Origin: an uncultured Pelagibacteraceae bacterium
GTDB lineage: Bacteria > Pseudomonadota > Alphaproteobacteria > Pelagibacterales > AG-422-B15
Assembly (NCBI GenBank): GCA_902544525.1
Contig: CACCCN010000002.1
Span: 81,416-145,415, forward strand
Direction: 5' to 3'
DNA: 64,000 bases
Below are positions 1-64,000 of the stretch, one piece after another. Under the pieces are notes generated by a model. That model was not told the origin of the DNA, searched no databases, and was given only the letters and a program-made list of their open reading frames with translations. Numbering within the stretch: the stretch's first letter is position 1; each line of letters starts with the position of its first letter. The translations under genes were made by a program, and so were the position numbers.

Positions 1-557
1 TTGATGAGAATATGTCTAGGCTTGCTCAATATGCTAAAATTGTGCAGGTAAATAAAATGGTTCCAATTGTTGAACCTGAAGTGTTAATGGATGGATCTCA
101 TGATATTGATCAATGCTATTCAGCTACATCAAGAGTTTTGAAATCTCTCTTTGCGCATTTAGTTGACCTTGGTGTAGATATTGAAGGTACAATTTTGAAA
201 CCTAATATGGTAATATCTGGTTCTACTTGTCCCGAACAAGCTGGTGTTCAAGAAGTAGCGAAAAAAACTCTTAAATGTCTAATTGAAAATGTGCCTGAAG
301 ATTTGCCTGGTATAACTTTTCTATCTGGAGGACAGTCTGATATAGATGCAACCGCACATTTAGATGCAATGAACAAAATTGGTGGGTTTAAATGGAAATT
401 AAGTTTTTCATATGGTAGGGCACTGCAGCAAGCTGCTCTAAAAACGTGGATGGGAAAGGATGAAAATATTCATTCTGCACAAGCTGCTTTTTCTCATAGA
501 GCTCTAATGAATAAAGAAGCTGCTCTAGGAATTTGGAACAAAGACTCAGAAAATTAA
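1..557 (+). CDS. Fructose-bisphosphate aldolase class I, C-terminal part (5' truncated by window)
   Basis: Glycolytic and gluconeogenic aldolase that interconverts fructose 1,6-bisphosphate with glyceraldehyde-3-phosphate and DHAP in the cytoplasm. The reading frame is open to the window edge (in-frame residues DEN precede the first Met at base 12), so that Met is internal and the gene starts outside the window. Visible class I motifs are VPIVEPEVLMDG, the Schiff-base lysine in ILKPNMVISG, the phosphate-binding ITFLSGGQS and the SFSYGRALQ block. These match the animal-type class I enzyme closely. It is followed after 5 bases by efp on the same strand, so co-transcription is likely. The identification is firm; the missing N-terminal half cannot be assessed. 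Confidence 0.95.
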   Translation, partial: DENMSRLAQYAKIVQVNKMVPIVEPEVLMDGSHDIDQCYSATSRVLKSLFAHLVDLGVDIEGTILKPNMVISGSTCPEQAGVQEVAKKTLKCLIENVPEDLPGITFLSGGQSDIDATAHLDAMNKIGGFKWKLSFSYGRALQQAALKTWMGKDENIHSAQAAFSHRALMNKEAALGIWNKDSEN

Positions 558-562
558 TAATT

Positions 563-1129
563 ATGAAGATCAATGGAAACGCCGTAAAACCCGGCATGAT
601 AATAGAGCACCAGAATGCTCTTTGGGTAGTAACTAAAACTCAGCACGTTAAACCTGGCAAAGGTGGTGCATTTAATCAAGTTGAGATGAAAAATCTAAAA
701 AGTAATTCTAAGCTCAATGAACGCTTTAGGGCTTCAGAACAAGTAGAAAAAGCTCGTGTTGAAGAAGAACAATTTCAATACTTATATAAACAAGAAAGCA
801 AATTAATTTTCATGAACTTGACATCATATGAGCAAATTGAATTAGATGAAGAGTTTATAGCTGATAAAGTTAAAATGCTGAGAGAAAATGAAGAAGTTAC
901 ACTAGAACTTTATGACGAAGTCCCAATTGGTCTTCAGTTGCCAAAAACAATGATATTTACAGTTAAAGAGACAGAAGCAGTTGTTAAAGGTCAAACTGCT
1001 GCATCATCTAACAAGCCTGCAATCGTAGATAACGACCTAAGAGTGATGGTGCCTCCATTCATTGAGCAAGGTGAAGAAATAGTAATTAACACTGAAGATA
1101 TGACGTACCTTAAACGAAATGAAAAATGA
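563..1129 (+). CDS. efp: Translation elongation factor P
   Basis: EF-P relieves ribosome stalling at proline runs. The protein is 188 residues, the usual family length. It begins MKINGNAVKPGMIIEHQ and carries the modification loop HVKPGKGGAF, with the modifiable lysine at about residue 33, followed by the OB-fold domains and a normal C-terminus. The ORF track starts at 533 inside the aldolase gene; I prefer the ATG at 563 because it gives the canonical N-terminus and avoids the overlap. It overlaps suhB by 4 bases (ATGA), so the two are translationally coupled. The EpmA/EpmB modification genes are not in the window. Confidence 0.97.
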   Translation: MKINGNAVKPGMIIEHQNALWVVTKTQHVKPGKGGAFNQVEMKNLKSNSKLNERFRASEQVEKARVEEEQFQYLYKQESKLIFMNLTSYEQIELDEEFIADKVKMLRENEEVTLELYDEVPIGLQLPKTMIFTVKETEAVVKGQTAASSNKPAIVDNDLRVMVPPFIEQGEEIVINTEDMTYLKRNEK

Positions 1130-1920
1130 GCTATAGCAGTCCACATATCAATACTATGCTGACAGCGGCAAGACAGGCTGGTAAAAAATTAGTAAGAGAT
1201 TTTGGTGAGGTTGAGAATCTGCAAGTTTCAGTTAAAGGAGTTTCCGATTTCGTATCAGCAGCAGACATGCAATCAGAAAAAATTTTAATTAACGAACTTT
1301 CTAGGGCATATCCTGATTACGATATATTGGCTGAAGAAGCTGGGGAAATAAAAAATAGTAAAAATGACAATCCGTTAAAGTGGATAATTGATCCTTTAGA
1401 TGGAACAACAAATTTTTTATTTGGAATACCTCACTTTGCCATAAGTATTGCTTTACAGAAAAACGGCGAAACCTTGTCTGGAATTGTTTACAATCCAATT
1501 ACTGATGATCTATTTTGGGCAGTTAAAGGTAAGGGAGCTTTTTGTAACAATAAAAGATTAAGAGTGTCAGTTAGAGAAAAATTTGGTAGCTGTACAATTG
1601 GTACAGGAATACCCCACAAAGGGCTTAAAGACCATGAGGAATACTTAGTTGGCTTAACAAAGATAATGGAAAATGCAGCTGCTATAAGAAGATTTGGTAC
1701 AGCTTCTCTTGATCTTGTTTATGTTGCAGCAGGAAAATTTGATGGATACTGGGAAAAAAATTTAAAAATTTGGGATATTGCTGCTGGTGCATTAATCGTT
1801 ACTGAAGCTGGTGGTAGAGTAACAGATTTTAGAGGGATGAATGGATATTTAGAAAGTGGCAATATAGTCAGCTCTAATTTTAAAATCCACGATGAATTAC
1901 TTAGACTAATTAAGATTTAG
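1126..1920 (+). CDS. suhB: Inositol-1-monophosphatase family protein SuhB
   Basis: Mg2+-dependent phosphomonoesterase of the IMPase superfamily; family members hydrolyse inositol-1-phosphate, and SuhB also acts in rRNA transcription and maturation in enterobacteria. The 264 residues contain the metal-binding motifs LAEEAG, IIDPLDGTTNF and WDIAAGALIVTEAGG in the expected order. The start ATG overlaps the efp stop, as in many alphaproteobacteria. The 3' end overlaps the convergent small membrane-protein gene by 15 bases. A second IMPase-like gene at 16928 is closer to HisN, so this copy is the SuhB-type one. Substrate is inferred from family. Confidence 0.93.
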   Translation: MSYSSPHINTMLTAARQAGKKLVRDFGEVENLQVSVKGVSDFVSAADMQSEKILINELSRAYPDYDILAEEAGEIKNSKNDNPLKWIIDPLDGTTNFLFGIPHFAISIALQKNGETLSGIVYNPITDDLFWAVKGKGAFCNNKRLRVSVREKFGSCTIGTGIPHKGLKDHEEYLVGLTKIMENAAAIRRFGTASLDLVYVAAGKFDGYWEKNLKIWDIAAGALIVTEAGGRVTDFRGMNGYLESGNIVSSNFKIHDELLRLIKI

Positions 1921-2208
1921 ACCAAACCTTTTAAGCATTTTTTTTTCAACTTTGAGAAAATAGTTAAATTGTCCAAATGGAATAGCTACAATGATTAATA
2001 AAACTTGATAAACTACAAAAACAGACAAAATTCTCACAGGCCAAAAAACTAGGGGTGACATGTTTACTAGATCCATGTTAAATGCGTTAACAACATACTG
2101 AGATACATATAATGATAATGATCCAGTTATTGCGAATACCAGCATTACGCAGATAAATTGTGAATCAGATGAAATCAAAAGTCGCTTATATATTGATTTT
2201 TTTGTCAT
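1906..2208 (-). CDS. Small two-helix membrane protein (DUF6787-like)
   Basis: A 100-residue protein of unknown function with two clear hydrophobic segments, at about residues 15-40 and 55-80. The basic C-terminal tail is FNYFLKVEKKMLKRFGL. The pattern P.R...VYQVLL...PFGQF..F....KMLKRF resembles the DUF6787 membrane family; this is by-eye recognition. It faces suhB tail to tail with a 15-base coding overlap, a typical packing in compact genomes. It probably shares the 78-base intergenic region with rpmE for divergent transcription. No catalytic motif is visible. Confidence 0.7.
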   Translation of the reverse strand: MTKKSIYKRLLISSDSQFICVMLVFAITGSLSLYVSQYVVNAFNMDLVNMSPLVFWPVRILSVFVVYQVLLIIVAIPFGQFNYFLKVEKKMLKRFGLNLN

Positions 2209-2286
2209 TCTTTGATTATTTTTCTCTAAAATAGAGATTGATTTATCCGATCTTATAAGCTATTTAAGCGGAAATAAATATACATT

Positions 2287-2508
2287 ATGAAAAAAAATAC
2301 GCATCCAGATTACCATAACATCAATGTAGTTATGACTGATGGAACAAAGTTTGAAACTAAATCAACATGGGGTAAAGAGGGTGATACTATGACACTTGAT
2401 ATTGATCCTGCATCTCATCCAGCATGGACTGGTGGAGCTCAGAAAGTTCAAGATAAAGGTCAAGTAAGTAAATTTAATAAAAGATTTAGTAACCTTAAAA
2501 CTTCTTAA
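2287..2508 (+). CDS. rpmE: 50S ribosomal protein L31
   Basis: Small ribosomal protein of 73 residues. The start [20 protein letters not shown] and the segment [15 protein letters not shown] are characteristic of L31. The zinc-type cysteines (CxxC) of some L31 proteins are absent, so this is the non-zinc (C-) form, common in alphaproteobacteria; the zinc-free assignment is read directly from the sequence. It stands alone between the divergent membrane-protein gene and the quinone oxidoreductase. Confidence 0.96.
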
Positions 2509-2556
2509 ATCAATTTTACATGAGAATCTCCAACTACTCATAAATAATAATCATCT

Positions 2557-3528
2557 ATGAAGGCTGTATTGTTTGATAACTATGGTGACTCTTCAGTCAT
2601 GTATTGTGGAGAAATTGAACAACCAGAAATAAATGAAGATGAAGTTTTAATTAAAGTTGCTGCAGCGGGTATTAATAGGCCTGATATATTACAAAGGCAG
2701 GGCAGTTACCCACCTCCTGCAGGAGCATCAAGAATCTTAGGATTAGAAGTCTCAGGTAAAATTATTAAAATAGGCAAAAACATTAGTTTAGACTTTTTAA
2801 ATAAAGACGTATGCGCATTAGTGACTGGAGGAGGATATGCAGAATATGTTAAAACTACAGTTTCTACAGTTCTACCTTTGCCTAAAGGAGTTAATATTAT
2901 TGAAGCCGCTGCTATTCCCGAAACTTTTTTTACAGTATGGACAAATTTATTTGACTCAGGATCATTAAAAAAAAATGAGACTTTATTAATTCATGGCGGA
3001 GCAAGTGGAATTGGTATTACCGCAGCATTAATTGCTAAAGCTATGGGTATAAAATTTGTAGCTACAGTAGGCTCAGATAAGAAAAGAAAATTCTTAGATA
3101 GTGTTGGAAGCGATTTAACAATTAATTATAAGGAAGACGATTTTGAAAAATTAATAAAAGACAAATTGTCTGGCGTAGATGTTATTCTTGATATTGTTGG
3201 TGGAGAGTATTTTCAAAAGAATATAAATATTCTCAATAAATTTGGAAGATTAATTAATATTGCTTATTTACAAAGCCCTTTGATAAAAGCAAATTTACTG
3301 CCAATCATGCTCAAAAGGCTGGTAGTTACAGGATCTACTCTTAGGGTAAGATCAGATGAAGAAAAGGCAGTAATTAGAGACTCTCTCATATCAAATGTTT
3401 GGCCATTGTTTGAAAAAAAATCTATAAATTTAGTTATAGATAAAAAATTTAATTTTGATGATGTAAAAAAAGCCCATGAATACATGGAAAAAAACCAAAA
3501 TATAGGCAAATTGGTCTTAAAAATCTAG
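2557..3528 (+). CDS. NAD(P)H-quinone oxidoreductase, PIG3 family (zinc-free MDR)
   Basis: Medium-chain dehydrogenase/reductase that reduces quinones with NADPH. The 323 residues begin with MKAVLFDNYGDSSVMYCGE and contain the PIG3/QOR signature GINRPDILQRQGSYPPPAGAS. The Rossmann motif is HGGASGIGITAALIAKAMG in the middle of the protein. There are no zinc-binding cysteine clusters, consistent with the quinone-oxidoreductase branch. The gene is monocistronic by spacing (48 bases after rpmE, 66 before trcR). The physiological substrate is inferred only from family membership. Confidence 0.9.
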   Translation: MKAVLFDNYGDSSVMYCGEIEQPEINEDEVLIKVAAAGINRPDILQRQGSYPPPAGASRILGLEVSGKIIKIGKNISLDFLNKDVCALVTGGGYAEYVKTTVSTVLPLPKGVNIIEAAAIPETFFTVWTNLFDSGSLKKNETLLIHGGASGIGITAALIAKAMGIKFVATVGSDKKRKFLDSVGSDLTINYKEDDFEKLIKDKLSGVDVILDIVGGEYFQKNINILNKFGRLINIAYLQSPLIKANLLPIMLKRLVVTGSTLRVRSDEEKAVIRDSLISNVWPLFEKKSINLVIDKKFNFDDVKKAHEYMEKNQNIGKLVLKI

Positions 3529-3594
3529 TATCTGCTTTTAAAAGGAAACAAATTCCAATATAAGGTTTTTTTGAATTTAATTTAGGATCCCATT

Positions 3595-4230
3595 ATGACA
3601 TTACCTCTGATGCCCAAAGCAACTGCAATATGGCTAGTAGAAAATACAGCATTAACTTTTAAACAAATTGCTGATTTCTGTGGCATGCACGAGCTAGAAA
3701 TAAAAGGTATTGCAGATGGAGAAGTTGGAATAGGAATTAAAGGTTTAAATCCTATTAGCACTAATCAACTGACAAAAGAAGAAATAGACAAAGCAGCCAA
3801 TGACCCCGAACACTCGCTAGAATTAATTCAAAACGAAATCACTATTCAAACTGAAAGAGATCCTAAACAAAAAAAATATACCCCGTTATCTAAAAGACAG
3901 GAAAGACCAGATGCTATTTCTTGGCTTTTAAGAAATCATCCTGAACTTAAAGACTCCCAAGTAGCAAAATTAGTTAGTAGTACAAAAAATATGGTTGTTT
4001 CTATTAAAAATAAAACAAATTGGAATATGTCGAACATCAGACCACAAGACCCAGTAGGATTAGGCCTTTGCAAGCAGGTTGATCTTGATGAGGCATTAGA
4101 AAAAGCTGAAAGATCTCAAAAAAGAGCTGCAAAGAAAAAATTAAAAGAAGAAAAGATTTTGCAGCAACAAAAGCAGGAAGAGCTTCAATCAAAGACTGAT
4201 GCAGAAGTATCGTCAAATCCTGAAGGATAA
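3595..4230 (+). CDS. trcR: Cell-cycle transcriptional regulator TrcR (DUF1013 family)
   Basis: TrcR is an alphaproteobacteria-specific DNA-binding regulator studied in Caulobacter cell-cycle control. The 211 residues open with MTLPLMPKATAIWLVENTALTFKQIADFCGMHELEIKGIADGE, the hallmark DUF1013 start with a helix-turn-helix-like repeat. A second related unit (AISWLLRNHPELKDSQVAKLVSST) follows at about residue 105. The C-terminus is a highly charged probable coiled coil (AEKSQ-type Lys/Glu/Gln run). The gene lies directly upstream of purE-purK (15-base gap). It is one of the best taxonomic markers in the window. Confidence 0.93.
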   Translation: MTLPLMPKATAIWLVENTALTFKQIADFCGMHELEIKGIADGEVGIGIKGLNPISTNQLTKEEIDKAANDPEHSLELIQNEITIQTERDPKQKKYTPLSKRQERPDAISWLLRNHPELKDSQVAKLVSSTKNMVVSIKNKTNWNMSNIRPQDPVGLGLCKQVDLDEALEKAERSQKRAAKKKLKEEKILQQQKQEELQSKTDAEVSSNPEG

Positions 4231-4245
4231 ACATTTCTTATATTA

Positions 4246-4728
4246 ATGAAAAAAAAACCATTAATAAGCGTTATCATGGGCAGTAAATCTGATTGGCCTA
4301 CAATGAAACATGCCACTAGGATTTTAGAAGAATTTAAAATACCTCACGAGGTAAAAATAGTGTCTGCTCATAGAACCCCAAAGAGAATGAGTAGCTTTGC
4401 AAATAGCGCAGAAAAAAGAGGAATAAAAATTATAATATCTGGTGCTGGTGGCGCTGCTCATCTGCCTGGCATGACTGCCTCTCACACAAATATTCCAGTG
4501 CTCGGTGTACCTATTAAATCAAAACAACTAGATGGAATTGACAGTCTTCTATCAATTGCTCAAATGCCAAAAGGAATTCCTGTGGGTACTTTAGCTATAG
4601 GTGAAGCTGGTGCAGCTAATGCAGCCTTATTAGCCATCTCAATATTAGGGCTTAGCAATAAAGCTATTAATGCGAAATATTCAAAATGGCGACTAAACCA
4701 GACGAAAAGAGTTTCACTTAAGCCATAA
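4246..4728 (+). CDS. purE: N5-carboxyaminoimidazole ribonucleotide mutase
   Basis: PurE converts N5-CAIR to CAIR in purine biosynthesis. The 160 residues show the class I PurE motifs [22 protein letters not shown] and [12 protein letters not shown], and the loop [17 protein letters not shown]. The stop codon lies 3 bases before the purK start, giving the standard purE-purK pair. Length and motifs are normal. Confidence 0.97.
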
Positions 4729-4731
4729 TCA

Positions 4732-5799
4732 ATGAAAAAAAAAATTAAAGTTGGAATTATTGGTGGCGGTCAATTAGGGATGATGCTTGCAGAGGCATCA
4801 TCAAAATTAAATATAGTGCCTTTAGTATATTCAAATACTAAAGATTCTCCTGCAGCAAGGGTCGCAAAAACATATTACGGTGATTTTAATGATGATAAAA
4901 AAATAAGAAAATTTATCGGCAAAGTAGATTTAATAACCTATGAATTTGAAAATATTCCAACTAATTCTTTAAAAATAATTGAAAAATCAATACCTATTTT
5001 TCCACCGATAAGTGCTTTAAAAATTACCCAAGATAGGGTGAAAGAAAAAAAATTTTTTAAAGATAATAATATTCCTTGCGCTAAAACTCTGATCTTAAAA
5101 AAGATATCAGATCTTAAGAAAATAAAAAAAGAATTACTTTACCCGTCAATTATTAAAACTACCCGACTTGGCTATGATGGAAAAGGACAGTTTAGTTTTA
5201 AAAACTTTTTAGAATTAGAAGCAAGTTGGTATAAGCTAGAGAAAACCCCTTGTATTATTGAAGAAAAAATTAATATAAAAAAAGAAATATCAATTATAGG
5301 GGCAAGAACTCCTTCTGGAGAAATAAAAGTATATCCATCTTTTAACAATATTCACAAAAATCACATACTTGATATTACAAAGCTACCTTCTCGCACTAAT
5401 AAAAAAACTGAAAAATTAGCAATAGATTATACAATTAGAATATTAAAAAAATTAAGATATGTAGGCATTTTGTGTGTAGAGTTTTTTATAGATAAAAACG
5501 GAAAACTTGTTGCTAATGAGATGGCTCCAAGAGTTCATAACTCAGGGCATATAACAATTGAAGCTTGTTTAACTAGTCAATTTGAACAACATCTTAGGGC
5601 AATTACTAACCAATCTCTGGGTAAAGTAAATTTAATAAAGCCAGCTATAATGAAAAACCTGATCGGTAATGATATAAACAACACCAAATTAATTAAATCA
5701 AAAAAAATTTTCAGTAATTTTAAGAAATCAAAATTACATAACTATAAAAAAGCAGAGATAAAAAGTGGCCGTAAAATGGGTCACATTACTTTTATATAA
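4732..5799 (+). CDS. purK: N5-carboxyaminoimidazole ribonucleotide synthase
   Basis: ATP-grasp enzyme that makes N5-CAIR from AIR, bicarbonate and ATP, feeding PurE. The 355 residues contain GGGQLGMMLAEAS, the motif YEFENIP, the ATP-grasp loop TTRLGYDGKGQ and the C-terminal signature NEMAPRVHNSGHITIEAC. The protein is unusually rich in Lys, Asn and Ile compared with PurE, in line with the AT-rich genome. It converges with the COQ9 gene with a 10-base gap and no obvious stem-loop terminator. Confidence 0.96.
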   Translation: MKKKIKVGIIGGGQLGMMLAEASSKLNIVPLVYSNTKDSPAARVAKTYYGDFNDDKKIRKFIGKVDLITYEFENIPTNSLKIIEKSIPIFPPISALKITQDRVKEKKFFKDNNIPCAKTLILKKISDLKKIKKELLYPSIIKTTRLGYDGKGQFSFKNFLELEASWYKLEKTPCIIEEKINIKKEISIIGARTPSGEIKVYPSFNNIHKNHILDITKLPSRTNKKTEKLAIDYTIRILKKLRYVGILCVEFFIDKNGKLVANEMAPRVHNSGHITIEACLTSQFEQHLRAITNQSLGKVNLIKPAIMKNLIGNDINNTKLIKSKKIFSNFKKSKLHNYKKAEIKSGRKMGHITFI

Positions 5800-5809
5800 T
5801 AAATAAAAG

Positions 5810-6412
5810 TTAAAAGAATTTTGAAAATGTTTTTTTAATATTGTTTTTAAATATTCCTATTTTCATAGATCTTTTAAAACATTTTTTCATGTAATCCTTT
5901 GTTTTTGAATTGTCTAAAGATTCATCATTTAGCCAAAATAAAGTTGTAGGTACAATAACACTCATTAAAATAAATCTTTTTGTATAATAATTAAAATCAA
6001 TCGACTTATCCTCAATTAGTCTCCAAAATTTGTCTGATATATGATAAATCGATTCAGGCGTAACAGCCATCGACTCATAAGTTTTTAAAAAATTAACTAA
6101 TTTATTTACAACTAACTTGTCATTAAATTGATTAAAATAAGACATCAAAATTTCTTCAAGTCTCTCTTGAGTTTTCAAATGTACAAACTGATCTTTGTTA
6201 GGAATAGAGATATTTTCTAATGATTGAGCAATATAAAAAGCGGTTAAGTCTCTAAGCCCTAAAGGAAAATTAGCACTCCACACTGCCTCACTTGAACTAC
6301 TTTCTTCTATAACATTCAAATAATTAGACTTAGACCAGTTCTTATCAGTTAAACTTAATAAAAATTCTTCTAAAAGTGTGTTTTTCTCAATATTTTTACT
6401 CATTTTTTTCAA
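5810..6412 (-). CDS. COQ9 family protein (ubiquinone biosynthesis lipid-binding factor)
   Basis: COQ9 proteins bind lipid and assist ubiquinone hydroxylation; bacterial members are found mainly in alphaproteobacteria. The 200 residues show the family pattern in the C-terminal half: YYTKRFILMSVIVPTTLFWLNDES with a following basic helix. The N-terminal half resembles the TetR-like helical region (AVWSANFPLGLRDLTAFYIAQSLENISI). The first Met (6412) or the Met three codons later (6403) could be the start. It is divergent from rpsU with 80 bases between, which must hold both promoters. Confidence 0.82.
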   Translation of the reverse strand: MKKMSKNIEKNTLLEEFLLSLTDKNWSKSNYLNVIEESSSSEAVWSANFPLGLRDLTAFYIAQSLENISIPNKDQFVHLKTQERLEEILMSYFNQFNDKLVVNKLVNFLKTYESMAVTPESIYHISDKFWRLIEDKSIDFNYYTKRFILMSVIVPTTLFWLNDESLDNSKTKDYMKKCFKRSMKIGIFKNNIKKTFSKFF

Positions 6413-6478
6413 TTTATTAAGTAGACATAATTATATGTCAGTGTTAAAAGACCAGCAATTAATTAACAGATGTTCTTT

Positions 6479-6484
6479 AGGAGG
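6479..6484 (+). promoter_or_regulatory. Strong Shine-Dalgarno of rpsU (AGGAGG)
   Basis: A perfect AGGAGG lies 8 bases upstream of the ATA codon at 6493. It decides the start of rpsU: no ATG, GTG or TTG lies between the upstream in-frame stop TAG (6478-6480) and the conserved N-terminus. Most other genes here have weak or no recognisable Shine-Dalgarno, so this one stands out. Confidence 0.85.
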
Positions 6485-6492
6485 ACAATACC

Positions 6493-6690
6493 ATAGTTGA
6501 AGTAAGCGTAAAAGATAACAATGTTGAAGGTGCTCTTCGCATTCTTAAGAAAAAAATGCAGCGTGAAGGTATCTTTAAAGAAATGAAGATGCGCTCTCAC
6601 TTTGAAAAGCCAAGCCAAAGAAAACTTCGAGAAAAAGCTGAGAATATTAGAAGATCGAGAAAAAACGCTAGAAGAAAAATTTTTGGCTAA
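6493..6690 (+). CDS. rpsU: 30S ribosomal protein S21 with apparent ATA start codon
   Basis: S21 is a small basic 30S protein near the anti-Shine-Dalgarno. Translating from 6493 gives 65 residues beginning (M)[17 protein letters not shown], followed by [24 protein letters not shown] and ending RRKIFG, a complete alphaproteobacterial S21. The initiating codon reads ATA, and the ORF track misses the gene for that reason. The only in-frame ATG downstream (at 6556) would remove about 21 conserved residues. A perfect AGGAGG at the right spacing supports initiation at ATA. A sequencing or assembly error (ATG to ATA) is the main alternative. It ends one base before the convergent pntB stop. Confidence 0.93.
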
Positions 6691-6691
6691 T

Positions 6692-8110
6692 TTATAAAGA
6701 TTTTACAATACCCTCAACCATTTTTTTGGCATCAGAAAATAACATCATAGTATTATCTCTGTAAAATAATTCATTATCGACACCAGCATAACCAAGCCCT
6801 CTTCCTCTCTTTACAAAAAGGACGGTGTTTGCTTTTTCAACATCTAGAATAGGCATACCAAATATGGGGCTGGCAGGATCGGTTTTAGCAATTGGATTAG
6901 TGACGTCATTAGCTCCTATTACAAAAGCTACATCTGCTTGCGCAAATTCCGAGTTTATATCTTCTAATTCGAAAACATCTTCATATCCTACACTTGCTTC
7001 TGCTAATAATACATTCATATGCCCAGGCATTCTTCCAGCAACGGGATGGATTGCAAAACTAACTTTCACACCATGATTTTTTAATGCATCAGTCATTTCT
7101 TTTACAGTATGCTGGGCTTGCGCAACTGCCATACCATAACCAGGAACAATTATTACAGAACTAGCATTTTTCATTATAAATGCAGCATCATCAGCACTTC
7201 CCTCTTTTACTGGTCTTTGCTCTTTTGTAGCGGCATCTTCAGCAGCTGCTTCAGCACCAAATCCACCTAATATAACACTGATGAAAGATCTATTCATAGC
7301 TGCACACATAATATATGAAAGTATTGCTCCTGAAGAACCTACTAATGCACCTGTAATAATTAATGCAGAGTTTTGTAATGTAAATCCAATACCTGCAGCC
7401 GCCCAACCTGAATATGAGTTAAGCATAGACACAACAACTGGCATATCGGCGCCACCAATTGGTATAATGATCAAAAAACCGATCAAAAAAGATAAAGCAA
7501 TAACTATCCAAAATATGTTTTGCCCTTGGTCAATACAAAGATAAGCAACACCAGCAATGATAATTAGTCCGATTAATAAATTAAGTAAATGCTGTCCTTT
7601 AAAAACAATAGGGGCACCAGACATAATTCCTTGAAGTTTTGCAAAAGCAATGACTGAACCAGAAAATGTAATTGCGCCTACAACGGCCCCAATAGATAAT
7701 TCAACAATACTAAGCGTTTTAATTTGATTAGCTTTATTGTCAAAAATTCCAAAAGCAGTTGGATCATAAAATGCAGCAACAGCAACGAATACTGCCGCTA
7801 ATCCAACAAGACTATGAAAAGCAGCAACGAGCTGGGGCATATCTGTCATCGCAATACGCTTAGCTATTATGGCGCCTATAATTCCACCAATAATTATGGC
7901 GACAACAACCAAAATTGCATCAGTTGATCGAGCAGCAAGATTTTGAATTATCTCTGTGGCGAATAAAGTAGCAATGACTGCTATAGCCATTCCAGCCATT
8001 CCTAACAAGTTTCCAGTTCTAGAACTATCTGGAGATGATAAACCCCTAAGAGCTGTTATAAACAAAACTCCAGAAATTACATAGGCTACCGCAACTAGAT
8101 TAACTAACAT
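6692..8110 (-). CDS. pntB: NAD(P) transhydrogenase subunit beta (membrane and NADP domains)
   Basis: Part of the proton-translocating transhydrogenase that makes NADPH from NADH at the expense of the proton gradient. The 472 residues comprise about nine membrane helices (residues 1-280, e.g. VAYVISGVLFITALRGLSSPDSSRTGN) followed by the soluble NADP-binding domain III. Domain III has SVIIVPGYGMAVAQAQH, IHPVAGRMPGHMNVLLAEA and the C-terminal KRGRGLGYAGVDNELFY. Last gene of pntAA-pntAB-pntB, directly abutting pntAB. Length and motifs are normal. Confidence 0.97.
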   Translation of the reverse strand: MLVNLVAVAYVISGVLFITALRGLSSPDSSRTGNLLGMAGMAIAVIATLFATEIIQNLAARSTDAILVVVAIIIGGIIGAIIAKRIAMTDMPQLVAAFHSLVGLAAVFVAVAAFYDPTAFGIFDNKANQIKTLSIVELSIGAVVGAITFSGSVIAFAKLQGIMSGAPIVFKGQHLLNLLIGLIIIAGVAYLCIDQGQNIFWIVIALSFLIGFLIIIPIGGADMPVVVSMLNSYSGWAAAGIGFTLQNSALIITGALVGSSGAILSYIMCAAMNRSFISVILGGFGAEAAAEDAATKEQRPVKEGSADDAAFIMKNASSVIIVPGYGMAVAQAQHTVKEMTDALKNHGVKVSFAIHPVAGRMPGHMNVLLAEASVGYEDVFELEDINSEFAQADVAFVIGANDVTNPIAKTDPASPIFGMPILDVEKANTVLFVKRGRGLGYAGVDNELFYRDNTMMLFSDAKKMVEGIVKSL

Positions 8111-8431
8111 TTATTGGTCCTCTTTTTTTGATTGCGGTTTTTTCTTAAACATTGCTAGCATTCTCTGCGTAACTAAAAATCCACCAAAGATATTTACAGA
8201 TGCCAATACAACTGCGAAGAAACCAAATCCTTTTGCAAAAAATGAATCTCCCGAGCTCGCAACTAATGCATATAAACCACCGACGATAATAACTGATGAG
8301 ATTGCATTGGTTACGGCCATTAAAGGAGTATGCAATGCTGGCGTGACACTCCAGACAACGTAATAACCAACAAATATTGACAAAATAAATATAGTTAGTC
8401 TAAAGATATTTGGGTCTATTGCTGCTTCCAT
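8111..8431 (-). CDS. pntAB: NAD(P) transhydrogenase subunit alpha, membrane part
   Basis: Small membrane subunit (106 residues) carrying the C-terminal helices of subunit alpha. Three hydrophobic segments are visible, including the conserved WSVTPALHTPLMAVTNAISSVIIVGG. It corresponds to PntAB of Rhodospirillum rubrum-type split transhydrogenases; enterobacteria have it fused to the soluble domain. It abuts pntAA upstream and pntB downstream with no gap, so coupled translation is expected. Confidence 0.95.
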   Translation of the reverse strand: MEAAIDPNIFRLTIFILSIFVGYYVVWSVTPALHTPLMAVTNAISSVIIVGGLYALVASSGDSFFAKGFGFFAVVLASVNIFGGFLVTQRMLAMFKKKPQSKKEDQ

Positions 8432-9544
8432 TTATATAAATTCCTTATGTATAAATGCACCATCTTTTGTTAGTGCTGTGTTAACGATAATTTCATCTTC
8501 CCAATCAATATTTAAATCATTAGTTTCACTGTCAAATAAAATTGACATGAAATTTAGTAAGTTTTTTGAGTATAAAGAAGATGCATCTTGTGAAATATCT
8601 GAAGCAAAATCTGTAGCACCAATTATACTCACCCCATTAACTACAACGGTCTCACCTGGTTTTGAAAGTTCACAATTTCCACCACTCTGAGCAGCTAAAT
8701 CCATAATAACTGATCCAGGTTTCATTGACTTAACGTTTGCTTCAGTTATCAAAGTTGGTGCTTTTTTCCCAGGAATTAAAGCCGTACAAATAGCAATATC
8801 TTGGTTACTTAAAGTGCTAGCAATTAATTCAGCTTGCTGCTTTTTAAAATCTTCACTCATTTCTTTTGCATATCCACCAGCAGTTTCTGCATCTTTAAGT
8901 TCATCACTTTCAACTATTACAAATTTACCACCTAGACTTTCAACTTGCTCCTTAGCAGCTAGCCTTACATCAGTCGCCGAAACCACAGCTCCCAATCTTT
9001 TTGCAGTTGCAATTGCTTGAAGACCAGCAACGCCAGCTCCAAAAACCATAACTTTTGCTGGCGCTATAGTACCAGCTGCTGTCATCATCATTGGCATTGC
9101 TTTGTTAAAATTACTTGATGCTTCTATAACGGCTTTATAACCAGATAAATTTGATTGTGAGGAAAGAACATCCATTGACTGTGCTCTAGTTATTCTTGGC
9201 ATCCACTCCATTGCAAAAGTAGTTATATTTTTGATACGAAGTTCATCTATTAGCTCTCGATTATTATAAGGGTCTAACATTGCTATCAGCATCGATCCAT
9301 CTTTATATTTAGCTACTTCCGATGATAATGGTTTTCCTACTTTTAAAATAATATCTGCTGAGGAAGACCCATCTGAAATTGAGGCTCCTACTTCCTTATA
9401 CATATTATCATCAAAATTAGATCTTGAGCCCGCTGATGGTTCAATAGTTACATCATGGCCCATACTAATAAATTTCTTTACAGAATCTGGAGTTGCAGCA
9501 ACTCTATTTTCGTTATTTATTTCTTTAGGGATAAAAATTTTCAT
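8432..9544 (-). CDS. pntAA: NAD(P) transhydrogenase subunit alpha, NAD-binding part
   Basis: Soluble domain I of transhydrogenase (370 residues), homologous to alanine dehydrogenase. It begins MKIFIPKEINNENRVAATPDSVKKF. The NAD-binding Rossmann fold is FGAGVAGLQAIATAKRLGAVVSATDVR, and the mobile-loop region GYAKEMSEDFKKQQAEL follows. First gene of the three-gene pnt operon, preceded by a tiny cytochrome-oxidase subunit IV-like gene 10 bases upstream, an arrangement often seen in alphaproteobacteria. Confidence 0.96.
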   Translation of the reverse strand: MKIFIPKEINNENRVAATPDSVKKFISMGHDVTIEPSAGSRSNFDDNMYKEVGASISDGSSSADIILKVGKPLSSEVAKYKDGSMLIAMLDPYNNRELIDELRIKNITTFAMEWMPRITRAQSMDVLSSQSNLSGYKAVIEASSNFNKAMPMMMTAAGTIAPAKVMVFGAGVAGLQAIATAKRLGAVVSATDVRLAAKEQVESLGGKFVIVESDELKDAETAGGYAKEMSEDFKKQQAELIASTLSNQDIAICTALIPGKKAPTLITEANVKSMKPGSVIMDLAAQSGGNCELSKPGETVVVNGVSIIGATDFASDISQDASSLYSKNLLNFMSILFDSETNDLNIDWEDEIIVNTALTKDGAFIHKEFI

Positions 9545-9554
9545 TTGTAAGTGA

Positions 9555-9665
9555 TTAAACTAAAAAAACGGCCATAAGAACTAGAACAAGAATTATTAGT
9601 AGGCTTGATCTAAAGACCATTTTTTGAAATAAATTATATGTTTTTTTTTGCTCTTCGGTATCCAT
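9555..9665 (-). CDS. aa3-type cytochrome c oxidase subunit IV-like microprotein
   Basis: A 36-residue ORF too short for the track. It has a polar N-terminus MDTEEQKKTYNLFQKMVF followed by one hydrophobic helix (SSLLIILVLVLMAVFLV). Size, single C-terminal membrane helix and position directly upstream of pntAA match the alphaproteobacterial aa3-type cytochrome oxidase subunit IV family, whose small subunit lacks a known catalytic role. The 10-base gap suggests it is the first gene of the pnt transcript. Function is inferred from architecture and neighbourhood; sequence similarity in so short a protein is weak evidence. Confidence 0.72.
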   Translation of the reverse strand: MDTEEQKKTYNLFQKMVFRSSLLIILVLVLMAVFLV

Positions 9666-9729
9666 ATTTTCTCTTTAAGAAATAGCAATAATATTCAAAA
9701 AGTCCAATTTTAACAGTTTTTTTTATGTT

Positions 9730-10641
9730 TTAGTCAGCTTTAGCTGGATTTGAATGATCCCAATCAGTAACCAATGCTCTTAAAGCACTAATTAGAGCTA
9801 GCGGTTGATCAACCATTATATGATGATGAGCTTCTGGAATAGCAATAATGGGGGTTTTTTTATTTGTTAACTCTCGCATATATTTGCTGGCGCTCTCTGA
9901 AAATAACATCGACTTTTCACCTCTAAATACCGCGACTCTGCACTTAAGACCAGCCAATTTATCACTTAGGATTGCCTGTCTCTCTCTAAAGCCGTCTGTA
10001 TTAAATATTTTCATGTATGATGGATCAAACTTCCATGTCCATCCTTGGTCAGTTTTTCTAAGTGATTTTTCAGCTATAAAATCCATTATGTAATCCAAAG
10101 AATTACCTTGAGAAGGAACTAATCTAAACCTAGATTTAGCCTCATCTATTGATTGATATGTTTTGTTGGCTTTAATTTTCAAATCAAATTTATCTGGGAT
10201 TTCAGAAGGGGGTAAGATTGCGGTATCTACAATTACCAAACCGTATAATTCATTTTTAAATTGAGACGCTGCAATTACAGAACACATACCTCCCAAACTG
10301 TGACCAACAATAATTGGCTTGTTTAATTTTTCATATTTAGCAATTTCAACTATTTCTTTACCCCATAATTCTGAGGCATAGTTTTCTCTCCAATCACTAT
10401 CTCCCATGCCACTTAAATTCATTGCAATTACCCGATGAGTCTTAGCAAAATATGGAGCTATAAAACTCCACCAGTGGGCGTGCGCCATACCACCATGAAC
10501 AAAAAGAATTCCAGGTTTATTCTTTTCTCCCCAAGCTAAATATTTTATATTTACTCCATCAACTTGCAATGACTGAGTAGTTGGCTTTAAGTCTAGTGCT
10601 TCTTTAAACCATTTTGGAGATTCATTTCTAATCATTTTCAA
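9730..10641 (-). CDS. Alpha/beta hydrolase
   Basis: Soluble alpha/beta-hydrolase of 303 residues, probably an esterase or lipase-like enzyme of unknown substrate. Seen motifs are the oxyanion region LFVHGGMAHAHWW, the nucleophile elbow VGHSLGGM, and a C-terminal catalytic-His context PEAHHHIMVDQP. No signal peptide. Its start overlaps the end of the neighbouring second hydrolase gene by 14 bases, so the two are transcribed together (10628-11578 first). They share the fold, but this one is cytoplasmic while the other has an N-terminal hydrophobic leader. Confidence 0.87.
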   Translation of the reverse strand: MKMIRNESPKWFKEALDLKPTTQSLQVDGVNIKYLAWGEKNKPGILFVHGGMAHAHWWSFIAPYFAKTHRVIAMNLSGMGDSDWRENYASELWGKEIVEIAKYEKLNKPIIVGHSLGGMCSVIAASQFKNELYGLVIVDTAILPPSEIPDKFDLKIKANKTYQSIDEAKSRFRLVPSQGNSLDYIMDFIAEKSLRKTDQGWTWKFDPSYMKIFNTDGFRERQAILSDKLAGLKCRVAVFRGEKSMLFSESASKYMRELTNKKTPIIAIPEAHHHIMVDQPLALISALRALVTDWDHSNPAKAD

Positions 10642-11578
10642 TTAATCCTTGCTTATTTTCTAAAATTATTTCAATTTCATTTTTTATTAAATTTGGTTTA
10701 AGCTCTATTATACTATGTGCTACGTTAGCTACCTTTACTAATTTTGATTGTTTAATCTCACTATTTAGCTGATAAGAATGTAGACTATTAGGCGTAACAG
10801 TATCTTCATTACCTGACATAATAGTAACAGGAATAGATAATTTATTGTAAAAGTTTTTTTGCAATTCTAGAGCTTCTCTTAAGTTAAGAGCATCATAAGT
10901 ATATGATTGTAAAGTTTTTGGTCTTAAAGTTAATTCTGAGCTAGTATTTTTTATATAATTAATAGGTGCTTTACTATTGGGAAAATTGTTGTTAGCACTT
11001 GTATCTAAATTGATTTTTCCGTAAATCATGGCAAAAGTGTTTGAAAATAATTTACCATATATTGGATTTGAAATTATTCTAAAGGGTAACCATGGCTTTC
11101 CTTTTTTCCATGGATGTGAAGCTGTGTTGACTAAAACAAGTCCTTTAACCGAGTCTTCAAATTGAATTGCATATGATAATGCTAACGCTCCACCATATGA
11201 ATGACCCACAATAATTGGTTTCTTAACTTTCAAATCTTTCAAAAGCTCTCTTATTAATTGAGCTTGAATTTGCAGTCTTTTAGGAGATATTTCTTTTATT
11301 GGATCGCTGTAACCCATCCCTGGTCTATCAATACTAATCACTTGATAATTATCTTTTAAGATGTCTTTAAGTTTGTAAAATTGTTTTTGATTAGATGGTT
11401 GAGAATGAAGTAAGACAACAGTAGGTCCCTTCCCAATAATATCATAGTGCATTTTTAAGTTATTAATTAGCTTAAACTGGCCCTCTGGTGGATGATTATT
11501 TTCAATTTGAGCAACTGAATATTGAGTATACCCATATGGAATACCTACTAATAAAAACAGGGCAATAATAATATTCAT
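10628..11578 (-). CDS. Alpha/beta hydrolase with N-terminal signal or anchor
   Basis: A 316-residue alpha/beta hydrolase. Residues 1-22 (MNIIIALFLLVGIPYGYTQ) form a signal peptide or membrane anchor, so the enzyme probably acts in the periplasm or at the inner membrane. The catalytic fold shows VVLLHSQPSNQKQF (oxyanion), ISIDRPGMGYSD, and the nucleophile elbow VGHSYGGALAL. The catalytic His is probably in VANVAHSIIELKP. It is the upstream member of an overlapping pair of hydrolase genes. Substrate is unknown. Confidence 0.87.
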   Translation of the reverse strand: MNIIIALFLLVGIPYGYTQYSVAQIENNHPPEGQFKLINNLKMHYDIIGKGPTVVLLHSQPSNQKQFYKLKDILKDNYQVISIDRPGMGYSDPIKEISPKRLQIQAQLIRELLKDLKVKKPIIVGHSYGGALALSYAIQFEDSVKGLVLVNTASHPWKKGKPWLPFRIISNPIYGKLFSNTFAMIYGKINLDTSANNNFPNSKAPINYIKNTSSELTLRPKTLQSYTYDALNLREALELQKNFYNKLSIPVTIMSGNEDTVTPNSLHSYQLNSEIKQSKLVKVANVAHSIIELKPNLIKNEIEIILENKQGLIEND

Positions 11579-11594
11579 TATGTGGTTTATATTA

Positions 11595-11720
11595 TTAGCC
11601 TTGTCTAGCTTTCATTCTTGGATTCAATTTGTTAATAATATAAAGTTTTCCTTTACGTTTGATTAACTTGTTATTTCTATCTCTAGTTTTCAGATTTTTA
11701 AGAGAACTTCTTACTTTCAT
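11595..11720 (-). CDS. rpmJ: 50S ribosomal protein L36
   Basis: A 41-residue basic protein, too short for the ORF track: [18 protein letters not shown], then [21 protein letters not shown]. This is the alphaproteobacterial L36 pattern. The zinc ligands (C, C, C, H) of classical L36 are missing, so it is the zinc-free variant. It lies 6 bases downstream of another tiny basic ORF on the same strand, and both face the tRNA-Val side. Confidence 0.95.
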
Positions 11721-11726
11721 AAATAT

Positions 11727-11855
11727 CTATTCTGCGACAGGCGCGGTGGCTGCTTCTTCAATTTTTTTTAGCCTCACTTTATGCTTTCTAATATTATTCT
11801 TTCTAGAACGCATTTTATTTAGCTTAGCTTCACGAATTTTATTTGGCTTTTTCAT
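11727..11855 (-). CDS. Small highly basic protein upstream of rpmJ, unknown function
   Basis: A 42-residue ORF not in the track: MKKPNKIREAKLNKMRSRKNN, a Lys/Arg-rich helix-like segment, then a tail EEAATAPVAE. It ends 6 bases before rpmJ, so the two are probably co-transcribed and perhaps coupled. The composition (very basic body, short acidic/alanine tail) suggests an RNA-binding or ribosome-associated role; that is inference from composition and context only. I do not recognise a named family. The ORF track shows only a plus-strand shadow here (11659-11952). Confidence 0.7.
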   Translation of the reverse strand: MKKPNKIREAKLNKMRSRKNNIRKHKVRLKKIEEAATAPVAE

Positions 11856-11980
11856 TATATCTTCGAGTTTTTACAGTAGCATGATAAAAAAGACAACTGT
11901 TATTCTTCATTATTTTGCCTCAGATAAAGGTTTAATTTGCGGAGTAATTTAAGTAAATACCCTGACTTTATAATAATATG

Positions 11981-12055
11981 TGGTGGGCACGGTTGGGATC
12001 GAACCAACAACCCCCACGATGTCAACGTGATGCTCTACCACTGAGCTACGTGCCC
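11981..12055 (-). tRNA. tRNA-Val (anticodon GAC)
   Basis: The minus strand reads as a complete cloverleaf. The acceptor stem GGGCACG pairs with CGTGCCC, the D arm is GCTC/GAGC, and the anticodon stem TCACG/CGTGG encloses loop TTGACAT. The anticodon GAC means valine. The T arm GTTGG/CCAAC has loop TTCGATC. The 3' CCA is encoded (window strand begins TGGT). It lies between the rpmJ pair and cysNC, all on the minus strand. Confidence 0.97.
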
Positions 12056-12092
12056 ATCAATATATAACTATTAATTTAATTAGAATATGATA

Positions 12093-13979
12093 TCAATCCT
12101 TAAACTCTTTGATTAGCAACTCTTCAATAATCTTATCGACTTTTAACTTATCAGTATTAAAAGTATATTCAGGAGAAATGGGCTTTTCATAAGAACTATC
12201 AATACCGGTAAAATTTTTAATTTGACCTGATCTTGCTTTCTTGTATAGGCCCTTTGGATCTCTTTTTTCTGCAATTTTTATTGGAACGTCAACAAAAACC
12301 TCTTTGAACTCATCTTTTTCGAACATATTTCTCGCCATTTCACGCTCAGCTCTAAATGGCGAAATAAATGCTGCAAGAACTATTATACCGGCATCGACCA
12401 TTAACTTAGCAACTTCACTTATTCTTCTAATATTCTCTACTCTATCAGTATCTGTAAAACCTAAATCTTTATTTAATCCATGTCTAATATTGTCACCATC
12501 CAATATGTATGTGCGTTTACCTTGCTCATGAAGTCTTTTTTCAAGAGCATTAGCAATAGTAGACTTGCCTGAGCCACTTAAACCTGTAAACCATATTAAT
12601 TTACTCTTATGTCCATTTAAAACCTGTCTTGAAATTTTATTAACATCGAGTTTTTGATTATAAATATTTTGAGATCTTCGCAATGAAAAATTGATCATAC
12701 CAACAGCAATAGTCTGATTTGTTAATCGATCGATTAATATAAAGCTACCCATAGATTTATTTTTTATATATTCTTCAAATATTATTTTTTTATCTAAATT
12801 TATTTCTGCGATACAAATATCGTTAAGCTCTAGAGTTTTGCCTGGTAATTTTTCAAAAGAATTAATATTAATTTTATATTTAATATTTGTAATTTGCACT
12901 CCAGCCATTTGATGTCCAATTTTTATCAAGTGTGATCTGCCCAAAAGTCCTGGGGTGCTACTCATCCAAACTAAATTGCACTGAAACTGGTTGCTAATTT
13001 CACACGGCTCATTGCTTCCAACCAAAACATCACCTCTAGAGATATCTAATTCCTTATCTAAAGTAACTGTTACAGCAGTATTTTTTGATGAAACTTGACT
13101 CTTTTTACCACTTACAATTATTTCTTTGATTTTAGCCTGTGTCCAATGTGGCAATATATTAACTACATCACCTTTTTTAATCTTTCCAGACACAATCGAT
13201 CCTGAAAAACCTCTGAAATCAGAACTTGTTCTATTTACCCATTGGATTGGCAGTCTTAATTTTTCTTGAATATCTGAACTCTTAATTTTTATTGTTTCAA
13301 GAGTCTTGAAAACAGACTTACCTTTGTACCATGGCATTTTTTTAGAACCATTAACAATATTTTCACCGTTTAAAGCAGATATAGGAATTGAAATTATTTT
13401 TTCAAAATCAAAGTTTGAAGCTAGCTTTTTATAATCATCAACAATTTTTTGATATTCAGTCTCTTTGTAATGTATCAAATCCATTTTATTAATTGCTAGA
13501 ATAATATTTTTTATACCCATCAAAGAACAAATATATGAATGACGTTTTGTTTGCGTCATCAATCCATGTCTTGCATCGACAAGAATGATTGCTGCATCTG
13601 CCGTCGATGCGCCAGTTATCATATTCCTAGTATATTGTTCATGACCAGGAGTATCAGCTACAATAAATTTCCTTTTCTCAGTTGCAAAATACCTATAAGC
13701 AACGTCAATGGTTATTCCCTGTTCCCGCTCTGCGGCTAAACCATCAACTAAAAGAGCAAAATCAATATCATCTCCTTGGGTTCCTGATTTTTTAGAATCA
13801 CTTTCTAATGAAATTATCTGATCATCAAATATAAGCTGAGACTCAAATAACATTCGACCTATTAAAGTACTTTTTCCATCATCTACACTTCCACATGTAA
13901 TGAATCTTAGAGTTTTAAGAGAACTCTGTTTTTTTAAAAACTTCTTTATAGATATATTTTTAGAAACTTGTGATTGCAT
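12093..13979 (-). CDS. cysNC: Bifunctional sulfate adenylyltransferase subunit 1 / APS kinase (CysNC)
   Basis: Assimilatory sulfate activation. The N-terminal CysN GTPase (about residues 1-430) drives ATP sulfurylase with CysD. The C-terminal CysC (about 445-628) phosphorylates APS to PAPS. Seen in CysN are the P-loop [16 protein letters not shown], the switch [12 protein letters not shown] and the guanine motif NKMDLIH. Seen in CysC are the P-loop [18 protein letters not shown] and the segment [16 protein letters not shown]. The fusion is the common alphaproteobacterial form. It follows cysD by 2 bases. No PAPS reductase is present here, so the reduction step, or another use of PAPS such as sulfation, must be encoded elsewhere. 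Confidence 0.96.
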
Positions 13980-13981
13980 TT

Positions 13982-15469
13982 TTAAAAATAACCCTCAACT
14001 TTTTTCTTTTCCATTGAAGATGACTCATCACTATCGATTAATCTACCTTGTCTTTCGCTTACTCTAGAATTTATTATTTCTAAAATTATTGACGTTATGT
14101 CAGAAGCGTCTGACTCTATTGCATTGGTAAGGGGATAACATCCAAGAGTTCTAAATCGTACTTTTTTAATTTGAATTTTTTCTTCTTTTTGAAATTTAAA
14201 TCTATTATCGTCAACCATTAAAATACCACTTTTCCTGATGACTACGGGTCTAGGGGCAGCAAAATAAAGAGGGACTATTTCAATATTTTCTCTATAGATA
14301 TATTCCCAAATATCTAATTCTGTCCAATTTGAGAGAGGAAAAACTCTTATACTCTCACCCTTATTTTTTTTGCCATTATATAAATCCCATACCTCAGGTC
14401 TTTGATTTTTTGGATCCCATCTGTGGAAAGAATCTCTAAATGAAAAAATACGTTCTTTTGCCCTACTTTTCTCCTCGTCTCGTCGAGCGCCACCAAATGC
14501 AACATCAAATTCCATTTCATCCAATGCCTGCTTAAGCGCATTAGTTTTCATTATTTCTGTATGCTTTTTTGAACCAGAGTCAAAAGGATTTATATTCATT
14601 TTTATACCTTCCTGATTCTTATGAATTAATAACTTCATCCCAGTTTTTCTTGTAATTTGATTTCTAAATTCATACATCATTTGAAACTTCCATCCAGTGT
14701 CAACATGTAATAGTGGGAATGGTGGAATGCTCGGATAAAATGCTTTAAGAGCTAAATGCAACATAACAGCACTATCCTTACCAATAGAATATAACATTAC
14801 AGGATTATCTGATTCAGCAAGAACTTCTCTTATGATATGAATGCTCTCACTTTCTAGATAATCCAAATGAGATAATTCAGTATTTTTTAAAACAAAATTT
14901 TTTTGAAGTAGCTTATTTTTTTCGTTAAAGTATTCTTGATAAGCTGAAGATGGAAATATTCCAAAATTACTGTTTGATTTCACAATTGATTGCTCAATAT
15001 TATTTGTATTTAAATCTCTAAAGTAGCTTACAATTTGTCCTGTAGGAATAAGACAAACATTCTTATTATTATCTTTAACTAAAGCAAAAATACATTTCTT
15101 TATGAAAGATATTGATATTTGTTTTTTATTAAGCCAAAACCATTTTCTTCCAGATCTGCCATCATTTGCCATTATCGTATATAAGTCTTCTTCCAATTTG
15201 TATAATTGAATAATATAAATTGTGTCTCTTCTCTTTTTGGAAATCAAAATTTGATTACTGATAACTTCTTTCTTTAAAGGATTGAGTCTTTCATCAACAA
15301 CTTCATCTAATTTTATAGTATTTGGTAAAAGTCTTGATTTCTCAATCAATCTCTCGGCTGCACGAAGCGAAGCCTTGTTAATTTTTTTTTGAGTTATTTT
15401 TTGAACTTGTGAGGTATCCCAAGGAATTATATTTCCTGATCTATCATTTAAATTATATGTAGGAATCAT
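13982..15469 (-). CDS. cysD: Sulfate adenylyltransferase subunit 2 (CysD) with long novel N-terminal extension
   Basis: CysD is the catalytic ATP-sulfurylase subunit, paired with CysN. The true CysD domain begins near residue 198 ([43 protein letters not shown]) with the PP-loop [10 protein letters not shown]. It runs to the normal end [10 protein letters not shown] and matches E. coli-type CysD almost motif for motif ([21 protein letters not shown]). The protein is 495 residues against about 300 for the family: roughly 190 extra N-terminal residues with no motif I recognise. There is no plausible internal start just before the CysD domain, so the extension appears to be translated. It is the first gene of the cysD-cysNC pair. 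Confidence 0.93.
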
Positions 15470-15600
15470 TAATGTCGCATTATGTTAAATTTACAAATTT
15501 ATATAAATTACATATAGAAAAATTAAAAAAAATCTATAAATAATTGATTAAATTACTAAAAGCGACAATTAAATATGTTAACTAATTGAATTAATTCAAT

Positions 15601-16881
15601 TTATTTAGCATATCTTTTAAGTCCATTTGGAGTAAATAATTGAATGTCATGTGGCTTATCTGCCCTCCAAATAATTTTGTCTATTTCAGAAGATCTCACA
15701 TTGTTTAGTAGATATCTCTTGGTGTCAAAATTATAAGTAGCTGAATGAACTGCTAAACAAGCAGGTTCATCATAAAAGTTCATTAGAGGTAATTCTCTAT
15801 AATTCATTATTTCTTTTTTTCCATCGTATACCTCTTCAGATATCATCCCATGACTATCTACATCAAAATACATAACTCTATGAGGGTATATGTGTCGTTT
15901 ATCACTTTTAACATCTGCCCTTACGATATTAACTTTAACTAACTCATAGCGCATAAATTTTTGATTTACATGAAAATTTGTTAAAACGTTTTTTCTATCA
16001 GCATTATAAAAGTCGTAAACATTATAAGGCATGAACTTCAATTCAGTTCCAACATTTGACCAATTATATCTATCCTTAGCACCATTAAATCCATCAAATG
16101 AGTCTGCTGTTGATAACCCCTGTGAAGCTGAGCCTAAATAATCATATGCGATATTAGGCGCTCTTCTAACTCTTCGAGTCCCAGGATCGTATACCCAAGC
16201 TTTTCTTGGACTCTTTAATGCATTTAATGACTCAATTACCAATAAGCTTGCGTCGGCAAGTCTTGGTGGATGAGTAACTTTTTGCATCAACATTCCTTGA
16301 AGTCCTTCACAATGACTATCTTTAACAAAAGGATTCCAACAGTTTTTAGCTATTGCCTCACCAGCACCTTGTGTCATTGTACCATCAGGATTAACAACAT
16401 AATACGGTGCACCACCAATTATATCTACGCCTCTATATCTTAGGATGTGATTCCATACATGATGAAGAGGTTCAGATGCATCCGGGAAAGGAATGCTACC
16501 AATAATTCCATCAACACCCTCACCGTCTGCTATCATATTTGCATTCCCTGATTTAGATAAATCTAATACTTCCCGCGGGACTGCACAGCTTCTACGCGAG
16601 GGATATATGTTCATGAAAAAAGTTTCTGGATAAGACTGAAACATTTGAATTTGACCTTCAGTTAAATGTGTCAAATAATTTTCATAATTTAACGCATTTA
16701 TTTCAAATTGAATCTCATCTTGTATAAATGGATTTATATATTCATTCGAATCTGGATTATAATTCTCTACAGGCGAGCTAATAGGAATTCTATCGCCTAT
16801 ATCATTATTCTTGAATAGAGTTTCCGCATTAACAACAATATTTGATATGGTCAGTAATATAAAAAAAATATAGTTTTTCAT
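15601..16881 (-). CDS. DUF1329 family exported protein
   Basis: Exported protein of 426 residues. It has a signal peptide (residues 1-19, MKNYIFFILLTISNIVVNA) followed by the DUF1329 fold, related to the LolA/LolB lipoprotein-carrier fold. Diagnostic segments are RRSCAVPREVLD, the block RKAWVYDPGTRRVRRAPNIAYD, and TSADSFDGF-like SQGLSTADSFDGFNGAKDRYNW. Members of this family are outer-membrane-associated, and some are linked to export of hydrophobic compounds; the exact role is unknown. It is separated from cysD by about 130 AT-rich bases and is divergent from the HisN-like gene. Confidence 0.85.
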   Translation of the reverse strand: MKNYIFFILLTISNIVVNAETLFKNNDIGDRIPISSPVENYNPDSNEYINPFIQDEIQFEINALNYENYLTHLTEGQIQMFQSYPETFFMNIYPSRRSCAVPREVLDLSKSGNANMIADGEGVDGIIGSIPFPDASEPLHHVWNHILRYRGVDIIGGAPYYVVNPDGTMTQGAGEAIAKNCWNPFVKDSHCEGLQGMLMQKVTHPPRLADASLLVIESLNALKSPRKAWVYDPGTRRVRRAPNIAYDYLGSASQGLSTADSFDGFNGAKDRYNWSNVGTELKFMPYNVYDFYNADRKNVLTNFHVNQKFMRYELVKVNIVRADVKSDKRHIYPHRVMYFDVDSHGMISEEVYDGKKEIMNYRELPLMNFYDEPACLAVHSATYNFDTKRYLLNNVRSSEIDKIIWRADKPHDIQLFTPNGLKRYAK

Positions 16882-16927
16882 TTAAAGCAATTGAGTATAA
16901 TTAAATTTAGCAATATTAATAATAATT

Positions 16928-17707
16928 ATGACAAATATTAGAGAATTTCTAAATTTTGGCAATCTTTTAGCTGATAACTCCAGAAAGATATCATTAAAAT
17001 ATTTTAAAAAGAAATTAAATGTTTCATCAAAATCAAAGGATAAATTCAATCCAGTAACAATAGCTGATACTTCAGTTCAAAACTTTATTAATAGTAGTAT
17101 TAACAAAAAATATCCTGATCATTCAATAATTGGAGAAGAAAGTTGTCTCTTCCAAAATAGTGAATATGAGTGGTGTATTGACCCTATTGATGGCACTAAA
17201 TCATTCATTAGTGGTTTTCCAACTTGGGGAACTCTTATCTCTCTGAGTATTAACGAAAAAATAGTTTTAGGTATTGCTGATTTTCCAGCATTAAATGAAA
17301 GATATGTTGGATATGATAAAATTTCATATAAGCTTATTAATAATAGAAAAAAAATTCTAAAGGTAAAAAGCAATAGTCTATCAAAATCTATTTTATCTAC
17401 CACGTCAACTTACGCATTTAAAAATAAAATTGATAAAAATATTTTTGAAAAAATTTCAAAAAAAGTAAAAAATATACATTTGGGTGGTGATTGTTATCAA
17501 TATTGTCTTTTAGCTGATGGCTATATTGATATAGTTATGGAAAGTGGACTAAGCTCTTATGATATTAGAGCTTTGATACCAATTATTAAAAATTCGGGAG
17601 GTTCAATAAGAACTTGGAATGGAGATAATCCAAAAGATGGTGGTAGGATTATTGCTACCAGTGATAGAAAGCTTTTATCAGTAGTTCAGTCGTTATCTCT
17701 AAAATAA
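16928..17707 (+). CDS. Inositol-monophosphatase-family phosphatase, histidinol-phosphatase (HisN)-like
   Basis: IMPase-fold phosphatase of 259 residues. Metal sites are IIGEES, CIDPIDGTKSFISGFPTWGTLI and the C-terminal SGLSSYDIRALIPIIKNSGG. The DGTKSFI/GFP.WGTLI pattern is typical of the HisN-type histidinol-phosphate phosphatases rather than SuhB, which uses DGTTNF. The last step before histidinol dehydrogenase is therefore a plausible role, inferred by subfamily pattern. It is followed directly by a strong shared terminator. Confidence 0.82.
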   Translation: MTNIREFLNFGNLLADNSRKISLKYFKKKLNVSSKSKDKFNPVTIADTSVQNFINSSINKKYPDHSIIGEESCLFQNSEYEWCIDPIDGTKSFISGFPTWGTLISLSINEKIVLGIADFPALNERYVGYDKISYKLINNRKKILKVKSNSLSKSILSTTSTYAFKNKIDKNIFEKISKKVKNIHLGGDCYQYCLLADGYIDIVMESGLSSYDIRALIPIIKNSGGSIRTWNGDNPKDGGRIIATSDRKLLSVVQSLSLK

Positions 17708-17712
17708 AAAAA

Positions 17713-17737
17713 AGCCCAGCAAAACTTTTGCTGGGCT
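17713..17737. terminator. Bidirectional rho-independent terminator
   Basis: A perfect 12-base-pair stem AGCCCAGCAAAA / TTTTGCTGGGCT around a single C, flanked by A-run and T-run on both sides. It sits between the convergent HisN-like and SCP2 genes and can stop transcription from both. It is the only clear intrinsic terminator I found in the window. With a one-base apparent loop, the inner A-T pairs would open to make the actual loop. Confidence 0.95.
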
Positions 17738-17764
17738 TTTTTTGGCATTTAATTAAAAACTTAA

Positions 17765-18079
17765 TTATTTTAAAGCATCCATAACTGAAGAAAGCTTCAT
17801 AGCTACTGACATATCGCCATCAACTTTAAGCTGTCCTTGCATAAACGCGCTAGTTCCATCTAATTCACCAGAAGACATTTTTTCAAATGTTTCTACGGAC
17901 ATTGTAAGTGTACAATCAGCTTCCTGATCTTCTCCGCTCACTGTGTTAGGGTTTGATTTTCCGTCAAGAAAAATACATCCGGCACCTTCAAAATCAAATT
18001 TTACAGTTGCTCCGAGACCAGTGTCTTTTCCCGCAATCCCTGCTTCGAATTGTGCTAGTATACTTGCTACATCAGCCAT
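17765..18079 (-). CDS. SCP2 sterol-binding domain protein
   Basis: A stand-alone SCP2-type lipid-binding domain of 104 residues. The pattern KFDFEGAGCIFLDG, EADCTLTMSVETFEKMSSGELDGTSAFMQGQLKVDGDMSVAMKL is diagnostic for the family. It is likely a small soluble lipid or fatty-acid carrier; the bacterial function is poorly defined. Codon use is closer to an average composition than that of its very AT-rich neighbours, hinting at good expression. It ends at the shared terminator. Confidence 0.92.
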   Translation of the reverse strand: MADVASILAQFEAGIAGKDTGLGATVKFDFEGAGCIFLDGKSNPNTVSGEDQEADCTLTMSVETFEKMSSGELDGTSAFMQGQLKVDGDMSVAMKLSSVMDALK

Positions 18080-18192
18080 TATTTTTTCTCCATAAGTTAA
18101 TTAACAGAGCGTAATAAAACATTTTATCTAATAGATGACAATACATTTATTTGGGTATATTTTTTGAAAAAAGCTATTAATACAGTAAGTTA

Positions 18193-18828
18193 ATGAATAA
18201 TATAAATTATAAGCCCCCAAGATTTTGGGAACGAGGCAAAAAATATCTTATAGAAAAAGATAAAAGATTAGGTAATTTAATTAAATCTTACCCAAAAGAT
18301 TTTTTATTTACTAAATCTGATCCATTTTTAACTTTAGCAAGATCAATAGTTGGGCAACAAATATCTGTAAAAGCTGCACAATCTGTTTGGGATAGGCTTG
18401 AAATTAAGGTAAAAAAAATTGCCCCCTATAATATAAAAAAAATACACTCAAACTCCCTTAAGTCAGTTGGGTTATCTCGTCAAAAAATCAAATATTTAAA
18501 AAATCTCTCTGATGCATTTATTGAAAATAAAGTCAAAATAAAACTGTGGAGTAAAATGAATGATGAAGAAATAATTCAAGACTTAATACAAATTAAAGGT
18601 ATTGGTAGATGGACAGCAGAAATGTTTTTAATTTTTAATTTATGTAGAGCCGATATCTTTCCTTTAGATGATATAGGAATGATTAAAGGATTGTGTAAAA
18701 TTTATAATTTGGACTACCCACTTAATAAAAATGAAGTTTTAAAAATAGGAAATAAATGGAAGCCCTATAGATCTATAGCTACATGGTACCTATGGCGTTC
18801 ACTTGATCCAATACCTGTGGAATATTAA
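18193..18828 (+). CDS. DNA-3-methyladenine glycosylase (AlkA-type, HhH-GPD)
   Basis: Base-excision repair glycosylase removing alkylated purines. The 211 residues include the HhH-GPD domain: LARSIVGQQISVKAAQSVWDRL, the helix-hairpin-helix LIQIKGIGRWTAEMFLIF and the catalytic aspartate in FPLDDIGMIKG. No Fe-S cysteine cluster is present, unlike EndoIII/MutY, which supports the AlkA branch. The adjacent trhO ATG lies one base after its stop, so the two are coupled. Confidence 0.92.
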   Translation: MNNINYKPPRFWERGKKYLIEKDKRLGNLIKSYPKDFLFTKSDPFLTLARSIVGQQISVKAAQSVWDRLEIKVKKIAPYNIKKIHSNSLKSVGLSRQKIKYLKNLSDAFIENKVKIKLWSKMNDEEIIQDLIQIKGIGRWTAEMFLIFNLCRADIFPLDDIGMIKGLCKIYNLDYPLNKNEVLKIGNKWKPYRSIATWYLWRSLDPIPVEY

Positions 18829-18829
18829 T

Positions 18830-19762
18830 ATGCTGAAAGAAAAAATATATATTTATACTTTTTACAGATTCAAAGATTTAAAAAATATTAAGCGCATAAA
18901 GAATCAGCTAGATAAGTTTACTAAGGATAAATTAGTATTAGGGACCATTTTAATAGCGAGCGAAGGAATTAATGGAACAATATCAGGAACTAAAAAAAAT
19001 TTAGACTTAATAATTAGAGAATTAAAAAAATTATTAAAGATAAAAAAACTTTCACTTAAGATATCTAGCAATCAGTTTATACCTTTCTATCGTCTTAAAA
19101 TTCGATTAAAAAAAGAAATTGTAACTATAGGAAATAAATCTATTAAGCCAGAGAAAATATCGGGGAAGCATATATCACCAAAGGATTGGGATAAAATTAT
19201 TTTTAATAAAGACTATATAATAATTGATACGAGAAATGAATATGAAATTAAAATTGGCACATTTCAAAATGCTTATAACCCAAAGACTAAATCTTTTAGA
19301 GATTTTCCTGATTATGTTGCAAATTCTAGAATAGATAAAAATCAAGCAATAGCAATGTTTTGCACAGGAGGAATTAGGTGTGAAAAAGCTTCATCCTATT
19401 TGATTAAAAAAGGATATAAAGATGTATCTCAATTAGATGGGGGAATACTTAATTACTTGGAGTATAAAAGAAATAAAAAGAAAAGCACCTGGATTGGCGA
19501 ATGCTTTGTTTTTGACAATAGAGTTTCAGTTGACAAGTATCTTAATAAAGGCACACATTATCAATGTTACGGGTGCAGACATCCAATTACAAAAGTAGAT
19601 ATGAAGCTCAAATCGTATGTAAAGGGAGTTTCTTGTAAATACTGTATAAAAAATAAAAGTGATAAAAAAATAAATTCGTCACTTGTAAGACAAAAACAAA
19701 TTGATAATGCTGAAAAGAAACAAATTAAACATTCATTTAAAAAAGTTTATTCAGTAAAATAA
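18830..19762 (+). CDS. trhO: tRNA uridine(34) hydroxylase TrhO (rhodanese-like)
   Basis: TrhO (YceA) makes 5-hydroxyuridine at tRNA position 34 using O2. The ORF track starts at a TTG inside the glycosylase gene; I prefer the ATG at 18830, which gives MLKEKIYIYTFYRFKDL, a typical family start, 310 residues. Domains are an N-terminal acylphosphatase-like part (ASEGINGTISGT), a rhodanese domain with active-site Cys in MFCTGGIRCEKASSYL, and a C-terminal cysteine-rich tail (CYGCRHPI ... CKYC). All are normal for the family. Confidence 0.94.
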   Translation: MLKEKIYIYTFYRFKDLKNIKRIKNQLDKFTKDKLVLGTILIASEGINGTISGTKKNLDLIIRELKKLLKIKKLSLKISSNQFIPFYRLKIRLKKEIVTIGNKSIKPEKISGKHISPKDWDKIIFNKDYIIIDTRNEYEIKIGTFQNAYNPKTKSFRDFPDYVANSRIDKNQAIAMFCTGGIRCEKASSYLIKKGYKDVSQLDGGILNYLEYKRNKKKSTWIGECFVFDNRVSVDKYLNKGTHYQCYGCRHPITKVDMKLKSYVKGVSCKYCIKNKSDKKINSSLVRQKQIDNAEKKQIKHSFKKVYSVK

Positions 19763-19766
19763 ATAT

Positions 19767-20267
19767 TTATATATTTTCAACTCTTTTAATAAATTCAAGT
19801 AAGTTTCCACTATTAAATAAATGCCCTCTAATTCCATAATTAATCGCACATTCAATATCACTATCTTTGTCTCCAATTAAAAAGCTATCCTTTTTTTCAA
19901 TTGGCCATCTAGACTCAGCAATTTCAAGCATGCCTGATTGGGGTTTTCGTAAATGAGCACAATCTTTAAATTTGTCGGGAAACATCGGATGATATGGCGA
20001 TATAAAAAATTCATCTATGTAAGCATTAATTTTTTTTAGTTCTTTTCTAATGAATTCATGAAGGATTAAAACATCTTTTTCTGAGTAAAGACCTCTAGCT
20101 ATACCAGATTGATTAGATACTACAAAAACATGATAATTGTTCTCATTCAAGAATTTAATACCCTCTTGGGATCCTTCAATCCATTCAAAATCACTAATTT
20201 TATATAAGTATTTTTTTTCTTTATTAATCACACCGTCTCTATCAAGAAATGCTGCTGGCTTTAGCAT
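19767..20267 (-). CDS. gmhB: D-glycero-D-manno-heptose 1,7-bisphosphate phosphatase (GmhB)
   Basis: HAD phosphatase of the ADP-heptose pathway for LPS inner core. The 166 residues carry the HAD motifs FLDRDGVINKE, VSNQSGIARG and LRKPQSGMLEIA with IGDKDSDIECA. The zinc-binding loop seen in E. coli GmhB (three Cys and one His) is largely replaced here (ISPYHPMFPDKFKDCAHLRKP), retaining only one cysteine. It overlaps gmhA by 7 bases, which supports the assignment through context. The specific anomer used is not readable from sequence. Confidence 0.92.
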   Translation of the reverse strand: MLKPAAFLDRDGVINKEKKYLYKISDFEWIEGSQEGIKFLNENNYHVFVVSNQSGIARGLYSEKDVLILHEFIRKELKKINAYIDEFFISPYHPMFPDKFKDCAHLRKPQSGMLEIAESRWPIEKKDSFLIGDKDSDIECAINYGIRGHLFNSGNLLEFIKRVENI

Positions 20268-20824
20268 AATTCTTTTTCAAGTATTTCACATATAATTTGA
20301 CCAATAGCTATATGCATTTCTTGAATTCTATCTGGTCGAGAGGCTGGAACACTGATTGTCACATCACATAATTCTCTAAAACCACTTTCATCATTGCCAG
20401 TAAGCCCCAGTGTATTAATGTTTAATTGTTTCGCTACTTTTAACGCATTAATTACATTTTTACTTTTACTACTTGTTGAGATAGCATATAGAACATCTCC
20501 ATTATTTCCAACAGACTCTACTTGTCTTGAAAAAATATCATCGAATGAAAAATCATTACTAACTGCAGTTATTATAGATGTGTCTGTTGTTAAGGCAATT
20601 GAAGCAATTGGTTTTCTATTTTTTCTATATCTTCCAACTAACTCTGCTGAAAGATGTTGTGCATCAGCTGCTGAACCACCATTTCCACAAAACATTATCT
20701 TTCCACCATTCTTTAAACTTTTAATAATTAATTTTGAAGCTTCTTCAATTTGCGGAACAGATTTTCTAGCAAGATTGTTAAAATTTTCTGAGATCTCAGT
20801 AAGTGTTTTATTGATAGATTTCAT
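20261..20824 (-). CDS. gmhA: Sedoheptulose 7-phosphate isomerase
   Basis: GmhA starts ADP-heptose synthesis by isomerising sedoheptulose 7-phosphate to D-glycero-D-manno-heptose 7-phosphate. The 187 residues form a SIS domain with FCGNGGSAADAQHLSAELVGRY, ISTSSKSKNVINALK, and the C-terminal catalytic His region QEMHIAIGQIICE. It is encoded in a minus-strand run with hldA, hldC and gmhB. Length is usual. Confidence 0.96.
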   Translation of the reverse strand: MKSINKTLTEISENFNNLARKSVPQIEEASKLIIKSLKNGGKIMFCGNGGSAADAQHLSAELVGRYRKNRKPIASIALTTDTSIITAVSNDFSFDDIFSRQVESVGNNGDVLYAISTSSKSKNVINALKVAKQLNINTLGLTGNDESGFRELCDVTISVPASRPDRIQEMHIAIGQIICEILEKELC

Positions 20825-20847
20825 AATTAATAATAATATATATTAGA

Positions 20848-21327
20848 CTAAATACTAGAACTGTTGATAATATTTGAAGTACTTATACCATTTATCATTT
20901 CAATAAATTCAACCTTACCCCCACTTTTTATCACGCTTTCTGAACCGACTACTTTTTTATATTTATAGTCAGCCCCTTTAAATAAAATATTCGGCTTTAA
21001 TCCATCTATAATTCTTATTGGCGTTTCTTCATTAAAAATAATTAAGGCATCAACATCATTAATTGCTGCTAACTTTTTCAATCTAACTTTCGCATTATCG
21101 ATTGGTCTATCATTTCCTTTTAATAATTTAACTGATATATCAGAATTTACTGCGACAATTAAATAATCACATCTTTTTTTTGACTCTCTCAAAGAATATA
21201 AATGTCCTTTATGCAGCAAATCAAAACATCCATTAGTAAATCCAATAATTGCATTTTCCTTTTTTTTTAATAGATTTGTTTTATAAATTAAATCGTCTAA
21301 TAAATACTCTTTATATTTATATTTCAT
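20848..21327 (-). CDS. hldC: Heptose 1-phosphate adenylyltransferase (HldC / HldE C-terminal domain)
   Basis: Nucleotidyltransferase that makes ADP-D-glycero-D-manno-heptose. The 159 residues correspond to the C-terminal half of bifunctional HldE: GFTNGCFDLLHKGHLYSLRESKKRCDYLIVAVNSD with the HxGH motif, then the substrate segment FKGADYKYKKVVGSE. It is a separate gene 2 bases after the kinase gene, so the E. coli-type fusion is split here. Stand-alone HldC exists in other species. Confidence 0.94.
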   Translation of the reverse strand: MKYKYKEYLLDDLIYKTNLLKKKENAIIGFTNGCFDLLHKGHLYSLRESKKRCDYLIVAVNSDISVKLLKGNDRPIDNAKVRLKKLAAINDVDALIIFNEETPIRIIDGLKPNILFKGADYKYKKVVGSESVIKSGGKVEFIEMINGISTSNIINSSSI

Positions 21328-21329
21328 AA

Positions 21330-22307
21330 TTAACCTATTAAGTCAGCAAAATTTAGACTTGCAGTACCACTAAACCCTATAACTTTTCCAGCTGCATAAT
21401 TAGATATTTCGATACTTTCATTATACGAGAATTTCAAAGCTAACATTATTCCAATCAAGGCAACTACTGTGTCCCCTGCGCCTGTAACATCAATAACTTT
21501 TTTCGGATTTGACTTAAATTTTGTTATACTCCCTCTATTAATCAATAACATGCCTTTTTCTGATCTAGTAATTAATAGGTTACTTATATTATATTTTTTT
21601 ACAATATATCTCCCTGACTTAATTAATCTCTTTTCGTTTAATGACTTAATGTTTGTTGCATCCATCATTTCTTTTTGATTCGGTGTAAGAATATCAACAT
21701 TACTAAAAATACTTAAATCAGTTTTTTTTGGATCTGCTATGATTTTTTTATGATATTTTTTTGAAATCTTAATTATTAAACTAATTAATTTTTTATCTAA
21801 TAATCCCTTATTATAATCAGATAAGATTATTAAATCATTTTTTTTAATTGTATTAATTAGTTTCTTTAATACAATCTTTTTGTACACATCTTTTAATTTA
21901 AAATTTTTACTTTCATCATCAACTCTTAGTAAATGATTACTATCTTCCACGTATCTTGTTTTTCTTGGTGTTTTAAAATTAGGAACTGGTATATTTATAT
22001 TATTAATATTTTTTTCCTTGTTTAATAATTTTTTAATTATTTTAGAGGAATGATCATTACCTGATAAATATATGAGACTAGTTTTTACACCAAGATTTGC
22101 CATATTTCTCACAACGTTTCCTGCACCACCTATTTCATACTTTTCATTTTTCATTGCTAGTATTTTGACAGGTGCTTCTGGTGACATTCTTTCTACATTA
22201 CCAACTATATAGTGATCTAAAATTATATCTCCAATACAAATAATCTTTAATTTTGAAATATTTTTTTTATTTTTTTTTAAAAGACTGATTAATTTTTTAT
22301 TAAGCAT
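21330..22307 (-). CDS. hldA: D-glycero-beta-D-manno-heptose-7-phosphate kinase (HldA)
   Basis: PfkB-family kinase for the second step of ADP-heptose synthesis. The 325 residues show IGDIILDHYIVGNVERMSPEAPV, GGAGNVVRNMANLG and the catalytic PfkB motif VIDVTGAGDTVVALIG. It corresponds to the N-terminal half of HldE. It overlaps the SET-domain gene upstream by 8 bases. HldD, the final epimerase, is not in this window. Confidence 0.95.
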   Translation of the reverse strand: MLNKKLISLLKKNKKNISKLKIICIGDIILDHYIVGNVERMSPEAPVKILAMKNEKYEIGGAGNVVRNMANLGVKTSLIYLSGNDHSSKIIKKLLNKEKNINNINIPVPNFKTPRKTRYVEDSNHLLRVDDESKNFKLKDVYKKIVLKKLINTIKKNDLIILSDYNKGLLDKKLISLIIKISKKYHKKIIADPKKTDLSIFSNVDILTPNQKEMMDATNIKSLNEKRLIKSGRYIVKKYNISNLLITRSEKGMLLINRGSITKFKSNPKKVIDVTGAGDTVVALIGIMLALKFSYNESIEISNYAAGKVIGFSGTASLNFADLIG

Positions 22308-22788
22308 TTTTTTTCTTGCGTTTTAAATATTTTTTATACTTCGGCCAATCATCTTGTGATATTATATAACCAATACATTTTTTTGATCCACATCTACAAA
22401 CATGGTCTTTAAAATCTTCTGGATCAAAAGGATATCCATAATCATAAGATAGTTCCTCACCTTTTTTTATATTTTTAATTGAACTTATCCAAATTTCATT
22501 TTTTACAATATCAACTTCACAGTTAGGATTACACGAATGATTGATATATCTTGCATTGTTATAGGCAAAGGAACCATCGATATCATACTTATTATTGAGT
22601 TCAAAGATATATACGGAACCTTCATTTTTTTTATTTAAATATTTCTTAATTCTAACTGCAGACCTTCTATCCCCTTCTTTTTTTGTTATTTTTTCTCCAA
22701 CATATTGTATTATTTGTGAATTTTTTTTAATATCACAATCAGCTATAATACCAGTACCATGTATTTTTGATTTCTTTTCTTTCCACAT
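22300..22788 (-). CDS. SET-domain protein with post-SET motif
   Basis: Probable S-adenosylmethionine-dependent protein lysine methyltransferase of 162 residues. The SET core is visible: KSKIHGTGIIADCDIKKNSQIIQYVGE, the pseudoknot YINHSCNPNCEVD, KKGEELSYDYGYPF. A post-SET zinc motif follows (HVCRCGSKKCIGYI, Cys-rich). This layout is eukaryote-like, though short bacterial SET proteins of this kind are known. It is placed at the head of the heptose operon and overlaps hldA, which argues for co-transcription; the substrate is unknown. Confidence 0.9.
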   Translation of the reverse strand: MWKEKKSKIHGTGIIADCDIKKNSQIIQYVGEKITKKEGDRRSAVRIKKYLNKKNEGSVYIFELNNKYDIDGSFAYNNARYINHSCNPNCEVDIVKNEIWISSIKNIKKGEELSYDYGYPFDPEDFKDHVCRCGSKKCIGYIISQDDWPKYKKYLKRKKKNA

Positions 22789-22835
22789 ATTTTTTTAACT
22801 GTTATTTATTTTCTTTTTATACTATTTTATAAAGA

Positions 22836-24077
22836 TTAATTATTTTTTTTTGCATAAATTGAATTAAGTAAAAAACCTATAGGTAAATAATAAATAATAT
22901 TAATCCAATTATTAAAGAAGTTTTGAGTTGGTATAATTGGCCATAATGATATAAATATACATATCATTAAATATATTTGAAAATCAGTCAATTTAGCCTT
23001 ACGTCTACTTATTTTGTAATTTAGATGACATAAAAATAAATAGACTAAATATATAAATGGTATGATTATAAACAATATTCCAATAACTCCAGTTTCCGAT
23101 AACAATTGTAGATATGAATTATGCGGATGAGTTGAACAAAAAAGATTACTACTCTTATCAACGTAGTTATCACATAAAACTCTAAATTGTTTTGGCCCTG
23201 CACCAAAAATTTTATTGTCTTTAAAGATGTTAATTGCTGCAATTGCTAAAGACTCATGATCAGAAGAAAAATACGTCAGATTATTTGAATAAAATAATTG
23301 GGTAGCAGTATTACCAATATTTCTTTGTTTAATAGTGCTATTAGTTGATGCAAGAAAGCTAATGACTATAATTGAAATTACTATTGTAATTATTCTTAAT
23401 AGCTTAAATTTTGATGTAATCAACAGTATCATTATAGTAGACAAAAATAATAAGGCTAAAGCGGTTCTTTCTCCTGTTAAAAAAGTAAGGCAATCAATTA
23501 ATATTAGTAATATAAATATTAAAACCATATATTTTTTTTCTTTAGAGAAATTATAAATAATGAGTGCAAATAAAAATGGAAATAGTCTTGATAAATAGCC
23601 CCCTAAAATCATTTTATCATTAAATGCCAATGTCAATCTATTTATAGAATTACTTCCGAACCCAAAAATACTATTGCCAACAAAATACTGATAATAGCCA
23701 TCAATAATTGCAGCAATAAAAATAATTAAAAATGATATTGTAAATTTTTTAATAAGATAATTATCGTTCTCCAAAAGATACCATATTGCTATAGAAAATA
23801 CACCAAACCTGAAATAAAATAATGACGATTCAAGAGAAAAGGCAACATTTGATGAAATCAGTGATGAAAATATAAAATAAAAATAAAAACTAATAAAAAA
23901 TATAAAAAATTTATTATAATAATAATTCCAATATTTTTTTTGAAAAGAAATTAATAAAAATAATAAGGATATTATAGATAGAAATAGATCTGGAACAAAT
24001 GGGCCTGTCAACAATGCTAGTGGTAATAGGCATAAAAGTATACCCATTAATTTTATTGATAATTTTTCTGAAATCAA
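22836..24077 (-). CDS. O-antigen ligase family membrane protein (WaaL-like)
   Basis: Polytopic membrane protein of 413 residues with about 10-12 hydrophobic helices. The family signature sits in the large periplasmic loop: DHESLAIAAINIFKDNKIFGAGPKQF, then STHPHNSYLQLLSETGVIGILF. The H-x-H-N motif is typical of Wzy_C/WaaL enzymes, which attach polysaccharide to lipid A-core. Its location next to the heptose (core) genes makes ligase more likely than polymerase, whereas the two other Wzy_C-like proteins in the locus look like polymerases. This assignment is by context. Confidence 0.85.
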   Translation of the reverse strand: MISEKLSIKLMGILLCLLPLALLTGPFVPDLFLSIISLLFLLISFQKKYWNYYYNKFFIFFISFYFYFIFSSLISSNVAFSLESSLFYFRFGVFSIAIWYLLENDNYLIKKFTISFLIIFIAAIIDGYYQYFVGNSIFGFGSNSINRLTLAFNDKMILGGYLSRLFPFLFALIIYNFSKEKKYMVLIFILLILIDCLTFLTGERTALALLFLSTIMILLITSKFKLLRIITIVISIIVISFLASTNSTIKQRNIGNTATQLFYSNNLTYFSSDHESLAIAAINIFKDNKIFGAGPKQFRVLCDNYVDKSSNLFCSTHPHNSYLQLLSETGVIGILFIIIPFIYLVYLFLCHLNYKISRRKAKLTDFQIYLMICIFISLWPIIPTQNFFNNWINIIYYLPIGFLLNSIYAKKNN

Positions 24078-24200
24078 TTTATAATTTATTGTTAGATTAT
24101 TTTCTATAATACAAAAAATATACTATATGCTATAAAAAGTCTATGAAAGATGATCTTAAAAAAGCCATAGAAAATTGGAAAACAAATAACAATAATTATA

Positions 24201-25373
24201 ATGACTAAAAATATAACTATTGTCGGACTGGGTTATGTAGGCTTCTCATTATCATTATTAGTTTCTCAAAATTTTAATGTTATTGGATTGGATATTGACA
24301 AAGAAAAAGTAGCTAATGTAAATAAAAAAATCTCACCTATCGTTGATAGTGATGCAGTGAATTTTTTGACAAATAAAAATTTAAAATTAGAAGCAACAAT
24401 AGACTCAAATTATGCATTTAGTAATGCTGATTTTATAGTTATTGCCGTACCTACTGATTATTCACCTAAAACAAAAGAATTCGATACAAATATTGTAAAA
24501 TCTGTAATTAAACAAATACTAACCGTTAATCGAAATGTAACAATAATTATTAAATCAACAATCCCAATTGGTTTCACTGAAAAGATTAGAAAACAAACTA
24601 ATTATAGTGATATCATATTTTCTCCTGAATTTTTAAGAGAAGGTAAGTCTTTATATGACTATCAATATCCATCTAGAATTATCATAGGAGAAAATACCTC
24701 AACTGCAAAAGAGTTTGGTACAATACTAAAAAACCTTACAGTTAAAAAAGATGTACCATTAATATTTATGAAATCAAAAGAAGCTGAGGCTGTAAAATTA
24801 TTTTCAAATACTTATCTTGCCATGAGAGTTGCTTTTTTTAATGAGTTAGATACATTTTCAGAAATTAGTGATCTCAACACTTCAAATATAATTAAGGGAA
24901 TATCTTTAGATGATAGAATAGGCAATTACTATAATAATCCTTCTTTCGGCTATGGTGGATACTGCTTACCAAAAGATACTCGCCAGTTATTAAGCAATTA
25001 TAAAAATATTCCAAATAAAATAATTAAATCAGTTATAGAATCAAATGATACTCGTAAGAAATTCATAGTAGAATCAATTATAAAGAAGAATCCAGGTACT
25101 GTAGGAATTTATAGACTCACTATGAAAGAAGGGTCAGATAATTTCAAAGAGAGTGCAATTTTAGAAATAGCAAATATCTTAATAAAAAAAAATTTAAAAG
25201 TAATAATTTTTGAACCATATATTAATGAAAATACTTACAATAATTTTAAATGCTATAGCGATCTTAAAAAATTTATAAATCATAGTGATTTAATAATTGC
25301 CAATAGACTTAATAAAGACTTAAAAGAGGTTAAACACAAAGTTTATTCAAGAGATATATTTAGAAAAGACTAG
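24201..25373 (+). CDS. ugd: UDP-glucose 6-dehydrogenase family (nucleotide-sugar dehydrogenase)
   Basis: NAD-dependent oxidation of UDP-glucose to UDP-glucuronate, or of a related sugar. The 390 residues match the short Ugd form. Motifs are IVGLGYVGFSLSLLVS (Rossmann), STIPIGFTEKIR, SPEFLREGKSLYDYQYPSRIIIG and the active-site cysteine in FGYGGYCLPKDTRQL. It is the only plus-strand gene in the region between 20 and 55 kb and is separated from the ligase gene by a 123-base divergent intergenic region. Its end overlaps the PglF-like gene by 4 bases, tail to tail. Substrate is inferred. Confidence 0.92.
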   Translation: MTKNITIVGLGYVGFSLSLLVSQNFNVIGLDIDKEKVANVNKKISPIVDSDAVNFLTNKNLKLEATIDSNYAFSNADFIVIAVPTDYSPKTKEFDTNIVKSVIKQILTVNRNVTIIIKSTIPIGFTEKIRKQTNYSDIIFSPEFLREGKSLYDYQYPSRIIIGENTSTAKEFGTILKNLTVKKDVPLIFMKSKEAEAVKLFSNTYLAMRVAFFNELDTFSEISDLNTSNIIKGISLDDRIGNYYNNPSFGYGGYCLPKDTRQLLSNYKNIPNKIIKSVIESNDTRKKFIVESIIKKNPGTVGIYRLTMKEGSDNFKESAILEIANILIKKNLKVIIFEPYINENTYNNFKCYSDLKKFINHSDLIIANRLNKDLKEVKHKVYSRDIFRKD

Positions 25374-27268
25374 CTTTTCTGCTTAAACCCAATAACATAC
25401 CTTTCAAGTAAACTTATTGTTCTCTCTAAATCAAAATCTGAAATGCTTTTTTCAAGTAAATTTGAAAAACTTTCCAACTCACTAAGCTTTATAAATTCTT
25501 CATTAGCATAGAATATATTCTTATGTTTGCTAGAAGTAGACTGCTCATTAATTAATAACTCTTCATAGAGCTTTTCTCCAGGTCTTAGTCCAGTAATTTT
25601 AATTTGAATTTCTCCATTTGGGTTTTTATCGCTTAAAAGTGAAAGACCACTAAGACGAACCATTTTTTCTGCAATATCAATTATTTTAATTGGCTGACCC
25701 ATGTCCAATAAAAATACTTCTCCACCTTTAGCAATTTTATATGATTGTAATATTAGCTGAACCGCCTCGAATATAGTCATGAAATATCTAGTAACTTCAG
25801 GATGAGTCACTGTAAGAGCCTCTCTATTTTTGATTTGTTCATTAAATTTATTAATTACTGAACCTGAAGAAGCCAATACATTACCAAATCTAACAATTGA
25901 AAATATTGTTTTTTTATTATTGTTTGAAGCGTTATCTGCGAAAGCTTGAACTGCCATTTCTGATAGTCGTTTAGTTGCACCCATAATATTGGTCGGTCGT
26001 ACTGCTTTATCGCTTGAAATCAAAACAAAATTTTCAATATCAAATTCACTAGCTAATTTAATAATATTTAAGGTGCCAAAATAGTTATTCCTAATGGACT
26101 CAAACACATTTGTTTCGACTAAATTAACATGCTTATAAGCAGCTGCATGAAAAATTATATCAGGTAATTTTCTATTGAAAATATACCTTAGACCTGAATA
26201 ATTATTTATGGATATTAATTCAGGGGTAATCTTAATTGATGAAAGATTTTTGTATATATTGCATATTTTTTCTAAGTCATCTTTAACTCGATATAAATTA
26301 TATTCACTATGATCAACTAAAATAATTTCTGATGGATTTTGAAAAATTAGTTGCCTACATAGTTCGCTTCCAATTGAGCCACCAGCACCACTAATTAAGA
26401 CTTGTTTATTTTTAGTTAAATCTTTTATGGCATGGTAATCTTTATTTATTTCTCTATCTAATAAATCGTCAATATTTAAATTTCTAATATCATCGATTGA
26501 TACCATGCTATTCATCAAATCTTTAATATCTGGCAAAATTTTAATTTCAATATTATAAATTTCTAATTTTTTTACTAACATTTTTCTCTTACTTATATTT
26601 AAAGAGGGAATTGCAATAATTATATTTTTAACATTCAGTACTTTAATCGCTTTTGAAATTTCACTTTCAGAAATTATTTTTACCCCTGAAATAAGTTTTT
26701 TTTGTTTACGTTCATCGTCATCAATAAATGCTACAACTCTATACATATTATTTTTTTGGATTAGTTCATACAATTGAGACCCTGCAATCCCTGCTCCATA
26801 AATCATTAGATTAGGTATTATATCTTTTGTAGTTTTTAAATTACGTGAAGAAAAAATTAATCGACTTAAACAAGTAAAAAAGCAGAATATTATAGGCTGA
26901 ATGATTGCTATTGATCTTGGTATTGAATTACTAAATAATATATGATTGTAATTAAGACGTAATATTTTATAGATTGAAAAAATTAATAATAATAACAAGC
27001 TATAAATGATAGTTGCCACTACTATTCTTCTTATTGTATAAAGATTTGTATATTTAATAATACTATCATAGATACCAAAATAAAAATAAATCGGAATAAA
27101 TAATATCAAACAAATAAGATATGTGTTTACAGTATCAAACGAAGGAGTATGATAACTTTCAAGCCTTAATGAGTAAGCTAAGTAAGTTGCAAATAAAGAA
27201 ATGATAATATCAAATAAAAGTATTGATGTAAAAACCACACTCAAATAATGACTTATTTTTTTTATCAT
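25370..27268 (-). CDS. FlaA1/PglF/CapD-type nucleoside-diphosphate sugar 4,6-dehydratase (membrane-bound)
   Basis: Membrane-anchored SDR dehydratase, family typically converting UDP-GlcNAc to UDP-4-keto-6-deoxy-GlcNAc. The 632 residues have about four N-terminal helices, then a CoA-binding-like domain (NLMIYGAGIAGSQL), then the SDR catalytic domain. This last contains ISGAGGSIGSELCRQ and SSDKAVRPTNIMGATKRLSEM, in which a Met replaces the usual catalytic Tyr, as in the PglF class. This enzyme is the obvious dehydratase in the window and may also serve other modules. Confidence 0.93.
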   Translation of the reverse strand: MIKKISHYLSVVFTSILLFDIIISLFATYLAYSLRLESYHTPSFDTVNTYLICLILFIPIYFYFGIYDSIIKYTNLYTIRRIVVATIIYSLLLLLIFSIYKILRLNYNHILFSNSIPRSIAIIQPIIFCFFTCLSRLIFSSRNLKTTKDIIPNLMIYGAGIAGSQLYELIQKNNMYRVVAFIDDDERKQKKLISGVKIISESEISKAIKVLNVKNIIIAIPSLNISKRKMLVKKLEIYNIEIKILPDIKDLMNSMVSIDDIRNLNIDDLLDREINKDYHAIKDLTKNKQVLISGAGGSIGSELCRQLIFQNPSEIILVDHSEYNLYRVKDDLEKICNIYKNLSSIKITPELISINNYSGLRYIFNRKLPDIIFHAAAYKHVNLVETNVFESIRNNYFGTLNIIKLASEFDIENFVLISSDKAVRPTNIMGATKRLSEMAVQAFADNASNNNKKTIFSIVRFGNVLASSGSVINKFNEQIKNREALTVTHPEVTRYFMTIFEAVQLILQSYKIAKGGEVFLLDMGQPIKIIDIAEKMVRLSGLSLLSDKNPNGEIQIKITGLRPGEKLYEELLINEQSTSSKHKNIFYANEEFIKLSELESFSNLLEKSISDFDLERTISLLERYVIGFKQKS

Positions 27269-27280
27269 AAAAATAATTAC

Positions 27281-27955
27281 TTATATTACTATTCTTACAA
27301 CTTTAAATGCTTCGGCGTATTTACAACCATTTTGACTACCTCTAAATTTTGCTAGAGATTCAACAGCTTCAATAGATCTTGATGGAGTTTTATTATTTAT
27401 TTGTGATTTATAATATTTTAATGCAGTTAGTTTATATTTAATTTGTTTATCAATTCTTACGAAGAAATCAGGAGAAAAACTTGCCTCAACTCCTGGAACA
27501 TTCCAATGAGTTTCTGATAAAGTTTCATATAGTAATACTGTTTTTGGTGAGTTTTTGTCTATTGGTCTAGACGCCACAATTCCAGAGTCAAAAATTATTC
27601 TATGATCAATATGTCTATCTGGAAAAGGAATTAAAACTGTGTCTGGATTTCTTCTTTTAATAAAATCGCTAATTTTTGAGTTTAAATCAGAAGTAGGTAC
27701 TTCATTTAATTTTGTTGCTGGAATATTTAAAAATTCAAAATCACTAACTCCCAAATATTTAAAAACTTTTTTACATTCTGTTAATGTTTTTTCATATTTT
27801 TTTATAGAATATAGTGGTGGCATATGCCCTGAAACAATTAAAATTGATACTTTGATATTATTTTCGACTAATCTCTTTATTGTACCGCCCGCACCCAATG
27901 TTTCATCATCTGGATGAGGTGCAATTATTACAGCATTTTTAATATTTAAAATCAT
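27281..27955 (-). CDS. PIG-L family deacetylase (LmbE-like)
   Basis: Zinc-dependent N-deacetylase of 224 residues. Metal-binding motifs are PHPDDETLGAGG at the N-terminus and the HIDH motif in PDRHIDHRIIF. Family members deacetylate GlcNAc-containing substrates such as GlcNAc-inositol. Located between the methyltransferase and the PglF-like gene with a 4-base overlap with the former, it likely removes an N-acetyl group from a sugar in this pathway. This is inference; no fusion or truncation is seen. Confidence 0.9.
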   Translation of the reverse strand: MILNIKNAVIIAPHPDDETLGAGGTIKRLVENNIKVSILIVSGHMPPLYSIKKYEKTLTECKKVFKYLGVSDFEFLNIPATKLNEVPTSDLNSKISDFIKRRNPDTVLIPFPDRHIDHRIIFDSGIVASRPIDKNSPKTVLLYETLSETHWNVPGVEASFSPDFFVRIDKQIKYKLTALKYYKSQINNKTPSRSIEAVESLAKFRGSQNGCKYAEAFKVVRIVI

Positions 27956-29199
27956 ATATAAAATATTTTAACTTTTGGTAATGGAACTATTATAATTTTT
28001 TTCGATATTTTTTCTTTTTTTAGTTTCTTAATTATATCTGAAAAAAAATTCCATGCAAAAATAATGATTACATCAGCACTAATCAGCTCATTTTTCTTAT
28101 ATTTAATTATTTTGATATTAGTCTTTGGCATATATTTTCCAGCTTTAAGATCATTATCTTCAATAATTTTTGTTATTATATTTTTACTCATTTTTGACAT
28201 CTTTAAAATTAAAGTGGCTTTAGTTGGTGCACCATAACCAACTATATTTTTTTTTTCCTTATAATAACCCATCACAACTTTATTTAGTTGGATCATATTT
28301 TGATTAATTCTATTTGGCCAATTAGTTAGAAAATCAAAATTATTGATTACTGTATTATTCTCTTTAACTAAAAACTTTTTTGGTTGCGCATACAGTCTTA
28401 CAATATTATTTTTTTTGCATAATATTCTTAATGTTCCACCTTGTATTTTGTTTGTAGTAATGCTTACAATACTAAATCCAATACTCAAAAGATATTTTAC
28501 TAATGGAGATGCGTGATGGTAGTCTAAGTGTTCATGATAAATTGTATCAAAATAGTTTTTTTGCAATACTTTTAAAAAATAGCCTACTTCAAAACAAAAA
28601 TATCCTCTATCTTTTAATAAATCGAATATACTCTCGAAAACTTCTTTTATATTGCCAATATGTGCCAACACATTATGACTAGTTATAAAATCTATTTGTC
28701 CATATTTTTTTTTTATTTCTTCGGTACTTTGTCTATTAAAAAATTTATTTAGTGTATTAATTCCTCTTTTATTAGCTATTTTTGATGGAAGAGAAGCTGG
28801 GTCGATGCCAAGTACATTGATATTATTATTTTTAAATGCATTTAAACAAGTACCATCATTAGACCCAACATCTAAAACAGTATTATTAGAGTTAAGATTA
28901 CATTTTTTTATTATCCATTTCGAATATCTATCAAAGTGTTTGATAAAACTTGGGGCTACACCGCTTAAGTAAGTATAGTTAGTTGCATACAATTTATCAG
29001 GTGAAACTTCATAATTAAGTTGAAAATGATTACATTTATTACATCTAAATAAACATAATTTGTAAGTGTCAACTCTCATTGATGATTCTGAGGATATAGA
29101 TAAATTATTACCTAAAGGTACTCTTCCAAAATCAATAATCTTCAAAAGTTTTTTTGAGTCGCAAAGTCGACAACTATCTATTTTTTTTGATTTATTCAT
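27952..29199 (-). CDS. Class I SAM-dependent sugar methyltransferase with N-terminal zinc domain
   Basis: A 415-residue methyltransferase of the C-methyltransferase type (Methyltransf_13/11/14 architecture). It has an N-terminal zinc-binding module with CRLCDSKK and FRCNKCNHFQLNY, then the SAM-binding motif VLDVGSNDGTCLNAFK, and a C-terminal domain with GYGAPTKATLILK. Such proteins methylate NDP-sugars at carbon, as in deoxysugar biosynthesis. Co-directional with the cupin and PIG-L genes, it probably modifies the same sugar. Substrate unknown. Confidence 0.9.
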   Translation of the reverse strand: MNKSKKIDSCRLCDSKKLLKIIDFGRVPLGNNLSISSESSMRVDTYKLCLFRCNKCNHFQLNYEVSPDKLYATNYTYLSGVAPSFIKHFDRYSKWIIKKCNLNSNNTVLDVGSNDGTCLNAFKNNNINVLGIDPASLPSKIANKRGINTLNKFFNRQSTEEIKKKYGQIDFITSHNVLAHIGNIKEVFESIFDLLKDRGYFCFEVGYFLKVLQKNYFDTIYHEHLDYHHASPLVKYLLSIGFSIVSITTNKIQGGTLRILCKKNNIVRLYAQPKKFLVKENNTVINNFDFLTNWPNRINQNMIQLNKVVMGYYKEKKNIVGYGAPTKATLILKMSKMSKNIITKIIEDNDLKAGKYMPKTNIKIIKYKKNELISADVIIIFAWNFFSDIIKKLKKEKISKKIIIVPLPKVKIFYI

Positions 29200-29211
29200 T
29201 GAATAAAGATG

Positions 29212-29649
29212 TTAATTATTTGAGTATTTTTTTAGTAAGTCATTAATATTATGCTCATTAACAAAATCTACTCTGACTGTATCTTTTTCATATGTTTCCT
29301 GATCCCTTGGATTAAGACTACTAACAATTAAAGTAGAATTTACGGGAAAATGAGTTGCGTGAATCTCCATTGGGGGAGTAAATATATTTTCACCTTGATT
29401 CACTTTTAGATATTCGACGGAATCTGTGTCAACTTTCTTAAAAAAATAATCTATTTCACCCTCTAATACATACATGTAATGAAAATCACTTAAATGGTAG
29501 TGATTAGATCTAATTGAACCAGAAACACAGGAGATTATAGAAACATTTTTTATTTTATCGTCTACTATTGAGAGTATCTTTCCTCTTTTATCTTCATCTC
29601 GAACTACATTATTAATTATTATTGATTTATCTGAAATCATATTTTTCAA
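29212..29649 (-). CDS. Cupin-domain protein
   Basis: A 145-residue cupin. The core HYHLSDFHYMYVLEGEIDYFF followed by ENIFTPPMEIHATHFP gives the two cupin motifs with clustered histidines (SNHYHLSDFHY). The fold is used by sugar epimerases, isomerases and metal-binding modifiers; the specific activity is not resolvable. It overlaps the Gfo/Idh gene by 4 bases and sits before the C-methyltransferase, so a role in the same modified sugar is likely. Confidence 0.82.
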   Translation of the reverse strand: MKNMISDKSIIINNVVRDEDKRGKILSIVDDKIKNVSIISCVSGSIRSNHYHLSDFHYMYVLEGEIDYFFKKVDTDSVEYLKVNQGENIFTPPMEIHATHFPVNSTLIVSSLNPRDQETYEKDTVRVDFVNEHNINDLLKKYSNN

Positions 29650-30590
29650 TTTTTTAGAATACTATTATACTGTTTGGATAGATTTTCAAGTAAAGATAGA
29701 TTACTTATCATAGCTTTATTTCTTATCGATTGAGTATTAAACCAATGACTTTCTTTTTTTCCAAACAAAGTTTGAAAACAGTCTTGACAATAAAATGAAA
29801 TATTATTGATATTTGTTCCATCATTTTCCTGCAGGATTCTTTCTCCCTCACGTCCAAAAAAAAATGGTTCAAATTTAAACTGTGCTTTATTAAATTTTGT
29901 AATTTTAACAAAATTACTGTAGTCACAATTTAAACCAATAATTATTAAGACATCGGCCTTAAAAACTTTGCCTTTTAGTATAATCTTTTCGCTATCCACA
30001 TGGCCTTTATTTGATATTTTATAAATAAATAGTGTAGCATCTTCAGATAAATTATTAACTAAAGAAACTACATAACTTCCAATATCGTATAAGTTGATTG
30101 GATAATTTTTACTCTTGTGTCTAAAAGTATTTTTAGGCATACTAGGTAGAGTAAATTCTACATCAATCTTTTTTATTTCTTTTTTTTGTTTTTCCCAAAG
30201 ATTTATAAAATTATAATAAAATTTTGAATACTGATGCATAAAATTTTCAACAAAAAAAGTTTTCTTTTTATTTGAGGCATATATAATTTTTTTTAATTCA
30301 ATTAATTTTATTGTAACTGGTTTTTCAATGAATAAGTTATGTCCATTCTCAATAATCTTTAAAGCTTGCGAATAATGTAAATCTGGTGGTGTACATAAAA
30401 TAAATATTGTTTCAGGTTTTACTTTTGACAGTGCATCACTTAAGGATGGGAATAATTCATAATTATTCTCTACATTAGTTTTGCTAGTAACGATTCCCTC
30501 AATTTTTCCGTTAATTTTCTCAACCGCAGGTATAATTTTTGATCTAGAATGATTTCCAAGTCCGACTATGCAGAAATATTTATTTTCCAT
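29646..30590 (-). CDS. Gfo/Idh/MocA family oxidoreductase
   Basis: NAD(P)-dependent sugar oxidoreductase of 314 residues. The N-terminal Rossmann fold has CIVGLGNHSRSKIIPAV. The family motif ...NGHNLFIEKPVTIKLIELKK contains the conserved EKP. The C-terminal substrate domain is present. Overlap with the cupin gene suggests a tight unit, possibly oxidising or reducing a keto-sugar intermediate for the cupin or methyltransferase. The exact reaction is not readable. Confidence 0.88.
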   Translation of the reverse strand: MENKYFCIVGLGNHSRSKIIPAVEKINGKIEGIVTSKTNVENNYELFPSLSDALSKVKPETIFILCTPPDLHYSQALKIIENGHNLFIEKPVTIKLIELKKIIYASNKKKTFFVENFMHQYSKFYYNFINLWEKQKKEIKKIDVEFTLPSMPKNTFRHKSKNYPINLYDIGSYVVSLVNNLSEDATLFIYKISNKGHVDSEKIILKGKVFKADVLIIIGLNCDYSNFVKITKFNKAQFKFEPFFFGREGERILQENDGTNINNISFYCQDCFQTLFGKKESHWFNTQSIRNKAMISNLSLLENLSKQYNSILKN

Positions 30591-30597
30591 AAAAACT

Positions 30598-31548
30598 TTA
30601 TTTTTTAATTTGAGTGATATTTTTGAAAAATATATATATTAAAGCAGTAAGGATAATAGACAAAAATATAAAAATGAAATATTGCATGAGGTTGCCAGCA
30701 TATTCGTTTATGACTATTTTACTTACTATATACAAAATAAAGGCATTTAATACTTGTGGTAAGATATAAAGCATATTTTTATATCTAAGCCTAAATTGAT
30801 GATACAAATGATAATAGTTTCGAGTTAACAAGGGCTCTTTTTTATAAATTCTTAATAATACAACATAGACAACATCAAATGATGGTAATGCTAATGGAAT
30901 TATTAGATAGATCACACTTATTTCAGCAATTAAAATAGATTTTATAATAATAAAAGTAAGACAGGATGAGACGACAAAACATCCAGAGTCACCAAAGAAA
31001 ATATTATTTGGAGTAAAGTTAAAAAATATGAAACCGAGAGTAAATCCTACTATAATTAAAGCATGTTTATTTATTAAATCCTGATTTTTTAGCATAAAAA
31101 AAGATATAAAACCTAGTATAATTAGGAAAGTAGCAACATTTAAATCAAGGCCATCATAAAAATTTATAACATTACTAAGAAAAATATTTAAGATGCCAGA
31201 AATAAAAGCAAATAGAATAGAATAAGTGTTTATTTCATATTCAAAATATACTGATAAAAAAATATAAATTAATACTCCACTTAAGAATTGAAGAAAGAAT
31301 CTAAAAAATGATGATAAGTATGAATAATCATCTATCCAATAAATTAGTGATATTACTGCAATTAATAAATAGATTGCCAAATGCAACATACTAAAATTAA
31401 TAAAGTATGTGTAAATAATCAAAAAAAATACTAAAGTAACTCCATAACCAGTAGGAGTATTTTTATTTACGACATTCCAAATTTTTTTGTAGGAGTAACA
31501 GGCTATGATTGATGAAATAATAGAAATTGAAAGTATATTTAATAACAT
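30598..31548 (-). CDS. Undecaprenyl-phosphate sugar-1-phosphate transferase (WecA/WbpL/MraY family)
   Basis: Initiating polyprenyl-phosphate glycosyl-1-phosphate transferase of the inner membrane, 316 residues with about 10 helices. Seen are the Asp motif IDDYSYLSS (DDxxD-like), NVINFYDGLDLN, the metal-binding FFGDSG, and the cytoplasmic HLYHQFR in the basic loop. It transfers a sugar-1-phosphate to undecaprenyl phosphate to begin repeat-unit assembly. The first sugar is unknown; WbpL-type enzymes use FucNAc or QuiNAc. It lies next to the glycosyltransferase genes. Confidence 0.9.
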   Translation of the reverse strand: MLLNILSISIISSIIACYSYKKIWNVVNKNTPTGYGVTLVFFLIIYTYFINFSMLHLAIYLLIAVISLIYWIDDYSYLSSFFRFFLQFLSGVLIYIFLSVYFEYEINTYSILFAFISGILNIFLSNVINFYDGLDLNVATFLIILGFISFFMLKNQDLINKHALIIVGFTLGFIFFNFTPNNIFFGDSGCFVVSSCLTFIIIKSILIAEISVIYLIIPLALPSFDVVYVVLLRIYKKEPLLTRNYYHLYHQFRLRYKNMLYILPQVLNAFILYIVSKIVINEYAGNLMQYFIFIFLSIILTALIYIFFKNITQIKK

Positions 31549-31550
31549 CT

Positions 31551-32747
31551 TTATATTGAATTCAAAAATTTATTAACAACTTTCTCTTTTGTAAAATTTT
31601 CTAAATAAAAGTTGTATGCATTACTTGACATTTGATCTCTTTCAAATATAGATAATTTTAACGCATCTTTATACATTTTACTTACGTCCTTAATATTATA
31701 TTTATTACAAACCAATCCTGCCAAAGTTGACTTAATTAATTTACCAACAGCTCCATCAGAGACGCACAGTATTGGCTTTTTGTGCATAAAGTATGACTGA
31801 ATTTTGCTTGGGATTATAAGTTTCTGTCTACCTCTTGAGTTTAAACTCAATATCAAAAAATCACTATTATTATATACATTAGCTAAATTATTACCTGAAA
31901 GCCATCCATGCCATTTTATATTTTTATATTTATATTTATTAGATAAGCCTTTGTATAGACTGCCGTCACCACAAATATTTAATTTTACATTATCTAATCT
32001 TGAGTCTAAAAAGGACTCAATTATAAGTTCAATATTTTGGGCTTTTCCTATATTTCCAATATATGAAAATTCAATGGTTTTTCTTTTTTCATTACTATTG
32101 TTAAATAATTCACCAAAATCATTTTCAATCGGATTGAATAATGTTGTAATTTTTTTGTTTTTTATTTTACTTTCAATATATTCACCTAAATCATTAGACT
32201 CTGTAAAGATAAGATCTGTACATTTCCACATATAATTTTGCAGATTATAAATAACTTTTCTTAAGAACTTATTTTTTATTCCCACCGTTGTCTCTATTGC
32301 CTCAGGCCAAATGTCTTGAACCCATTGTGATGAATTAGCATTCAATATTTTTGAAGCAATAAATCCAATATAGCCTACATATACAGGAGACCCACAATAA
32401 GTTATCAAGTGTTCATATTTGTTTCTATTTAATAAGGCAAAAAAAATAATAAAAATAAAAGAGCTAATACAGAATGTTGAATAAAAAGAAAAAATAGCTA
32501 ATTTAGAATTAGAAAATCTAGGTATAACAGGTAGTCTTATTACTTTAAGTTTGTTTTTCTTTTCAATATACGGTCCAAAAAAATTAAATCCATCATAAAA
32601 TTTATAGTTCCTGTAATTTGGTAAGGAAGTAATTACTGTAACCTGATCTATATCACTTCTATTTACTAATTCTTCTGTAAAAGTTCCAATAACAACGGGT
32701 TCAGGACTGTAATAAGGCGATAGTATTAAAAAATTTTTTTTTGACAT
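31551..32747 (-). CDS. Glycosyltransferase family 4 (WbuB-like)
   Basis: A 398-residue GT-B glycosyltransferase. The N-terminal half resembles WbuB/WcaI (SPYYSPEPVVIGTFTEELV ... VITSLPNYRNYKFYDG). It includes a hydrophobic segment at residues 85-110. The C-terminal donor domain has EFSYIGNIGKAQNIELIIESF and the segment KIQSYFMHKKPILCVSDG. Likely adds the second sugar to the lipid-linked intermediate, as WbuB does with L-FucNAc in E. coli O26; specificity here is only inferred. It is 3 bases from the initiating transferase gene. Confidence 0.9.
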   Translation of the reverse strand: MSKKNFLILSPYYSPEPVVIGTFTEELVNRSDIDQVTVITSLPNYRNYKFYDGFNFFGPYIEKKNKLKVIRLPVIPRFSNSKLAIFSFYSTFCISSFIFIIFFALLNRNKYEHLITYCGSPVYVGYIGFIASKILNANSSQWVQDIWPEAIETTVGIKNKFLRKVIYNLQNYMWKCTDLIFTESNDLGEYIESKIKNKKITTLFNPIENDFGELFNNSNEKRKTIEFSYIGNIGKAQNIELIIESFLDSRLDNVKLNICGDGSLYKGLSNKYKYKNIKWHGWLSGNNLANVYNNSDFLILSLNSRGRQKLIIPSKIQSYFMHKKPILCVSDGAVGKLIKSTLAGLVCNKYNIKDVSKMYKDALKLSIFERDQMSSNAYNFYLENFTKEKVVNKFLNSI

Positions 32748-32759
32748 AAATTCAATTAA

Positions 32760-33782
32760 TTATCTTATTCTTCCAAAAAGTGTCTTAAGAATTGTGACGA
32801 TGGTTAAAAACTTATATAAGAAAAAAAAATAAAATATTTCTTTACTGTCAGTTTTTTTTAAAAATAACTTTAACGCTAAATAGAAAGGGGTAAGAAAAAA
32901 AGTTACTAATTTTAAAACGTATAATAAATATCTATGTTTCTCAAATATGAAAAAATATAATTTAACCAAAGAATGAAGATAGGTTATTCCATCAATATTT
33001 TGATTACTCACTTTTAATGATTCATTTTTTAAAAATGAATCAATATTTTTTTTATAAAATTTTAAAAAATTTTCAGTAAAATTCTGAATTTTTACTAGAA
33101 ACTTATCAATTGAGGTATCCTCTCGATGAATAATTGGTGCTAGACATGTCTTCAGTTTAAAGCCTTTTTTGATCCCATCTAATCCAAATTGATTATCCTC
33201 TAATCCATAAAAAGTGTAATCTTCATCAAATAGCAGATTTTTATCGATTAATTCATTTTTTTTAAATGACATATTCATTGTTACTATATTGTAGAAACTC
33301 ATATCACTTTTTTGATGATATACATTATCATAAATTCTATGCCTTTCATTTCTATATTTGTAATAGTTGGAATTTTGATATAATGTTTCTGAAAATCTCA
33401 CAACTCCAGAACATATAACATTAGCATCGTTCTTTTTTAAGCTTTTATAATGAACATTTATAAAATTTTCTCCTGGAATACAATCGTCATCTAATGAAAT
33501 TATATTGTTTGATCTAGCTTTTTTTATACCTAAATTTCTTTTATAACTTGCGCTATTAAATGTATCTATTTTCTTAATAGATAATTCGGAAGTTGGCATG
33601 TAAGACTTAATTATTTTATCTAGATTAATTGATGAATTGCTATCAATAAATATAATTTCAATATTTAAATCTAGATAAGTATTTTCTTTATCTAATTCAT
33701 TCAATATGTCTAAAACAAATACATCTCTTTTGTAAAAAGGTATAATAATAGATAAATCATAAGTTTGATTGGTTTTAATCAA
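32760..33782 (-). CDS. Glycosyltransferase family 2, with Gal-transferase-like C-terminus
   Basis: A GT-A fold enzyme of 340 residues. It begins with LSIIIPFYKRDVFVLDIL. The nucleotide-sugar DxD motif is in ISLDDDCIPGENF, and a later acidic segment is FYGLEDNQFGLDGIKKG. The C-terminal 100 residues are hydrophobic and basic, probably membrane-associating. It sits 3 bases after another GT2 gene. Donor and acceptor unknown. Confidence 0.87.
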   Translation of the reverse strand: MIKTNQTYDLSIIIPFYKRDVFVLDILNELDKENTYLDLNIEIIFIDSNSSINLDKIIKSYMPTSELSIKKIDTFNSASYKRNLGIKKARSNNIISLDDDCIPGENFINVHYKSLKKNDANVICSGVVRFSETLYQNSNYYKYRNERHRIYDNVYHQKSDMSFYNIVTMNMSFKKNELIDKNLLFDEDYTFYGLEDNQFGLDGIKKGFKLKTCLAPIIHREDTSIDKFLVKIQNFTENFLKFYKKNIDSFLKNESLKVSNQNIDGITYLHSLVKLYFFIFEKHRYLLYVLKLVTFFLTPFYLALKLFLKKTDSKEIFYFFFLYKFLTIVTILKTLFGRIR

Positions 33783-33784
33783 AA

Positions 33785-34675
33785 TTAAGACCTTATTCTA
33801 TTGATTAATGAAAGTGGTATCATTAGAACTAAGAATAGCTTTAAAATAAAATATAAATTATTCATATAAAAAATTTTTTTAAATGCGGAAACCCTTTTTT
33901 TCTCTCTTATACATGCAATACCAGAATAAAACAGAACATAGTTTTGCAAATAATTAAAATTACTCAAATTCACTATTTTATTGTTCTCATTCATTCTATC
34001 CGTTATCCAAATAGACAGTTCTCGCATATTTAAATTAAATTTTAAGTAACCCAAATTCTCTCCATGCCATCTATAATAACACTCTATATTTGTTGTGCAT
34101 GCTAGTTTAAATTTTTGAGAAAGTCTTAATGTTAAATCGTAATCACCAATTATTTCAAATTTAGGATTAAACCCTGGTTTAATTGAAAAATAACACTCTC
34201 TTCTAATCATTAGCGTTGACATACCAATAAAGTTTTTTTTTAACAATTCATTGGCTATATATCCAGTTGGAATTTTTTTAAATGCTAGTTTTTTTGTTTT
34301 TTTTCTTTCATTTATAATCCAATAATTGGAGCAGGCAAATCCAACATCTAAATCGTTAAACAATCGAATTTGAGACTCTAGCTTTGTTGGCTCCCACCAA
34401 TCATCAACATCTAAAAAACAAATTAATTCTTTGCTACTTTTTTCTACAGCTCTTTTTCTAGCCTCATATTGACTTGTATGATCTTTAGAAAAATAATATT
34501 TTATTCTTTCGTCATTAAATTCATTTACTATAAGTCTGCTTTTATCAGTTGAAGCGTTATCCCAAAAAATTATTTCCCAATTTTTAAATGTTTGATTTAT
34601 AACTGAACTAATAGCTTCTTTTAAATATTTTTCACCATTAAAACAATTGATTATCACATTTACTTCAGCATTCAT
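33785..34675 (-). CDS. Glycosyltransferase family 2
   Basis: A GT2 enzyme of 296 residues with the classical start VNVIINCFNGEKYLKEAISSVINQTFKNWEIIFWDNASTDKS. The metal-binding motif is LICFLDVDDWWEPTKLE, and the acceptor region has IGDYDLTLRLSQ. A hydrophobic C-terminal helix anchors it to the membrane. Gene order places it between the polymerase-like gene (109 bases upstream) and the other transferases. Specificity unknown. Confidence 0.89.
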   Translation of the reverse strand: MNAEVNVIINCFNGEKYLKEAISSVINQTFKNWEIIFWDNASTDKSRLIVNEFNDERIKYYFSKDHTSQYEARKRAVEKSSKELICFLDVDDWWEPTKLESQIRLFNDLDVGFACSNYWIINERKKTKKLAFKKIPTGYIANELLKKNFIGMSTLMIRRECYFSIKPGFNPKFEIIGDYDLTLRLSQKFKLACTTNIECYYRWHGENLGYLKFNLNMRELSIWITDRMNENNKIVNLSNFNYLQNYVLFYSGIACIREKKRVSAFKKIFYMNNLYFILKLFLVLMIPLSLINRIRS

Positions 34676-34783
34676 TTTTATATTACCGCCTTTTTTTATA
34701 TTACTATATTATTTGATTTATGATTTTCTGACAATTTATTTGAAATAGAAAAATTGACTTAATAAAAAGTAGTATTTTATTGC

Positions 34784-36040
34784 TTAAATATTAATGTCTA
34801 TTCTTCTTAGTATAAATAAATAAGCAATTGATACCCAAAACATAAATGACATAGCTGGATGTAGTAATGCCCCGTTATGAACTAATCCATTAATAAATAT
34901 TAGTAAATTAGAAATAAACATTGCTAGAATAAAACTTTCTTTATTTTCATAATATGATTTTATCAAAGAAGTTTGTACAGATACAAATAGTCCTATAACT
35001 GCAAAAAAAGAAATTATACCTCCCATAACATAAATATCTAAAAATGCGTTATGTGTAGTAGGTGAATAAAATCCAGTTACACCACTGCCACCCTTAAGAC
35101 CAATCCCAAAAAAGAATTCTCTTATTAATGGCATTTCCTCACTTAGAAAATATCCAAAAATTCTATCTAAAATTCTTTCGGTAACACCTTGCCACTCAGT
35201 TGCGGAACTTTTAGTCATACCTATAAGTTCAATCCCAAATGTATTAACAATTGTAATTACTGCAGCATTCAAAATCTGACTAGAAATTAATAATACTACA
35301 AAAGAAAATGAATAGAGATAAAGTAATAGTCTATATTTTTTCAATAAAATTCCTAAAAAAGAAAATAACAAAAAAATTATTATAGTATTCAGTAATCCTG
35401 ATTTAGACATTGTGAATATTGATGCACCACATATAAATAAAATTAACAACGCTTTAATAAAATCATTTTTATAATTAGACAAAAATAACAGAACTGCAGC
35501 ACTGTAAAAAGCCCCAGGATATGTATTAACAGCACCAGTAATTGATGCATATCCAGGCAATCCAAATCTTAATGCTCCATAAGGGTTAGCAACAAAAGAT
35601 AGTTTACCGAATATTACCTGATAAATTATTGAAATAGCAGCTAAAACAATAAAAAAAATAAATATATTCTTAATTAAAATAAAATCTCTAGTATCTCTAA
35701 TTAAAGTAAATAATATAAAGGCTAGTGTTGGCATTAGAAAAAGCCTTATACTTCCAGTAGCTATTTTAGAAATGCTATGACCTTCTAAAATATAAAAAAA
35801 ACTTTCAATTGCTATTACCGAAAATGATAAAAGCACTAATAAATAAAAAAAACTAACTAAACTATTTAATGAAATAAGTTTGGGTTGATTTATAAAAATT
35901 AAAAAAGTCATTGAATAGAAAAAAGAAAGTGCTAGATAATAAATAAAGCTAATATCCTGCAGAAATTGCATGAGCAATAAAACAATAAGTGATGAAAACA
36001 CTAATTTATTAAAATCTATTTTTACGTCTACTAAATTCAT
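34784..36040 (-). CDS. Wzy/O-antigen polymerase-like membrane protein (copy A)
   Basis: A 418-residue polytopic membrane protein with about 11 helices. It shares motifs with the protein at 55870: GLPGYASITGAVNTYPGAF, IFTMSKSGLLN, FFFGIGLKGGSGVTGFYSPTTHNAFLDIYVMGG. The TTHNAFLD loop is the Wzy_C/WaaL hallmark. Position inside the transferase module argues for a polymerase joining repeat units in the periplasm. The existence of a paralogue in the same locus is notable. Confidence 0.85.
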   Translation of the reverse strand: MNLVDVKIDFNKLVFSSLIVLLLMQFLQDISFIYYLALSFFYSMTFLIFINQPKLISLNSLVSFFYLLVLLSFSVIAIESFFYILEGHSISKIATGSIRLFLMPTLAFILFTLIRDTRDFILIKNIFIFFIVLAAISIIYQVIFGKLSFVANPYGALRFGLPGYASITGAVNTYPGAFYSAAVLLFLSNYKNDFIKALLILFICGASIFTMSKSGLLNTIIIFLLFSFLGILLKKYRLLLYLYSFSFVVLLISSQILNAAVITIVNTFGIELIGMTKSSATEWQGVTERILDRIFGYFLSEEMPLIREFFFGIGLKGGSGVTGFYSPTTHNAFLDIYVMGGIISFFAVIGLFVSVQTSLIKSYYENKESFILAMFISNLLIFINGLVHNGALLHPAMSFMFWVSIAYLFILRRIDINI

Positions 36041-36045
36041 TTGGC

Positions 36046-36951
36046 TTAAGCATTACAGAAAATTAAGATTTCTTTAATATTATTTCTTATATCATAGCTG
36101 ACAAAATCTAGTTTACTTTTTTTAATTTTATCTATATTAAATTCAAAATTTAAATTATTAGATTTATTATTTCCTAAATTGATTTTAATTGAACTGTTAA
36201 ATAATTTAAAATACTCTTCTTTAACTATATTGGCTAAATTCTTAATTGATATTGTCTGCCCACTCGCAACATTATAAATATCTGATTTTATTTCTTCATT
36301 TTTAGTTATTATGCTCTCAACTATATTTTCAATACTATTAATTGAAATAAAATCTCTCCTATCCATTCCGTTATTATTAATGTTTATTTGTTTATTTTTA
36401 ATAGCTTGTTGACAAAAATCGTTTACTACTAATGACCAATATGAGTTCTTTTTAATTCTAGAAAGACCAATTACATTTGAGACTCTCAAAATTACCAACT
36501 TTGTACTAGAATTTTTTGCAAGCTCCATACAATACTGTTCTGCCATTAGATTAGATTTAGAATAATTATCATAAGGCAGTGTAGCATCGTCTTCATTGAT
36601 TTCACCAGAAAGTTCTTTTCCATAAACATGTATTGTTGAAAAGAGAACAAAAGTTTTTGTCTTTTTTTTTATAGCTTCTTTAAATAAATCTCTAGCTCCA
36701 AATGAATTAACTATAATTGCTTCTTTTTCATTTCTATTACATTGATCTCTATTTAAGCCAGCAAGATGGATTATCGTGTCAATTTTATTTAACGAATTTT
36801 CAATATCTTCTTTTTTTCTAATATCAATTTGAATTGCATTATCTAAGTTTTTAATTTTTCGAACACCCTTTATTATATTATAATTTTTTTTTATAAGGTA
36901 CGATGAGAGTGATTTTCCAATGAACCCATCTGCACCGGTAATAAGAATCAT
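36046..36951 (-). CDS. NAD-dependent epimerase/reductase (SDR) of the CDP-sugar module
   Basis: An extended SDR of 301 residues with Rossmann motif ITGADGFIGKSLSSYL, active-site region FSTIHVYGKELSG and catalytic YSKSNLMAEQYC. Position directly after rfbF, following the epimerase-like cupin and rfbG, suggests it performs the final 4-keto reduction (or epimerisation) of the CDP-4-keto-6-deoxyhexose. That role is inference from neighbours. Confidence 0.88.
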   Translation of the reverse strand: MILITGADGFIGKSLSSYLIKKNYNIIKGVRKIKNLDNAIQIDIRKKEDIENSLNKIDTIIHLAGLNRDQCNRNEKEAIIVNSFGARDLFKEAIKKKTKTFVLFSTIHVYGKELSGEINEDDATLPYDNYSKSNLMAEQYCMELAKNSSTKLVILRVSNVIGLSRIKKNSYWSLVVNDFCQQAIKNKQININNNGMDRRDFISINSIENIVESIITKNEEIKSDIYNVASGQTISIKNLANIVKEEYFKLFNSSIKINLGNNKSNNLNFEFNIDKIKKSKLDFVSYDIRNNIKEILIFCNA

Positions 36952-36954
36952 AAA

Positions 36955-37716
36955 TTATTGCCAGGTTTTGTTATTTTCAGTCCAGATTTTTTGAAGAAGT
37001 TCGTAATCTCGCTTATTATCCATACATTGCCAAAAGCCTTCGTGTTGGAATGCTAATAATTCTTTATTGCTTGTCAATTCTTCTAAAGGTTCCCTCTCTA
37101 AAAGAGTTTCATCAGAATCAATCATATCAAAAAAATCTTTTTTGAAAATAAAAAAACCTCCGTTTATCCAACCTTTTTGCATTTGTGGTTTTTCTTTAAA
37201 ACTAATTACTAAATTATTTGAAATTTCCAGTTCTCCAAATCTAGCTGGTGGTCTCACTCCCGTCACAGTTCCTATTTTTGAGTGAGAATTATGAAATTTT
37301 AAAAGCTGATCAATGTTTACATTAGAAATACCATCTCCATAAGTAACCATAAAATTTTCAGAGCAGATAAATTTTTTCATTCTTTTTACTCTACCACCTG
37401 TCATTGTATTTTTACCAGTCTGCACAAGTCTAATATCAATTTTTTGATCAATATATTCACTGTTATAGTCTAAAACTCTAATAATTTCTTTTTTACAAAT
37501 TTTATCCGAATACTTTTCCTTTAGGAAATATTTAATTATGACATCTGATTTGTAACCCATCGCAATATAAAAATTTTTAATATTATACTTTTGATAGTGG
37601 TCAATAATATGAATTAATATTGGCTTACCTCCAATTTCAATCATTGGTTTTGGAGTAACATCAGTGTACTCTGACAGTCTTGTTCCAAATCCTCCAGCTA
37701 AAATGATAACGTCCAT
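36955..37716 (-). CDS. rfbF: Glucose-1-phosphate cytidylyltransferase
   Basis: Makes CDP-glucose from CTP and glucose-1-phosphate. The 253 residues show LAGGFGTRLSEYTDVTPKPMIEIGGKPILIHI, YGDGISNVNI and the RfbF-typical VTGVRPPARFGELEI, WINGGFFIFKKDFFD and the C-terminal FWQCMDNKRDYELL. This high similarity to RfbF leaves little doubt. It begins a CDP-6-deoxyhexose route with rfbG (38131-39240). Confidence 0.95.
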   Translation of the reverse strand: MDVIILAGGFGTRLSEYTDVTPKPMIEIGGKPILIHIIDHYQKYNIKNFYIAMGYKSDVIIKYFLKEKYSDKICKKEIIRVLDYNSEYIDQKIDIRLVQTGKNTMTGGRVKRMKKFICSENFMVTYGDGISNVNIDQLLKFHNSHSKIGTVTGVRPPARFGELEISNNLVISFKEKPQMQKGWINGGFFIFKKDFFDMIDSDETLLEREPLEELTSNKELLAFQHEGFWQCMDNKRDYELLQKIWTENNKTWQ

Positions 37717-37723
37717 TGCTTAT

Positions 37724-38149
37724 TCACCATTTATAATTAATCATATTTTGATCAAGTCTTTTAACTTCATTCTCGTCATGAATTATATTCGAGAAGTTTA
37801 AAATAATATTTTTGGAACTACTTGTTCCTTGAAATCCAAACCATATATTTGGTGGAACAAATAAAGATTTGTAATTTTTTGATCCAATTTCCAATACTTT
37901 AAATGGTCCATCTTTATTCGTCGTAAATACAAATTTAACGGATCCAGATGGAACAACTAGATTCATTGTCATTTTAGTATGGAGTTTCCAAGCCTTAATA
38001 AATTTATTTTCTATGAATGAAAAATAAGCTTCTCCAAAATTTTTATAATTTTCGTCACTATTTTTTAAAAATTTTAAAATATTGCCTCCATTGACACTTA
38101 TCTCTTCAAGCTCGAGAGATTTTATTTTACTTAATGTACTTGTGCCCAA
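37724..38149 (-). CDS. dTDP-4-dehydrorhamnose 3,5-epimerase-like cupin
   Basis: A 141-residue cupin resembling RmlC but shorter. The core AWKLHTKMTMNLVVPSGSVKFVF, with the single visible His in the RmlC position, is followed by SLFVPPNIWFGFQG. Its start overlaps the end of rfbG by 19 bases, and it precedes rfbF. The likely role is 3- and/or 5-epimerisation of CDP-4-keto-6-deoxyglucose. Subtype assignment is by pattern and context. Confidence 0.82.
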   Translation of the reverse strand: MGTSTLSKIKSLELEEISVNGGNILKFLKNSDENYKNFGEAYFSFIENKFIKAWKLHTKMTMNLVVPSGSVKFVFTTNKDGPFKVLEIGSKNYKSLFVPPNIWFGFQGTSSSKNIILNFSNIIHDENEVKRLDQNMINYKW

Positions 38150-39240
38150 TTTAAATTTCTTTCTTTTGCAATTTTTTCATATTCAGAAATTTGACTATTA
38201 GTAATTGTCTGAGTATTTAATTCATTTTTAAAATAGTCTTTATACCAATTAACAGTAAGTTTTATAGTTTCCTCAAACGTTAAAGTAGCGTTCCATTTTA
38301 GAAGTTCCATAGCTTTATCGCAATTAAGCTTTAGTAATCCTGACTCATTATTGAAAGAGGTGTTACTTGCATTAACCCATTTTCCCCCTTTCCAATGAAT
38401 ACTCATAGTGTTAGCTACATCTAGTACAGTATAATTGTACTTATCATTCGGTCCAAAGTTGAATGGTTCACCATGAATCTTTAAACCTTCATTTAAATTC
38501 ATCGCCAAACAAAGATAACCACTTAATGGCTCTAAAACATGCTGCCATGGACGAGTAGAATGAGGGTTTCTAATTTTTACTTCCTTTTTTTTATTCCAAG
38601 CAGTTATAATATCAGGAATTATTCTATCATTTGACCAATCTCCACCACCAATTACATTTCCAGCCCTCCCAATTGATATTCGAACTTTGGAGTTATTGTT
38701 AAAATACGATTTCAAATATGAATATATGGCAAGCTCAGTTGCTGCTTTAGAGCCGCTGTAAGGATCAGAACCTCCCAAAATATCTGTTTCTCTATAGCCC
38801 CATATCCACTCTGAATTTTTATAACATTTATCACTGGTAATTAAAACAACAGTACAATGGTTACTAAGGTTTCTACATGAATCTAATAAGTTAATAGTAC
38901 CTATTACATTTGTCTCCCAGGTGTCTCTAGGATTATTAAGTGATTCCTTTACTAAAGCCTGGGCCGCTAGGTGAAAAATAAAATCAGGTTTTATATCATT
39001 AATAATCGTATTAATTTTTTTGTGATCTCTTATATCTATTCTTATATCATTAATTTTTTTTTCTAAATTAATTTCATCAAAATGGGAGGGAGATGTAATA
39101 GGATCTAAAGCTAATCCAGTGATATTTGCTCCCATTAGGCTCAGCCATGATGTGAGCCAAGATCCTTTAAATCCTGTATGTCCTGTAATAAGAATTTTTT
39201 TACCATTAAATGTTTTATAAAATAGGTTTGATTGATTCAT
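38131..39240 (-). CDS. rfbG: CDP-glucose 4,6-dehydratase
   Basis: Converts CDP-glucose to CDP-4-keto-6-deoxyglucose. The 369 residues contain ITGHTGFKGSWLTSWLSLMGANITGLALDP, FHLAAQALVKESLNNPRDTWETNVIGT, ITSDKCYKNSEWIWGYRETDILGG and catalytic DPYSGSKAATELAI. This is a textbook RfbG. It opens the rfbG-cupin-rfbF-SDR operon. No RfbH (3-dehydratase) is nearby, so the product should be a CDP-6-deoxyhexose rather than a 3,6-dideoxyhexose. Confidence 0.96.
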   Translation of the reverse strand: MNQSNLFYKTFNGKKILITGHTGFKGSWLTSWLSLMGANITGLALDPITSPSHFDEINLEKKINDIRIDIRDHKKINTIINDIKPDFIFHLAAQALVKESLNNPRDTWETNVIGTINLLDSCRNLSNHCTVVLITSDKCYKNSEWIWGYRETDILGGSDPYSGSKAATELAIYSYLKSYFNNNSKVRISIGRAGNVIGGGDWSNDRIIPDIITAWNKKKEVKIRNPHSTRPWQHVLEPLSGYLCLAMNLNEGLKIHGEPFNFGPNDKYNYTVLDVANTMSIHWKGGKWVNASNTSFNNESGLLKLNCDKAMELLKWNATLTFEETIKLTVNWYKDYFKNELNTQTITNSQISEYEKIAKERNLNWAQVH

Positions 39241-39441
39241 ACAAGTGATAATCTATTAATGTTTATTTAAAAATATGTACTTTATAAATTTCAAATACAT
39301 AATTACTTACTATCTTTTAACTAATAAACGAGAGATTAAACTAACTTTATTTAGTTGCATAGAATTAATCTGATAAAAAACCACTGTATATAAAACTACT
39401 TCACAAATCATTACCAAAAAAAATAAATATTACTCAATCGG

Positions 39442-40644
39442 CTAAAAATTTACCAGTTTCTCATATATAATTTGAGCTGACGTTATCTGCGCATCATCTG
39501 AATTATCAGAAATATAATTTTTAAAATAATTAATATAATTTTTATATTTTATTGAGATATTTAAATCGTAATAATTATCTTTTTTACTAGAAAGATTTAC
39601 AGATTTTGTACCCAATTCTGTTGCTAAATCTTCGATTGAGGCCCTATAATTGAATAAATAATTTTGAGAAGTCATGAAAATTAAAGGCTTATTATAAATG
39701 ACAGAAAAATTAACTGCTGTACTATTGTGTTGAATAACAAAAAAAGAATTTTTTATGAGTTCTAAAGTCTTATTCTTGAATGCTTTTCTACCATACGGGT
39801 TATCTTCGATGCTATATTGAGCTTTTGGATAAACTGCAATCACGACTTCGCAATTATATTTATTTTCTAGATAGTCAAAAAAATTACATATCTCCTTATA
39901 AAAAATATTTTTTTCACAAAGATTTTTTTTAAACCCATGATAATATGGATCTTTATGATTAGGAACATCCTCATCGATATATAGAATATATTTTTTTTTA
40001 AATTGTTTGCGAAGTAAATCATTACTTTCAGTATTTGAATTTTTATTTAAAAGAAATTCATTATATGCAAATGAATGAGCGCTAATTTTTAAGGAATCTG
40101 AATGTACATCAAAAGATATATTTTTTTTTGCATTATTTCCTGCATAAATAATAAACTTAGGCGAAATTTTATTTACCTTATTTTTGAATAAAAAAAAATT
40201 GACTGATCTTTTTTTTATCATTTCAAGTTTTTCAATTAAAATTTTTTGATTTAGTATAATAGTTCTGATAATGCCCATAAATGAAAGTTTATTAATAGGA
40301 TAATAAGATAATCTGAAATAACCCCATGTAATAAAATTCTTTTCAAGTTCTAAAAAAATCCATTCTGATTTAGTATTTAAACTTAAGCTTGTCATAACGA
40401 AAGTTTCTTTATTTATTTGTTTTGCTAATTTTTTGAAAGAATTTTTATCTAAAAAATTTATAATTTTTAAATTTTGATAACTATTAATAAAATCAGATTT
40501 TGGAATGGAGATGTTTTTAAGAATAAATTTGGAGATGTCCCATATTTCAATTTTTAAATTTTTTTTTAAATAAAAATCTATTTCGAATCTTTTGAAATCT
40601 CTTTCTAAAAATACATTTTCGTAAATAATTATAATTTTTTTCAT
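39442..40644 (-). CDS. Putative GT-B glycosyltransferase at end of nonulosonate operon (unrecognised family)
   Basis: A 400-residue protein I cannot assign confidently. No membrane helix is evident. The C-terminal half has a pattern common to surface-polysaccharide proteins: YNCEVVIAVYPKAQY, then KTLELIKNSFFVIQHNSTAVNFSVIYNKPLIFMTS. The HNSTAVNF...KPLIF segment resembles the donor-binding end of GT-B sialyl/nonulosonyl-type transferases. It is placed directly downstream of neuA (94-base gap), so transfer of the CMP-activated nonulosonic acid is a reasonable inference. It could instead be a processing protein. Confidence 0.7.
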   Translation of the reverse strand: MKKIIIIYENVFLERDFKRFEIDFYLKKNLKIEIWDISKFILKNISIPKSDFINSYQNLKIINFLDKNSFKKLAKQINKETFVMTSLSLNTKSEWIFLELEKNFITWGYFRLSYYPINKLSFMGIIRTIILNQKILIEKLEMIKKRSVNFFLFKNKVNKISPKFIIYAGNNAKKNISFDVHSDSLKISAHSFAYNEFLLNKNSNTESNDLLRKQFKKKYILYIDEDVPNHKDPYYHGFKKNLCEKNIFYKEICNFFDYLENKYNCEVVIAVYPKAQYSIEDNPYGRKAFKNKTLELIKNSFFVIQHNSTAVNFSVIYNKPLIFMTSQNYLFNYRASIEDLATELGTKSVNLSSKKDNYYDLNISIKYKNYINYFKNYISDNSDDAQITSAQIIYEKLVNF

Positions 40645-40738
40645 AAACTTAATTTTTAATCATTATTGAAAGAGTCTTATAGAGTATTAGAAAACTCATG
40701 AGTTGCCTCACTTTTTTTTACAATTATCATAAAATTTT

Positions 40739-41431
40739 TTAATATAGTTGACTAATTATTCTAGCTAATCTTAAGTCACTCATATCATCAATATCAATAC
40801 TATAATCTGAATTAAATTTATAAACTATTGACTTATTCTCTACAATGAAAGATTTATACTTCTTAATAAAAGAAGTAGTAGACAAATAAAAACTTCCATC
40901 AATAAAATAATAGTCACTTTCGTACTCTTGTCTTCCACTAATTTTTTTTTTATTTTTCTTAAGATAAGACCAATTTGATTTATTAGTCTTAATACATTCT
41001 CTTGGATGCTCTTTCATTTTGACTGCACCAAAGATAGATTCGATTTTTTTATGTTTAAATTTATTTATAGCAGCTTTTATCTCTTTTAAATTTCTAAATG
41101 GCGAAGTTGGTTGCAATAGGAGCACTGCATCTGGATCATAATTTTCAATTTTGTTGAGCCAATTTAGTGCATGTAACACAGCATCAACAACTTTACTTTT
41201 ATCAGTTGACAAGGAAATAGGTCTAACATAGTTGCTACTAATTCCTTTTTTTTTACAATAATTTAAGATTTCATTATTATCAGAAGATACAAATGTCCTA
41301 AAATTTTTTGGTAATTTTCTTGCTATATCTAAACTATAATCAATTAGTTTTTTATTGCCAATTATGGAGAGATTTTTTCTTTTTATACCTTTTGATCCAC
41401 CTCTTGCAGGAATAAACACAAGAACATTCAT
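40739..41431 (-). CDS. neuA: CMP-nonulosonic acid cytidylyltransferase (NeuA/LegF family)
   Basis: Activates a nonulosonic acid with CTP. The 230 residues start VLVFIPARGGSKGIKRKNLSIIGNKKLI, the CTP-binding loop of the family, with LLLQPTSPFRNLKEI and the Mg-binding YSIDIDDMSDLRLA near the end. It overlaps the DegT gene by 4 bases. Whether the substrate is legionaminic, pseudaminic or another acid cannot be read; the upstream LegC and PtmE-like genes favour legionaminic type. Confidence 0.93.
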   Translation of the reverse strand: MNVLVFIPARGGSKGIKRKNLSIIGNKKLIDYSLDIARKLPKNFRTFVSSDNNEILNYCKKKGISSNYVRPISLSTDKSKVVDAVLHALNWLNKIENYDPDAVLLLQPTSPFRNLKEIKAAINKFKHKKIESIFGAVKMKEHPRECIKTNKSNWSYLKKNKKKISGRQEYESDYYFIDGSFYLSTTSFIKKYKSFIVENKSIVYKFNSDYSIDIDDMSDLRLARIISQLY

Positions 41432-42564
41432 TTAAATATTTTCTCTAATTCTTTTGCTAGGGACTTATAATCATTTATTTTTTTCTTCAATTGAATTGGA
41501 ATTGCTATAGATGTTTTTAAAATATCTCTTGATATTTTTGAGCGAATTATATTTTTTTTTGAAAGTGCGTGATCCCAATAAAATGAACAATGCCACTCAA
41601 TTGCATCAGGTAGATTCTTAGTTCCAAATTCTAACTTATTTAAAAGATTAATTACCTGTTTTTTTAGTAATTTATTTTTTACAAAAAATATATAAGTATC
41701 GTAAATTAAATCACTTCCTTTTGGTATTGTTCTCATTTCAAGATATTTACCCACAATTTTATCAATAGCAAAATATCTGCGTTTATTTTCTGAAATTATA
41801 TAATCGAGTTTTTTTAATTGTTCTTTTCCAATTACAGCCTGAATTTCTGTCATTCTATAATTGAAACCATATATTTTTTTTGTATCTGTTCCTCTTGTTT
41901 TCCGTGGGTTATTTTGGTGACCATGATCGTGATATTCCTTAGCAAAATTATAAATTTTTTTTGACTTAGTATGTATTGTTCCTCCCTCTCCACACGTTAT
42001 TATCTTTCCAAAATCTAAACTTGCAACTCCTACATCGCCAATTGTACCTAGGTATTTTTTATTAAATCTGCCACCAAGAGCCTCGCAGTTATCCTCTAAA
42101 ACTTTAATTTTATATTTTTTTGCAATTTTAAGAATTTCTTTCATATTGGCTGGAACTCCAAGCATATGAACTGGAATTATTGCCTTAGTTTTCTTTGAAA
42201 TTAAATTTTCAATTTCTAAAGGATCAATATTTAATGAGTTATCGATGTTGGCTATAACCGGTTTCGCACCAATATCTAGTATTGCTTCAACTGTTGCAAT
42301 AAAGTTAAAAGCTTGAGTTATTACTTCGTCTCCTCTTTTAACCCCAATAGATAAAAGACCTATTTTTATTGCTGATGTTCCAGATGAAACTGCTAGAGTA
42401 TACTTAGATTTTAATTTTTTATTAAAATTTTGTTCAAATTCTCTAACATGATAATTTTTTCTAAGATTATTGAAACCATGCGCAAACAGAATACCATTTT
42501 CTTTTTTAAACAATCTATTAACTGCATTATACTCCTTACTGTCAATGATTTCAAACCCTGGCAT
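41428..42564 (-). CDS. DegT/DnrJ/EryC1 PLP aminotransferase (second copy, DHGH subtype)
   Basis: A sugar aminotransferase of 378 residues. The PLP-lysine region reads VASLDFGKIITCGEGGTIHT rather than the SFNGNK type of LegC, and is followed by AKEYHDHGHQNNPRKTRGTDTKKIYGFNYRMTEIQAVIGKEQL. The LDFGK/DHGH pattern recalls the KdnA-like branch, which acts on C8 of a keto-sugar acid; I am moderately sure of that resemblance. It overlaps both the PhyH dioxygenase (14 bases) and neuA (4 bases). A step on the nonulosonic acid just before CMP activation is therefore suggested. Confidence 0.9.
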   Translation of the reverse strand: MPGFEIIDSKEYNAVNRLFKKENGILFAHGFNNLRKNYHVREFEQNFNKKLKSKYTLAVSSGTSAIKIGLLSIGVKRGDEVITQAFNFIATVEAILDIGAKPVIANIDNSLNIDPLEIENLISKKTKAIIPVHMLGVPANMKEILKIAKKYKIKVLEDNCEALGGRFNKKYLGTIGDVGVASLDFGKIITCGEGGTIHTKSKKIYNFAKEYHDHGHQNNPRKTRGTDTKKIYGFNYRMTEIQAVIGKEQLKKLDYIISENKRRYFAIDKIVGKYLEMRTIPKGSDLIYDTYIFFVKNKLLKKQVINLLNKLEFGTKNLPDAIEWHCSFYWDHALSKKNIIRSKISRDILKTSIAIPIQLKKKINDYKSLAKELEKIFK

Positions 42565-43303
42565 ATTTTGTAATACTATTTTTGAGCTCTATCTCATACG
42601 TTTTTTTTCTGTTGAGATCGATTTTTGAAGACTTACCTATATATCTGATTGTTAATCCTCTTCTCGCATGCCGGCTAGTGTTTTTTTTGCTACCATGAAC
42701 AACCAGGCAATTATGAATTATACAATCGCCTCTTTTTATGTTTGGAATATTTTTTTTTAGAAGCTTCATGCTTTTTGGATATTTTAAAGTCTGTGATGAA
42801 CCAGGAGCGAATGATTGTGCATGTTCTAGTAATCCAAAATGGTGAGATTTATCATAATAAAAAACACCTCCATTTTTTTCATTAGAGTCATCGAGAGCAA
42901 TCCAAATTGTCAATCCTTTTGAATTATCCACACACCAATAATAATTATCTTGATGCATAGGAGAGGCTAGTCCCACTTTAGCAGGCTTTGCGAATAATTC
43001 GGAACCAAAATCTTTAATACTATCTTCAAGTAAGATTGAGGAAATTTTTTTTAAAACTTTATTATTTTTTAATTTTTTAGACCACCTCCAATTATTCATA
43101 AAGTGAACTGAATTTATAATATTATTCTTAGTTTTGTTTATATCTCTACCTTTGAAATTTTTTAATCTTAGCAAAAAAGATTCTTCTAAGTCTTTGCCGG
43201 CTGTAATTATATCTTTTTTATCAAAAATATTTCTAGCAACTATATACCCCTTAGTATCATATTCTTTTTTTAATCTTTGTATTTTTTTATTATCAAAAAT
43301 CAT
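42551..43303 (-). CDS. PhyH-type Fe(II)/2-oxoglutarate dioxygenase
   Basis: A non-haem iron dioxygenase of 250 residues in the phytanoyl-CoA hydroxylase family. The metal facial triad is visible as HQD in GLASPMHQDNYYWCVD and the distal His in IIHNCLVVHGSKKN. The 2-oxoglutarate-binding Arg lies in RRGLTIRYIG. It is embedded between a methyltransferase and the DegT gene in a nonulosonic-acid operon, overlapping the latter. Hydroxylation of, or oxidation on, the sugar acid is a reasonable inference, not shown by sequence. Confidence 0.9.
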   Translation of the reverse strand: MIFDNKKIQRLKKEYDTKGYIVARNIFDKKDIITAGKDLEESFLLRLKNFKGRDINKTKNNIINSVHFMNNWRWSKKLKNNKVLKKISSILLEDSIKDFGSELFAKPAKVGLASPMHQDNYYWCVDNSKGLTIWIALDDSNEKNGGVFYYDKSHHFGLLEHAQSFAPGSSQTLKYPKSMKLLKKNIPNIKRGDCIIHNCLVVHGSKKNTSRHARRGLTIRYIGKSSKIDLNRKKTYEIELKNSITKYARV

Positions 43304-43310
43304 TTTTATT

Positions 43311-44033
43311 CTATTTTATTTTTTTGCAGATAATTAAATATGGTGTAGATATTATCTCAAGTCCATTTCTGGTAATTCTTGTTCCATCGTCTAATTTGTG
43401 GGTATAGGTTCGTCTGTCGTCCTCAGTTTTTTCAATATCCATGTCTAAATTAAATTTTTTCAATATTACATCAAAATTATTTTTTTCGAACTCTTTTTGA
43501 ACTGTTTTCAGGCTAAATCTGTTCCATCCTTTTTCCCATACATCACTATCTACTGCCTTTACTCTTGTTATAACATCAAAATTTGATTCATTAAAAGAAC
43601 CAAATACATAAATTATCCCATTTTCTGAAACTAAACTAATAAGATTTTCAATCCATGGTGTGACCTCATCAAAAATTGTATGAACACCATCTAATATGAC
43701 AGCATCAAACTTTTTGCCACCAAATTTTTTCTCAACAGATGCTTTATCAAAAATATCTATATGATAAAATTTAGCTGAAGAACAATTATTTTTCGCTTTA
43801 AGTAGTAACTCTTCTAATATGTCGGCCCCACTAATTTCAACGTTCGGAAGCTCTTTATTCACGTATGATATGAAAACTCCTGTAGCACAACCAATATCTA
43901 ATAAACTAAATTTATTGCTATGATTTTTTTTTATTTCATTTAATAAAAATTTGAAACTTTCCTTAACCAAAAATTTTTCGTTTAAATAGAAATTATCATG
44001 TATTCTTTTGCTATTTTTAAAAATCTTTTCCAT
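43311..44033 (-). CDS. Class I SAM-dependent methyltransferase
   Basis: A 240-residue methyltransferase. Motif I is SLLDIGCATGVFISYVNKELPNVEISGADI, and the post-I acidic region FDAVILDGVHTIFDEV follows. There is no membrane segment. It abuts the PtmE-like gene (no gap) and precedes PhyH by 7 bases. Probably O- or N-methylates a sugar in the same pathway; the substrate is unknown. Confidence 0.87.
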   Translation of the reverse strand: MEKIFKNSKRIHDNFYLNEKFLVKESFKFLLNEIKKNHSNKFSLLDIGCATGVFISYVNKELPNVEISGADILEELLLKAKNNCSSAKFYHIDIFDKASVEKKFGGKKFDAVILDGVHTIFDEVTPWIENLISLVSENGIIYVFGSFNESNFDVITRVKAVDSDVWEKGWNRFSLKTVQKEFEKNNFDVILKKFNLDMDIEKTEDDRRTYTHKLDDGTRITRNGLEIISTPYLIICKKIK

Positions 44034-45107
44034 TTATTCTTCAAAATTCAATTTATTTAATGCTTTCTTATATTCATTCCATTGACCAATATCAACCCAT
44101 GCTTCTTGACTTACAGGAAAAACCCCTATTCTTTTTTTTAAAATAATTAACTTTTCGATTAATTGGGGTAAGTCAAACTTTGTATTTTTTGGAATTTGAT
44201 TAATTACTTCTTTACTCATAATATACATGCCAGTATTTGCCAAAAGGCTAATATTTGGTTTTTCATTAATTTTAACTAGTAATCCATCTTTATTAATTTT
44301 GCAGTCTCCATAAGGAATAGTATAATTTCTAAAAGAAGCTACAATAGTAATTATATTTTTATTTTTTTTATGATATTTGATTATGTCTGCGTAATCACAA
44401 TTAATAAGAATATCACAATTAGTGACAAAAAATATGGGTTTAATACTTTTAGTAATCTTTGACAGAGCGCCTATAGTGCCTAAAGGTTTTTTTTCTTCAA
44501 TAAAGGATATTTTATTTTCTTGATTCTTTTCATCAAAAAAAGCTTTTAAAATTCTACTTTTATGATTAATTGATAAAAAATATTCACTTACTCCAAAGTC
44601 ATTAAATTTATCCATAATGTGATCTATTATAGGTTTTCCATTTATTGGAATGAGTGGTTTAGGCAGTATTGAAGTGAAAGGTTCTAGTCTTGCTCCCTTT
44701 CCTCCCGCCATGATAACTACTGGTAATGAACTTTTTTTTATATTTTTCTTACTTACTTTTTGGAATACATCATCCATTTTGATAATTTTAGTAATAGTTT
44801 TGTTAGAAGTAACTATCGGAATTAAATCTAATAAAAAATTTAAAAATAAATTTTGCGCTTTTAGTTTGGTATATTTTTCCTCTGTCAAAAACTTGGGTTT
44901 TTTGTTAAATATAGTGGTAATTTTGTATGATAGCTTCTTTCCATTTAAGATAGCTTTTCTCACATCCCCATCACTTAAAGTCCCAAGCATTTTATTGTTT
45001 TTGTCAACAACAACTAGACATTTTGATCCACTGTTATCTATAGAATTGAGAGAATCCTGAATTGATGCAGTCTTATAAATGAGAAACTTATTAATGTCTA
45101 AACTCAT
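44034..45107 (-). CDS. CBS-domain sugar nucleotidyltransferase (PtmE-like)
   Basis: A fusion of tandem CBS domains (residues 1-120, e.g. CLVVVDKNNKMLGTLSDGDVRKAIL) with an NTP-transferase (about 128-357, VVIMAGGKGARLEPFTSILPKPLIPINGKPIIDHIMDKF). This is the PtmE layout; Campylobacter PtmE makes GDP-GlcN for legionaminic acid. With LegC and NeuC in the operon, it supports a GDP-sugar route to the nonulosonic acid. Nucleotide specificity is inferred from family, not visible. Confidence 0.9.
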   Translation of the reverse strand: MSLDINKFLIYKTASIQDSLNSIDNSGSKCLVVVDKNNKMLGTLSDGDVRKAILNGKKLSYKITTIFNKKPKFLTEEKYTKLKAQNLFLNFLLDLIPIVTSNKTITKIIKMDDVFQKVSKKNIKKSSLPVVIMAGGKGARLEPFTSILPKPLIPINGKPIIDHIMDKFNDFGVSEYFLSINHKSRILKAFFDEKNQENKISFIEEKKPLGTIGALSKITKSIKPIFFVTNCDILINCDYADIIKYHKKNKNIITIVASFRNYTIPYGDCKINKDGLLVKINEKPNISLLANTGMYIMSKEVINQIPKNTKFDLPQLIEKLIILKKRIGVFPVSQEAWVDIGQWNEYKKALNKLNFEE

Positions 45108-45118
45108 AATAGTAATTG

Positions 45119-46282
45119 TTAATTAATATCGAAAAATAATTTTTTAGTATTATTATTATTTAAATTGATTTTTTTTAAAATATCTAATATTTTTTTTGAT
45201 GAATTTAGCTTTCCATATGGATTAGTATAAATTGACATATCTCTATTTAGATTTAATTTGATGGCTTTATTTAAAGCCTTAGCGATAGATAATCTATCCT
45301 TTTTAGCATTTATAACAGACTTTGCGAATACTCTTCCAGTCTGTCTATCTCCAATATTCACAGACGGTGTACAGAAATAAGGGGCTTCAATAATTCCACT
45401 TGAGGAGTTTCCAACTACAATATTACAATGTTTTAATGCAGAATAGTATAATTTCTGCCCCATAGAATGATAACAAATTGAATTTGAGGGATTTTTTTTA
45501 ATAAAATCTTTAATTTTTTTATTAATAATCCCGCCTTGAGCATCCGCACTAGATAAAGTGAATATAATGGAACTATTTTTAATTTTTTTAATTTCACTAA
45601 TCATATTTTTAAATGCAAGCATTTCAAAACTTTGATTTGATGTTTCTGGATGAAAAGTAATTAGAAAATTATTTTTTTTAAGCTTTAGATTTATCTGTCT
45701 TTCAAAATTTTTTTTTGAAAATAATCTTTCACTTTTGATAGCTTCATAAGCTAAAGCACCAACATAAAAAACATTTTTTGGAAATTCTCCTAACTGTATA
45801 ACTCTTTTTTTGTATTCTTTAGTAGAAACAAAGTGCCATTTTGACATTTTTGTTATTGAATGACGCATATTTTCATCATTTGATCCAAGTGTTTTTTCTC
45901 CTCCATGAATATGAGCAATAGGTATATTGATATTCATTGCTGAAAATGTAGCAGCAAATATTTCATATCTATCGCCTAGTACAACTACTATATCCGGATC
46001 AAGTTTTTTATATGCATCGACAAAACCTAGAATAGCATTTGCAGTTAGTTTGGTGGTATCGTATTTATTGTTATTTTTTTTTATTGGAAGATATATTTTT
46101 TTATCAATTTTAAAACCATCGTCTATAATTTCTTTATGCGTATTACCATAAAACTTTGATAAATGTGTACCCGTTACTATTATTTGAAGCTTCAATAATT
46201 TTTCATTAGCTAGTCTAGAAATTAATTTTTTCAAAAGTCCATATTCTGCTCTACTTCCAGTTACAACACAAATTTTTTTCAT
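45119..46282 (-). CDS. neuC: Hydrolysing UDP/GDP-sugar 2-epimerase (NeuC/LegG family)
   Basis: Hydrolyses NDP-GlcNAc-like sugar with 2-epimerisation to free ManNAc-like sugar, the NeuB substrate. The 387 residues show CVVTGSRAEYGLLKKLISRL, VLGDRYEIFAATFSAMNINIPIAHIHGGEKTLGSNDENMRHSITKMS and the C-terminal NIVVGNSSSGIIEAPYFCTPSVNIGDRQTGR. This is the NeuC/LegG pattern. Given LegC and PtmE nearby, the substrate is probably a GDP-linked 2,4-diacetamido-6-deoxyhexose. Confidence 0.93.
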   Translation of the reverse strand: MKKICVVTGSRAEYGLLKKLISRLANEKLLKLQIIVTGTHLSKFYGNTHKEIIDDGFKIDKKIYLPIKKNNNKYDTTKLTANAILGFVDAYKKLDPDIVVVLGDRYEIFAATFSAMNINIPIAHIHGGEKTLGSNDENMRHSITKMSKWHFVSTKEYKKRVIQLGEFPKNVFYVGALAYEAIKSERLFSKKNFERQINLKLKKNNFLITFHPETSNQSFEMLAFKNMISEIKKIKNSSIIFTLSSADAQGGIINKKIKDFIKKNPSNSICYHSMGQKLYYSALKHCNIVVGNSSSGIIEAPYFCTPSVNIGDRQTGRVFAKSVINAKKDRLSIAKALNKAIKLNLNRDMSIYTNPYGKLNSSKKILDILKKINLNNNNTKKLFFDIN

Positions 46283-46312
46283 TTATTATTTCAATATTAA
46301 CTAATATTATAT

Positions 46313-47539
46313 TTAGTCATCAACTCCATCTTTATTAACTGTATGCCTTAGGTACCATTTGCCATCTACTTCTATCCATAAATGTGGTGATCGAAAATCA
46401 TCACACCGCTTATGGAAGTAATCTTCTTTTATGTCTAGATAATTCAATATTTCTTTTAAATACCTATCTGGTAATTCACCATCAAATCTCTTGGCCAAAG
46501 CTTTTCCTTCCTCCCTAGTGAGGTGATTATTTCGTATCTCCTGAGAAGCTTCGTCAGTAGCCCTTCCAATGCCAAACTTAATAAATCTTGTATACCAGTG
46601 TAAGTCATCAATTTTATCGTCAATACTATTATACTTACTATATGTACCTTGTGATCTATGAGGCCTCGCTCTAAAATTTGTGTTTTCAACTGCAAAATAG
46701 TAAGCCTCTTGTGGTATCCACTTAATATAATATCCAAGATAATGAATTTGAATATTCTCTTTATATTCACTGTCTAAAAGTGGTAAGAATATTTTTAAGT
46801 CCTTAAGGTCCAATCCATAAACTTCCTTTAACTCCTTTAAGCTTTTTCCTGCAAGCATAATTGAATCAAAATCTTTGATCGAAAAAAATGATTTATCTCT
46901 TAAAGATTGATTATTATCTGCAATAGGATTTCCGTACTCCGCTTCATTTTCTCCGTAAAAAACTAAATCAATTCCATATTTTGTTGCAATTTTTGGAGCT
47001 AAATTTTTTTGACCTAGTATAAAAGTTTGAAATGGATGTAATAACGTTTCTATAGCGATTTTTGTTAGCTTTCTCATCACTTCTCCAGAAGGTTTGTATG
47101 TAATATTATCAAATCCTCCTATATCTAACCAATTCTTATAGTTTTCATAACCATAGTCTGTGTACATTATAGGTGGCCATGTAATCGTCAAAGGATTCAT
47201 TCCATATTTATGCTTCAAAAGATATGAGGCATAAACACTATCTTTACCCCCACTTCCAGGCACTAGACAATCATATTCTCCATCACTTCTCCTATAATTA
47301 TCTAACAACTTCAGAAGCTGATCCTCTCTATTCTTCCAGTCAATTTCTGTTTTTATTATAGCTTGAGTACAAGCATCACAAATATTTTCATCACTAAAAT
47401 TAACATAATTAGCATTTTTTCTGTCGACTGAATGCTGAAATTCAGGTACTGAAGCCGGATACTGATTTGAATTTACGCAAATACTACAAAATTTAACCTC
47501 ACTTGGTAAGTTGTAATATGTTTCTAATTTTTTTTTCAT
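46313..47539 (-). CDS. N-acetyl sugar amidotransferase (PseA/WbpG family), set 1
   Basis: ATP-dependent amidotransferase converting an acetamido group to acetamidino, with NH3 supplied by a HisH/HisF pair. The 408 residues have N-terminal Cys pairs (CSIC ... CDAC), the ATP-PPase loop LVPGSGGKDSVYASYLL and a C-terminal ARPHRSQGTYSKY segment. It overlaps hisH by 4 bases, in the nonulosonate operon. The target is probably the 5- or 7-acetamido group of the nonulosonic acid or its hexose precursor. A second divergent copy is at 59416. Confidence 0.92.
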   Translation of the reverse strand: MKKKLETYYNLPSEVKFCSICVNSNQYPASVPEFQHSVDRKNANYVNFSDENICDACTQAIIKTEIDWKNREDQLLKLLDNYRRSDGEYDCLVPGSGGKDSVYASYLLKHKYGMNPLTITWPPIMYTDYGYENYKNWLDIGGFDNITYKPSGEVMRKLTKIAIETLLHPFQTFILGQKNLAPKIATKYGIDLVFYGENEAEYGNPIADNNQSLRDKSFFSIKDFDSIMLAGKSLKELKEVYGLDLKDLKIFLPLLDSEYKENIQIHYLGYYIKWIPQEAYYFAVENTNFRARPHRSQGTYSKYNSIDDKIDDLHWYTRFIKFGIGRATDEASQEIRNNHLTREEGKALAKRFDGELPDRYLKEILNYLDIKEDYFHKRCDDFRSPHLWIEVDGKWYLRHTVNKDGVDD

Positions 47540-48165
47540 AAAAGTTTTTTTATTTCATTAAAAATTTTTATTCCATTATTACCGCTTTTCTCTGGATGAA
47601 ATTGAAAGGCGGTAACATTTTCCGTAATTATTGAAGAACAATAAGTTGTATCTTGGTAAGTTGTGGAAGTCAATTCAATATCCTTTGACTGAGGTGTAAC
47701 ATAGTATGAGTGAACAAAATACATAAATTCTTTATTAAGATTATTTTTCATAACAGAGTTTTTATAATTGTTATTGTTGAATGATACTTTATTCCAGCCA
47801 ACGTGAGGTACTATAAGTTTTTTTTTTACATTCGAATCAAACCTTGAAACTTTTCCTTTAATAATTCCTAGGCCTTGTGTTGATCCAAATTCTGCACTTT
47901 CATCAAATAACAATTGCATTCCTAAACAAACACCAAAAAAAGGTTTACCAGTACTTATAAAATCATAAATTGATTTATCTAAATTTTTATTTTTTATATT
48001 TTGTATAGCTTCTCTAAATGCTCCAACACCTGGCAGTATAGCAATCTTAGAATTTAAGATTACTTCATGGTCATCAGTTATAATAGAATTAATTCCTATA
48101 TTATTACATGCATTCTGAACACTATAAAGATTATTCATTCCATAATTTATTATTGATATTTCCAT
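47536..48165 (-). CDS. HisH-like glutamine amidotransferase, set 1
   Basis: A class I glutaminase of 209 residues. The nucleophile is in FFGVCLGMQLLFDES and the His-Glu pair in AFQFHPEKSGNNG; all three catalytic residues are kept, so it should be active. It overlaps the amidotransferase gene and follows the HisF-like gene by 4 bases. In this context the ammonia goes to sugar amidation, not histidine synthesis. Confidence 0.92.
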   Translation of the reverse strand: MEISIINYGMNNLYSVQNACNNIGINSIITDDHEVILNSKIAILPGVGAFREAIQNIKNKNLDKSIYDFISTGKPFFGVCLGMQLLFDESAEFGSTQGLGIIKGKVSRFDSNVKKKLIVPHVGWNKVSFNNNNYKNSVMKNNLNKEFMYFVHSYYVTPQSKDIELTSTTYQDTTYCSSIITENVTAFQFHPEKSGNNGIKIFNEIKKLL

Positions 48166-48169
48166 ATTT

Positions 48170-49015
48170 CTACTTATCTCGAATCGGTACTATATCCTTG
48201 AGTTCATTTTTTATTTTTTTTATATCAATTGGTCCAAATGACTTAAATTTTTTAAAATTAGATACAAAATTTTTATTTCCCTCTATAGTCTCATTATCAA
48301 TAAACTCATTATCAAATAATGCTCCATAGTGAATAATCGACGCTATTGCAACAGCATTTGCACCACTTAAAAAGGCTTGCTCAATGTGCTTTGTCACACC
48401 TATACCCCCATGGGCTATTAAAGGTACTGAAATTAAATCTCTTATTTTTTCAATTAAGTATGTATCGCACCCAGTGCCGGTGCCATCTCTATCAATCGAT
48501 GTAATCATAATTTCTCCAGCACCTAAGTCCTCTAATTTTTTACACCATTCGAATATGTCTATTCCAGTATATTCTCTCCCGTTATCTGTGTAAGCAAGAT
48601 AAGTCTTATTTTCAGACTCTATAGTCTCAACAGTTGCAACAATTGTTGATGAACCAAATATTCTTGATGCTTCTTTAATTATATTTGGGTTATTAATTGC
48701 TGCTGTGTTTATTGCTACTTTATCTGCACCTGCTTCTAACGCATTACTTATGTCGGAGATTTCTCTTATTCCTCCACCGACTGTAAGTGGAATAGAAATT
48801 GTTTTTGCAGTATTTCTTATAAATTCTAAAATTGAATTTCTATTATATAAACTTGCAACTACATCTTGATAAAATAGTTCATCAGCTCCATCTATAAAAT
48901 ATTTATTAGCAAACTGACTAGGAGATCCAAGCACTCTTAAACCTTCTAAATGAATACCTTTTACTAAATTAGGTCCTTTTATGTCTAAGCGCGCTATTAT
49001 TCTTGGAAAAATCAT
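48170..49015 (-). CDS. HisF-like ammonia-channelling subunit, set 1
   Basis: A TIM-barrel HisF relative of 281 residues, about 25 longer than true HisF. It begins FPRIIARLDIKGPNLVKGIHLEGLRVLG. Compared by eye with HisF, the first catalytic Asp (in RLDIKG) is kept while the second is replaced by Glu (VATVETIES). Typical repeats GGGIREISDI and HGGIGVTKHIEQAFLSGA are present. It channels NH3 from HisH, and the operon context (PseA-like amidotransferase, NeuB) rules out a histidine role. Confidence 0.9.
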   Translation of the reverse strand: MIFPRIIARLDIKGPNLVKGIHLEGLRVLGSPSQFANKYFIDGADELFYQDVVASLYNRNSILEFIRNTAKTISIPLTVGGGIREISDISNALEAGADKVAINTAAINNPNIIKEASRIFGSSTIVATVETIESENKTYLAYTDNGREYTGIDIFEWCKKLEDLGAGEIMITSIDRDGTGTGCDTYLIEKIRDLISVPLIAHGGIGVTKHIEQAFLSGANAVAIASIIHYGALFDNEFIDNETIEGNKNFVSNFKKFKSFGPIDIKKIKNELKDIVPIRDK

Positions 49016-49019
49016 AATA

Positions 49020-50054
49020 TTATTTTACGATAAATTCATCAGGTTTATAATCTCTGTTGGCTTTTTTTCCAATAAATTTATCCCACTCCAGTGGAGATAT
49101 TCCAGTACCTGGTCTTTTAATTGTAATATTTTTTTTATTAAATATTTCACCTTTTTTAATATAAGAATTAGCTACTAAAGATTTTCTTACTAACTTAATA
49201 TTATTTTTTTCCCGCGGAACTGGTACTTTTTTTCCGTCACCATAAATTTGCGAAATATTTCTAATTGACTTAACCATTTGTGAAAACTCTTTTTCCTCCA
49301 GGCTGGCCTTGTGATCTGGACCAGGTAATTTTTTATCGATAGTAAAATGCTTTTCAATAACTGAAGCACCTAGAGTTGCTGCGGCTATAGCAACATCATT
49401 TCCAATTGTATGATCTGAATATCCAACTTTTACACCTAACTTATCTCTCATCAAAATCATAGCAGATAGGTTTACGTCTTTTAGATTTGTAGGATAGTCA
49501 GTAGTACAATGCAAAACAGTAATTTTATTTTTTGGAAGCCCATTGGATTTTAAAATTTCAATAGCACTTGATACTTCACTTAGTGTGGCCATTCCACTAG
49601 ACATAATTACATTTTTTTTTTGTTTTGCTATTTCTCTAAGATAGGGGAGATTATTTATCTCACCAGATGGAATTTTTATTTTTTTTAAATTTAATTTTTT
49701 TATATCTAAAATACAGTCTACATCAAAGGGGCTAAGCATAAATTCTATTTTTATTTTTTTACAATAGTTAGAGAGTTTTTTCATTTGTTTTATAGATAAC
49801 TCAAGTTCTTTTAATATTTGAAATTGAGTTTTTTTTTGTAAAGAGCTATTTTCTCTAATATACTTTGGTTTGTCTGCTTTTTGAGTGATTAAATTATTAG
49901 CTTTAAATAATTGAAATTTTACAATATCTGCCCCACATCTTTTAGCTGCCTTTATTAACTTAAAGGCGAGACTAACTCTGCCATTATGATTTACACCAGC
50001 TTCAGCAATTATAATTACTTTTTTTGGAAACTTAAATTTGTTCATTATCCCCAA
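49020..50054 (-). CDS. neuB: Nonulosonic acid synthase (NeuB/LegI family)
   Basis: Condenses PEP with an N-acetylmannosamine-like sugar to a nonulosonic acid. The 344 residues have an N-terminal TIM barrel (VIIIAEAGVNHNGRVSLAFKLIKAAKRCGADIVKFQLF, SDHTIGNDVAIAAATLGASVIEKHFTIDKKLPGPDH) and a C-terminal antifreeze-like SAF domain (RKSLVANSYIKKGEIFNKKNI). The start could be at 50054 or three codons later (50045); both overlap neuD slightly. Defines the operon as nonulosonate-making. Confidence 0.96.
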   Translation of the reverse strand: MGIMNKFKFPKKVIIIAEAGVNHNGRVSLAFKLIKAAKRCGADIVKFQLFKANNLITQKADKPKYIRENSSLQKKTQFQILKELELSIKQMKKLSNYCKKIKIEFMLSPFDVDCILDIKKLNLKKIKIPSGEINNLPYLREIAKQKKNVIMSSGMATLSEVSSAIEILKSNGLPKNKITVLHCTTDYPTNLKDVNLSAMILMRDKLGVKVGYSDHTIGNDVAIAAATLGASVIEKHFTIDKKLPGPDHKASLEEKEFSQMVKSIRNISQIYGDGKKVPVPREKNNIKLVRKSLVANSYIKKGEIFNKKNITIKRPGTGISPLEWDKFIGKKANRDYKPDEFIVK

Positions 50055-50634
50055 TATCTTTTGTGATTGTGGATCCCATCTTTATAAAACATTGTGATCC
50101 AATTGAAATACCCTCTCTAATAATACAACCACTTCCAATGAATGTATTATTTCCAATTTTGACATTGCCATTAATGATTGTTCCTGTAGATACATGAGAA
50201 TTATTTCCAATTTGAGATTCGTGCTCAATAATTACAGATGTATTAATAATAGAGTTATGTCCTATTTGAACTTTGGGACCAATTACCACACTATGCATTA
50301 TAATAGTAGACTCTTCTATAAAATTTTTATCTGCTGTGATTGCTGACGGTGCAATAATACAAGGCAAATTATAATCTAAGCTTTTAAGAAGGTTATAAGC
50401 TTTTAACCTAGGCTCAAAATTTTTTATTTGCCCTATACCAATAAATGCATAATTAATTTTTTTTCTTAACTTTTTTAAATCCGAGTCATTACCAATCAAA
50501 GGATAACTTGATTTTGATGAAAAATTTTTATAATTATCAATAATCCCATGAATATTATAAGTAGATAAAGATTCAATAATACTTATAGATGATAAGCTAT
50601 GACCTCCTGAACCAATAATAATTATGTTATTCAT
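50032..50634 (-). CDS. NeuD/LegH/PglD-type sugar O/N-acetyltransferase
   Basis: A 200-residue protein with an N-terminal Rossmann-like PglD_N domain (NIIIIGSGGHSLSSISIIESL) and a C-terminal left-handed beta-helix of hexapeptide repeats (VVIGPKVQIGHNSIINTSVIIEHESQIG). The His before the repeats (IIEHESQIG) matches the catalytic His of the family. It probably N-acetylates the 4-amino-6-deoxy sugar made by LegC. Overlaps legC by 8 bases and neuB by up to 23. Confidence 0.9.
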   Translation of the reverse strand: MNNIIIIGSGGHSLSSISIIESLSTYNIHGIIDNYKNFSSKSSYPLIGNDSDLKKLRKKINYAFIGIGQIKNFEPRLKAYNLLKSLDYNLPCIIAPSAITADKNFIEESTIIMHSVVIGPKVQIGHNSIINTSVIIEHESQIGNNSHVSTGTIINGNVKIGNNTFIGSGCIIREGISIGSQCFIKMGSTITKDIGDNEQI

Positions 50635-51787
50635 TTATTATTGCAACCACGCGTTTGATATCTTTTGTAGTAAGTGAAATACTGCTTGGCAAGCATAGTG
50701 TTCTATTTACCAGAATTAGAGCATTGCTAATATTATATTTTTCACATTTTTTATATATCTTCTGTAAATGGTTTAATTGCCAAATTGGTCTTACTTCAAT
50801 TTTATTTTTTTTAAACATTTCAATTTTTTTTAGTAAGTTTTTTTTTGTATTACAGTCAATAAATTCAACAAGGTTCAACCAATGATTACTGCTAGCAAAT
50901 TTTGGAATCTCTTTAAATAATATTTTATTGTTTTTACCAATTAATTTTTTATAATGTTGATATATTAATTTCTTTTTTTTAAGGTATTGATTTATTTTCT
51001 CTAGCTGTGCCAATCCTAATGCTGCCTGAATATTAGTTAATCTGTAGTTATATCCAACTTCATTATGAATAAACTCAAGAGTATTATCTTTTGCTGTTGT
51101 TGTTAAATATTTAGCTTTTTGTGCTAATAATTTGTTATTTGTTATTATCATACCACCGCCACCAGATGTAATGACTTTATTGCCATTGAATGATAAACAG
51201 CCAAATTTTCCAATTGTACCAACATGCTTATTTTTATTATCACCTTTTTCAAAAAAATTACCCAAACCTTCAGCTGCATCTTCAATTATTGAAATATTTT
51301 TACTTTTACATACTTTCAAAAGTTCATCCAGTAAGACTGATCTTCCATAAACATGGACAACTATAATGGCTAAAATTTTTCTTTTTGTTTTCTTATTTAT
51401 AGTTATTCCGTTTTTAAAAATCGTCTTTGTATTTAAAAATTCAATAGTCTTTTTAATATCTATTGTGTAATTATCATCAACATCCATAAATACAGGTTTG
51501 GCATTACAATAATTAATAGCATTTATTGGTGCTATAAACGATATAGTTGGAACTATAACTTCATCATTTCTTGATATCCCTGATAGTATTAGTGATATAT
51601 GCAGTGCGGAAGTTCCGTTTATACAGGCTATTGCATATTTAGCCTTAGTATAATCTTCGATTTTATTCTCAAATAAATCTACATACTTGCCGGTAGATGA
51701 GACCCAATTTGTCTTAAGGCAGTCTTTTATATATTTCCACTCATTTCCAGATATATGTGGTACTGATAATGGTATAAAGTTATTCAT
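50627..51787 (-). CDS. legC: LegC-family PLP sugar aminotransferase
   Basis: Aminates the 4-keto-6-deoxy sugar to a 4-amino sugar in legionaminic-type synthesis. The 386 residues match LegC throughout: FIPLSVPHISGNEWKYIKDCLKTNWVSSTGKYVDLFE, VPTISFIAPINAINYCNAKPVFMDVDDNYTIDI, the PLP lysine in LSFNGNKVITSGGGGMI and FIHNEVGYNYRLTNIQAALGLAQLE. It overlaps the SDR gene by 8 bases. The 4-keto substrate requires a dehydratase (LegB) that is not obvious here. Confidence 0.94.
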   Translation of the reverse strand: MNNFIPLSVPHISGNEWKYIKDCLKTNWVSSTGKYVDLFENKIEDYTKAKYAIACINGTSALHISLILSGISRNDEVIVPTISFIAPINAINYCNAKPVFMDVDDNYTIDIKKTIEFLNTKTIFKNGITINKKTKRKILAIIVVHVYGRSVLLDELLKVCKSKNISIIEDAAEGLGNFFEKGDNKNKHVGTIGKFGCLSFNGNKVITSGGGGMIITNNKLLAQKAKYLTTTAKDNTLEFIHNEVGYNYRLTNIQAALGLAQLEKINQYLKKKKLIYQHYKKLIGKNNKILFKEIPKFASSNHWLNLVEFIDCNTKKNLLKKIEMFKKNKIEVRPIWQLNHLQKIYKKCEKYNISNALILVNRTLCLPSSISLTTKDIKRVVAIINE

Positions 51788-52784
51788 GTAATTGATAATT
51801 TATATTATAATTTCCATAACGATTTTTATTTGAATCAATATCAATAAACTCATTATGATTTAGTGCATTTAAAATTTCCTCTATACCATCTCTTATGCTG
51901 AACTTTGGAATGAAATCTAGTATATTTTTTACTTTATTAAAATTTACAATATAGTTCCTTGGATCGCTTCCATTAGATGAATATGAAACATTAGAAGAGT
52001 CTATAAAACTTGTTATTTCACTGACAATTTGTTTTTTTGTTGCATGGTTTGATTGTCCTCCAGCATTAAATATTTCGAAGGATACTTTATTTTTTGGTGA
52101 ACTTATAACAATATCAATTAACCTCGCAAAATCCTTTACATGACAATAAGGCCTCCACGTATTTTCATCATAAATTGAAAGCTTATTATTTTTAAATAGC
52201 TCATAAGTAAATTCATTTACAGTTAAATCAAATCTCATCCTTTCTGAAAGACCAAAAGCTGTTGCGAATCTTAATATAGTTGGTACATAATCAACTTTTC
52301 CCTTTAAAGACATTAAAAACTTTTCTGCATCTACTTTATGTTTAGCGTATAATGATAAAGGTTTTAAATCAGTATTTTCATCTGCTTTAATATTATTATT
52401 TACTAAGCCATAATTTGAACAAGTAGAAATAAAAATTAACCTCTCAATATTCTTTTCTGATAATAATAAAAATAATTTTTTGATACCAATCAAATTTATA
52501 GCTTGTGACTCTTCAGGATATTTTTTAGTAATTGGATCACCAACTAAACCTCCTAAGATTACAGCATAATTTACTCCAGATAAGTTTTGAATTAAACTTT
52601 TAGAATCACAAAAATCTATATTTACAACTTCAAGGTTTTTATTATTTATTTTTTTAATGATAAATGAATTATCATAGATAAATAAATCATATATCAGAAC
52701 CTTATAGCCCTTATCTAAAAAATATTGAGCTATTACTGATCCTATATAACCTCCACCGCCAATTAATAAAATTTTTTTATACAT
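51780..52784 (-). CDS. NAD-dependent epimerase/dehydratase (SDR) in nonulosonate operon
   Basis: An extended SDR of 334 residues. Rossmann motif LIGGGGYIGSVIAQYFLD, active site FISTCSNYGLVNNN and catalytic SLYAKHKVDAEKF. It lies between the ABC flippase gene (4-base gap) and legC (8-base overlap). It does not look like classical LegB, but it is the only candidate in the operon for the missing 4,6-dehydratase; it could equally be an epimerase for another sugar. Confidence 0.86.
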   Translation of the reverse strand: MYKKILLIGGGGYIGSVIAQYFLDKGYKVLIYDLFIYDNSFIIKKINNKNLEVVNIDFCDSKSLIQNLSGVNYAVILGGLVGDPITKKYPEESQAINLIGIKKLFLLLSEKNIERLIFISTCSNYGLVNNNIKADENTDLKPLSLYAKHKVDAEKFLMSLKGKVDYVPTILRFATAFGLSERMRFDLTVNEFTYELFKNNKLSIYDENTWRPYCHVKDFARLIDIVISSPKNKVSFEIFNAGGQSNHATKKQIVSEITSFIDSSNVSYSSNGSDPRNYIVNFNKVKNILDFIPKFSIRDGIEEILNALNHNEFIDIDSNKNRYGNYNINYQLHE

Positions 52785-52787
52785 AAA

Positions 52788-54527
52788 TTATTTTTCTAAC
52801 TCAATTCTTCCGTTTTTTATTCTAAATATTTTATCACAATATGTTATAGTTTCTTGCCGATGGGAAATCATTATTATAGTTTTTGATCCTTTTAAATTGT
52901 TAATTTGATTCATTATCTCACTTTCTATTCTACTATCCAAGGCACTAGTAGCTTCATCAAACATTAAAATTTCTTTATCAAAATAAAAGGCCCGTGCCAA
53001 CGCTATTCTTTGCTTTTGTCCGCCAGATAAATTTATACCGTTTTCATTTATTTCAGTCTTTAAGCCATTCGGCAACTCACAAATAAAATCAAATAATTGA
53101 GCTTGTTTTACTACCATCTCAATTTTTTTTAAATTTATCAATTTAGGATCTTCACCTAATGCAATATTTTTAATTATAGTATCTTGAATCAGAAAAACAT
53201 CCTGTGGCAAATATGCAACTTTATCTTGCCACATCCTTAAACAATTTTGAATTTCTAAATCATTGAGAAGTATTTTTCCTTTACTAGGATTTAGAAGTCC
53301 TAAAATTAAATTTATTAATGTTGTTTTGCCCGAGCCTGACTCGCCAATAATTGCAATTGTATCTCCAGCTTGTATTTCAAATGAAATATTTTCAAGAACT
53401 TTAAATTCATTTTTTGGATAAGAATATGAAACATTATCAATTTTTAGCAATTTAAATGCTGCTTTCAAGTCTGTTTGTTTACTTATTTTATTTTCACTGC
53501 TTTTAGGGTTATTAAGTGTTGAGACTTCTTTATAAATTCTATTTATAGAATCTTCTCCATACTTAAAAACTCCAAAAAACCTTGTAATTTGATTAAGCAT
53601 TGGTGCCACCCTTAGTGCGGCGGCTGCGAAGAGACTTACTATTGGTACAATTGAATTAAATTCAACACCTGCTAGCATGCTTACAAAAATTAAAGAAACT
53701 ATAAATAGTATAATTACAAATTCAAGTAAGAGCCTCGGAATTGCAGTGATTATTGCTTGTTTAGTTTCACTCTTTGCTACTAATTCTGTTCCATTTATTA
53801 TTTTATCATCAAAATAAAAATAATTATTTAAAATCCTAATTTCTTTGAAGCCACTAAAAAATTCTTGTATGCCTCTATAAATATTATTAAGACCGCTGTT
53901 TACCTGTATACCTAATAACTTAGAACTATCTAAATAAAAAATTTTGTATAAATAAATTGTAAAGGCTAAAATTGAAACGAGAGCTAATAATATAGGTCCA
54001 CTTGCAAAAAAAAGCAGTATGAAAATGAATGTTGCAACTATCATATCTCCAATAAATAATAATAATCCATTTAAAACTGCGCCATAAGCCTTAACATATA
54101 TTCCTACAGAGGCTATCGTAATCGAGCTATCTCTATATATGTATTCTTCATAGGGTAGCTTTTTGTAAGTATTTAATATTTTAAATCTAATATCTTTAAT
54201 ACAGTTTTGCGTGAAGTAAAATATTTTGTAATAAGTAGCAATTGACAATATAAATTTAATGAAAAATATGAACACTAAAAAACCTCCGGTAATTATTGCA
54301 AGTTTATAAAGTGGAATATTTTCTATTGGATAATTAAAAGAATCAATAAAAGAACTATTATAAATTATTTCTGGAGATACGATTAGTGATGCATAAATTG
54401 ATATTGTTCCAATGCCAATTAAATCTAAGGTGGAGGTAAAAATAAATAAAAAAATAATGATTGCTAATTGTTTTTTATTACTACCTGATAAATAATAAAT
54501 CTGTTTTAAATATTCTCTAATTTTCAT
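52788..54527 (-). CDS. ABC transporter, PglK/MsbA-type lipid-linked oligosaccharide flippase
   Basis: A 579-residue fused permease-ATPase. Six membrane helices occupy about residues 1-320, and the nucleotide-binding domain follows with Walker A GESGSGKTTLINLILG, Q-loop YLPQDVFLIQDT, signature NLSGGQKQRIALARA, Walker B EILMFDEATSALD and H-loop MISHRQE. The protein resembles PglK, which flips lipid-linked oligosaccharide. No Wzx gene is visible, so this protein probably supplies the export step. Confidence 0.93.
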   Translation of the reverse strand: MKIREYLKQIYYLSGSNKKQLAIIIFLFIFTSTLDLIGIGTISIYASLIVSPEIIYNSSFIDSFNYPIENIPLYKLAIITGGFLVFIFFIKFILSIATYYKIFYFTQNCIKDIRFKILNTYKKLPYEEYIYRDSSITIASVGIYVKAYGAVLNGLLLFIGDMIVATFIFILLFFASGPILLALVSILAFTIYLYKIFYLDSSKLLGIQVNSGLNNIYRGIQEFFSGFKEIRILNNYFYFDDKIINGTELVAKSETKQAIITAIPRLLLEFVIILFIVSLIFVSMLAGVEFNSIVPIVSLFAAAALRVAPMLNQITRFFGVFKYGEDSINRIYKEVSTLNNPKSSENKISKQTDLKAAFKLLKIDNVSYSYPKNEFKVLENISFEIQAGDTIAIIGESGSGKTTLINLILGLLNPSKGKILLNDLEIQNCLRMWQDKVAYLPQDVFLIQDTIIKNIALGEDPKLINLKKIEMVVKQAQLFDFICELPNGLKTEINENGINLSGGQKQRIALARAFYFDKEILMFDEATSALDSRIESEIMNQINNLKGSKTIIMISHRQETITYCDKIFRIKNGRIELEK

Positions 54528-54630
54528 TTTATTTATTCTATTAAATAAACTATTAACAGATTATAATTTTAAATTTTATTACTGGAAAAGCATGAAGTTA
54601 TTTATTCCGGGAAACAATATAAAAAATTTA

Positions 54631-55746
54631 TTATGTTAATGATTTAGATATTTTTATCATTTCTCTCATCAAAATTATGAAAAAAGTTAAAATGATTCCT
54701 AATACAGCAGAGACTAGGATATAAATAATTAATATTACTATTTTATCGGGATTGACAATTTGAATAGAAAAATAATTGGATGGTAGTAAATTCATTCTTC
54801 TCACAGTAATTATATCACTGTTTATTTGACTTATTTCTTTATCTAAATCTTTAATCTGTTTCTTAATTTTATATCTATCGCCTAATAACCCTATATATAT
54901 TGGATCTTTCAAAATTTTTTCATCAGGTTCATATTTTTTTAAATTAGATAATTTCTCATTTAGTATTTTTTTGCCTTCAAAATAAGAATACTTTTTGTTT
55001 CGAGATGAGAAGCTACTTTCACCAATTACATTAAAAAATGAACTTATCGCTCCAGGCATTGTCAAAGTATTTGATATATTGTTAATATCAATATCAACTA
55101 TATTTGATATTTTAATTAAGTTTTCAATATCCTCTATTTCTTTATTATAAGATATATTAAATAATTTTTTATGATTATCTATTGTGTTGTCTATGAATAA
55201 CATTTCATTGTTAGTCAAATTCTCAATTTTTTTTTGTAAATTATTACTTTTTAATCTCATTTTTTTTATTGAATGATCAATAAGACTTACTTTTAATTGA
55301 GAGTGTGCATAAGACATCATTTCTTTCAATTCTTCGTAATTATTATTAACAAAAATAACTTGAAGATATTCTTGATCATTCTTCTCATATTTAATTGTGT
55401 TGCTCACTACGCTTGATGTTTCACTTTCAATAAAGTTCTCAGCTATAATCAACTCATCACTCTTAGAATCTGATTTCATATTATTAAATATGTTATCAAT
55501 GGTATTTAATTCAATTTCCATTGCTGAAAAACTGTAAACGTAATCGTTATCAGCAATTAAAATATCATCAGTTAAAATATAATCTATTTTTCCAGTGAAG
55601 GTGTTGAATGATAAGCTTGTTAAGGAAAAATACAACCCTAAGGCTGATGCAACTATTGTGGTAAAAAGAAATAAAAATCGGTGTTGCCTGCACTTTTGCA
55701 AAAAAATTTTTATTGAAAGATTTCCATCGTAGATATTAGTTTCCAT
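54631..55746 (-). CDS. Wzz-type chain-length determinant-like protein
   Basis: A 371-residue protein with the Wzz layout. The N-terminal membrane helix is at about residues 25-45 (HRFLFLFTTIVASALGLYFSL), and a long periplasmic, coiled-coil-rich region follows (NLQKKIENLTNNEML). A C-terminal helix (KIVILIIYILVSAVLGIILTFFIILMREMIKI) ends the protein. It controls polysaccharide length in Wzy-dependent systems. The Pro/Gly-rich C-terminal helix motif of Wzz is weak, so identification rests on topology and neighbours. Confidence 0.82.
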   Translation of the reverse strand: METNIYDGNLSIKIFLQKCRQHRFLFLFTTIVASALGLYFSLTSLSFNTFTGKIDYILTDDILIADNDYVYSFSAMEIELNTIDNIFNNMKSDSKSDELIIAENFIESETSSVVSNTIKYEKNDQEYLQVIFVNNNYEELKEMMSYAHSQLKVSLIDHSIKKMRLKSNNLQKKIENLTNNEMLFIDNTIDNHKKLFNISYNKEIEDIENLIKISNIVDIDINNISNTLTMPGAISSFFNVIGESSFSSRNKKYSYFEGKKILNEKLSNLKKYEPDEKILKDPIYIGLLGDRYKIKKQIKDLDKEISQINSDIITVRRMNLLPSNYFSIQIVNPDKIVILIIYILVSAVLGIILTFFIILMREMIKISKSLT

Positions 55747-55869
55747 AATATAATATTAAATTTTTGAGCTTTTTTTATATAACAATTTTGAATTTATTCA
55801 ATATTATAGTGTTAAAGTACTATTTTATTTATATGATACGAAATAAAGTATATTTTCTTTTATAATATA

Positions 55870-57150
55870 TTGCATATATCAATGACAAATTTCCTATTTT
55901 TTATAAAGAATAATATTCTACATCTGACAATTTTAACTCTTCTTCTACATTTCCTCAAAAATAATTTTTCTGCATACTATTTTTTTATCATAATAATGAT
56001 GATGATAAGTTTTTTTGTTATCTATAAGGATAAGAAAATATTTAAATTTGAACTAGATAAGAATATATTTTTTTTTTATATAATTTTTTTAATTTCACTA
56101 TTTTATATTGGACTAATATCAATAATATCTAACCAAAGATTTAACCTTGATTACGTTTTAATTTTATTTGCACTTGGCAAGATTTATATATCTCCATTAA
56201 TTGTTATATTAGTGGTTTTTCTTACGAAACATAGGTACGACTATTATTCTCTACTTAATATATATACTGTGATAATGTTATTTGCATTTTTATCAATATT
56301 GCTACAAAATTTCTTAGGCCATATACCTTTTTTCGGGGAAACATATTATCATGAGGCTAGATATGGTGTGCTAGGTTATTCTTCTATAACTGGGTCTGTA
56401 AATAGCTATGGTCTATGTATTAGTCTTGCTACTTTATTTATTTTTTTTAACAAAAAAATTGGTGATTTTATTAAATCAATTTTGATTTTTTTGATATTTT
56501 TTGGTGCTATTTTATCTATGTCAAAGTCGAGTTTAATCAATATAGGTTTACTGTTTAGTATTATGTTATTTTATAATTATAAATTAAGAAATAATTGGAA
56601 TTTTTTTATTTATTTAATTATTTTTTTTATTTTATCATTTATTTTTATTAAATTTTTTCAAGATGCTTTTACTGGACTATTTATTCATACTACTGGCATA
56701 GAAATATTTGATAAAAAAATAAATGATGAAAAATATTTTAATATATTTGCAGCGGCTCTTGAAAGAGTAAATTTACGCTGGGGTTTTCCTGGTAATTTTT
56801 CAAGTTATGACTTCTTATTTGGAATTGGGGTTTTTGCTGGTGGAGCTTCTCTAGGTTTCGAGCACCAGGCCTCTTCTCATAATGCTATATATGACCTATA
56901 CTTTATTGGTGGTCCTTTTTTGCTTGTTTCGTTCATATCTCTAGCAATAATCATACAGTATCGATTATATCAGATATATAAAGCCAGTAATTATAGACAC
57001 GAATTGTCTATTATTTTCTTCATTTCAAATAATATTTTATTATTTAATTCACTTTTCTTTACGAACGCATTTTTTCATCCAGTTATTTCATTTGGGTTTT
57101 ATTTGTCTATCGGGTACTTATTGACATATAAAATGTATTATGAATCATGA
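55870..57150 (+). CDS. Wzy/O-antigen polymerase-like membrane protein (copy B)
   Basis: A 426-residue membrane protein with about 11-12 helices, paralogous to the one at 34784. Shared elements are ARYGVLGYSSITGSVNSYG, AILSMSKSSLINIG and LFGIGVFAGGASLGFEHQASSHNAIYDLYFIGG. It is on the plus strand and overlaps the LPG-synthase-like gene by 4 bases. Likely polymerase or ligase for a second glycan, or a variant linkage; the function is inferred. Confidence 0.85.
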   Translation: MHISMTNFLFFIKNNILHLTILTLLLHFLKNNFSAYYFFIIIMMMISFFVIYKDKKIFKFELDKNIFFFYIIFLISLFYIGLISIISNQRFNLDYVLILFALGKIYISPLIVILVVFLTKHRYDYYSLLNIYTVIMLFAFLSILLQNFLGHIPFFGETYYHEARYGVLGYSSITGSVNSYGLCISLATLFIFFNKKIGDFIKSILIFLIFFGAILSMSKSSLINIGLLFSIMLFYNYKLRNNWNFFIYLIIFFILSFIFIKFFQDAFTGLFIHTTGIEIFDKKINDEKYFNIFAAALERVNLRWGFPGNFSSYDFLFGIGVFAGGASLGFEHQASSHNAIYDLYFIGGPFLLVSFISLAIIIQYRLYQIYKASNYRHELSIIFFISNNILLFNSLFFTNAFFHPVISFGFYLSIGYLLTYKMYYES

Positions 57151-58067
57151 AAAAAAAAATTGAAATTTTTTTTCAAGTCATATTAGTCTGTTTATTAATT
57201 AAAATATTCTATTTTGACAGATCTCTGTTATTAAATATCAATAATATAATTAATTATAATTTTTACAATTTACTATTTTTTGTAATTGGAATTAATTTAT
57301 TTATTGCATTTCTTTTCTATGTAATCATAGGTACGATAACTATTTCAAAGATAAGATTTATAGAGACACTTCAAATATTTTTGCAAGGGGGTTTAATGAA
57401 TCAATTCATTCCTTCTTCAGGATTAATATTTAGATATTATAAATTTAAAATAGTTAGTAAAATTACTTTACCTGAATATACTGTGAGTCAATTTATTTTT
57501 TCAATTTACTCTTTATCTTCATATATATTTTTAGGAGCTTTATTTGGTCTATTGGCCTTCATTAATGTTAATTTGTATAAAATACTAATTTTAATTTTAA
57601 TGCTGATTATTTTAATTATTTGTATTTTTTTTATTAGAAAAAAAATTTTAAATATAATTAAGTATAATTTATTAAGATTTTCATCATTTAATAAGTTTAT
57701 CGAGAATTTTTTAAATATAAAAGACAAGCTTAAGAAAAACTTTATTTTCTTTATTTTTATTTTATTCGGTTTTTTATTTTTAACTTTTCTTGAATGCTGG
57801 GCTTTTTATCAAACTTTACAAATTTTCAGCATTGAAATTAGTTTTTTAACAGCAGCTATATTATGGATTTCTGCGTCAATTATTTCTGTATTGGCAATAA
57901 TTAATTTTTTTGGTTTTTTTGAGATTGTTTTGGCAATTTCAGCACTTACGATAATCAACGAAACCTTGGGTGGTATGGTAATTATCGCATTCACATTCAG
58001 ATTACTCTACATAATTGCTCAAATAATTCTGATAATTTACTCTTTTTTACATAAATTAATAAAGTAA
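57147..58067 (+). CDS. Lysylphosphatidylglycerol synthase-TM (UPF0104/AglD-like) membrane protein
   Basis: A 306-residue protein with about 8 helices. The signature of the LPG synthase TM family is seen in LQIFLQGGLMNQFIPSSGLIFRYYKFK and ALTIINETLGGMVIIAFTFRLLYIIAQIIL. Members of the family are linked to lipid flipping or polyprenol-sugar transfer in glycan pathways. It is coupled to the polymerase copy B gene. Its role here may be lipid-linked sugar handling; not certain. Confidence 0.85.
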   Translation: MKKKIEIFFQVILVCLLIKIFYFDRSLLLNINNIINYNFYNLLFFVIGINLFIAFLFYVIIGTITISKIRFIETLQIFLQGGLMNQFIPSSGLIFRYYKFKIVSKITLPEYTVSQFIFSIYSLSSYIFLGALFGLLAFINVNLYKILILILMLIILIICIFFIRKKILNIIKYNLLRFSSFNKFIENFLNIKDKLKKNFIFFIFILFGFLFLTFLECWAFYQTLQIFSIEISFLTAAILWISASIISVLAIINFFGFFEIVLAISALTIINETLGGMVIIAFTFRLLYIIAQIILIIYSFLHKLIK

Positions 58068-58068
58068 C

Positions 58069-58812
58069 CTATTTGCCTCTAATATTTTCGGGGTAATTAA
58101 CCAAAACTGCTTTTTTTTTGCCTTTGTAGATAAAAAGACTTCCAACCCCAAGTCCTATAGTTGGAAATTTTTTTTCTATATCTAATACATTTGCTATAGA
58201 ACTTGCACCACCAGCTACAGTAAAAGGAATAGAAGTATATTTATAAATTTTTTCAATTAATATTTCGTCATAACCTGTTTCGGTTCCATCTTTATGAACA
58301 CAATTTATTAGAATTTCACCTACTCCTAAATCAATAAGTTCTAAGATAAACTTTTCTATTTCACTCTCGTAAATAATATTTTTTTGATATTCGATATAGT
58401 AATTACTATTATTGTCTTTATCAATGCACAATGTTGCTACACAACTCTGTGAACCAAACTTATTTGCAATTTCACTAATAATTTTTTTATTATTAAAAAG
58501 AGTTTTACCAATAGAAACTCTCTCTAAACCAGCCATAAATATTTTCTCGACAGTATTTAAATCTTTGATACCGCCTCCATAACATAGAGGCATCCTTGCA
58601 TTGACAGCAATATCATTTAATAAGTCATAATTAATTTTATTATCATTATATGCATTTATATCAAATAAGACCAACTCATCTGCTTGCTTATCATTAAAAA
58701 GCTTTACTATATTTACCGGCTCTCCAATATAATTTGGATCTCGAAAATTAATTGTTTTAACAATATAATTATTTTGCATTAATAAAACAGGAATAAGCCT
58801 GGATCTATACAT
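58069..58812 (-). CDS. HisF-like ammonia-channelling subunit, set 2 (catalytic Asp residues lost)
   Basis: A HisF-fold protein of 247 residues: SRLIPVLLMQNNYIVKTINF, then GGGIKDLNTVEKIFMAGLERVSIG, and AGGASSIANVLDIEKKFPTIGLGVG. By eye, both HisF acid-base Asp positions are substituted (IPVLLMQ for CLDVKD and TLCIDK-type for AIDAK). It is therefore unlikely to be an active HisF and should only pass NH3 from HisH to the amidotransferase. Last gene in the set, overlapping hisH by 8 bases. Confidence 0.9.
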   Translation of the reverse strand: MYRSRLIPVLLMQNNYIVKTINFRDPNYIGEPVNIVKLFNDKQADELVLFDINAYNDNKINYDLLNDIAVNARMPLCYGGGIKDLNTVEKIFMAGLERVSIGKTLFNNKKIISEIANKFGSQSCVATLCIDKDNNSNYYIEYQKNIIYESEIEKFILELIDLGVGEILINCVHKDGTETGYDEILIEKIYKYTSIPFTVAGGASSIANVLDIEKKFPTIGLGVGSLFIYKGKKKAVLVNYPENIRGK

Positions 58813-59419
58813 ATAGTTTTGAAAAGTTATCTAGTAGCTTAATTCCATTTTTATGACTTTTTTCTGGGTGAAATTGAACTCCAAAAAAGTTTTTATACTC
58901 AAACGAGCTGATAAAATTTTCACCATAATTTGTATATCCATATTTAGTATTTTCACTTTTAAATTTATTTTTAATTCCATAACTATGCAGAAAATAAAAA
59001 TAGCTACCAGTATCTATATTGCTAAACAGTAAATTTCTTTTTTCATAATTTACGCTATTCCAACCGATATGCGGATACCTTACCTTAATAGAGTTAAGTT
59101 TTATTACCTCATTATCGATCCAACCAAAGCCAGTTTCATTTCCCTCTTCGCTAGAATTAAAAAAAATTTGCATACCTATGCAAATTCCTAAAATAGGTTT
59201 TTTCAAGTGTATTGCAAAATTATTTATTTCCTCATAAATTTTATTTTCTTTTAAGTTGTTTATTATTGAGTCGAAACTACCGATTCCTGGTATTATTAAT
59301 TTGGTAATTTTTTTAAAACATGACGGATCATTAACTACTATATGATCAACTCCTAAATCTGAGTAAATATTACTTAAAGAATTAATATTTGCATGTTTTG
59401 TATTAATTATACCTATCAT
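58805..59419 (-). CDS. HisH-like glutamine amidotransferase, set 2
   Basis: A class I glutaminase. The track start (59461) reads 14 residues inside the amidotransferase gene; the ATG at 59419 gives MIGIINTKHANINSL, a normal HisH start, and an ATGA overlap with the upstream gene. This yields 204 residues. The nucleophile is in ILGICIGMQIFFNS and the His-Glu pair in FFGVQFHPEKSHKNG. Works with the adjacent HisF-like and amidotransferase proteins. Confidence 0.91.
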   Translation of the reverse strand: MIGIINTKHANINSLSNIYSDLGVDHIVVNDPSCFKKITKLIIPGIGSFDSIINNLKENKIYEEINNFAIHLKKPILGICIGMQIFFNSSEEGNETGFGWIDNEVIKLNSIKVRYPHIGWNSVNYEKRNLLFSNIDTGSYFYFLHSYGIKNKFKSENTKYGYTNYGENFISSFEYKNFFGVQFHPEKSHKNGIKLLDNFSKLYV

Positions 59420-60579
59420 CTCATTAATCTTTTTTCTAGTTTTAGTATTTTGAGGAACCATAAAATGACGTTTAGTAGTTTTTCTTTAGATTTATAATTG
59501 TAATGATATTTATTCTCCTGATTATAAATAGATCGCAATTGATCTGCATTAATACCTAATTTAATAGCAATATAATTAAAATCTTTTTTTAACTCGACAG
59601 GATTATATGGTGGCTCTTGTAGTTTCTTTAAGGCTTCATCTCTTGTAATCTCTTTTGACATTATTAAACTTGAAAGATGAGCTCTTCTTTTATCAATATT
59701 AAACTTTGTAGGCAGCCAATATCCTTCAAGGAATTTAGTAAAATTTGATTCATGATGTTTAGCGCCGTAGTCTTTCCAGCCAATTTCTTTTTTCATTAAG
59801 TCTATTGCTTTTTTTTTACTGTAATTGATATGATTTAGAGGTTGAATAATTTTTATTTTATGAACATATTTATAGATAATCTGATAATTTAGAATATCAC
59901 ACATGGGAAATTTTTTTAGATTTATAGTCCCAAATTTTTTATGAATATTCCTTATTTGTGTCAAATCTCCTGCATGATAATGCCAATATATGGGCTCTCT
60001 TATTCCCTCAGTATGCAAATTACCACCAGTTAAAATATATTTAAAATTATTTTTTTTTGCAAAATTGAATGTAGCAGCCCATATTGCATGATCTTGAATC
60101 GCATCAACTGTTGGAACTTGAGCTTTAAAAAAAGAAAGTTTTAAATCTTTAATCTCATTCCAGTCAATTACTTCTGTATGGAGATCAAGATTATATTTAT
60201 CAATAAATTTTTCTATATTTGATATTGCTATTTTATTATTCCATCCTGTATCAACGTGGAACAATAGTGGATTTAACTTGAGTTCACATACGATAAAATA
60301 CAATAAATAACTACTGTCAATCCCACCACTTATACCTATCAAGCAGTCATATTCAGAATTATTTTGTTTTTTGTTATTTAATAAATTTTTTTTTAAAGTA
60401 TCAAAGTAATTCGTGCTATTTTCTATATTATTTTTTAAATAAGGTCTTATATTTTTTTCATAATTAACGCAGTAATCACATATTCCAAAACTATTAAATT
60501 TAATATTTTTGTCGGAATTATCCATTACGCAAGATTTACAAATCTGATAATTAATAGTTTTTTTTTCTGATAACTGCAT
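59416..60579 (-). CDS. N-acetyl sugar amidotransferase (WbpG-like), set 2
   Basis: A 387-residue amidotransferase. N-terminal Cys pairs are CKSCVMDNSDKN and GICDYC. The ATP-PPase loop CLIGISGGIDSSYLLY differs from set 1 (PGSGGKDS) and matches the WbpG-like branch. The C-terminus contains HHESNFTKFLEGYWLPTKFNIDKRRAHLSSL. Coupled to HisH2 and HisF2, it probably amidinates an acetamido sugar different from the one in set 1. Confidence 0.9.
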   Translation of the reverse strand: MQLSEKKTINYQICKSCVMDNSDKNIKFNSFGICDYCVNYEKNIRPYLKNNIENSTNYFDTLKKNLLNNKKQNNSEYDCLIGISGGIDSSYLLYFIVCELKLNPLLFHVDTGWNNKIAISNIEKFIDKYNLDLHTEVIDWNEIKDLKLSFFKAQVPTVDAIQDHAIWAATFNFAKKNNFKYILTGGNLHTEGIREPIYWHYHAGDLTQIRNIHKKFGTINLKKFPMCDILNYQIIYKYVHKIKIIQPLNHINYSKKKAIDLMKKEIGWKDYGAKHHESNFTKFLEGYWLPTKFNIDKRRAHLSSLIMSKEITRDEALKKLQEPPYNPVELKKDFNYIAIKLGINADQLRSIYNQENKYHYNYKSKEKLLNVILWFLKILKLEKRLMR

Positions 60580-60827
60580 CTAATTTATTTCTAATAAGTA
60601 TTTATGAAAATTATTTTATCAATCTTAGTATTACAGTATCGATCATTATAATCTCTTGTTCATTAATACTTGTAAATTTATTTATGCTCATATTATTATA
60701 CATTATATATTACAACGTAATTTCATATACTAATAAATAAAAATAAAACTTAACTTAGATAATATATTTATCAAAAAATAATATATTTAATTGCCATAAT
60801 GCTTTTAATTACTTAAAACTTAATATA

Positions 60828-61361
60828 ATGAAAAAACATAATATAAAACCAAAAGTGCTCATTCTTGATGTTGATGGTGTTATGACTGATGGTAAATTTT
60901 ACTATAATGTGGATGGAAAATTCCTTAAAGCTTTTGGTCCAGATGATGCAGATGCGTTAGGCTTAATTGATAAATTTTTAGAGGTAAGATTCATCACAGG
61001 AGACAAGAAGGGGTTTGAAATATCAAGAAAAAGGATAGTTGATGATATGGGTTACAAGCTTGACCTAGTTAGTACTATAAACCGATTAGAGTGGATGAGA
61101 GCAAAGTATGACTTAAAAGATATTATTTTCATAGGAGATGGAATTTTTGACTATATTGCAATGAAGGAGGTAAGTTACTCAATTGTTACAAACAATGGTG
61201 ACATTCAAACAAAAAAATATGCTGATTATGTTACTCAGAGATACGGCGGTGATAGAGCTGTTGCTGAAGCAGTCATGCACATTTTGAATAAATTTTTTAA
61301 AGAGTTTGATTTCAATAAAAATTTATCCTCTAAAGATATATCGGGAGAATGGGCAAAATGA
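60828..61361 (+). CDS. KdsC-like HAD phosphatase
   Basis: A HAD phosphatase of 177 residues in the Kdo 8-phosphate/NeuNAc-9-P phosphatase class. Motifs are VLILDVDGVMTDGKFYYNVDG, FITGDKKGFEISRKRIVDDM and IGDGIFDYIAMKEVSYSIVTNN. The GGDRAVAEAVMHIL tail is also KdsC-like. No KdsA neighbour is seen; it is translationally coupled (ATGA) to a GatZ-like gene instead. Phosphatase on a phosphorylated keto-acid sugar is inferred. Confidence 0.9.
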   Translation: MKKHNIKPKVLILDVDGVMTDGKFYYNVDGKFLKAFGPDDADALGLIDKFLEVRFITGDKKGFEISRKRIVDDMGYKLDLVSTINRLEWMRAKYDLKDIIFIGDGIFDYIAMKEVSYSIVTNNGDIQTKKYADYVTQRYGGDRAVAEAVMHILNKFFKEFDFNKNLSSKDISGEWAK

Positions 61362-62506
61362 AGATTCTTACTGATGTCATAAAAACTAAAAAATCAACAC
61401 TTTTAGGCGTAGGACCGATGAGTGTTAATTGTGTCAATGCAACTATAGAACTTGCTAATGAAAATAATATACCCCTTATGATGATAGCAAGTAGAAGACA
61501 GATAGATAGCAAAGAGATGGGTGGAGGTTATGTTAATAATTGGACTACTGAGGAATTTTCAAAGTATATTAATACAAATGATAGAAACTCAATGATTATT
61601 TTGTCTCGAGATCACGGTGGACCTTATCAAAATAATATTGAGTACGAAAAACAATTAAACTTAGATGATGCGATGCTTTCTGCAAAAAAATCGTTTGAAA
61701 TTGACATTATAAATAATTTTAAAATAATACACATTGATCCTAGTATAGACCCATCAGGAGATTTAAATTCTGAAATAATATTAGAACGATTAAAAGAACT
61801 TTATGCTTTTTGTATTGAGACATCTAAAATACACAATAAACCTATAGAAATTGAAGTAGGTACAGAAGAACAGTCTGGTGGTACCAACACCATAGAAGAA
61901 TTAGAATATTCACTGAATGAAATAACAAATTTTTGTGAAAAAAATAAGTTTAAAAAACCTCTTTTTGTTGTAGTTCAAACGGGTACAAAAGTAATGGAAA
62001 CTAAAAATATTGGTATTTTTAAGGGTATTTCAAAAGATTTTGAAAAAAGTAATATTCCCGCACTAATTAATCTGTGTGAAAAATATAAAATAAATATAAA
62101 ACAGCATAATACGGATTATCTTGATGATGGTTTTTTAAGCAAACATCCTTCGTTTGGGATTCATGCTGCTAATGTGGCTCCAGAATATGGTGTGGCTGAA
62201 ACATTACAATTATTTAAAATAATTGAAGACTATAATATGCATAAAATTAAAGAAGAATTTATTGAGATTAGTGTTTCTTCAAAAAAATGGACTAAATGGA
62301 TTATTGATAATGAAAAAATTAATGACTATGAAAGAGCAATCATAAGTGGTCATTACGTTTTTTCAACTGATAAATTTATTAACCTTAAAAAAAAATTAAT
62401 TAGAGAAATTGGTTATAGTCAAAAAAGATTAGATAGTATTCTAAAGAATGCTGTCAAGTCATCAATAAAAAGATATATGACTTGTTTTAACTTAATTTTA
62501 CATTAA
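61358..62506 (+). CDS. GatZ/KbaZ-like D-tagatose-bisphosphate aldolase subunit family protein
   Basis: A TIM-barrel protein of 382 residues in the GatZ/KbaZ class. Segments seen include LLGVGPMSVNCVNATIELANENNIPLMMIASRRQID, ILSRDHGGPYQNNIEYEK, IIHIDPSIDPSG and EIEVGTEEQSGGTNTIEELEYSL. I chose the ATG at 61358 (ATGA overlap with the KdsC stop; a purine-rich RBS GGGAG at good distance) over 61349. In E. coli, GatZ is an assisting subunit of the class II aldolase GatY, but no GatY is here. Thus its role, with a KdsC-type phosphatase, is unclear. Confidence 0.88.
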   Translation: MKILTDVIKTKKSTLLGVGPMSVNCVNATIELANENNIPLMMIASRRQIDSKEMGGGYVNNWTTEEFSKYINTNDRNSMIILSRDHGGPYQNNIEYEKQLNLDDAMLSAKKSFEIDIINNFKIIHIDPSIDPSGDLNSEIILERLKELYAFCIETSKIHNKPIEIEVGTEEQSGGTNTIEELEYSLNEITNFCEKNKFKKPLFVVVQTGTKVMETKNIGIFKGISKDFEKSNIPALINLCEKYKINIKQHNTDYLDDGFLSKHPSFGIHAANVAPEYGVAETLQLFKIIEDYNMHKIKEEFIEISVSSKKWTKWIIDNEKINDYERAIISGHYVFSTDKFINLKKKLIREIGYSQKRLDSILKNAVKSSIKRYMTCFNLILH

Positions 62507-63273
62507 TTTTTAAAAATATACTCAGTATTTCGTAATATACTATTTTTAAATAAAGATTTTTTATAAAAAACATATTTAAAAAGAATTTCTGCCCATTTAA
62601 TTGCATGACTAAAAAGTTTTACATTAGATAATTGGTCATCTTCACTCCACATGATTGGAAAATAAAAAAACTTTGCTTTACTGTCACAAATATAAAAAAT
62701 TAAACAATAATTAAATGTAAGATCATTAGGAAAATCTAAATAAAATCTATTTTTAAGATATGAGACTTTAAACATATTTAAACCAGAGCCTAAATCAGTT
62801 AAAAACTTAAATGTTACAACTGATGCAACTAAGTTAATAATATAATTTGCATAAATCCTAAATTTTGGATAATTGACTAGTTTAGACTCTTTCGCAAACC
62901 TTGAGCCAAGACAACAATCATAATTTTTATATTTATCATTTAGGAATATATTTTCTAAATTATTTATATCTCCTTGGTCATCACCGTGTAAAATAGTTAC
63001 ATAATCATAGTTATTATCAATGGCATAATTAAATCCTGTTTTATGGGTACCTCCTAAATTATAGTTATTTTTATTTTGGAAGAGTTTAAATTTATTCAAA
63101 TTTCTCTGAACTATTGTATTATTTACAACTTCAAAAGTATTATCAGTACTATTATTATCAATAATTATAATTTCTTCAAATTTACATTCTACTTTAGACT
63201 CTAATATCTTATCTATGACACGTAAGATTTGTTTTTCACAATTAAATACCGGAATAAAAAGTAAATGTTTCAT
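62503..63273 (-). CDS. Glycosyltransferase family 2 (polyprenyl-phosphate mannosyl/glucosyltransferase-like)
   Basis: A GT2 enzyme of 256 residues. Start LLFIPVFNCEKQILRVIDKIL, EEIIIIDNNSTDNTFEVV, then the metal-binding DYVTILHGDDQGD and the LGSRFAKESKLV-type segment typical of DPM1/ArnC-like enzymes. It lacks the C-terminal membrane domain of ArnC. It converges with the GatZ-like gene with a 4-base overlap. Donor and acceptor unknown. Confidence 0.87.
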   Translation of the reverse strand: MKHLLFIPVFNCEKQILRVIDKILESKVECKFEEIIIIDNNSTDNTFEVVNNTIVQRNLNKFKLFQNKNNYNLGGTHKTGFNYAIDNNYDYVTILHGDDQGDINNLENIFLNDKYKNYDCCLGSRFAKESKLVNYPKFRIYANYIINLVASVVTFKFLTDLGSGLNMFKVSYLKNRFYLDFPNDLTFNYCLIFYICDSKAKFFYFPIMWSEDDQLSNVKLFSHAIKWAEILFKYVFYKKSLFKNSILRNTEYIFKN

Positions 63274-63281
63274 TAAATAAT

Positions 63282-63611
63282 TTAGCCTTTAAATGCCTTA
63301 ATCTCTGATATTTTTGAATCTTGGTTAAATGTAATTTTGTCTAAAACTTTTATAATCTCATTGTTATGAAGAGTAATCTCTATTTCAGCAAAAATAATAT
63401 TTTCTGACTGAGTTAAGTCAATTATTTTTAGTTTAAAATTATCTAAATTTTCAAAAATTTTCTTATTCTGCATTACGACATTATCAAAACCTTGAACATT
63501 TATTTCCCAATCACGTAATTTTACTTCACTTCCAAATAAAGATTTTAATGATTTGATATTTTTATTTTCAAAATATAGAAAATATTTTTTTGCAAGGGGT
63601 ATTAAATTCAT
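63282..63611 (-). CDS. SnoaL/NTF2-like small protein
   Basis: A 109-residue protein with the NTF2-like cone fold pattern: KKYFLYFENKNIKSLKSLFGSEVKLRDWE, then a beta-rich stretch IFAEIEITLHNNEIIKVLDKITFN. Members include polyketide cyclases, isomerases and binding proteins; no catalytic set can be read. It lies 8 bases upstream of the GT2 gene on the same strand, and is divergent from the TylF-like gene. Function is undetermined. Confidence 0.78.
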   Translation of the reverse strand: MNLIPLAKKYFLYFENKNIKSLKSLFGSEVKLRDWEINVQGFDNVVMQNKKIFENLDNFKLKIIDLTQSENIIFAEIEITLHNNEIIKVLDKITFNQDSKISEIKAFKG

Positions 63612-63650
63612 ATACTATAAAACTATATTAACTACTTTTGGGTAAAAGAT

Positions 63651-64000
63651 ATGTTAACTCTTCTTTCAAAGTTGCATTTTTTAATAAATATAATAATTAG
63701 AATTTACAATCTATTACCAATACCTGTCTACCATAACCTTGAAAGAATTAAAGCTTATAGAAGAATATTTTTCTTGATTAATTTTGAAGCAGTAAAAGGA
63801 GATTATTTGGAGTTTGGTGTGTTTGAAGGGACTTCACTTATCTCTGCATATTATGCTAATAAATCAACAGGAAAAGTTGATAAATTAGTGATGCTTAATA
63901 AACCTAACAAAAGAAGATTCATAGGTTTTGATAGTTTTGAGGAGGGTTTTAAATATTTTAAAGAAGAAGATAAACATGATAATTGGATAGAGGGTCATTT
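63651..64000 (+). CDS. TylF/MycF-type methyltransferase, N-terminal part (3' truncated by window)
   Basis: An ORF running off the right edge, so absent from the track. About 116 residues are visible: a hydrophobic N-terminus MLTLLSKLHFLINIIIRIYN, then FEAVKGDYLEFGVFEGTSLISAYYAN and RFIGFDSFEEGF. The GDYLEFGVF.G.S and GFDSFEGL pattern is characteristic of the TylF family of macrocin-O-methyltransferase-like SAM-dependent enzymes, common in polysaccharide loci. It is divergent from the SnoaL-like gene (39-base gap). The rest lies outside the window. Confidence 0.85.
   Translation, partial: MLTLLSKLHFLINIIIRIYNLLPIPVYHNLERIKAYRRIFFLINFEAVKGDYLEFGVFEGTSLISAYYANKSTGKVDKLVMLNKPNKRRFIGFDSFEEGFKYFKEEDKHDNWIEGH

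Follow-up and report, generated by a model that had tools for sequence, protein, structure and literature searches.

Which nonulosonic acid (NulO) is made by an operon that carries legionaminic acid genes but no LegB dehydratase? The window analysed here is a stretch of 64,000 nt from contig CACCCN010000002.1 of an uncultured Pelagibacteraceae bacterium (GCA_902544525.1), in which 14 ORFs at 39442-52784, all intact and on the minus strand, encode a complete NulO pathway. The gaps between neighbors range from -23 to +30 bp, with the exception of the 94 bp between NeuA and a putative glycosyltransferase (GT). The GT gene (39442..40644) is separated by 201 bp from the next gene, a CDP-glucose dehydratase, and on the upstream side an ABC transporter/flippase (52788..54527, minus strand; PF00005) ends 3 bp from the SDR gene. 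This transporter is probably part of the same transcription unit, which therefore would have at least 15 genes. An earlier note on this DNA had described a 14-gene operon on a single strand and considered that pseudogenes would weaken its reading; the ORFs lie where it placed them, 14 of 14 are uninterrupted, and its gene annotations hold on profile search.

Curated cut-offs for features of the legionaminic acid pathway are passed by the aminotransferase LegC (50627..51787; TIGR04181, 459.8 bits, cut-off 420), predicted to perform the 4-amination, the N-acetyltransferase NeuD/LegH (50032..50634; TIGR03570, 172.3 bits, cut-off 160.8), the hydrolysing 2-epimerase NeuC/LegG (45119..46282; TIGR03568, 432.7 bits, cut-off 235.9), and NeuB/LegI, the nonulosonate synthase of the PEP condensation (49020..50054; TIGR03569, NeuB_NnaB, 450.7 bits, cut-off 399.65). 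The PseI model gives 277 bits on NeuB, below the PseI cut-off, and in the operon no hit over cut-off was found with the pseudaminic acid pathway profiles PseI, PseC, and PseB. The NeuA-like CMP-nonulosonate cytidylyltransferase (40739..41431; PF02348, CTP_transf_3, 70.8 bits) has PseF as its best named model (103 bits, cut-off 205.7), while its nearest PDB entries are CMP-NeuAc synthetases. A PtmE-like protein with CBS and NTP_transferase domains (44034..45107) is predicted to be a GlcNAc-1-P guanylyltransferase; the closest solved structures comprise enzymes of HddC type as well as guanylyl- and uridylyltransferases, and a homologue is also present in a LegB-type cluster of a related genome (L071). 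With these scores and domains, the legionaminic-type operon with a PtmE-like gene, as recognized from the letters alone, is confirmed.

The gene next to LegC encodes an SDR of the Cj1427 type (51780..52784), nearest to the structures 6vo6/6vo8 (162 bits, against 69 bits for the next solved structure), which we predict to be a GDP-GlcNAc C4-dehydrogenase that does not carry out 4,6-dehydration. It reaches 52 bits on the LegB model TIGR04180 (cut-off 475), and no LegB over cut-off was found in the operon or in the whole genome (87% complete), in agreement with the absence first noticed. Where LegB has the motif STSEVYG, the SDR has STCSNYG, with Ser123 at the catalytic Glu of LegB. In related genomes, 12 LegC loci are of SDR type and 30 of LegB type, and 19 more, being untypable, were left out of the counts. 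The dehydratase Glu position holds Ser in all 12 SDR-type rows and in Cj1427, and Glu in all 30 LegB-type rows, a count that is partly circular since the motif at the active site was also used to define the locus classes. The tree is not circular: 12 of 12 SDR-type rows belong there to a starred group in which Cj1427 is nested, and LegB forms a starred clade of its own. Cj1427, from the C. jejuni capsule, is a GDP-D-glycero-D-manno-heptose C4-dehydrogenase with a 4-keto product, assayed with alpha-ketoglutarate (PMC10680097), the compound by which C4-dehydrogenases of this type recycle their NAD; the operon SDR resembles it in subfamily, in the Ser at the dehydratase acid position, and in the RMRxDL motif. 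However, Cj1427 feeds heptose epimerases and reductases, whereas the SDR gene stands directly ahead of LegC among NulO genes. The known substrate of Cj1427 is a heptose, not GlcNAc. Given the missing dehydratase Glu and the grouping of the SDR with Cj1427, this is most likely another kind of pathway than the legionaminic one, whose product is a 5,7-diamino-3,5,7,9-tetradeoxynonulosonate, and one with no 6-deoxygenation. The earlier note had left three options, namely that the SDR or a PglF-like protein at 25370 replaces LegB or that the pathway differs: the last one is the most likely, the SDR as a dehydratase is not supported, and PglF is a possible but less likely substitute.

The SDR and the LegB-type enzyme swap at one position between otherwise matching LegC clusters. 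Loci L101 and L110 have the common order NeuA-PtmE-NeuC-NeuD-LegC-X and very similar flanks, X being the SDR in L101 and LegB in L110, and X is also swapped between L072 and L088, where LegC is 75% and the formyltransferase 66% identical. Such a one-for-one replacement beside LegC could mean that the SDR, for all its unusual active site, works as a 4,6-dehydratase and performs the chemistry of LegB, and the LegC, NeuB, and NeuC proteins of both types are indeed intermixed in their trees, with no clean sorting (SDR-specific clades of NeuB or NeuC were rejected on the tree test). We consider this improbable: the catalytic Glu/Asp is absent in 12 of 12 SDRs, the nearest characterized relative, nested in the SDR group, is a non-dehydrating C4-dehydrogenase, and a different GT family and the PhyH-DegT genes follow the SDR type, which suggests a different sugar. 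The best NCBIfam model of the SDR is GalE, although weak (76 bits vs 262), and epimerization of a GDP- or UDP-sugar at C4, with no link to the amination by LegC, would fit that match; the consistent adjacency to LegC, the exchange with LegB, and the grouping with Cj1427 make this very unlikely. Cj1427-like SDRs were also found in a phylum-wide search, but with no NulO-type LegC within short flanks, and several of them adjoin MptE-like proteins. Plasmid searches with the SDR and DegT returned distant relatives only.

A 6-deoxy route of legionaminic type would be preserved if the FlaA1/PglF-type gene at 25370 (368 bits) made a UDP-4-keto-6-deoxy sugar for LegC, with another role for the SDR and with PhyH hydroxylating the C9 methyl or another carbon. 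The Legionella dehydratase lpg0966 likewise lies outside its locus (PMC3766260). We regard this route as rather unlikely, given that the SDR adjoins LegC in 12 loci, exactly at the place of LegB in the near-syntenic pairs, and that a separate PglF is present in L101 and L110 alike, with the SDR or with LegB at the exchanged position. Moreover, PtmE points to GDP and PglF to UDP, and the neighbors of PglF are PIG-L and a C-methyltransferase rather than NulO genes. The CDP-glucose dehydratase at 38131 was set aside as a partner of LegC; it passes the cut-off of RfbG and is accompanied by a cytidylyltransferase of its own.

If C4 is oxidized and aminated without 6-deoxygenation, as the C4-dehydrogenase reading predicts, the 9-OH remains, and two genes of the operon may act on it. 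One is a PhyH Fe/2OG dioxygenase (42551..43303; PF05721, 86.7 bits, cut-off 22), the predicted oxidant of a terminal CH2OH, with HxD...H and Arg invariant in every aligned relative and a predicted model (pLDDT 91) that matches 2OG hydroxylases (TM 0.80). C-H hydroxylation is the usual reaction of PhyH enzymes, which less often turn CH2OH into CHO. The other is a KdnA-like DegT aminotransferase (41428..42564; DegT, 251.2 bits, cut-off 19.8), predicted to aminate the terminal carbon; its nearest solved structure is the Kdo8N transaminase 5k8b (208 bits), and it shares 41% identity with KdnA across 270 aa, versus 30% with LegC. PhyH adjoins DegT in 12 of 14 DegT loci, mostly beside NeuB/SpsE and CTP-transferases, and the two form a mobile pair. 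Relatives of PhyH were found neither outside the order among 385 genomes of the class nor in phages, and the contig search with NeuB returned a single locus (L035).

Among LegC clusters, the pair is confined to the SDR type. KdnA-like DegT occurs in 3 of 12 SDR-type and none of 30 LegB-type loci (p = 0.019), or in 4 of 12 against 0 of 30 when the truncated L035, which has PhyH, is included (p = 0.004), a co-occurrence resting on three or four loci from related, and so not independent, genomes of one bacterial order. Locus L066 has the core of the operon, without the amidine genes, and the SDR-type cluster L126 combines SDR, LegC, and DegT with an Fe-ADH at the place of PhyH. KdnB matches this Fe-ADH with only 50 bits, other Fe-ADHs being better (90); no Fe alcohol dehydrogenase of KdnB type was found in the operon, which has PhyH instead. 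KdnA aminates the terminal C8 of Kdo, and in L126 the alcohol dehydrogenase replaces PhyH, therefore an existing hydroxyl would be oxidized. Both points go against the pair acting, with the 9-OH kept, at C8, on the ring, or on an N-acyl side chain, which we see as unlikely. Nevertheless, the pair is no proof of position 9, because it also occurs in SpsE/SpsF clusters. An 8-amino NulO is known as well: the natural 5,7,8-triamino acid of Flexibacter (Tenacibaculum) maritimus has its third amino group at C8 and a methyl at C9 (PMC3210612), unlike the amine predicted here at C9. Triamino NulOs therefore exist. The extra amination and oxidation suspected from the sequence are backed, as a terminal-carbon amination module, by the likeness to KdnA and the recurrent linkage.

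The acetamidino-forming system is present with three of its three subunits. The HisF-like one (48170..49015; HisF 245, WbuZ 236, AglZ/HisF2 176 bits) is a clear assignment, though all models are below equivalog cut-offs; the HisH-like glutaminase (47536..48165; TIGR01855, 199.6 bits, cut-off 105.4) and the N-acetyl sugar amidotransferase of NASAT/PseA/WbpG/PtmG type (46313..47539; WbuX, 315.7 bits, cut-off 203.2) pass theirs. The amidotransferase scores 466 bits against PDB 8wex, the Legionella enzyme LpNASAT, its relative (PMC10607449). A SAM methyltransferase (43311..44033; Methyltransf_31/12/25) accompanies them. As 5-acetamidino and N-methylated legionaminic acid is already made by Legionella and Campylobacter (PMC3766260, PMC13306086), the undescribed product once expected here is not new for being methylated and amidinated, while its additional amination is supported. 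The novelty of the operon is the SDR-for-LegB exchange and the terminal-amination pair.

The putative GT at the end of the operon has no Pfam or NCBIfam match, and its profile found no PDB relative by sequence. Its AF2 model, of moderate confidence (pLDDT 69), is GT-B-like, and relatives over 100 bits are present in 6 of 12 SDR-type and none of 30 LegB-type loci (p = 1.8e-4).

Our best explanation, with a probability of about one half, is a variant of the GDP-linked legionaminic route of Campylobacter, leading to a CMP-activated 5,7,9-triamino-3,5,7,9-tetradeoxynonulosonate, partly amidinated and methylated. PtmE would provide GDP-GlcNAc, which the SDR would oxidize at C4, keeping the 6-OH, before amination at C4 by LegC and acetylation by NeuD. 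NeuC would epimerize and release the 2,4-diamino mannose, and NeuB would condense it with PEP into a 5,7-diamino-3,5,7-trideoxynonulosonate with its 9-OH. Oxidation of C9 by PhyH and its amination by DegT would give the triamino acid, HisF, HisH, and NASAT would convert one N-acetyl into an acetamidino group, and the acid would be methylated and activated with CMP by NeuA, the GT-B transferase and ABC transporter placing it in a surface glycan. The family assignments, the SDR-for-LegB exchange, and the PhyH-DegT pair are supported by sequence, phylogeny, and synteny, while we infer the substrates, the C9 position, the order of late steps, and the methylation site. We found no description in the literature of a 5,7,9-triamino NulO of this kind.

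The CMP-legionaminic acid pathway of Campylobacter jejuni/coli (PtmE, LegB, LegC, LegH, LegG, LegI, LegF; PtmG, PtmH) is also GDP-linked and shares with the operon a single cluster that combines LegC, NeuD, NeuC, NeuB, NeuA, a PtmE-like protein, an amidotransferase, and a methyltransferase. The operon differs by the Cj1427-type SDR in place of LegB, by HisF/HisH, PhyH, and the KdnA-like DegT, and by the absence of PtmA and PtmF from its 14 ORFs, both of which occur in L071. The LPS locus of Legionella pneumophila (Leg5Am7Ac, N-methylated by ORF8) shares the NASAT-type amidotransferase, NeuA-NeuD, the LegC-type aminotransferase, and a methyltransferase, but its 4,6-dehydratase is outside the locus and its sugar is 9-deoxy, unlike the predicted product; no PhyH-DegT is reported in the literature consulted on that locus. 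The Kdo8N pathway of Shewanella (KdnB oxidase and KdnA transaminase) is similar in having DegT beside a cytidylyltransferase, and the Fe-ADH of L126 is of the class of KdnB, whereas the operon has a 2OG dioxygenase as the predicted oxidant and, as the acid, a nonulosonate that NeuB would produce.

More tentatively, we suggest that marine bacteria have a NulO branch in which a Cj1427-type C4-dehydrogenase takes the place of the 4,6-dehydratase and leads to 7-amino NulOs with a 9-hydroxyl, on which PhyH or Fe-ADH with a KdnA-like transaminase may install a C9 amine, giving 5,7,9-triamino-3,5,7,9-tetradeoxy NulOs. NulOs are usually divided into two classes, the neuraminic-like acids with a 9-OH and no 7-amino group and the Leg/Pse-like acids, which are 7-amino and 9-deoxy. 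If true, a third class of hybrids, in which the 7-amino group is combined with either a 9-OH or a 9-amino group, would be common in a marine order of high abundance, and a simple sequence rule, STSEVYG or STCSNYG beside LegC, would separate the two types and explain clusters that automatic annotation would label legionaminic. It would also offer a first role for PhyH-DegT pairs, and cationic, triamino and amidinated surface sugars could affect recognition by phages and grazers.

The 14 ORFs at 39442-52784 (-), read in the earlier note as one nonulosonic-acid (NulO) operon, are indeed co-directional, uninterrupted and tightly spaced. The gene families are computational assignments only: LegC, NeuD, NeuB, NeuC, HisH and the amidotransferase were over curated cut-offs in family scans, and PhyH, DegT, the methyltransferase and the PtmE-like protein were identified at the domain level. 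Upstream of the SDR gene, with 3 bp between the two, is the end of an ABC transporter gene (52788-54527, -). The source assembly has 1.26 Mb (87% complete), the genomes of its order having roughly 1.0-1.5 Mb. Directly downstream of the operon lies a CDP-sugar module (36046-39240, -) with RfbG over cut-off, RfbF at 282 of 300 bits and another SDR.

The closest solved structure to the SDR (51780..52784, -) is 6vo6/6vo8 (162 bits; runner-up 69), which we take from the depositors' work to be Cj1427. PMC10680097 cites the titles of the papers on these structures. Cj1427 is a C4-dehydrogenase converting GDP-D-glycero-manno-heptose to the 4-keto sugar, with alpha-ketoglutarate in the reactions (PMC10680097). 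The LegB model scores the SDR at 52 of 475 bits, and the aligned motif is STCSNYG in the SDR, NTNSGYG in Cj1427 and STSEVYG in LegB-type enzymes, the Glu of the latter being the catalytic acid in RmlB/GMD-type dehydratases. LegC relatives were searched in 397 genomes of the order and about 60 loci were read: 12, including the window, carry the SDR, 25 LegB and 5 a second LegB-like form (TSEVYS), with 19 left unclassed. The catalytic position holds Ser in Cj1427 and in 12/12 SDR-type loci, and Glu in 30/30 of the LegB type; this count is partly circular, since the loci were sorted into classes partly by this motif. The whole-sequence tree, independent of this assignment, places Cj1427 inside the SDR group. 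These comparisons argue for a non-dehydrating C4-dehydrogenase, with a probability of about 0.75. The proposed pathway has a weak point in the PglF-like dehydratase that the island carries at 25370, outside the operon.

SDR and LegB exchange by computational comparison. L101 and L110 represent one locus in which the identical place is taken by SDR in the former and by LegB in the latter, and L072 and L088 have the first gene swapped while LegC (75%) and a formyltransferase (66%) are common. In LegC, NeuB, NeuC and PtmE trees both types are intermixed. The SDR would thus give LegC a 4-keto sugar, as LegB does, and in its case most simply a sugar whose 6-OH is retained. A TylF-type methyltransferase (L101:5900-6589, -) is absent from L110. 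More distant genomes of the phylum (L171, L173) have Cj1427-like SDRs (58-64% to that of L072) adjoining large MptE-like (PF01973) proteins similar to Maf flagellin glycosyltransferases, which may be a further NulO setting.

Of the solved structures, the Shewanella 8-amino-Kdo transaminase KdnA is closest to DegT (41428..42564, -), at 208 bits and with 41% of 270 aligned residues identical. HxD...H and Arg are kept in all aligned relatives of PhyH (42551..43303, -), whose confident predicted structure matches 2OG hydroxylases. Among 14 genomes of the order with this type of DegT, PhyH adjoins it in 12, an Fe-ADH in 1 and neither in 1, and most of these loci also contain NeuB/SpsE and a cytidylyltransferase. 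L066 has the window core in the same order (SDR-LegC-NeuD-NeuB-NeuC-PtmE-PhyH-DegT-NeuA) without amidine genes or methyltransferase; L035 has NeuD to PtmE, PhyH and SDR up to the contig end. L126 has SDR, LegC and DegT, with an Fe-ADH (PF00465) where PhyH would stand; an alcohol dehydrogenase requires a pre-existing OH. This enzyme is of the same class as KdnB, at 50 bits only (other Fe-ADHs reach 90), and KdnB oxidises C8 of Kdo ahead of KdnA (PMC5125639). At L062, PhyH-DegT belongs to a NeuC-NeuB-NeuA cluster where no dehydratase for the pathway was recognised; a stand-alone CBS-domain protein (L062:3971-4315, -) occupies PtmE's usual place.

This computed linkage involves few independent cases from one order: PhyH-DegT occurs in 3/12 or 4/12 SDR-type LegC clusters (p = 0.019 or 0.004) and never in the 30 LegB-type ones. 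For amination at the terminal carbon an OH must be present there, and LegB would take it away.

In the pathway we infer, with its substrates, step order and positions, PtmE would yield GDP-GlcNAc (predicted nucleotide), converted by the SDR to GDP-4-keto-GlcNAc. LegC would produce the 4-amino sugar and NeuD the 4-acetamido sugar; NeuC would release 2,4-diacetamido-mannose, to which NeuB would add PEP. PhyH would oxidise C9 and DegT then aminate it, HisF/HisH/NASAT would turn one N-acetyl into acetamidino, and methylation by the methyltransferase and activation by NeuA would lead to the glycosyltransferase and ABC transporter. A full 5,7,9-triamino NulO is a tentative product, at somewhat below even odds. 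Triamino NulO has a precedent, since Flexibacter maritimus has a 5,7,8-triamino-9-deoxy form (PMC3210612), which differs in amino positions and in being 9-deoxy. No 5,7,9-triamino NulO or SAR11 NulO pathway was found in the open-licence literature.

The earlier note had suggested a legionaminic-type product, perhaps methylated, amidinated, additionally aminated or hydroxylated and not described before. The amidinated and methylated parts of that novelty fall away, because Legionella and Campylobacter already make acetamidino and N-methyl legionaminic acids (PMC3766260, PMC13306086) and the amidotransferase is a full-length relative (PDB 8wex, 466 bits) of Legionella LpNASAT (PMC10607449). A second HisF-HisH-amidotransferase-like set (58069-60579, -), about 4 kb upstream of the transporter, matches its counterparts in the operon at 34%, at 34% and weakly, which suggests another amidine or related modification in the island.

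About 4 kb past the window, on the same contig, a 631-aa fusion of NeuB and xylose-isomerase-like domains (L014:4394-8126) adjoins a GMD-like SDR and a cytidylyltransferase; this is a predicted separate, unusual ulosonate-type pathway. Pyruvate-kinase barrel-domain proteins near NeuB-type genes (L014:11558-13914, with ATP-sulfurylase; L059:15034-16014) may have a local PEP-related or other putative role.

In an unbiased gene-family comparison, the best non-trivial marker of the SDR type is the glycosyltransferase family (39442..40644, -), present in 5/12 SDR-type and 0/30 LegB-type loci. By HMM at >100 bits it was found in 6/12 SDR-type loci, LegB loci giving three weak matches (27-53 bits). 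Since this family follows the SDR type, it fits that SDR-type loci would make a different sugar.
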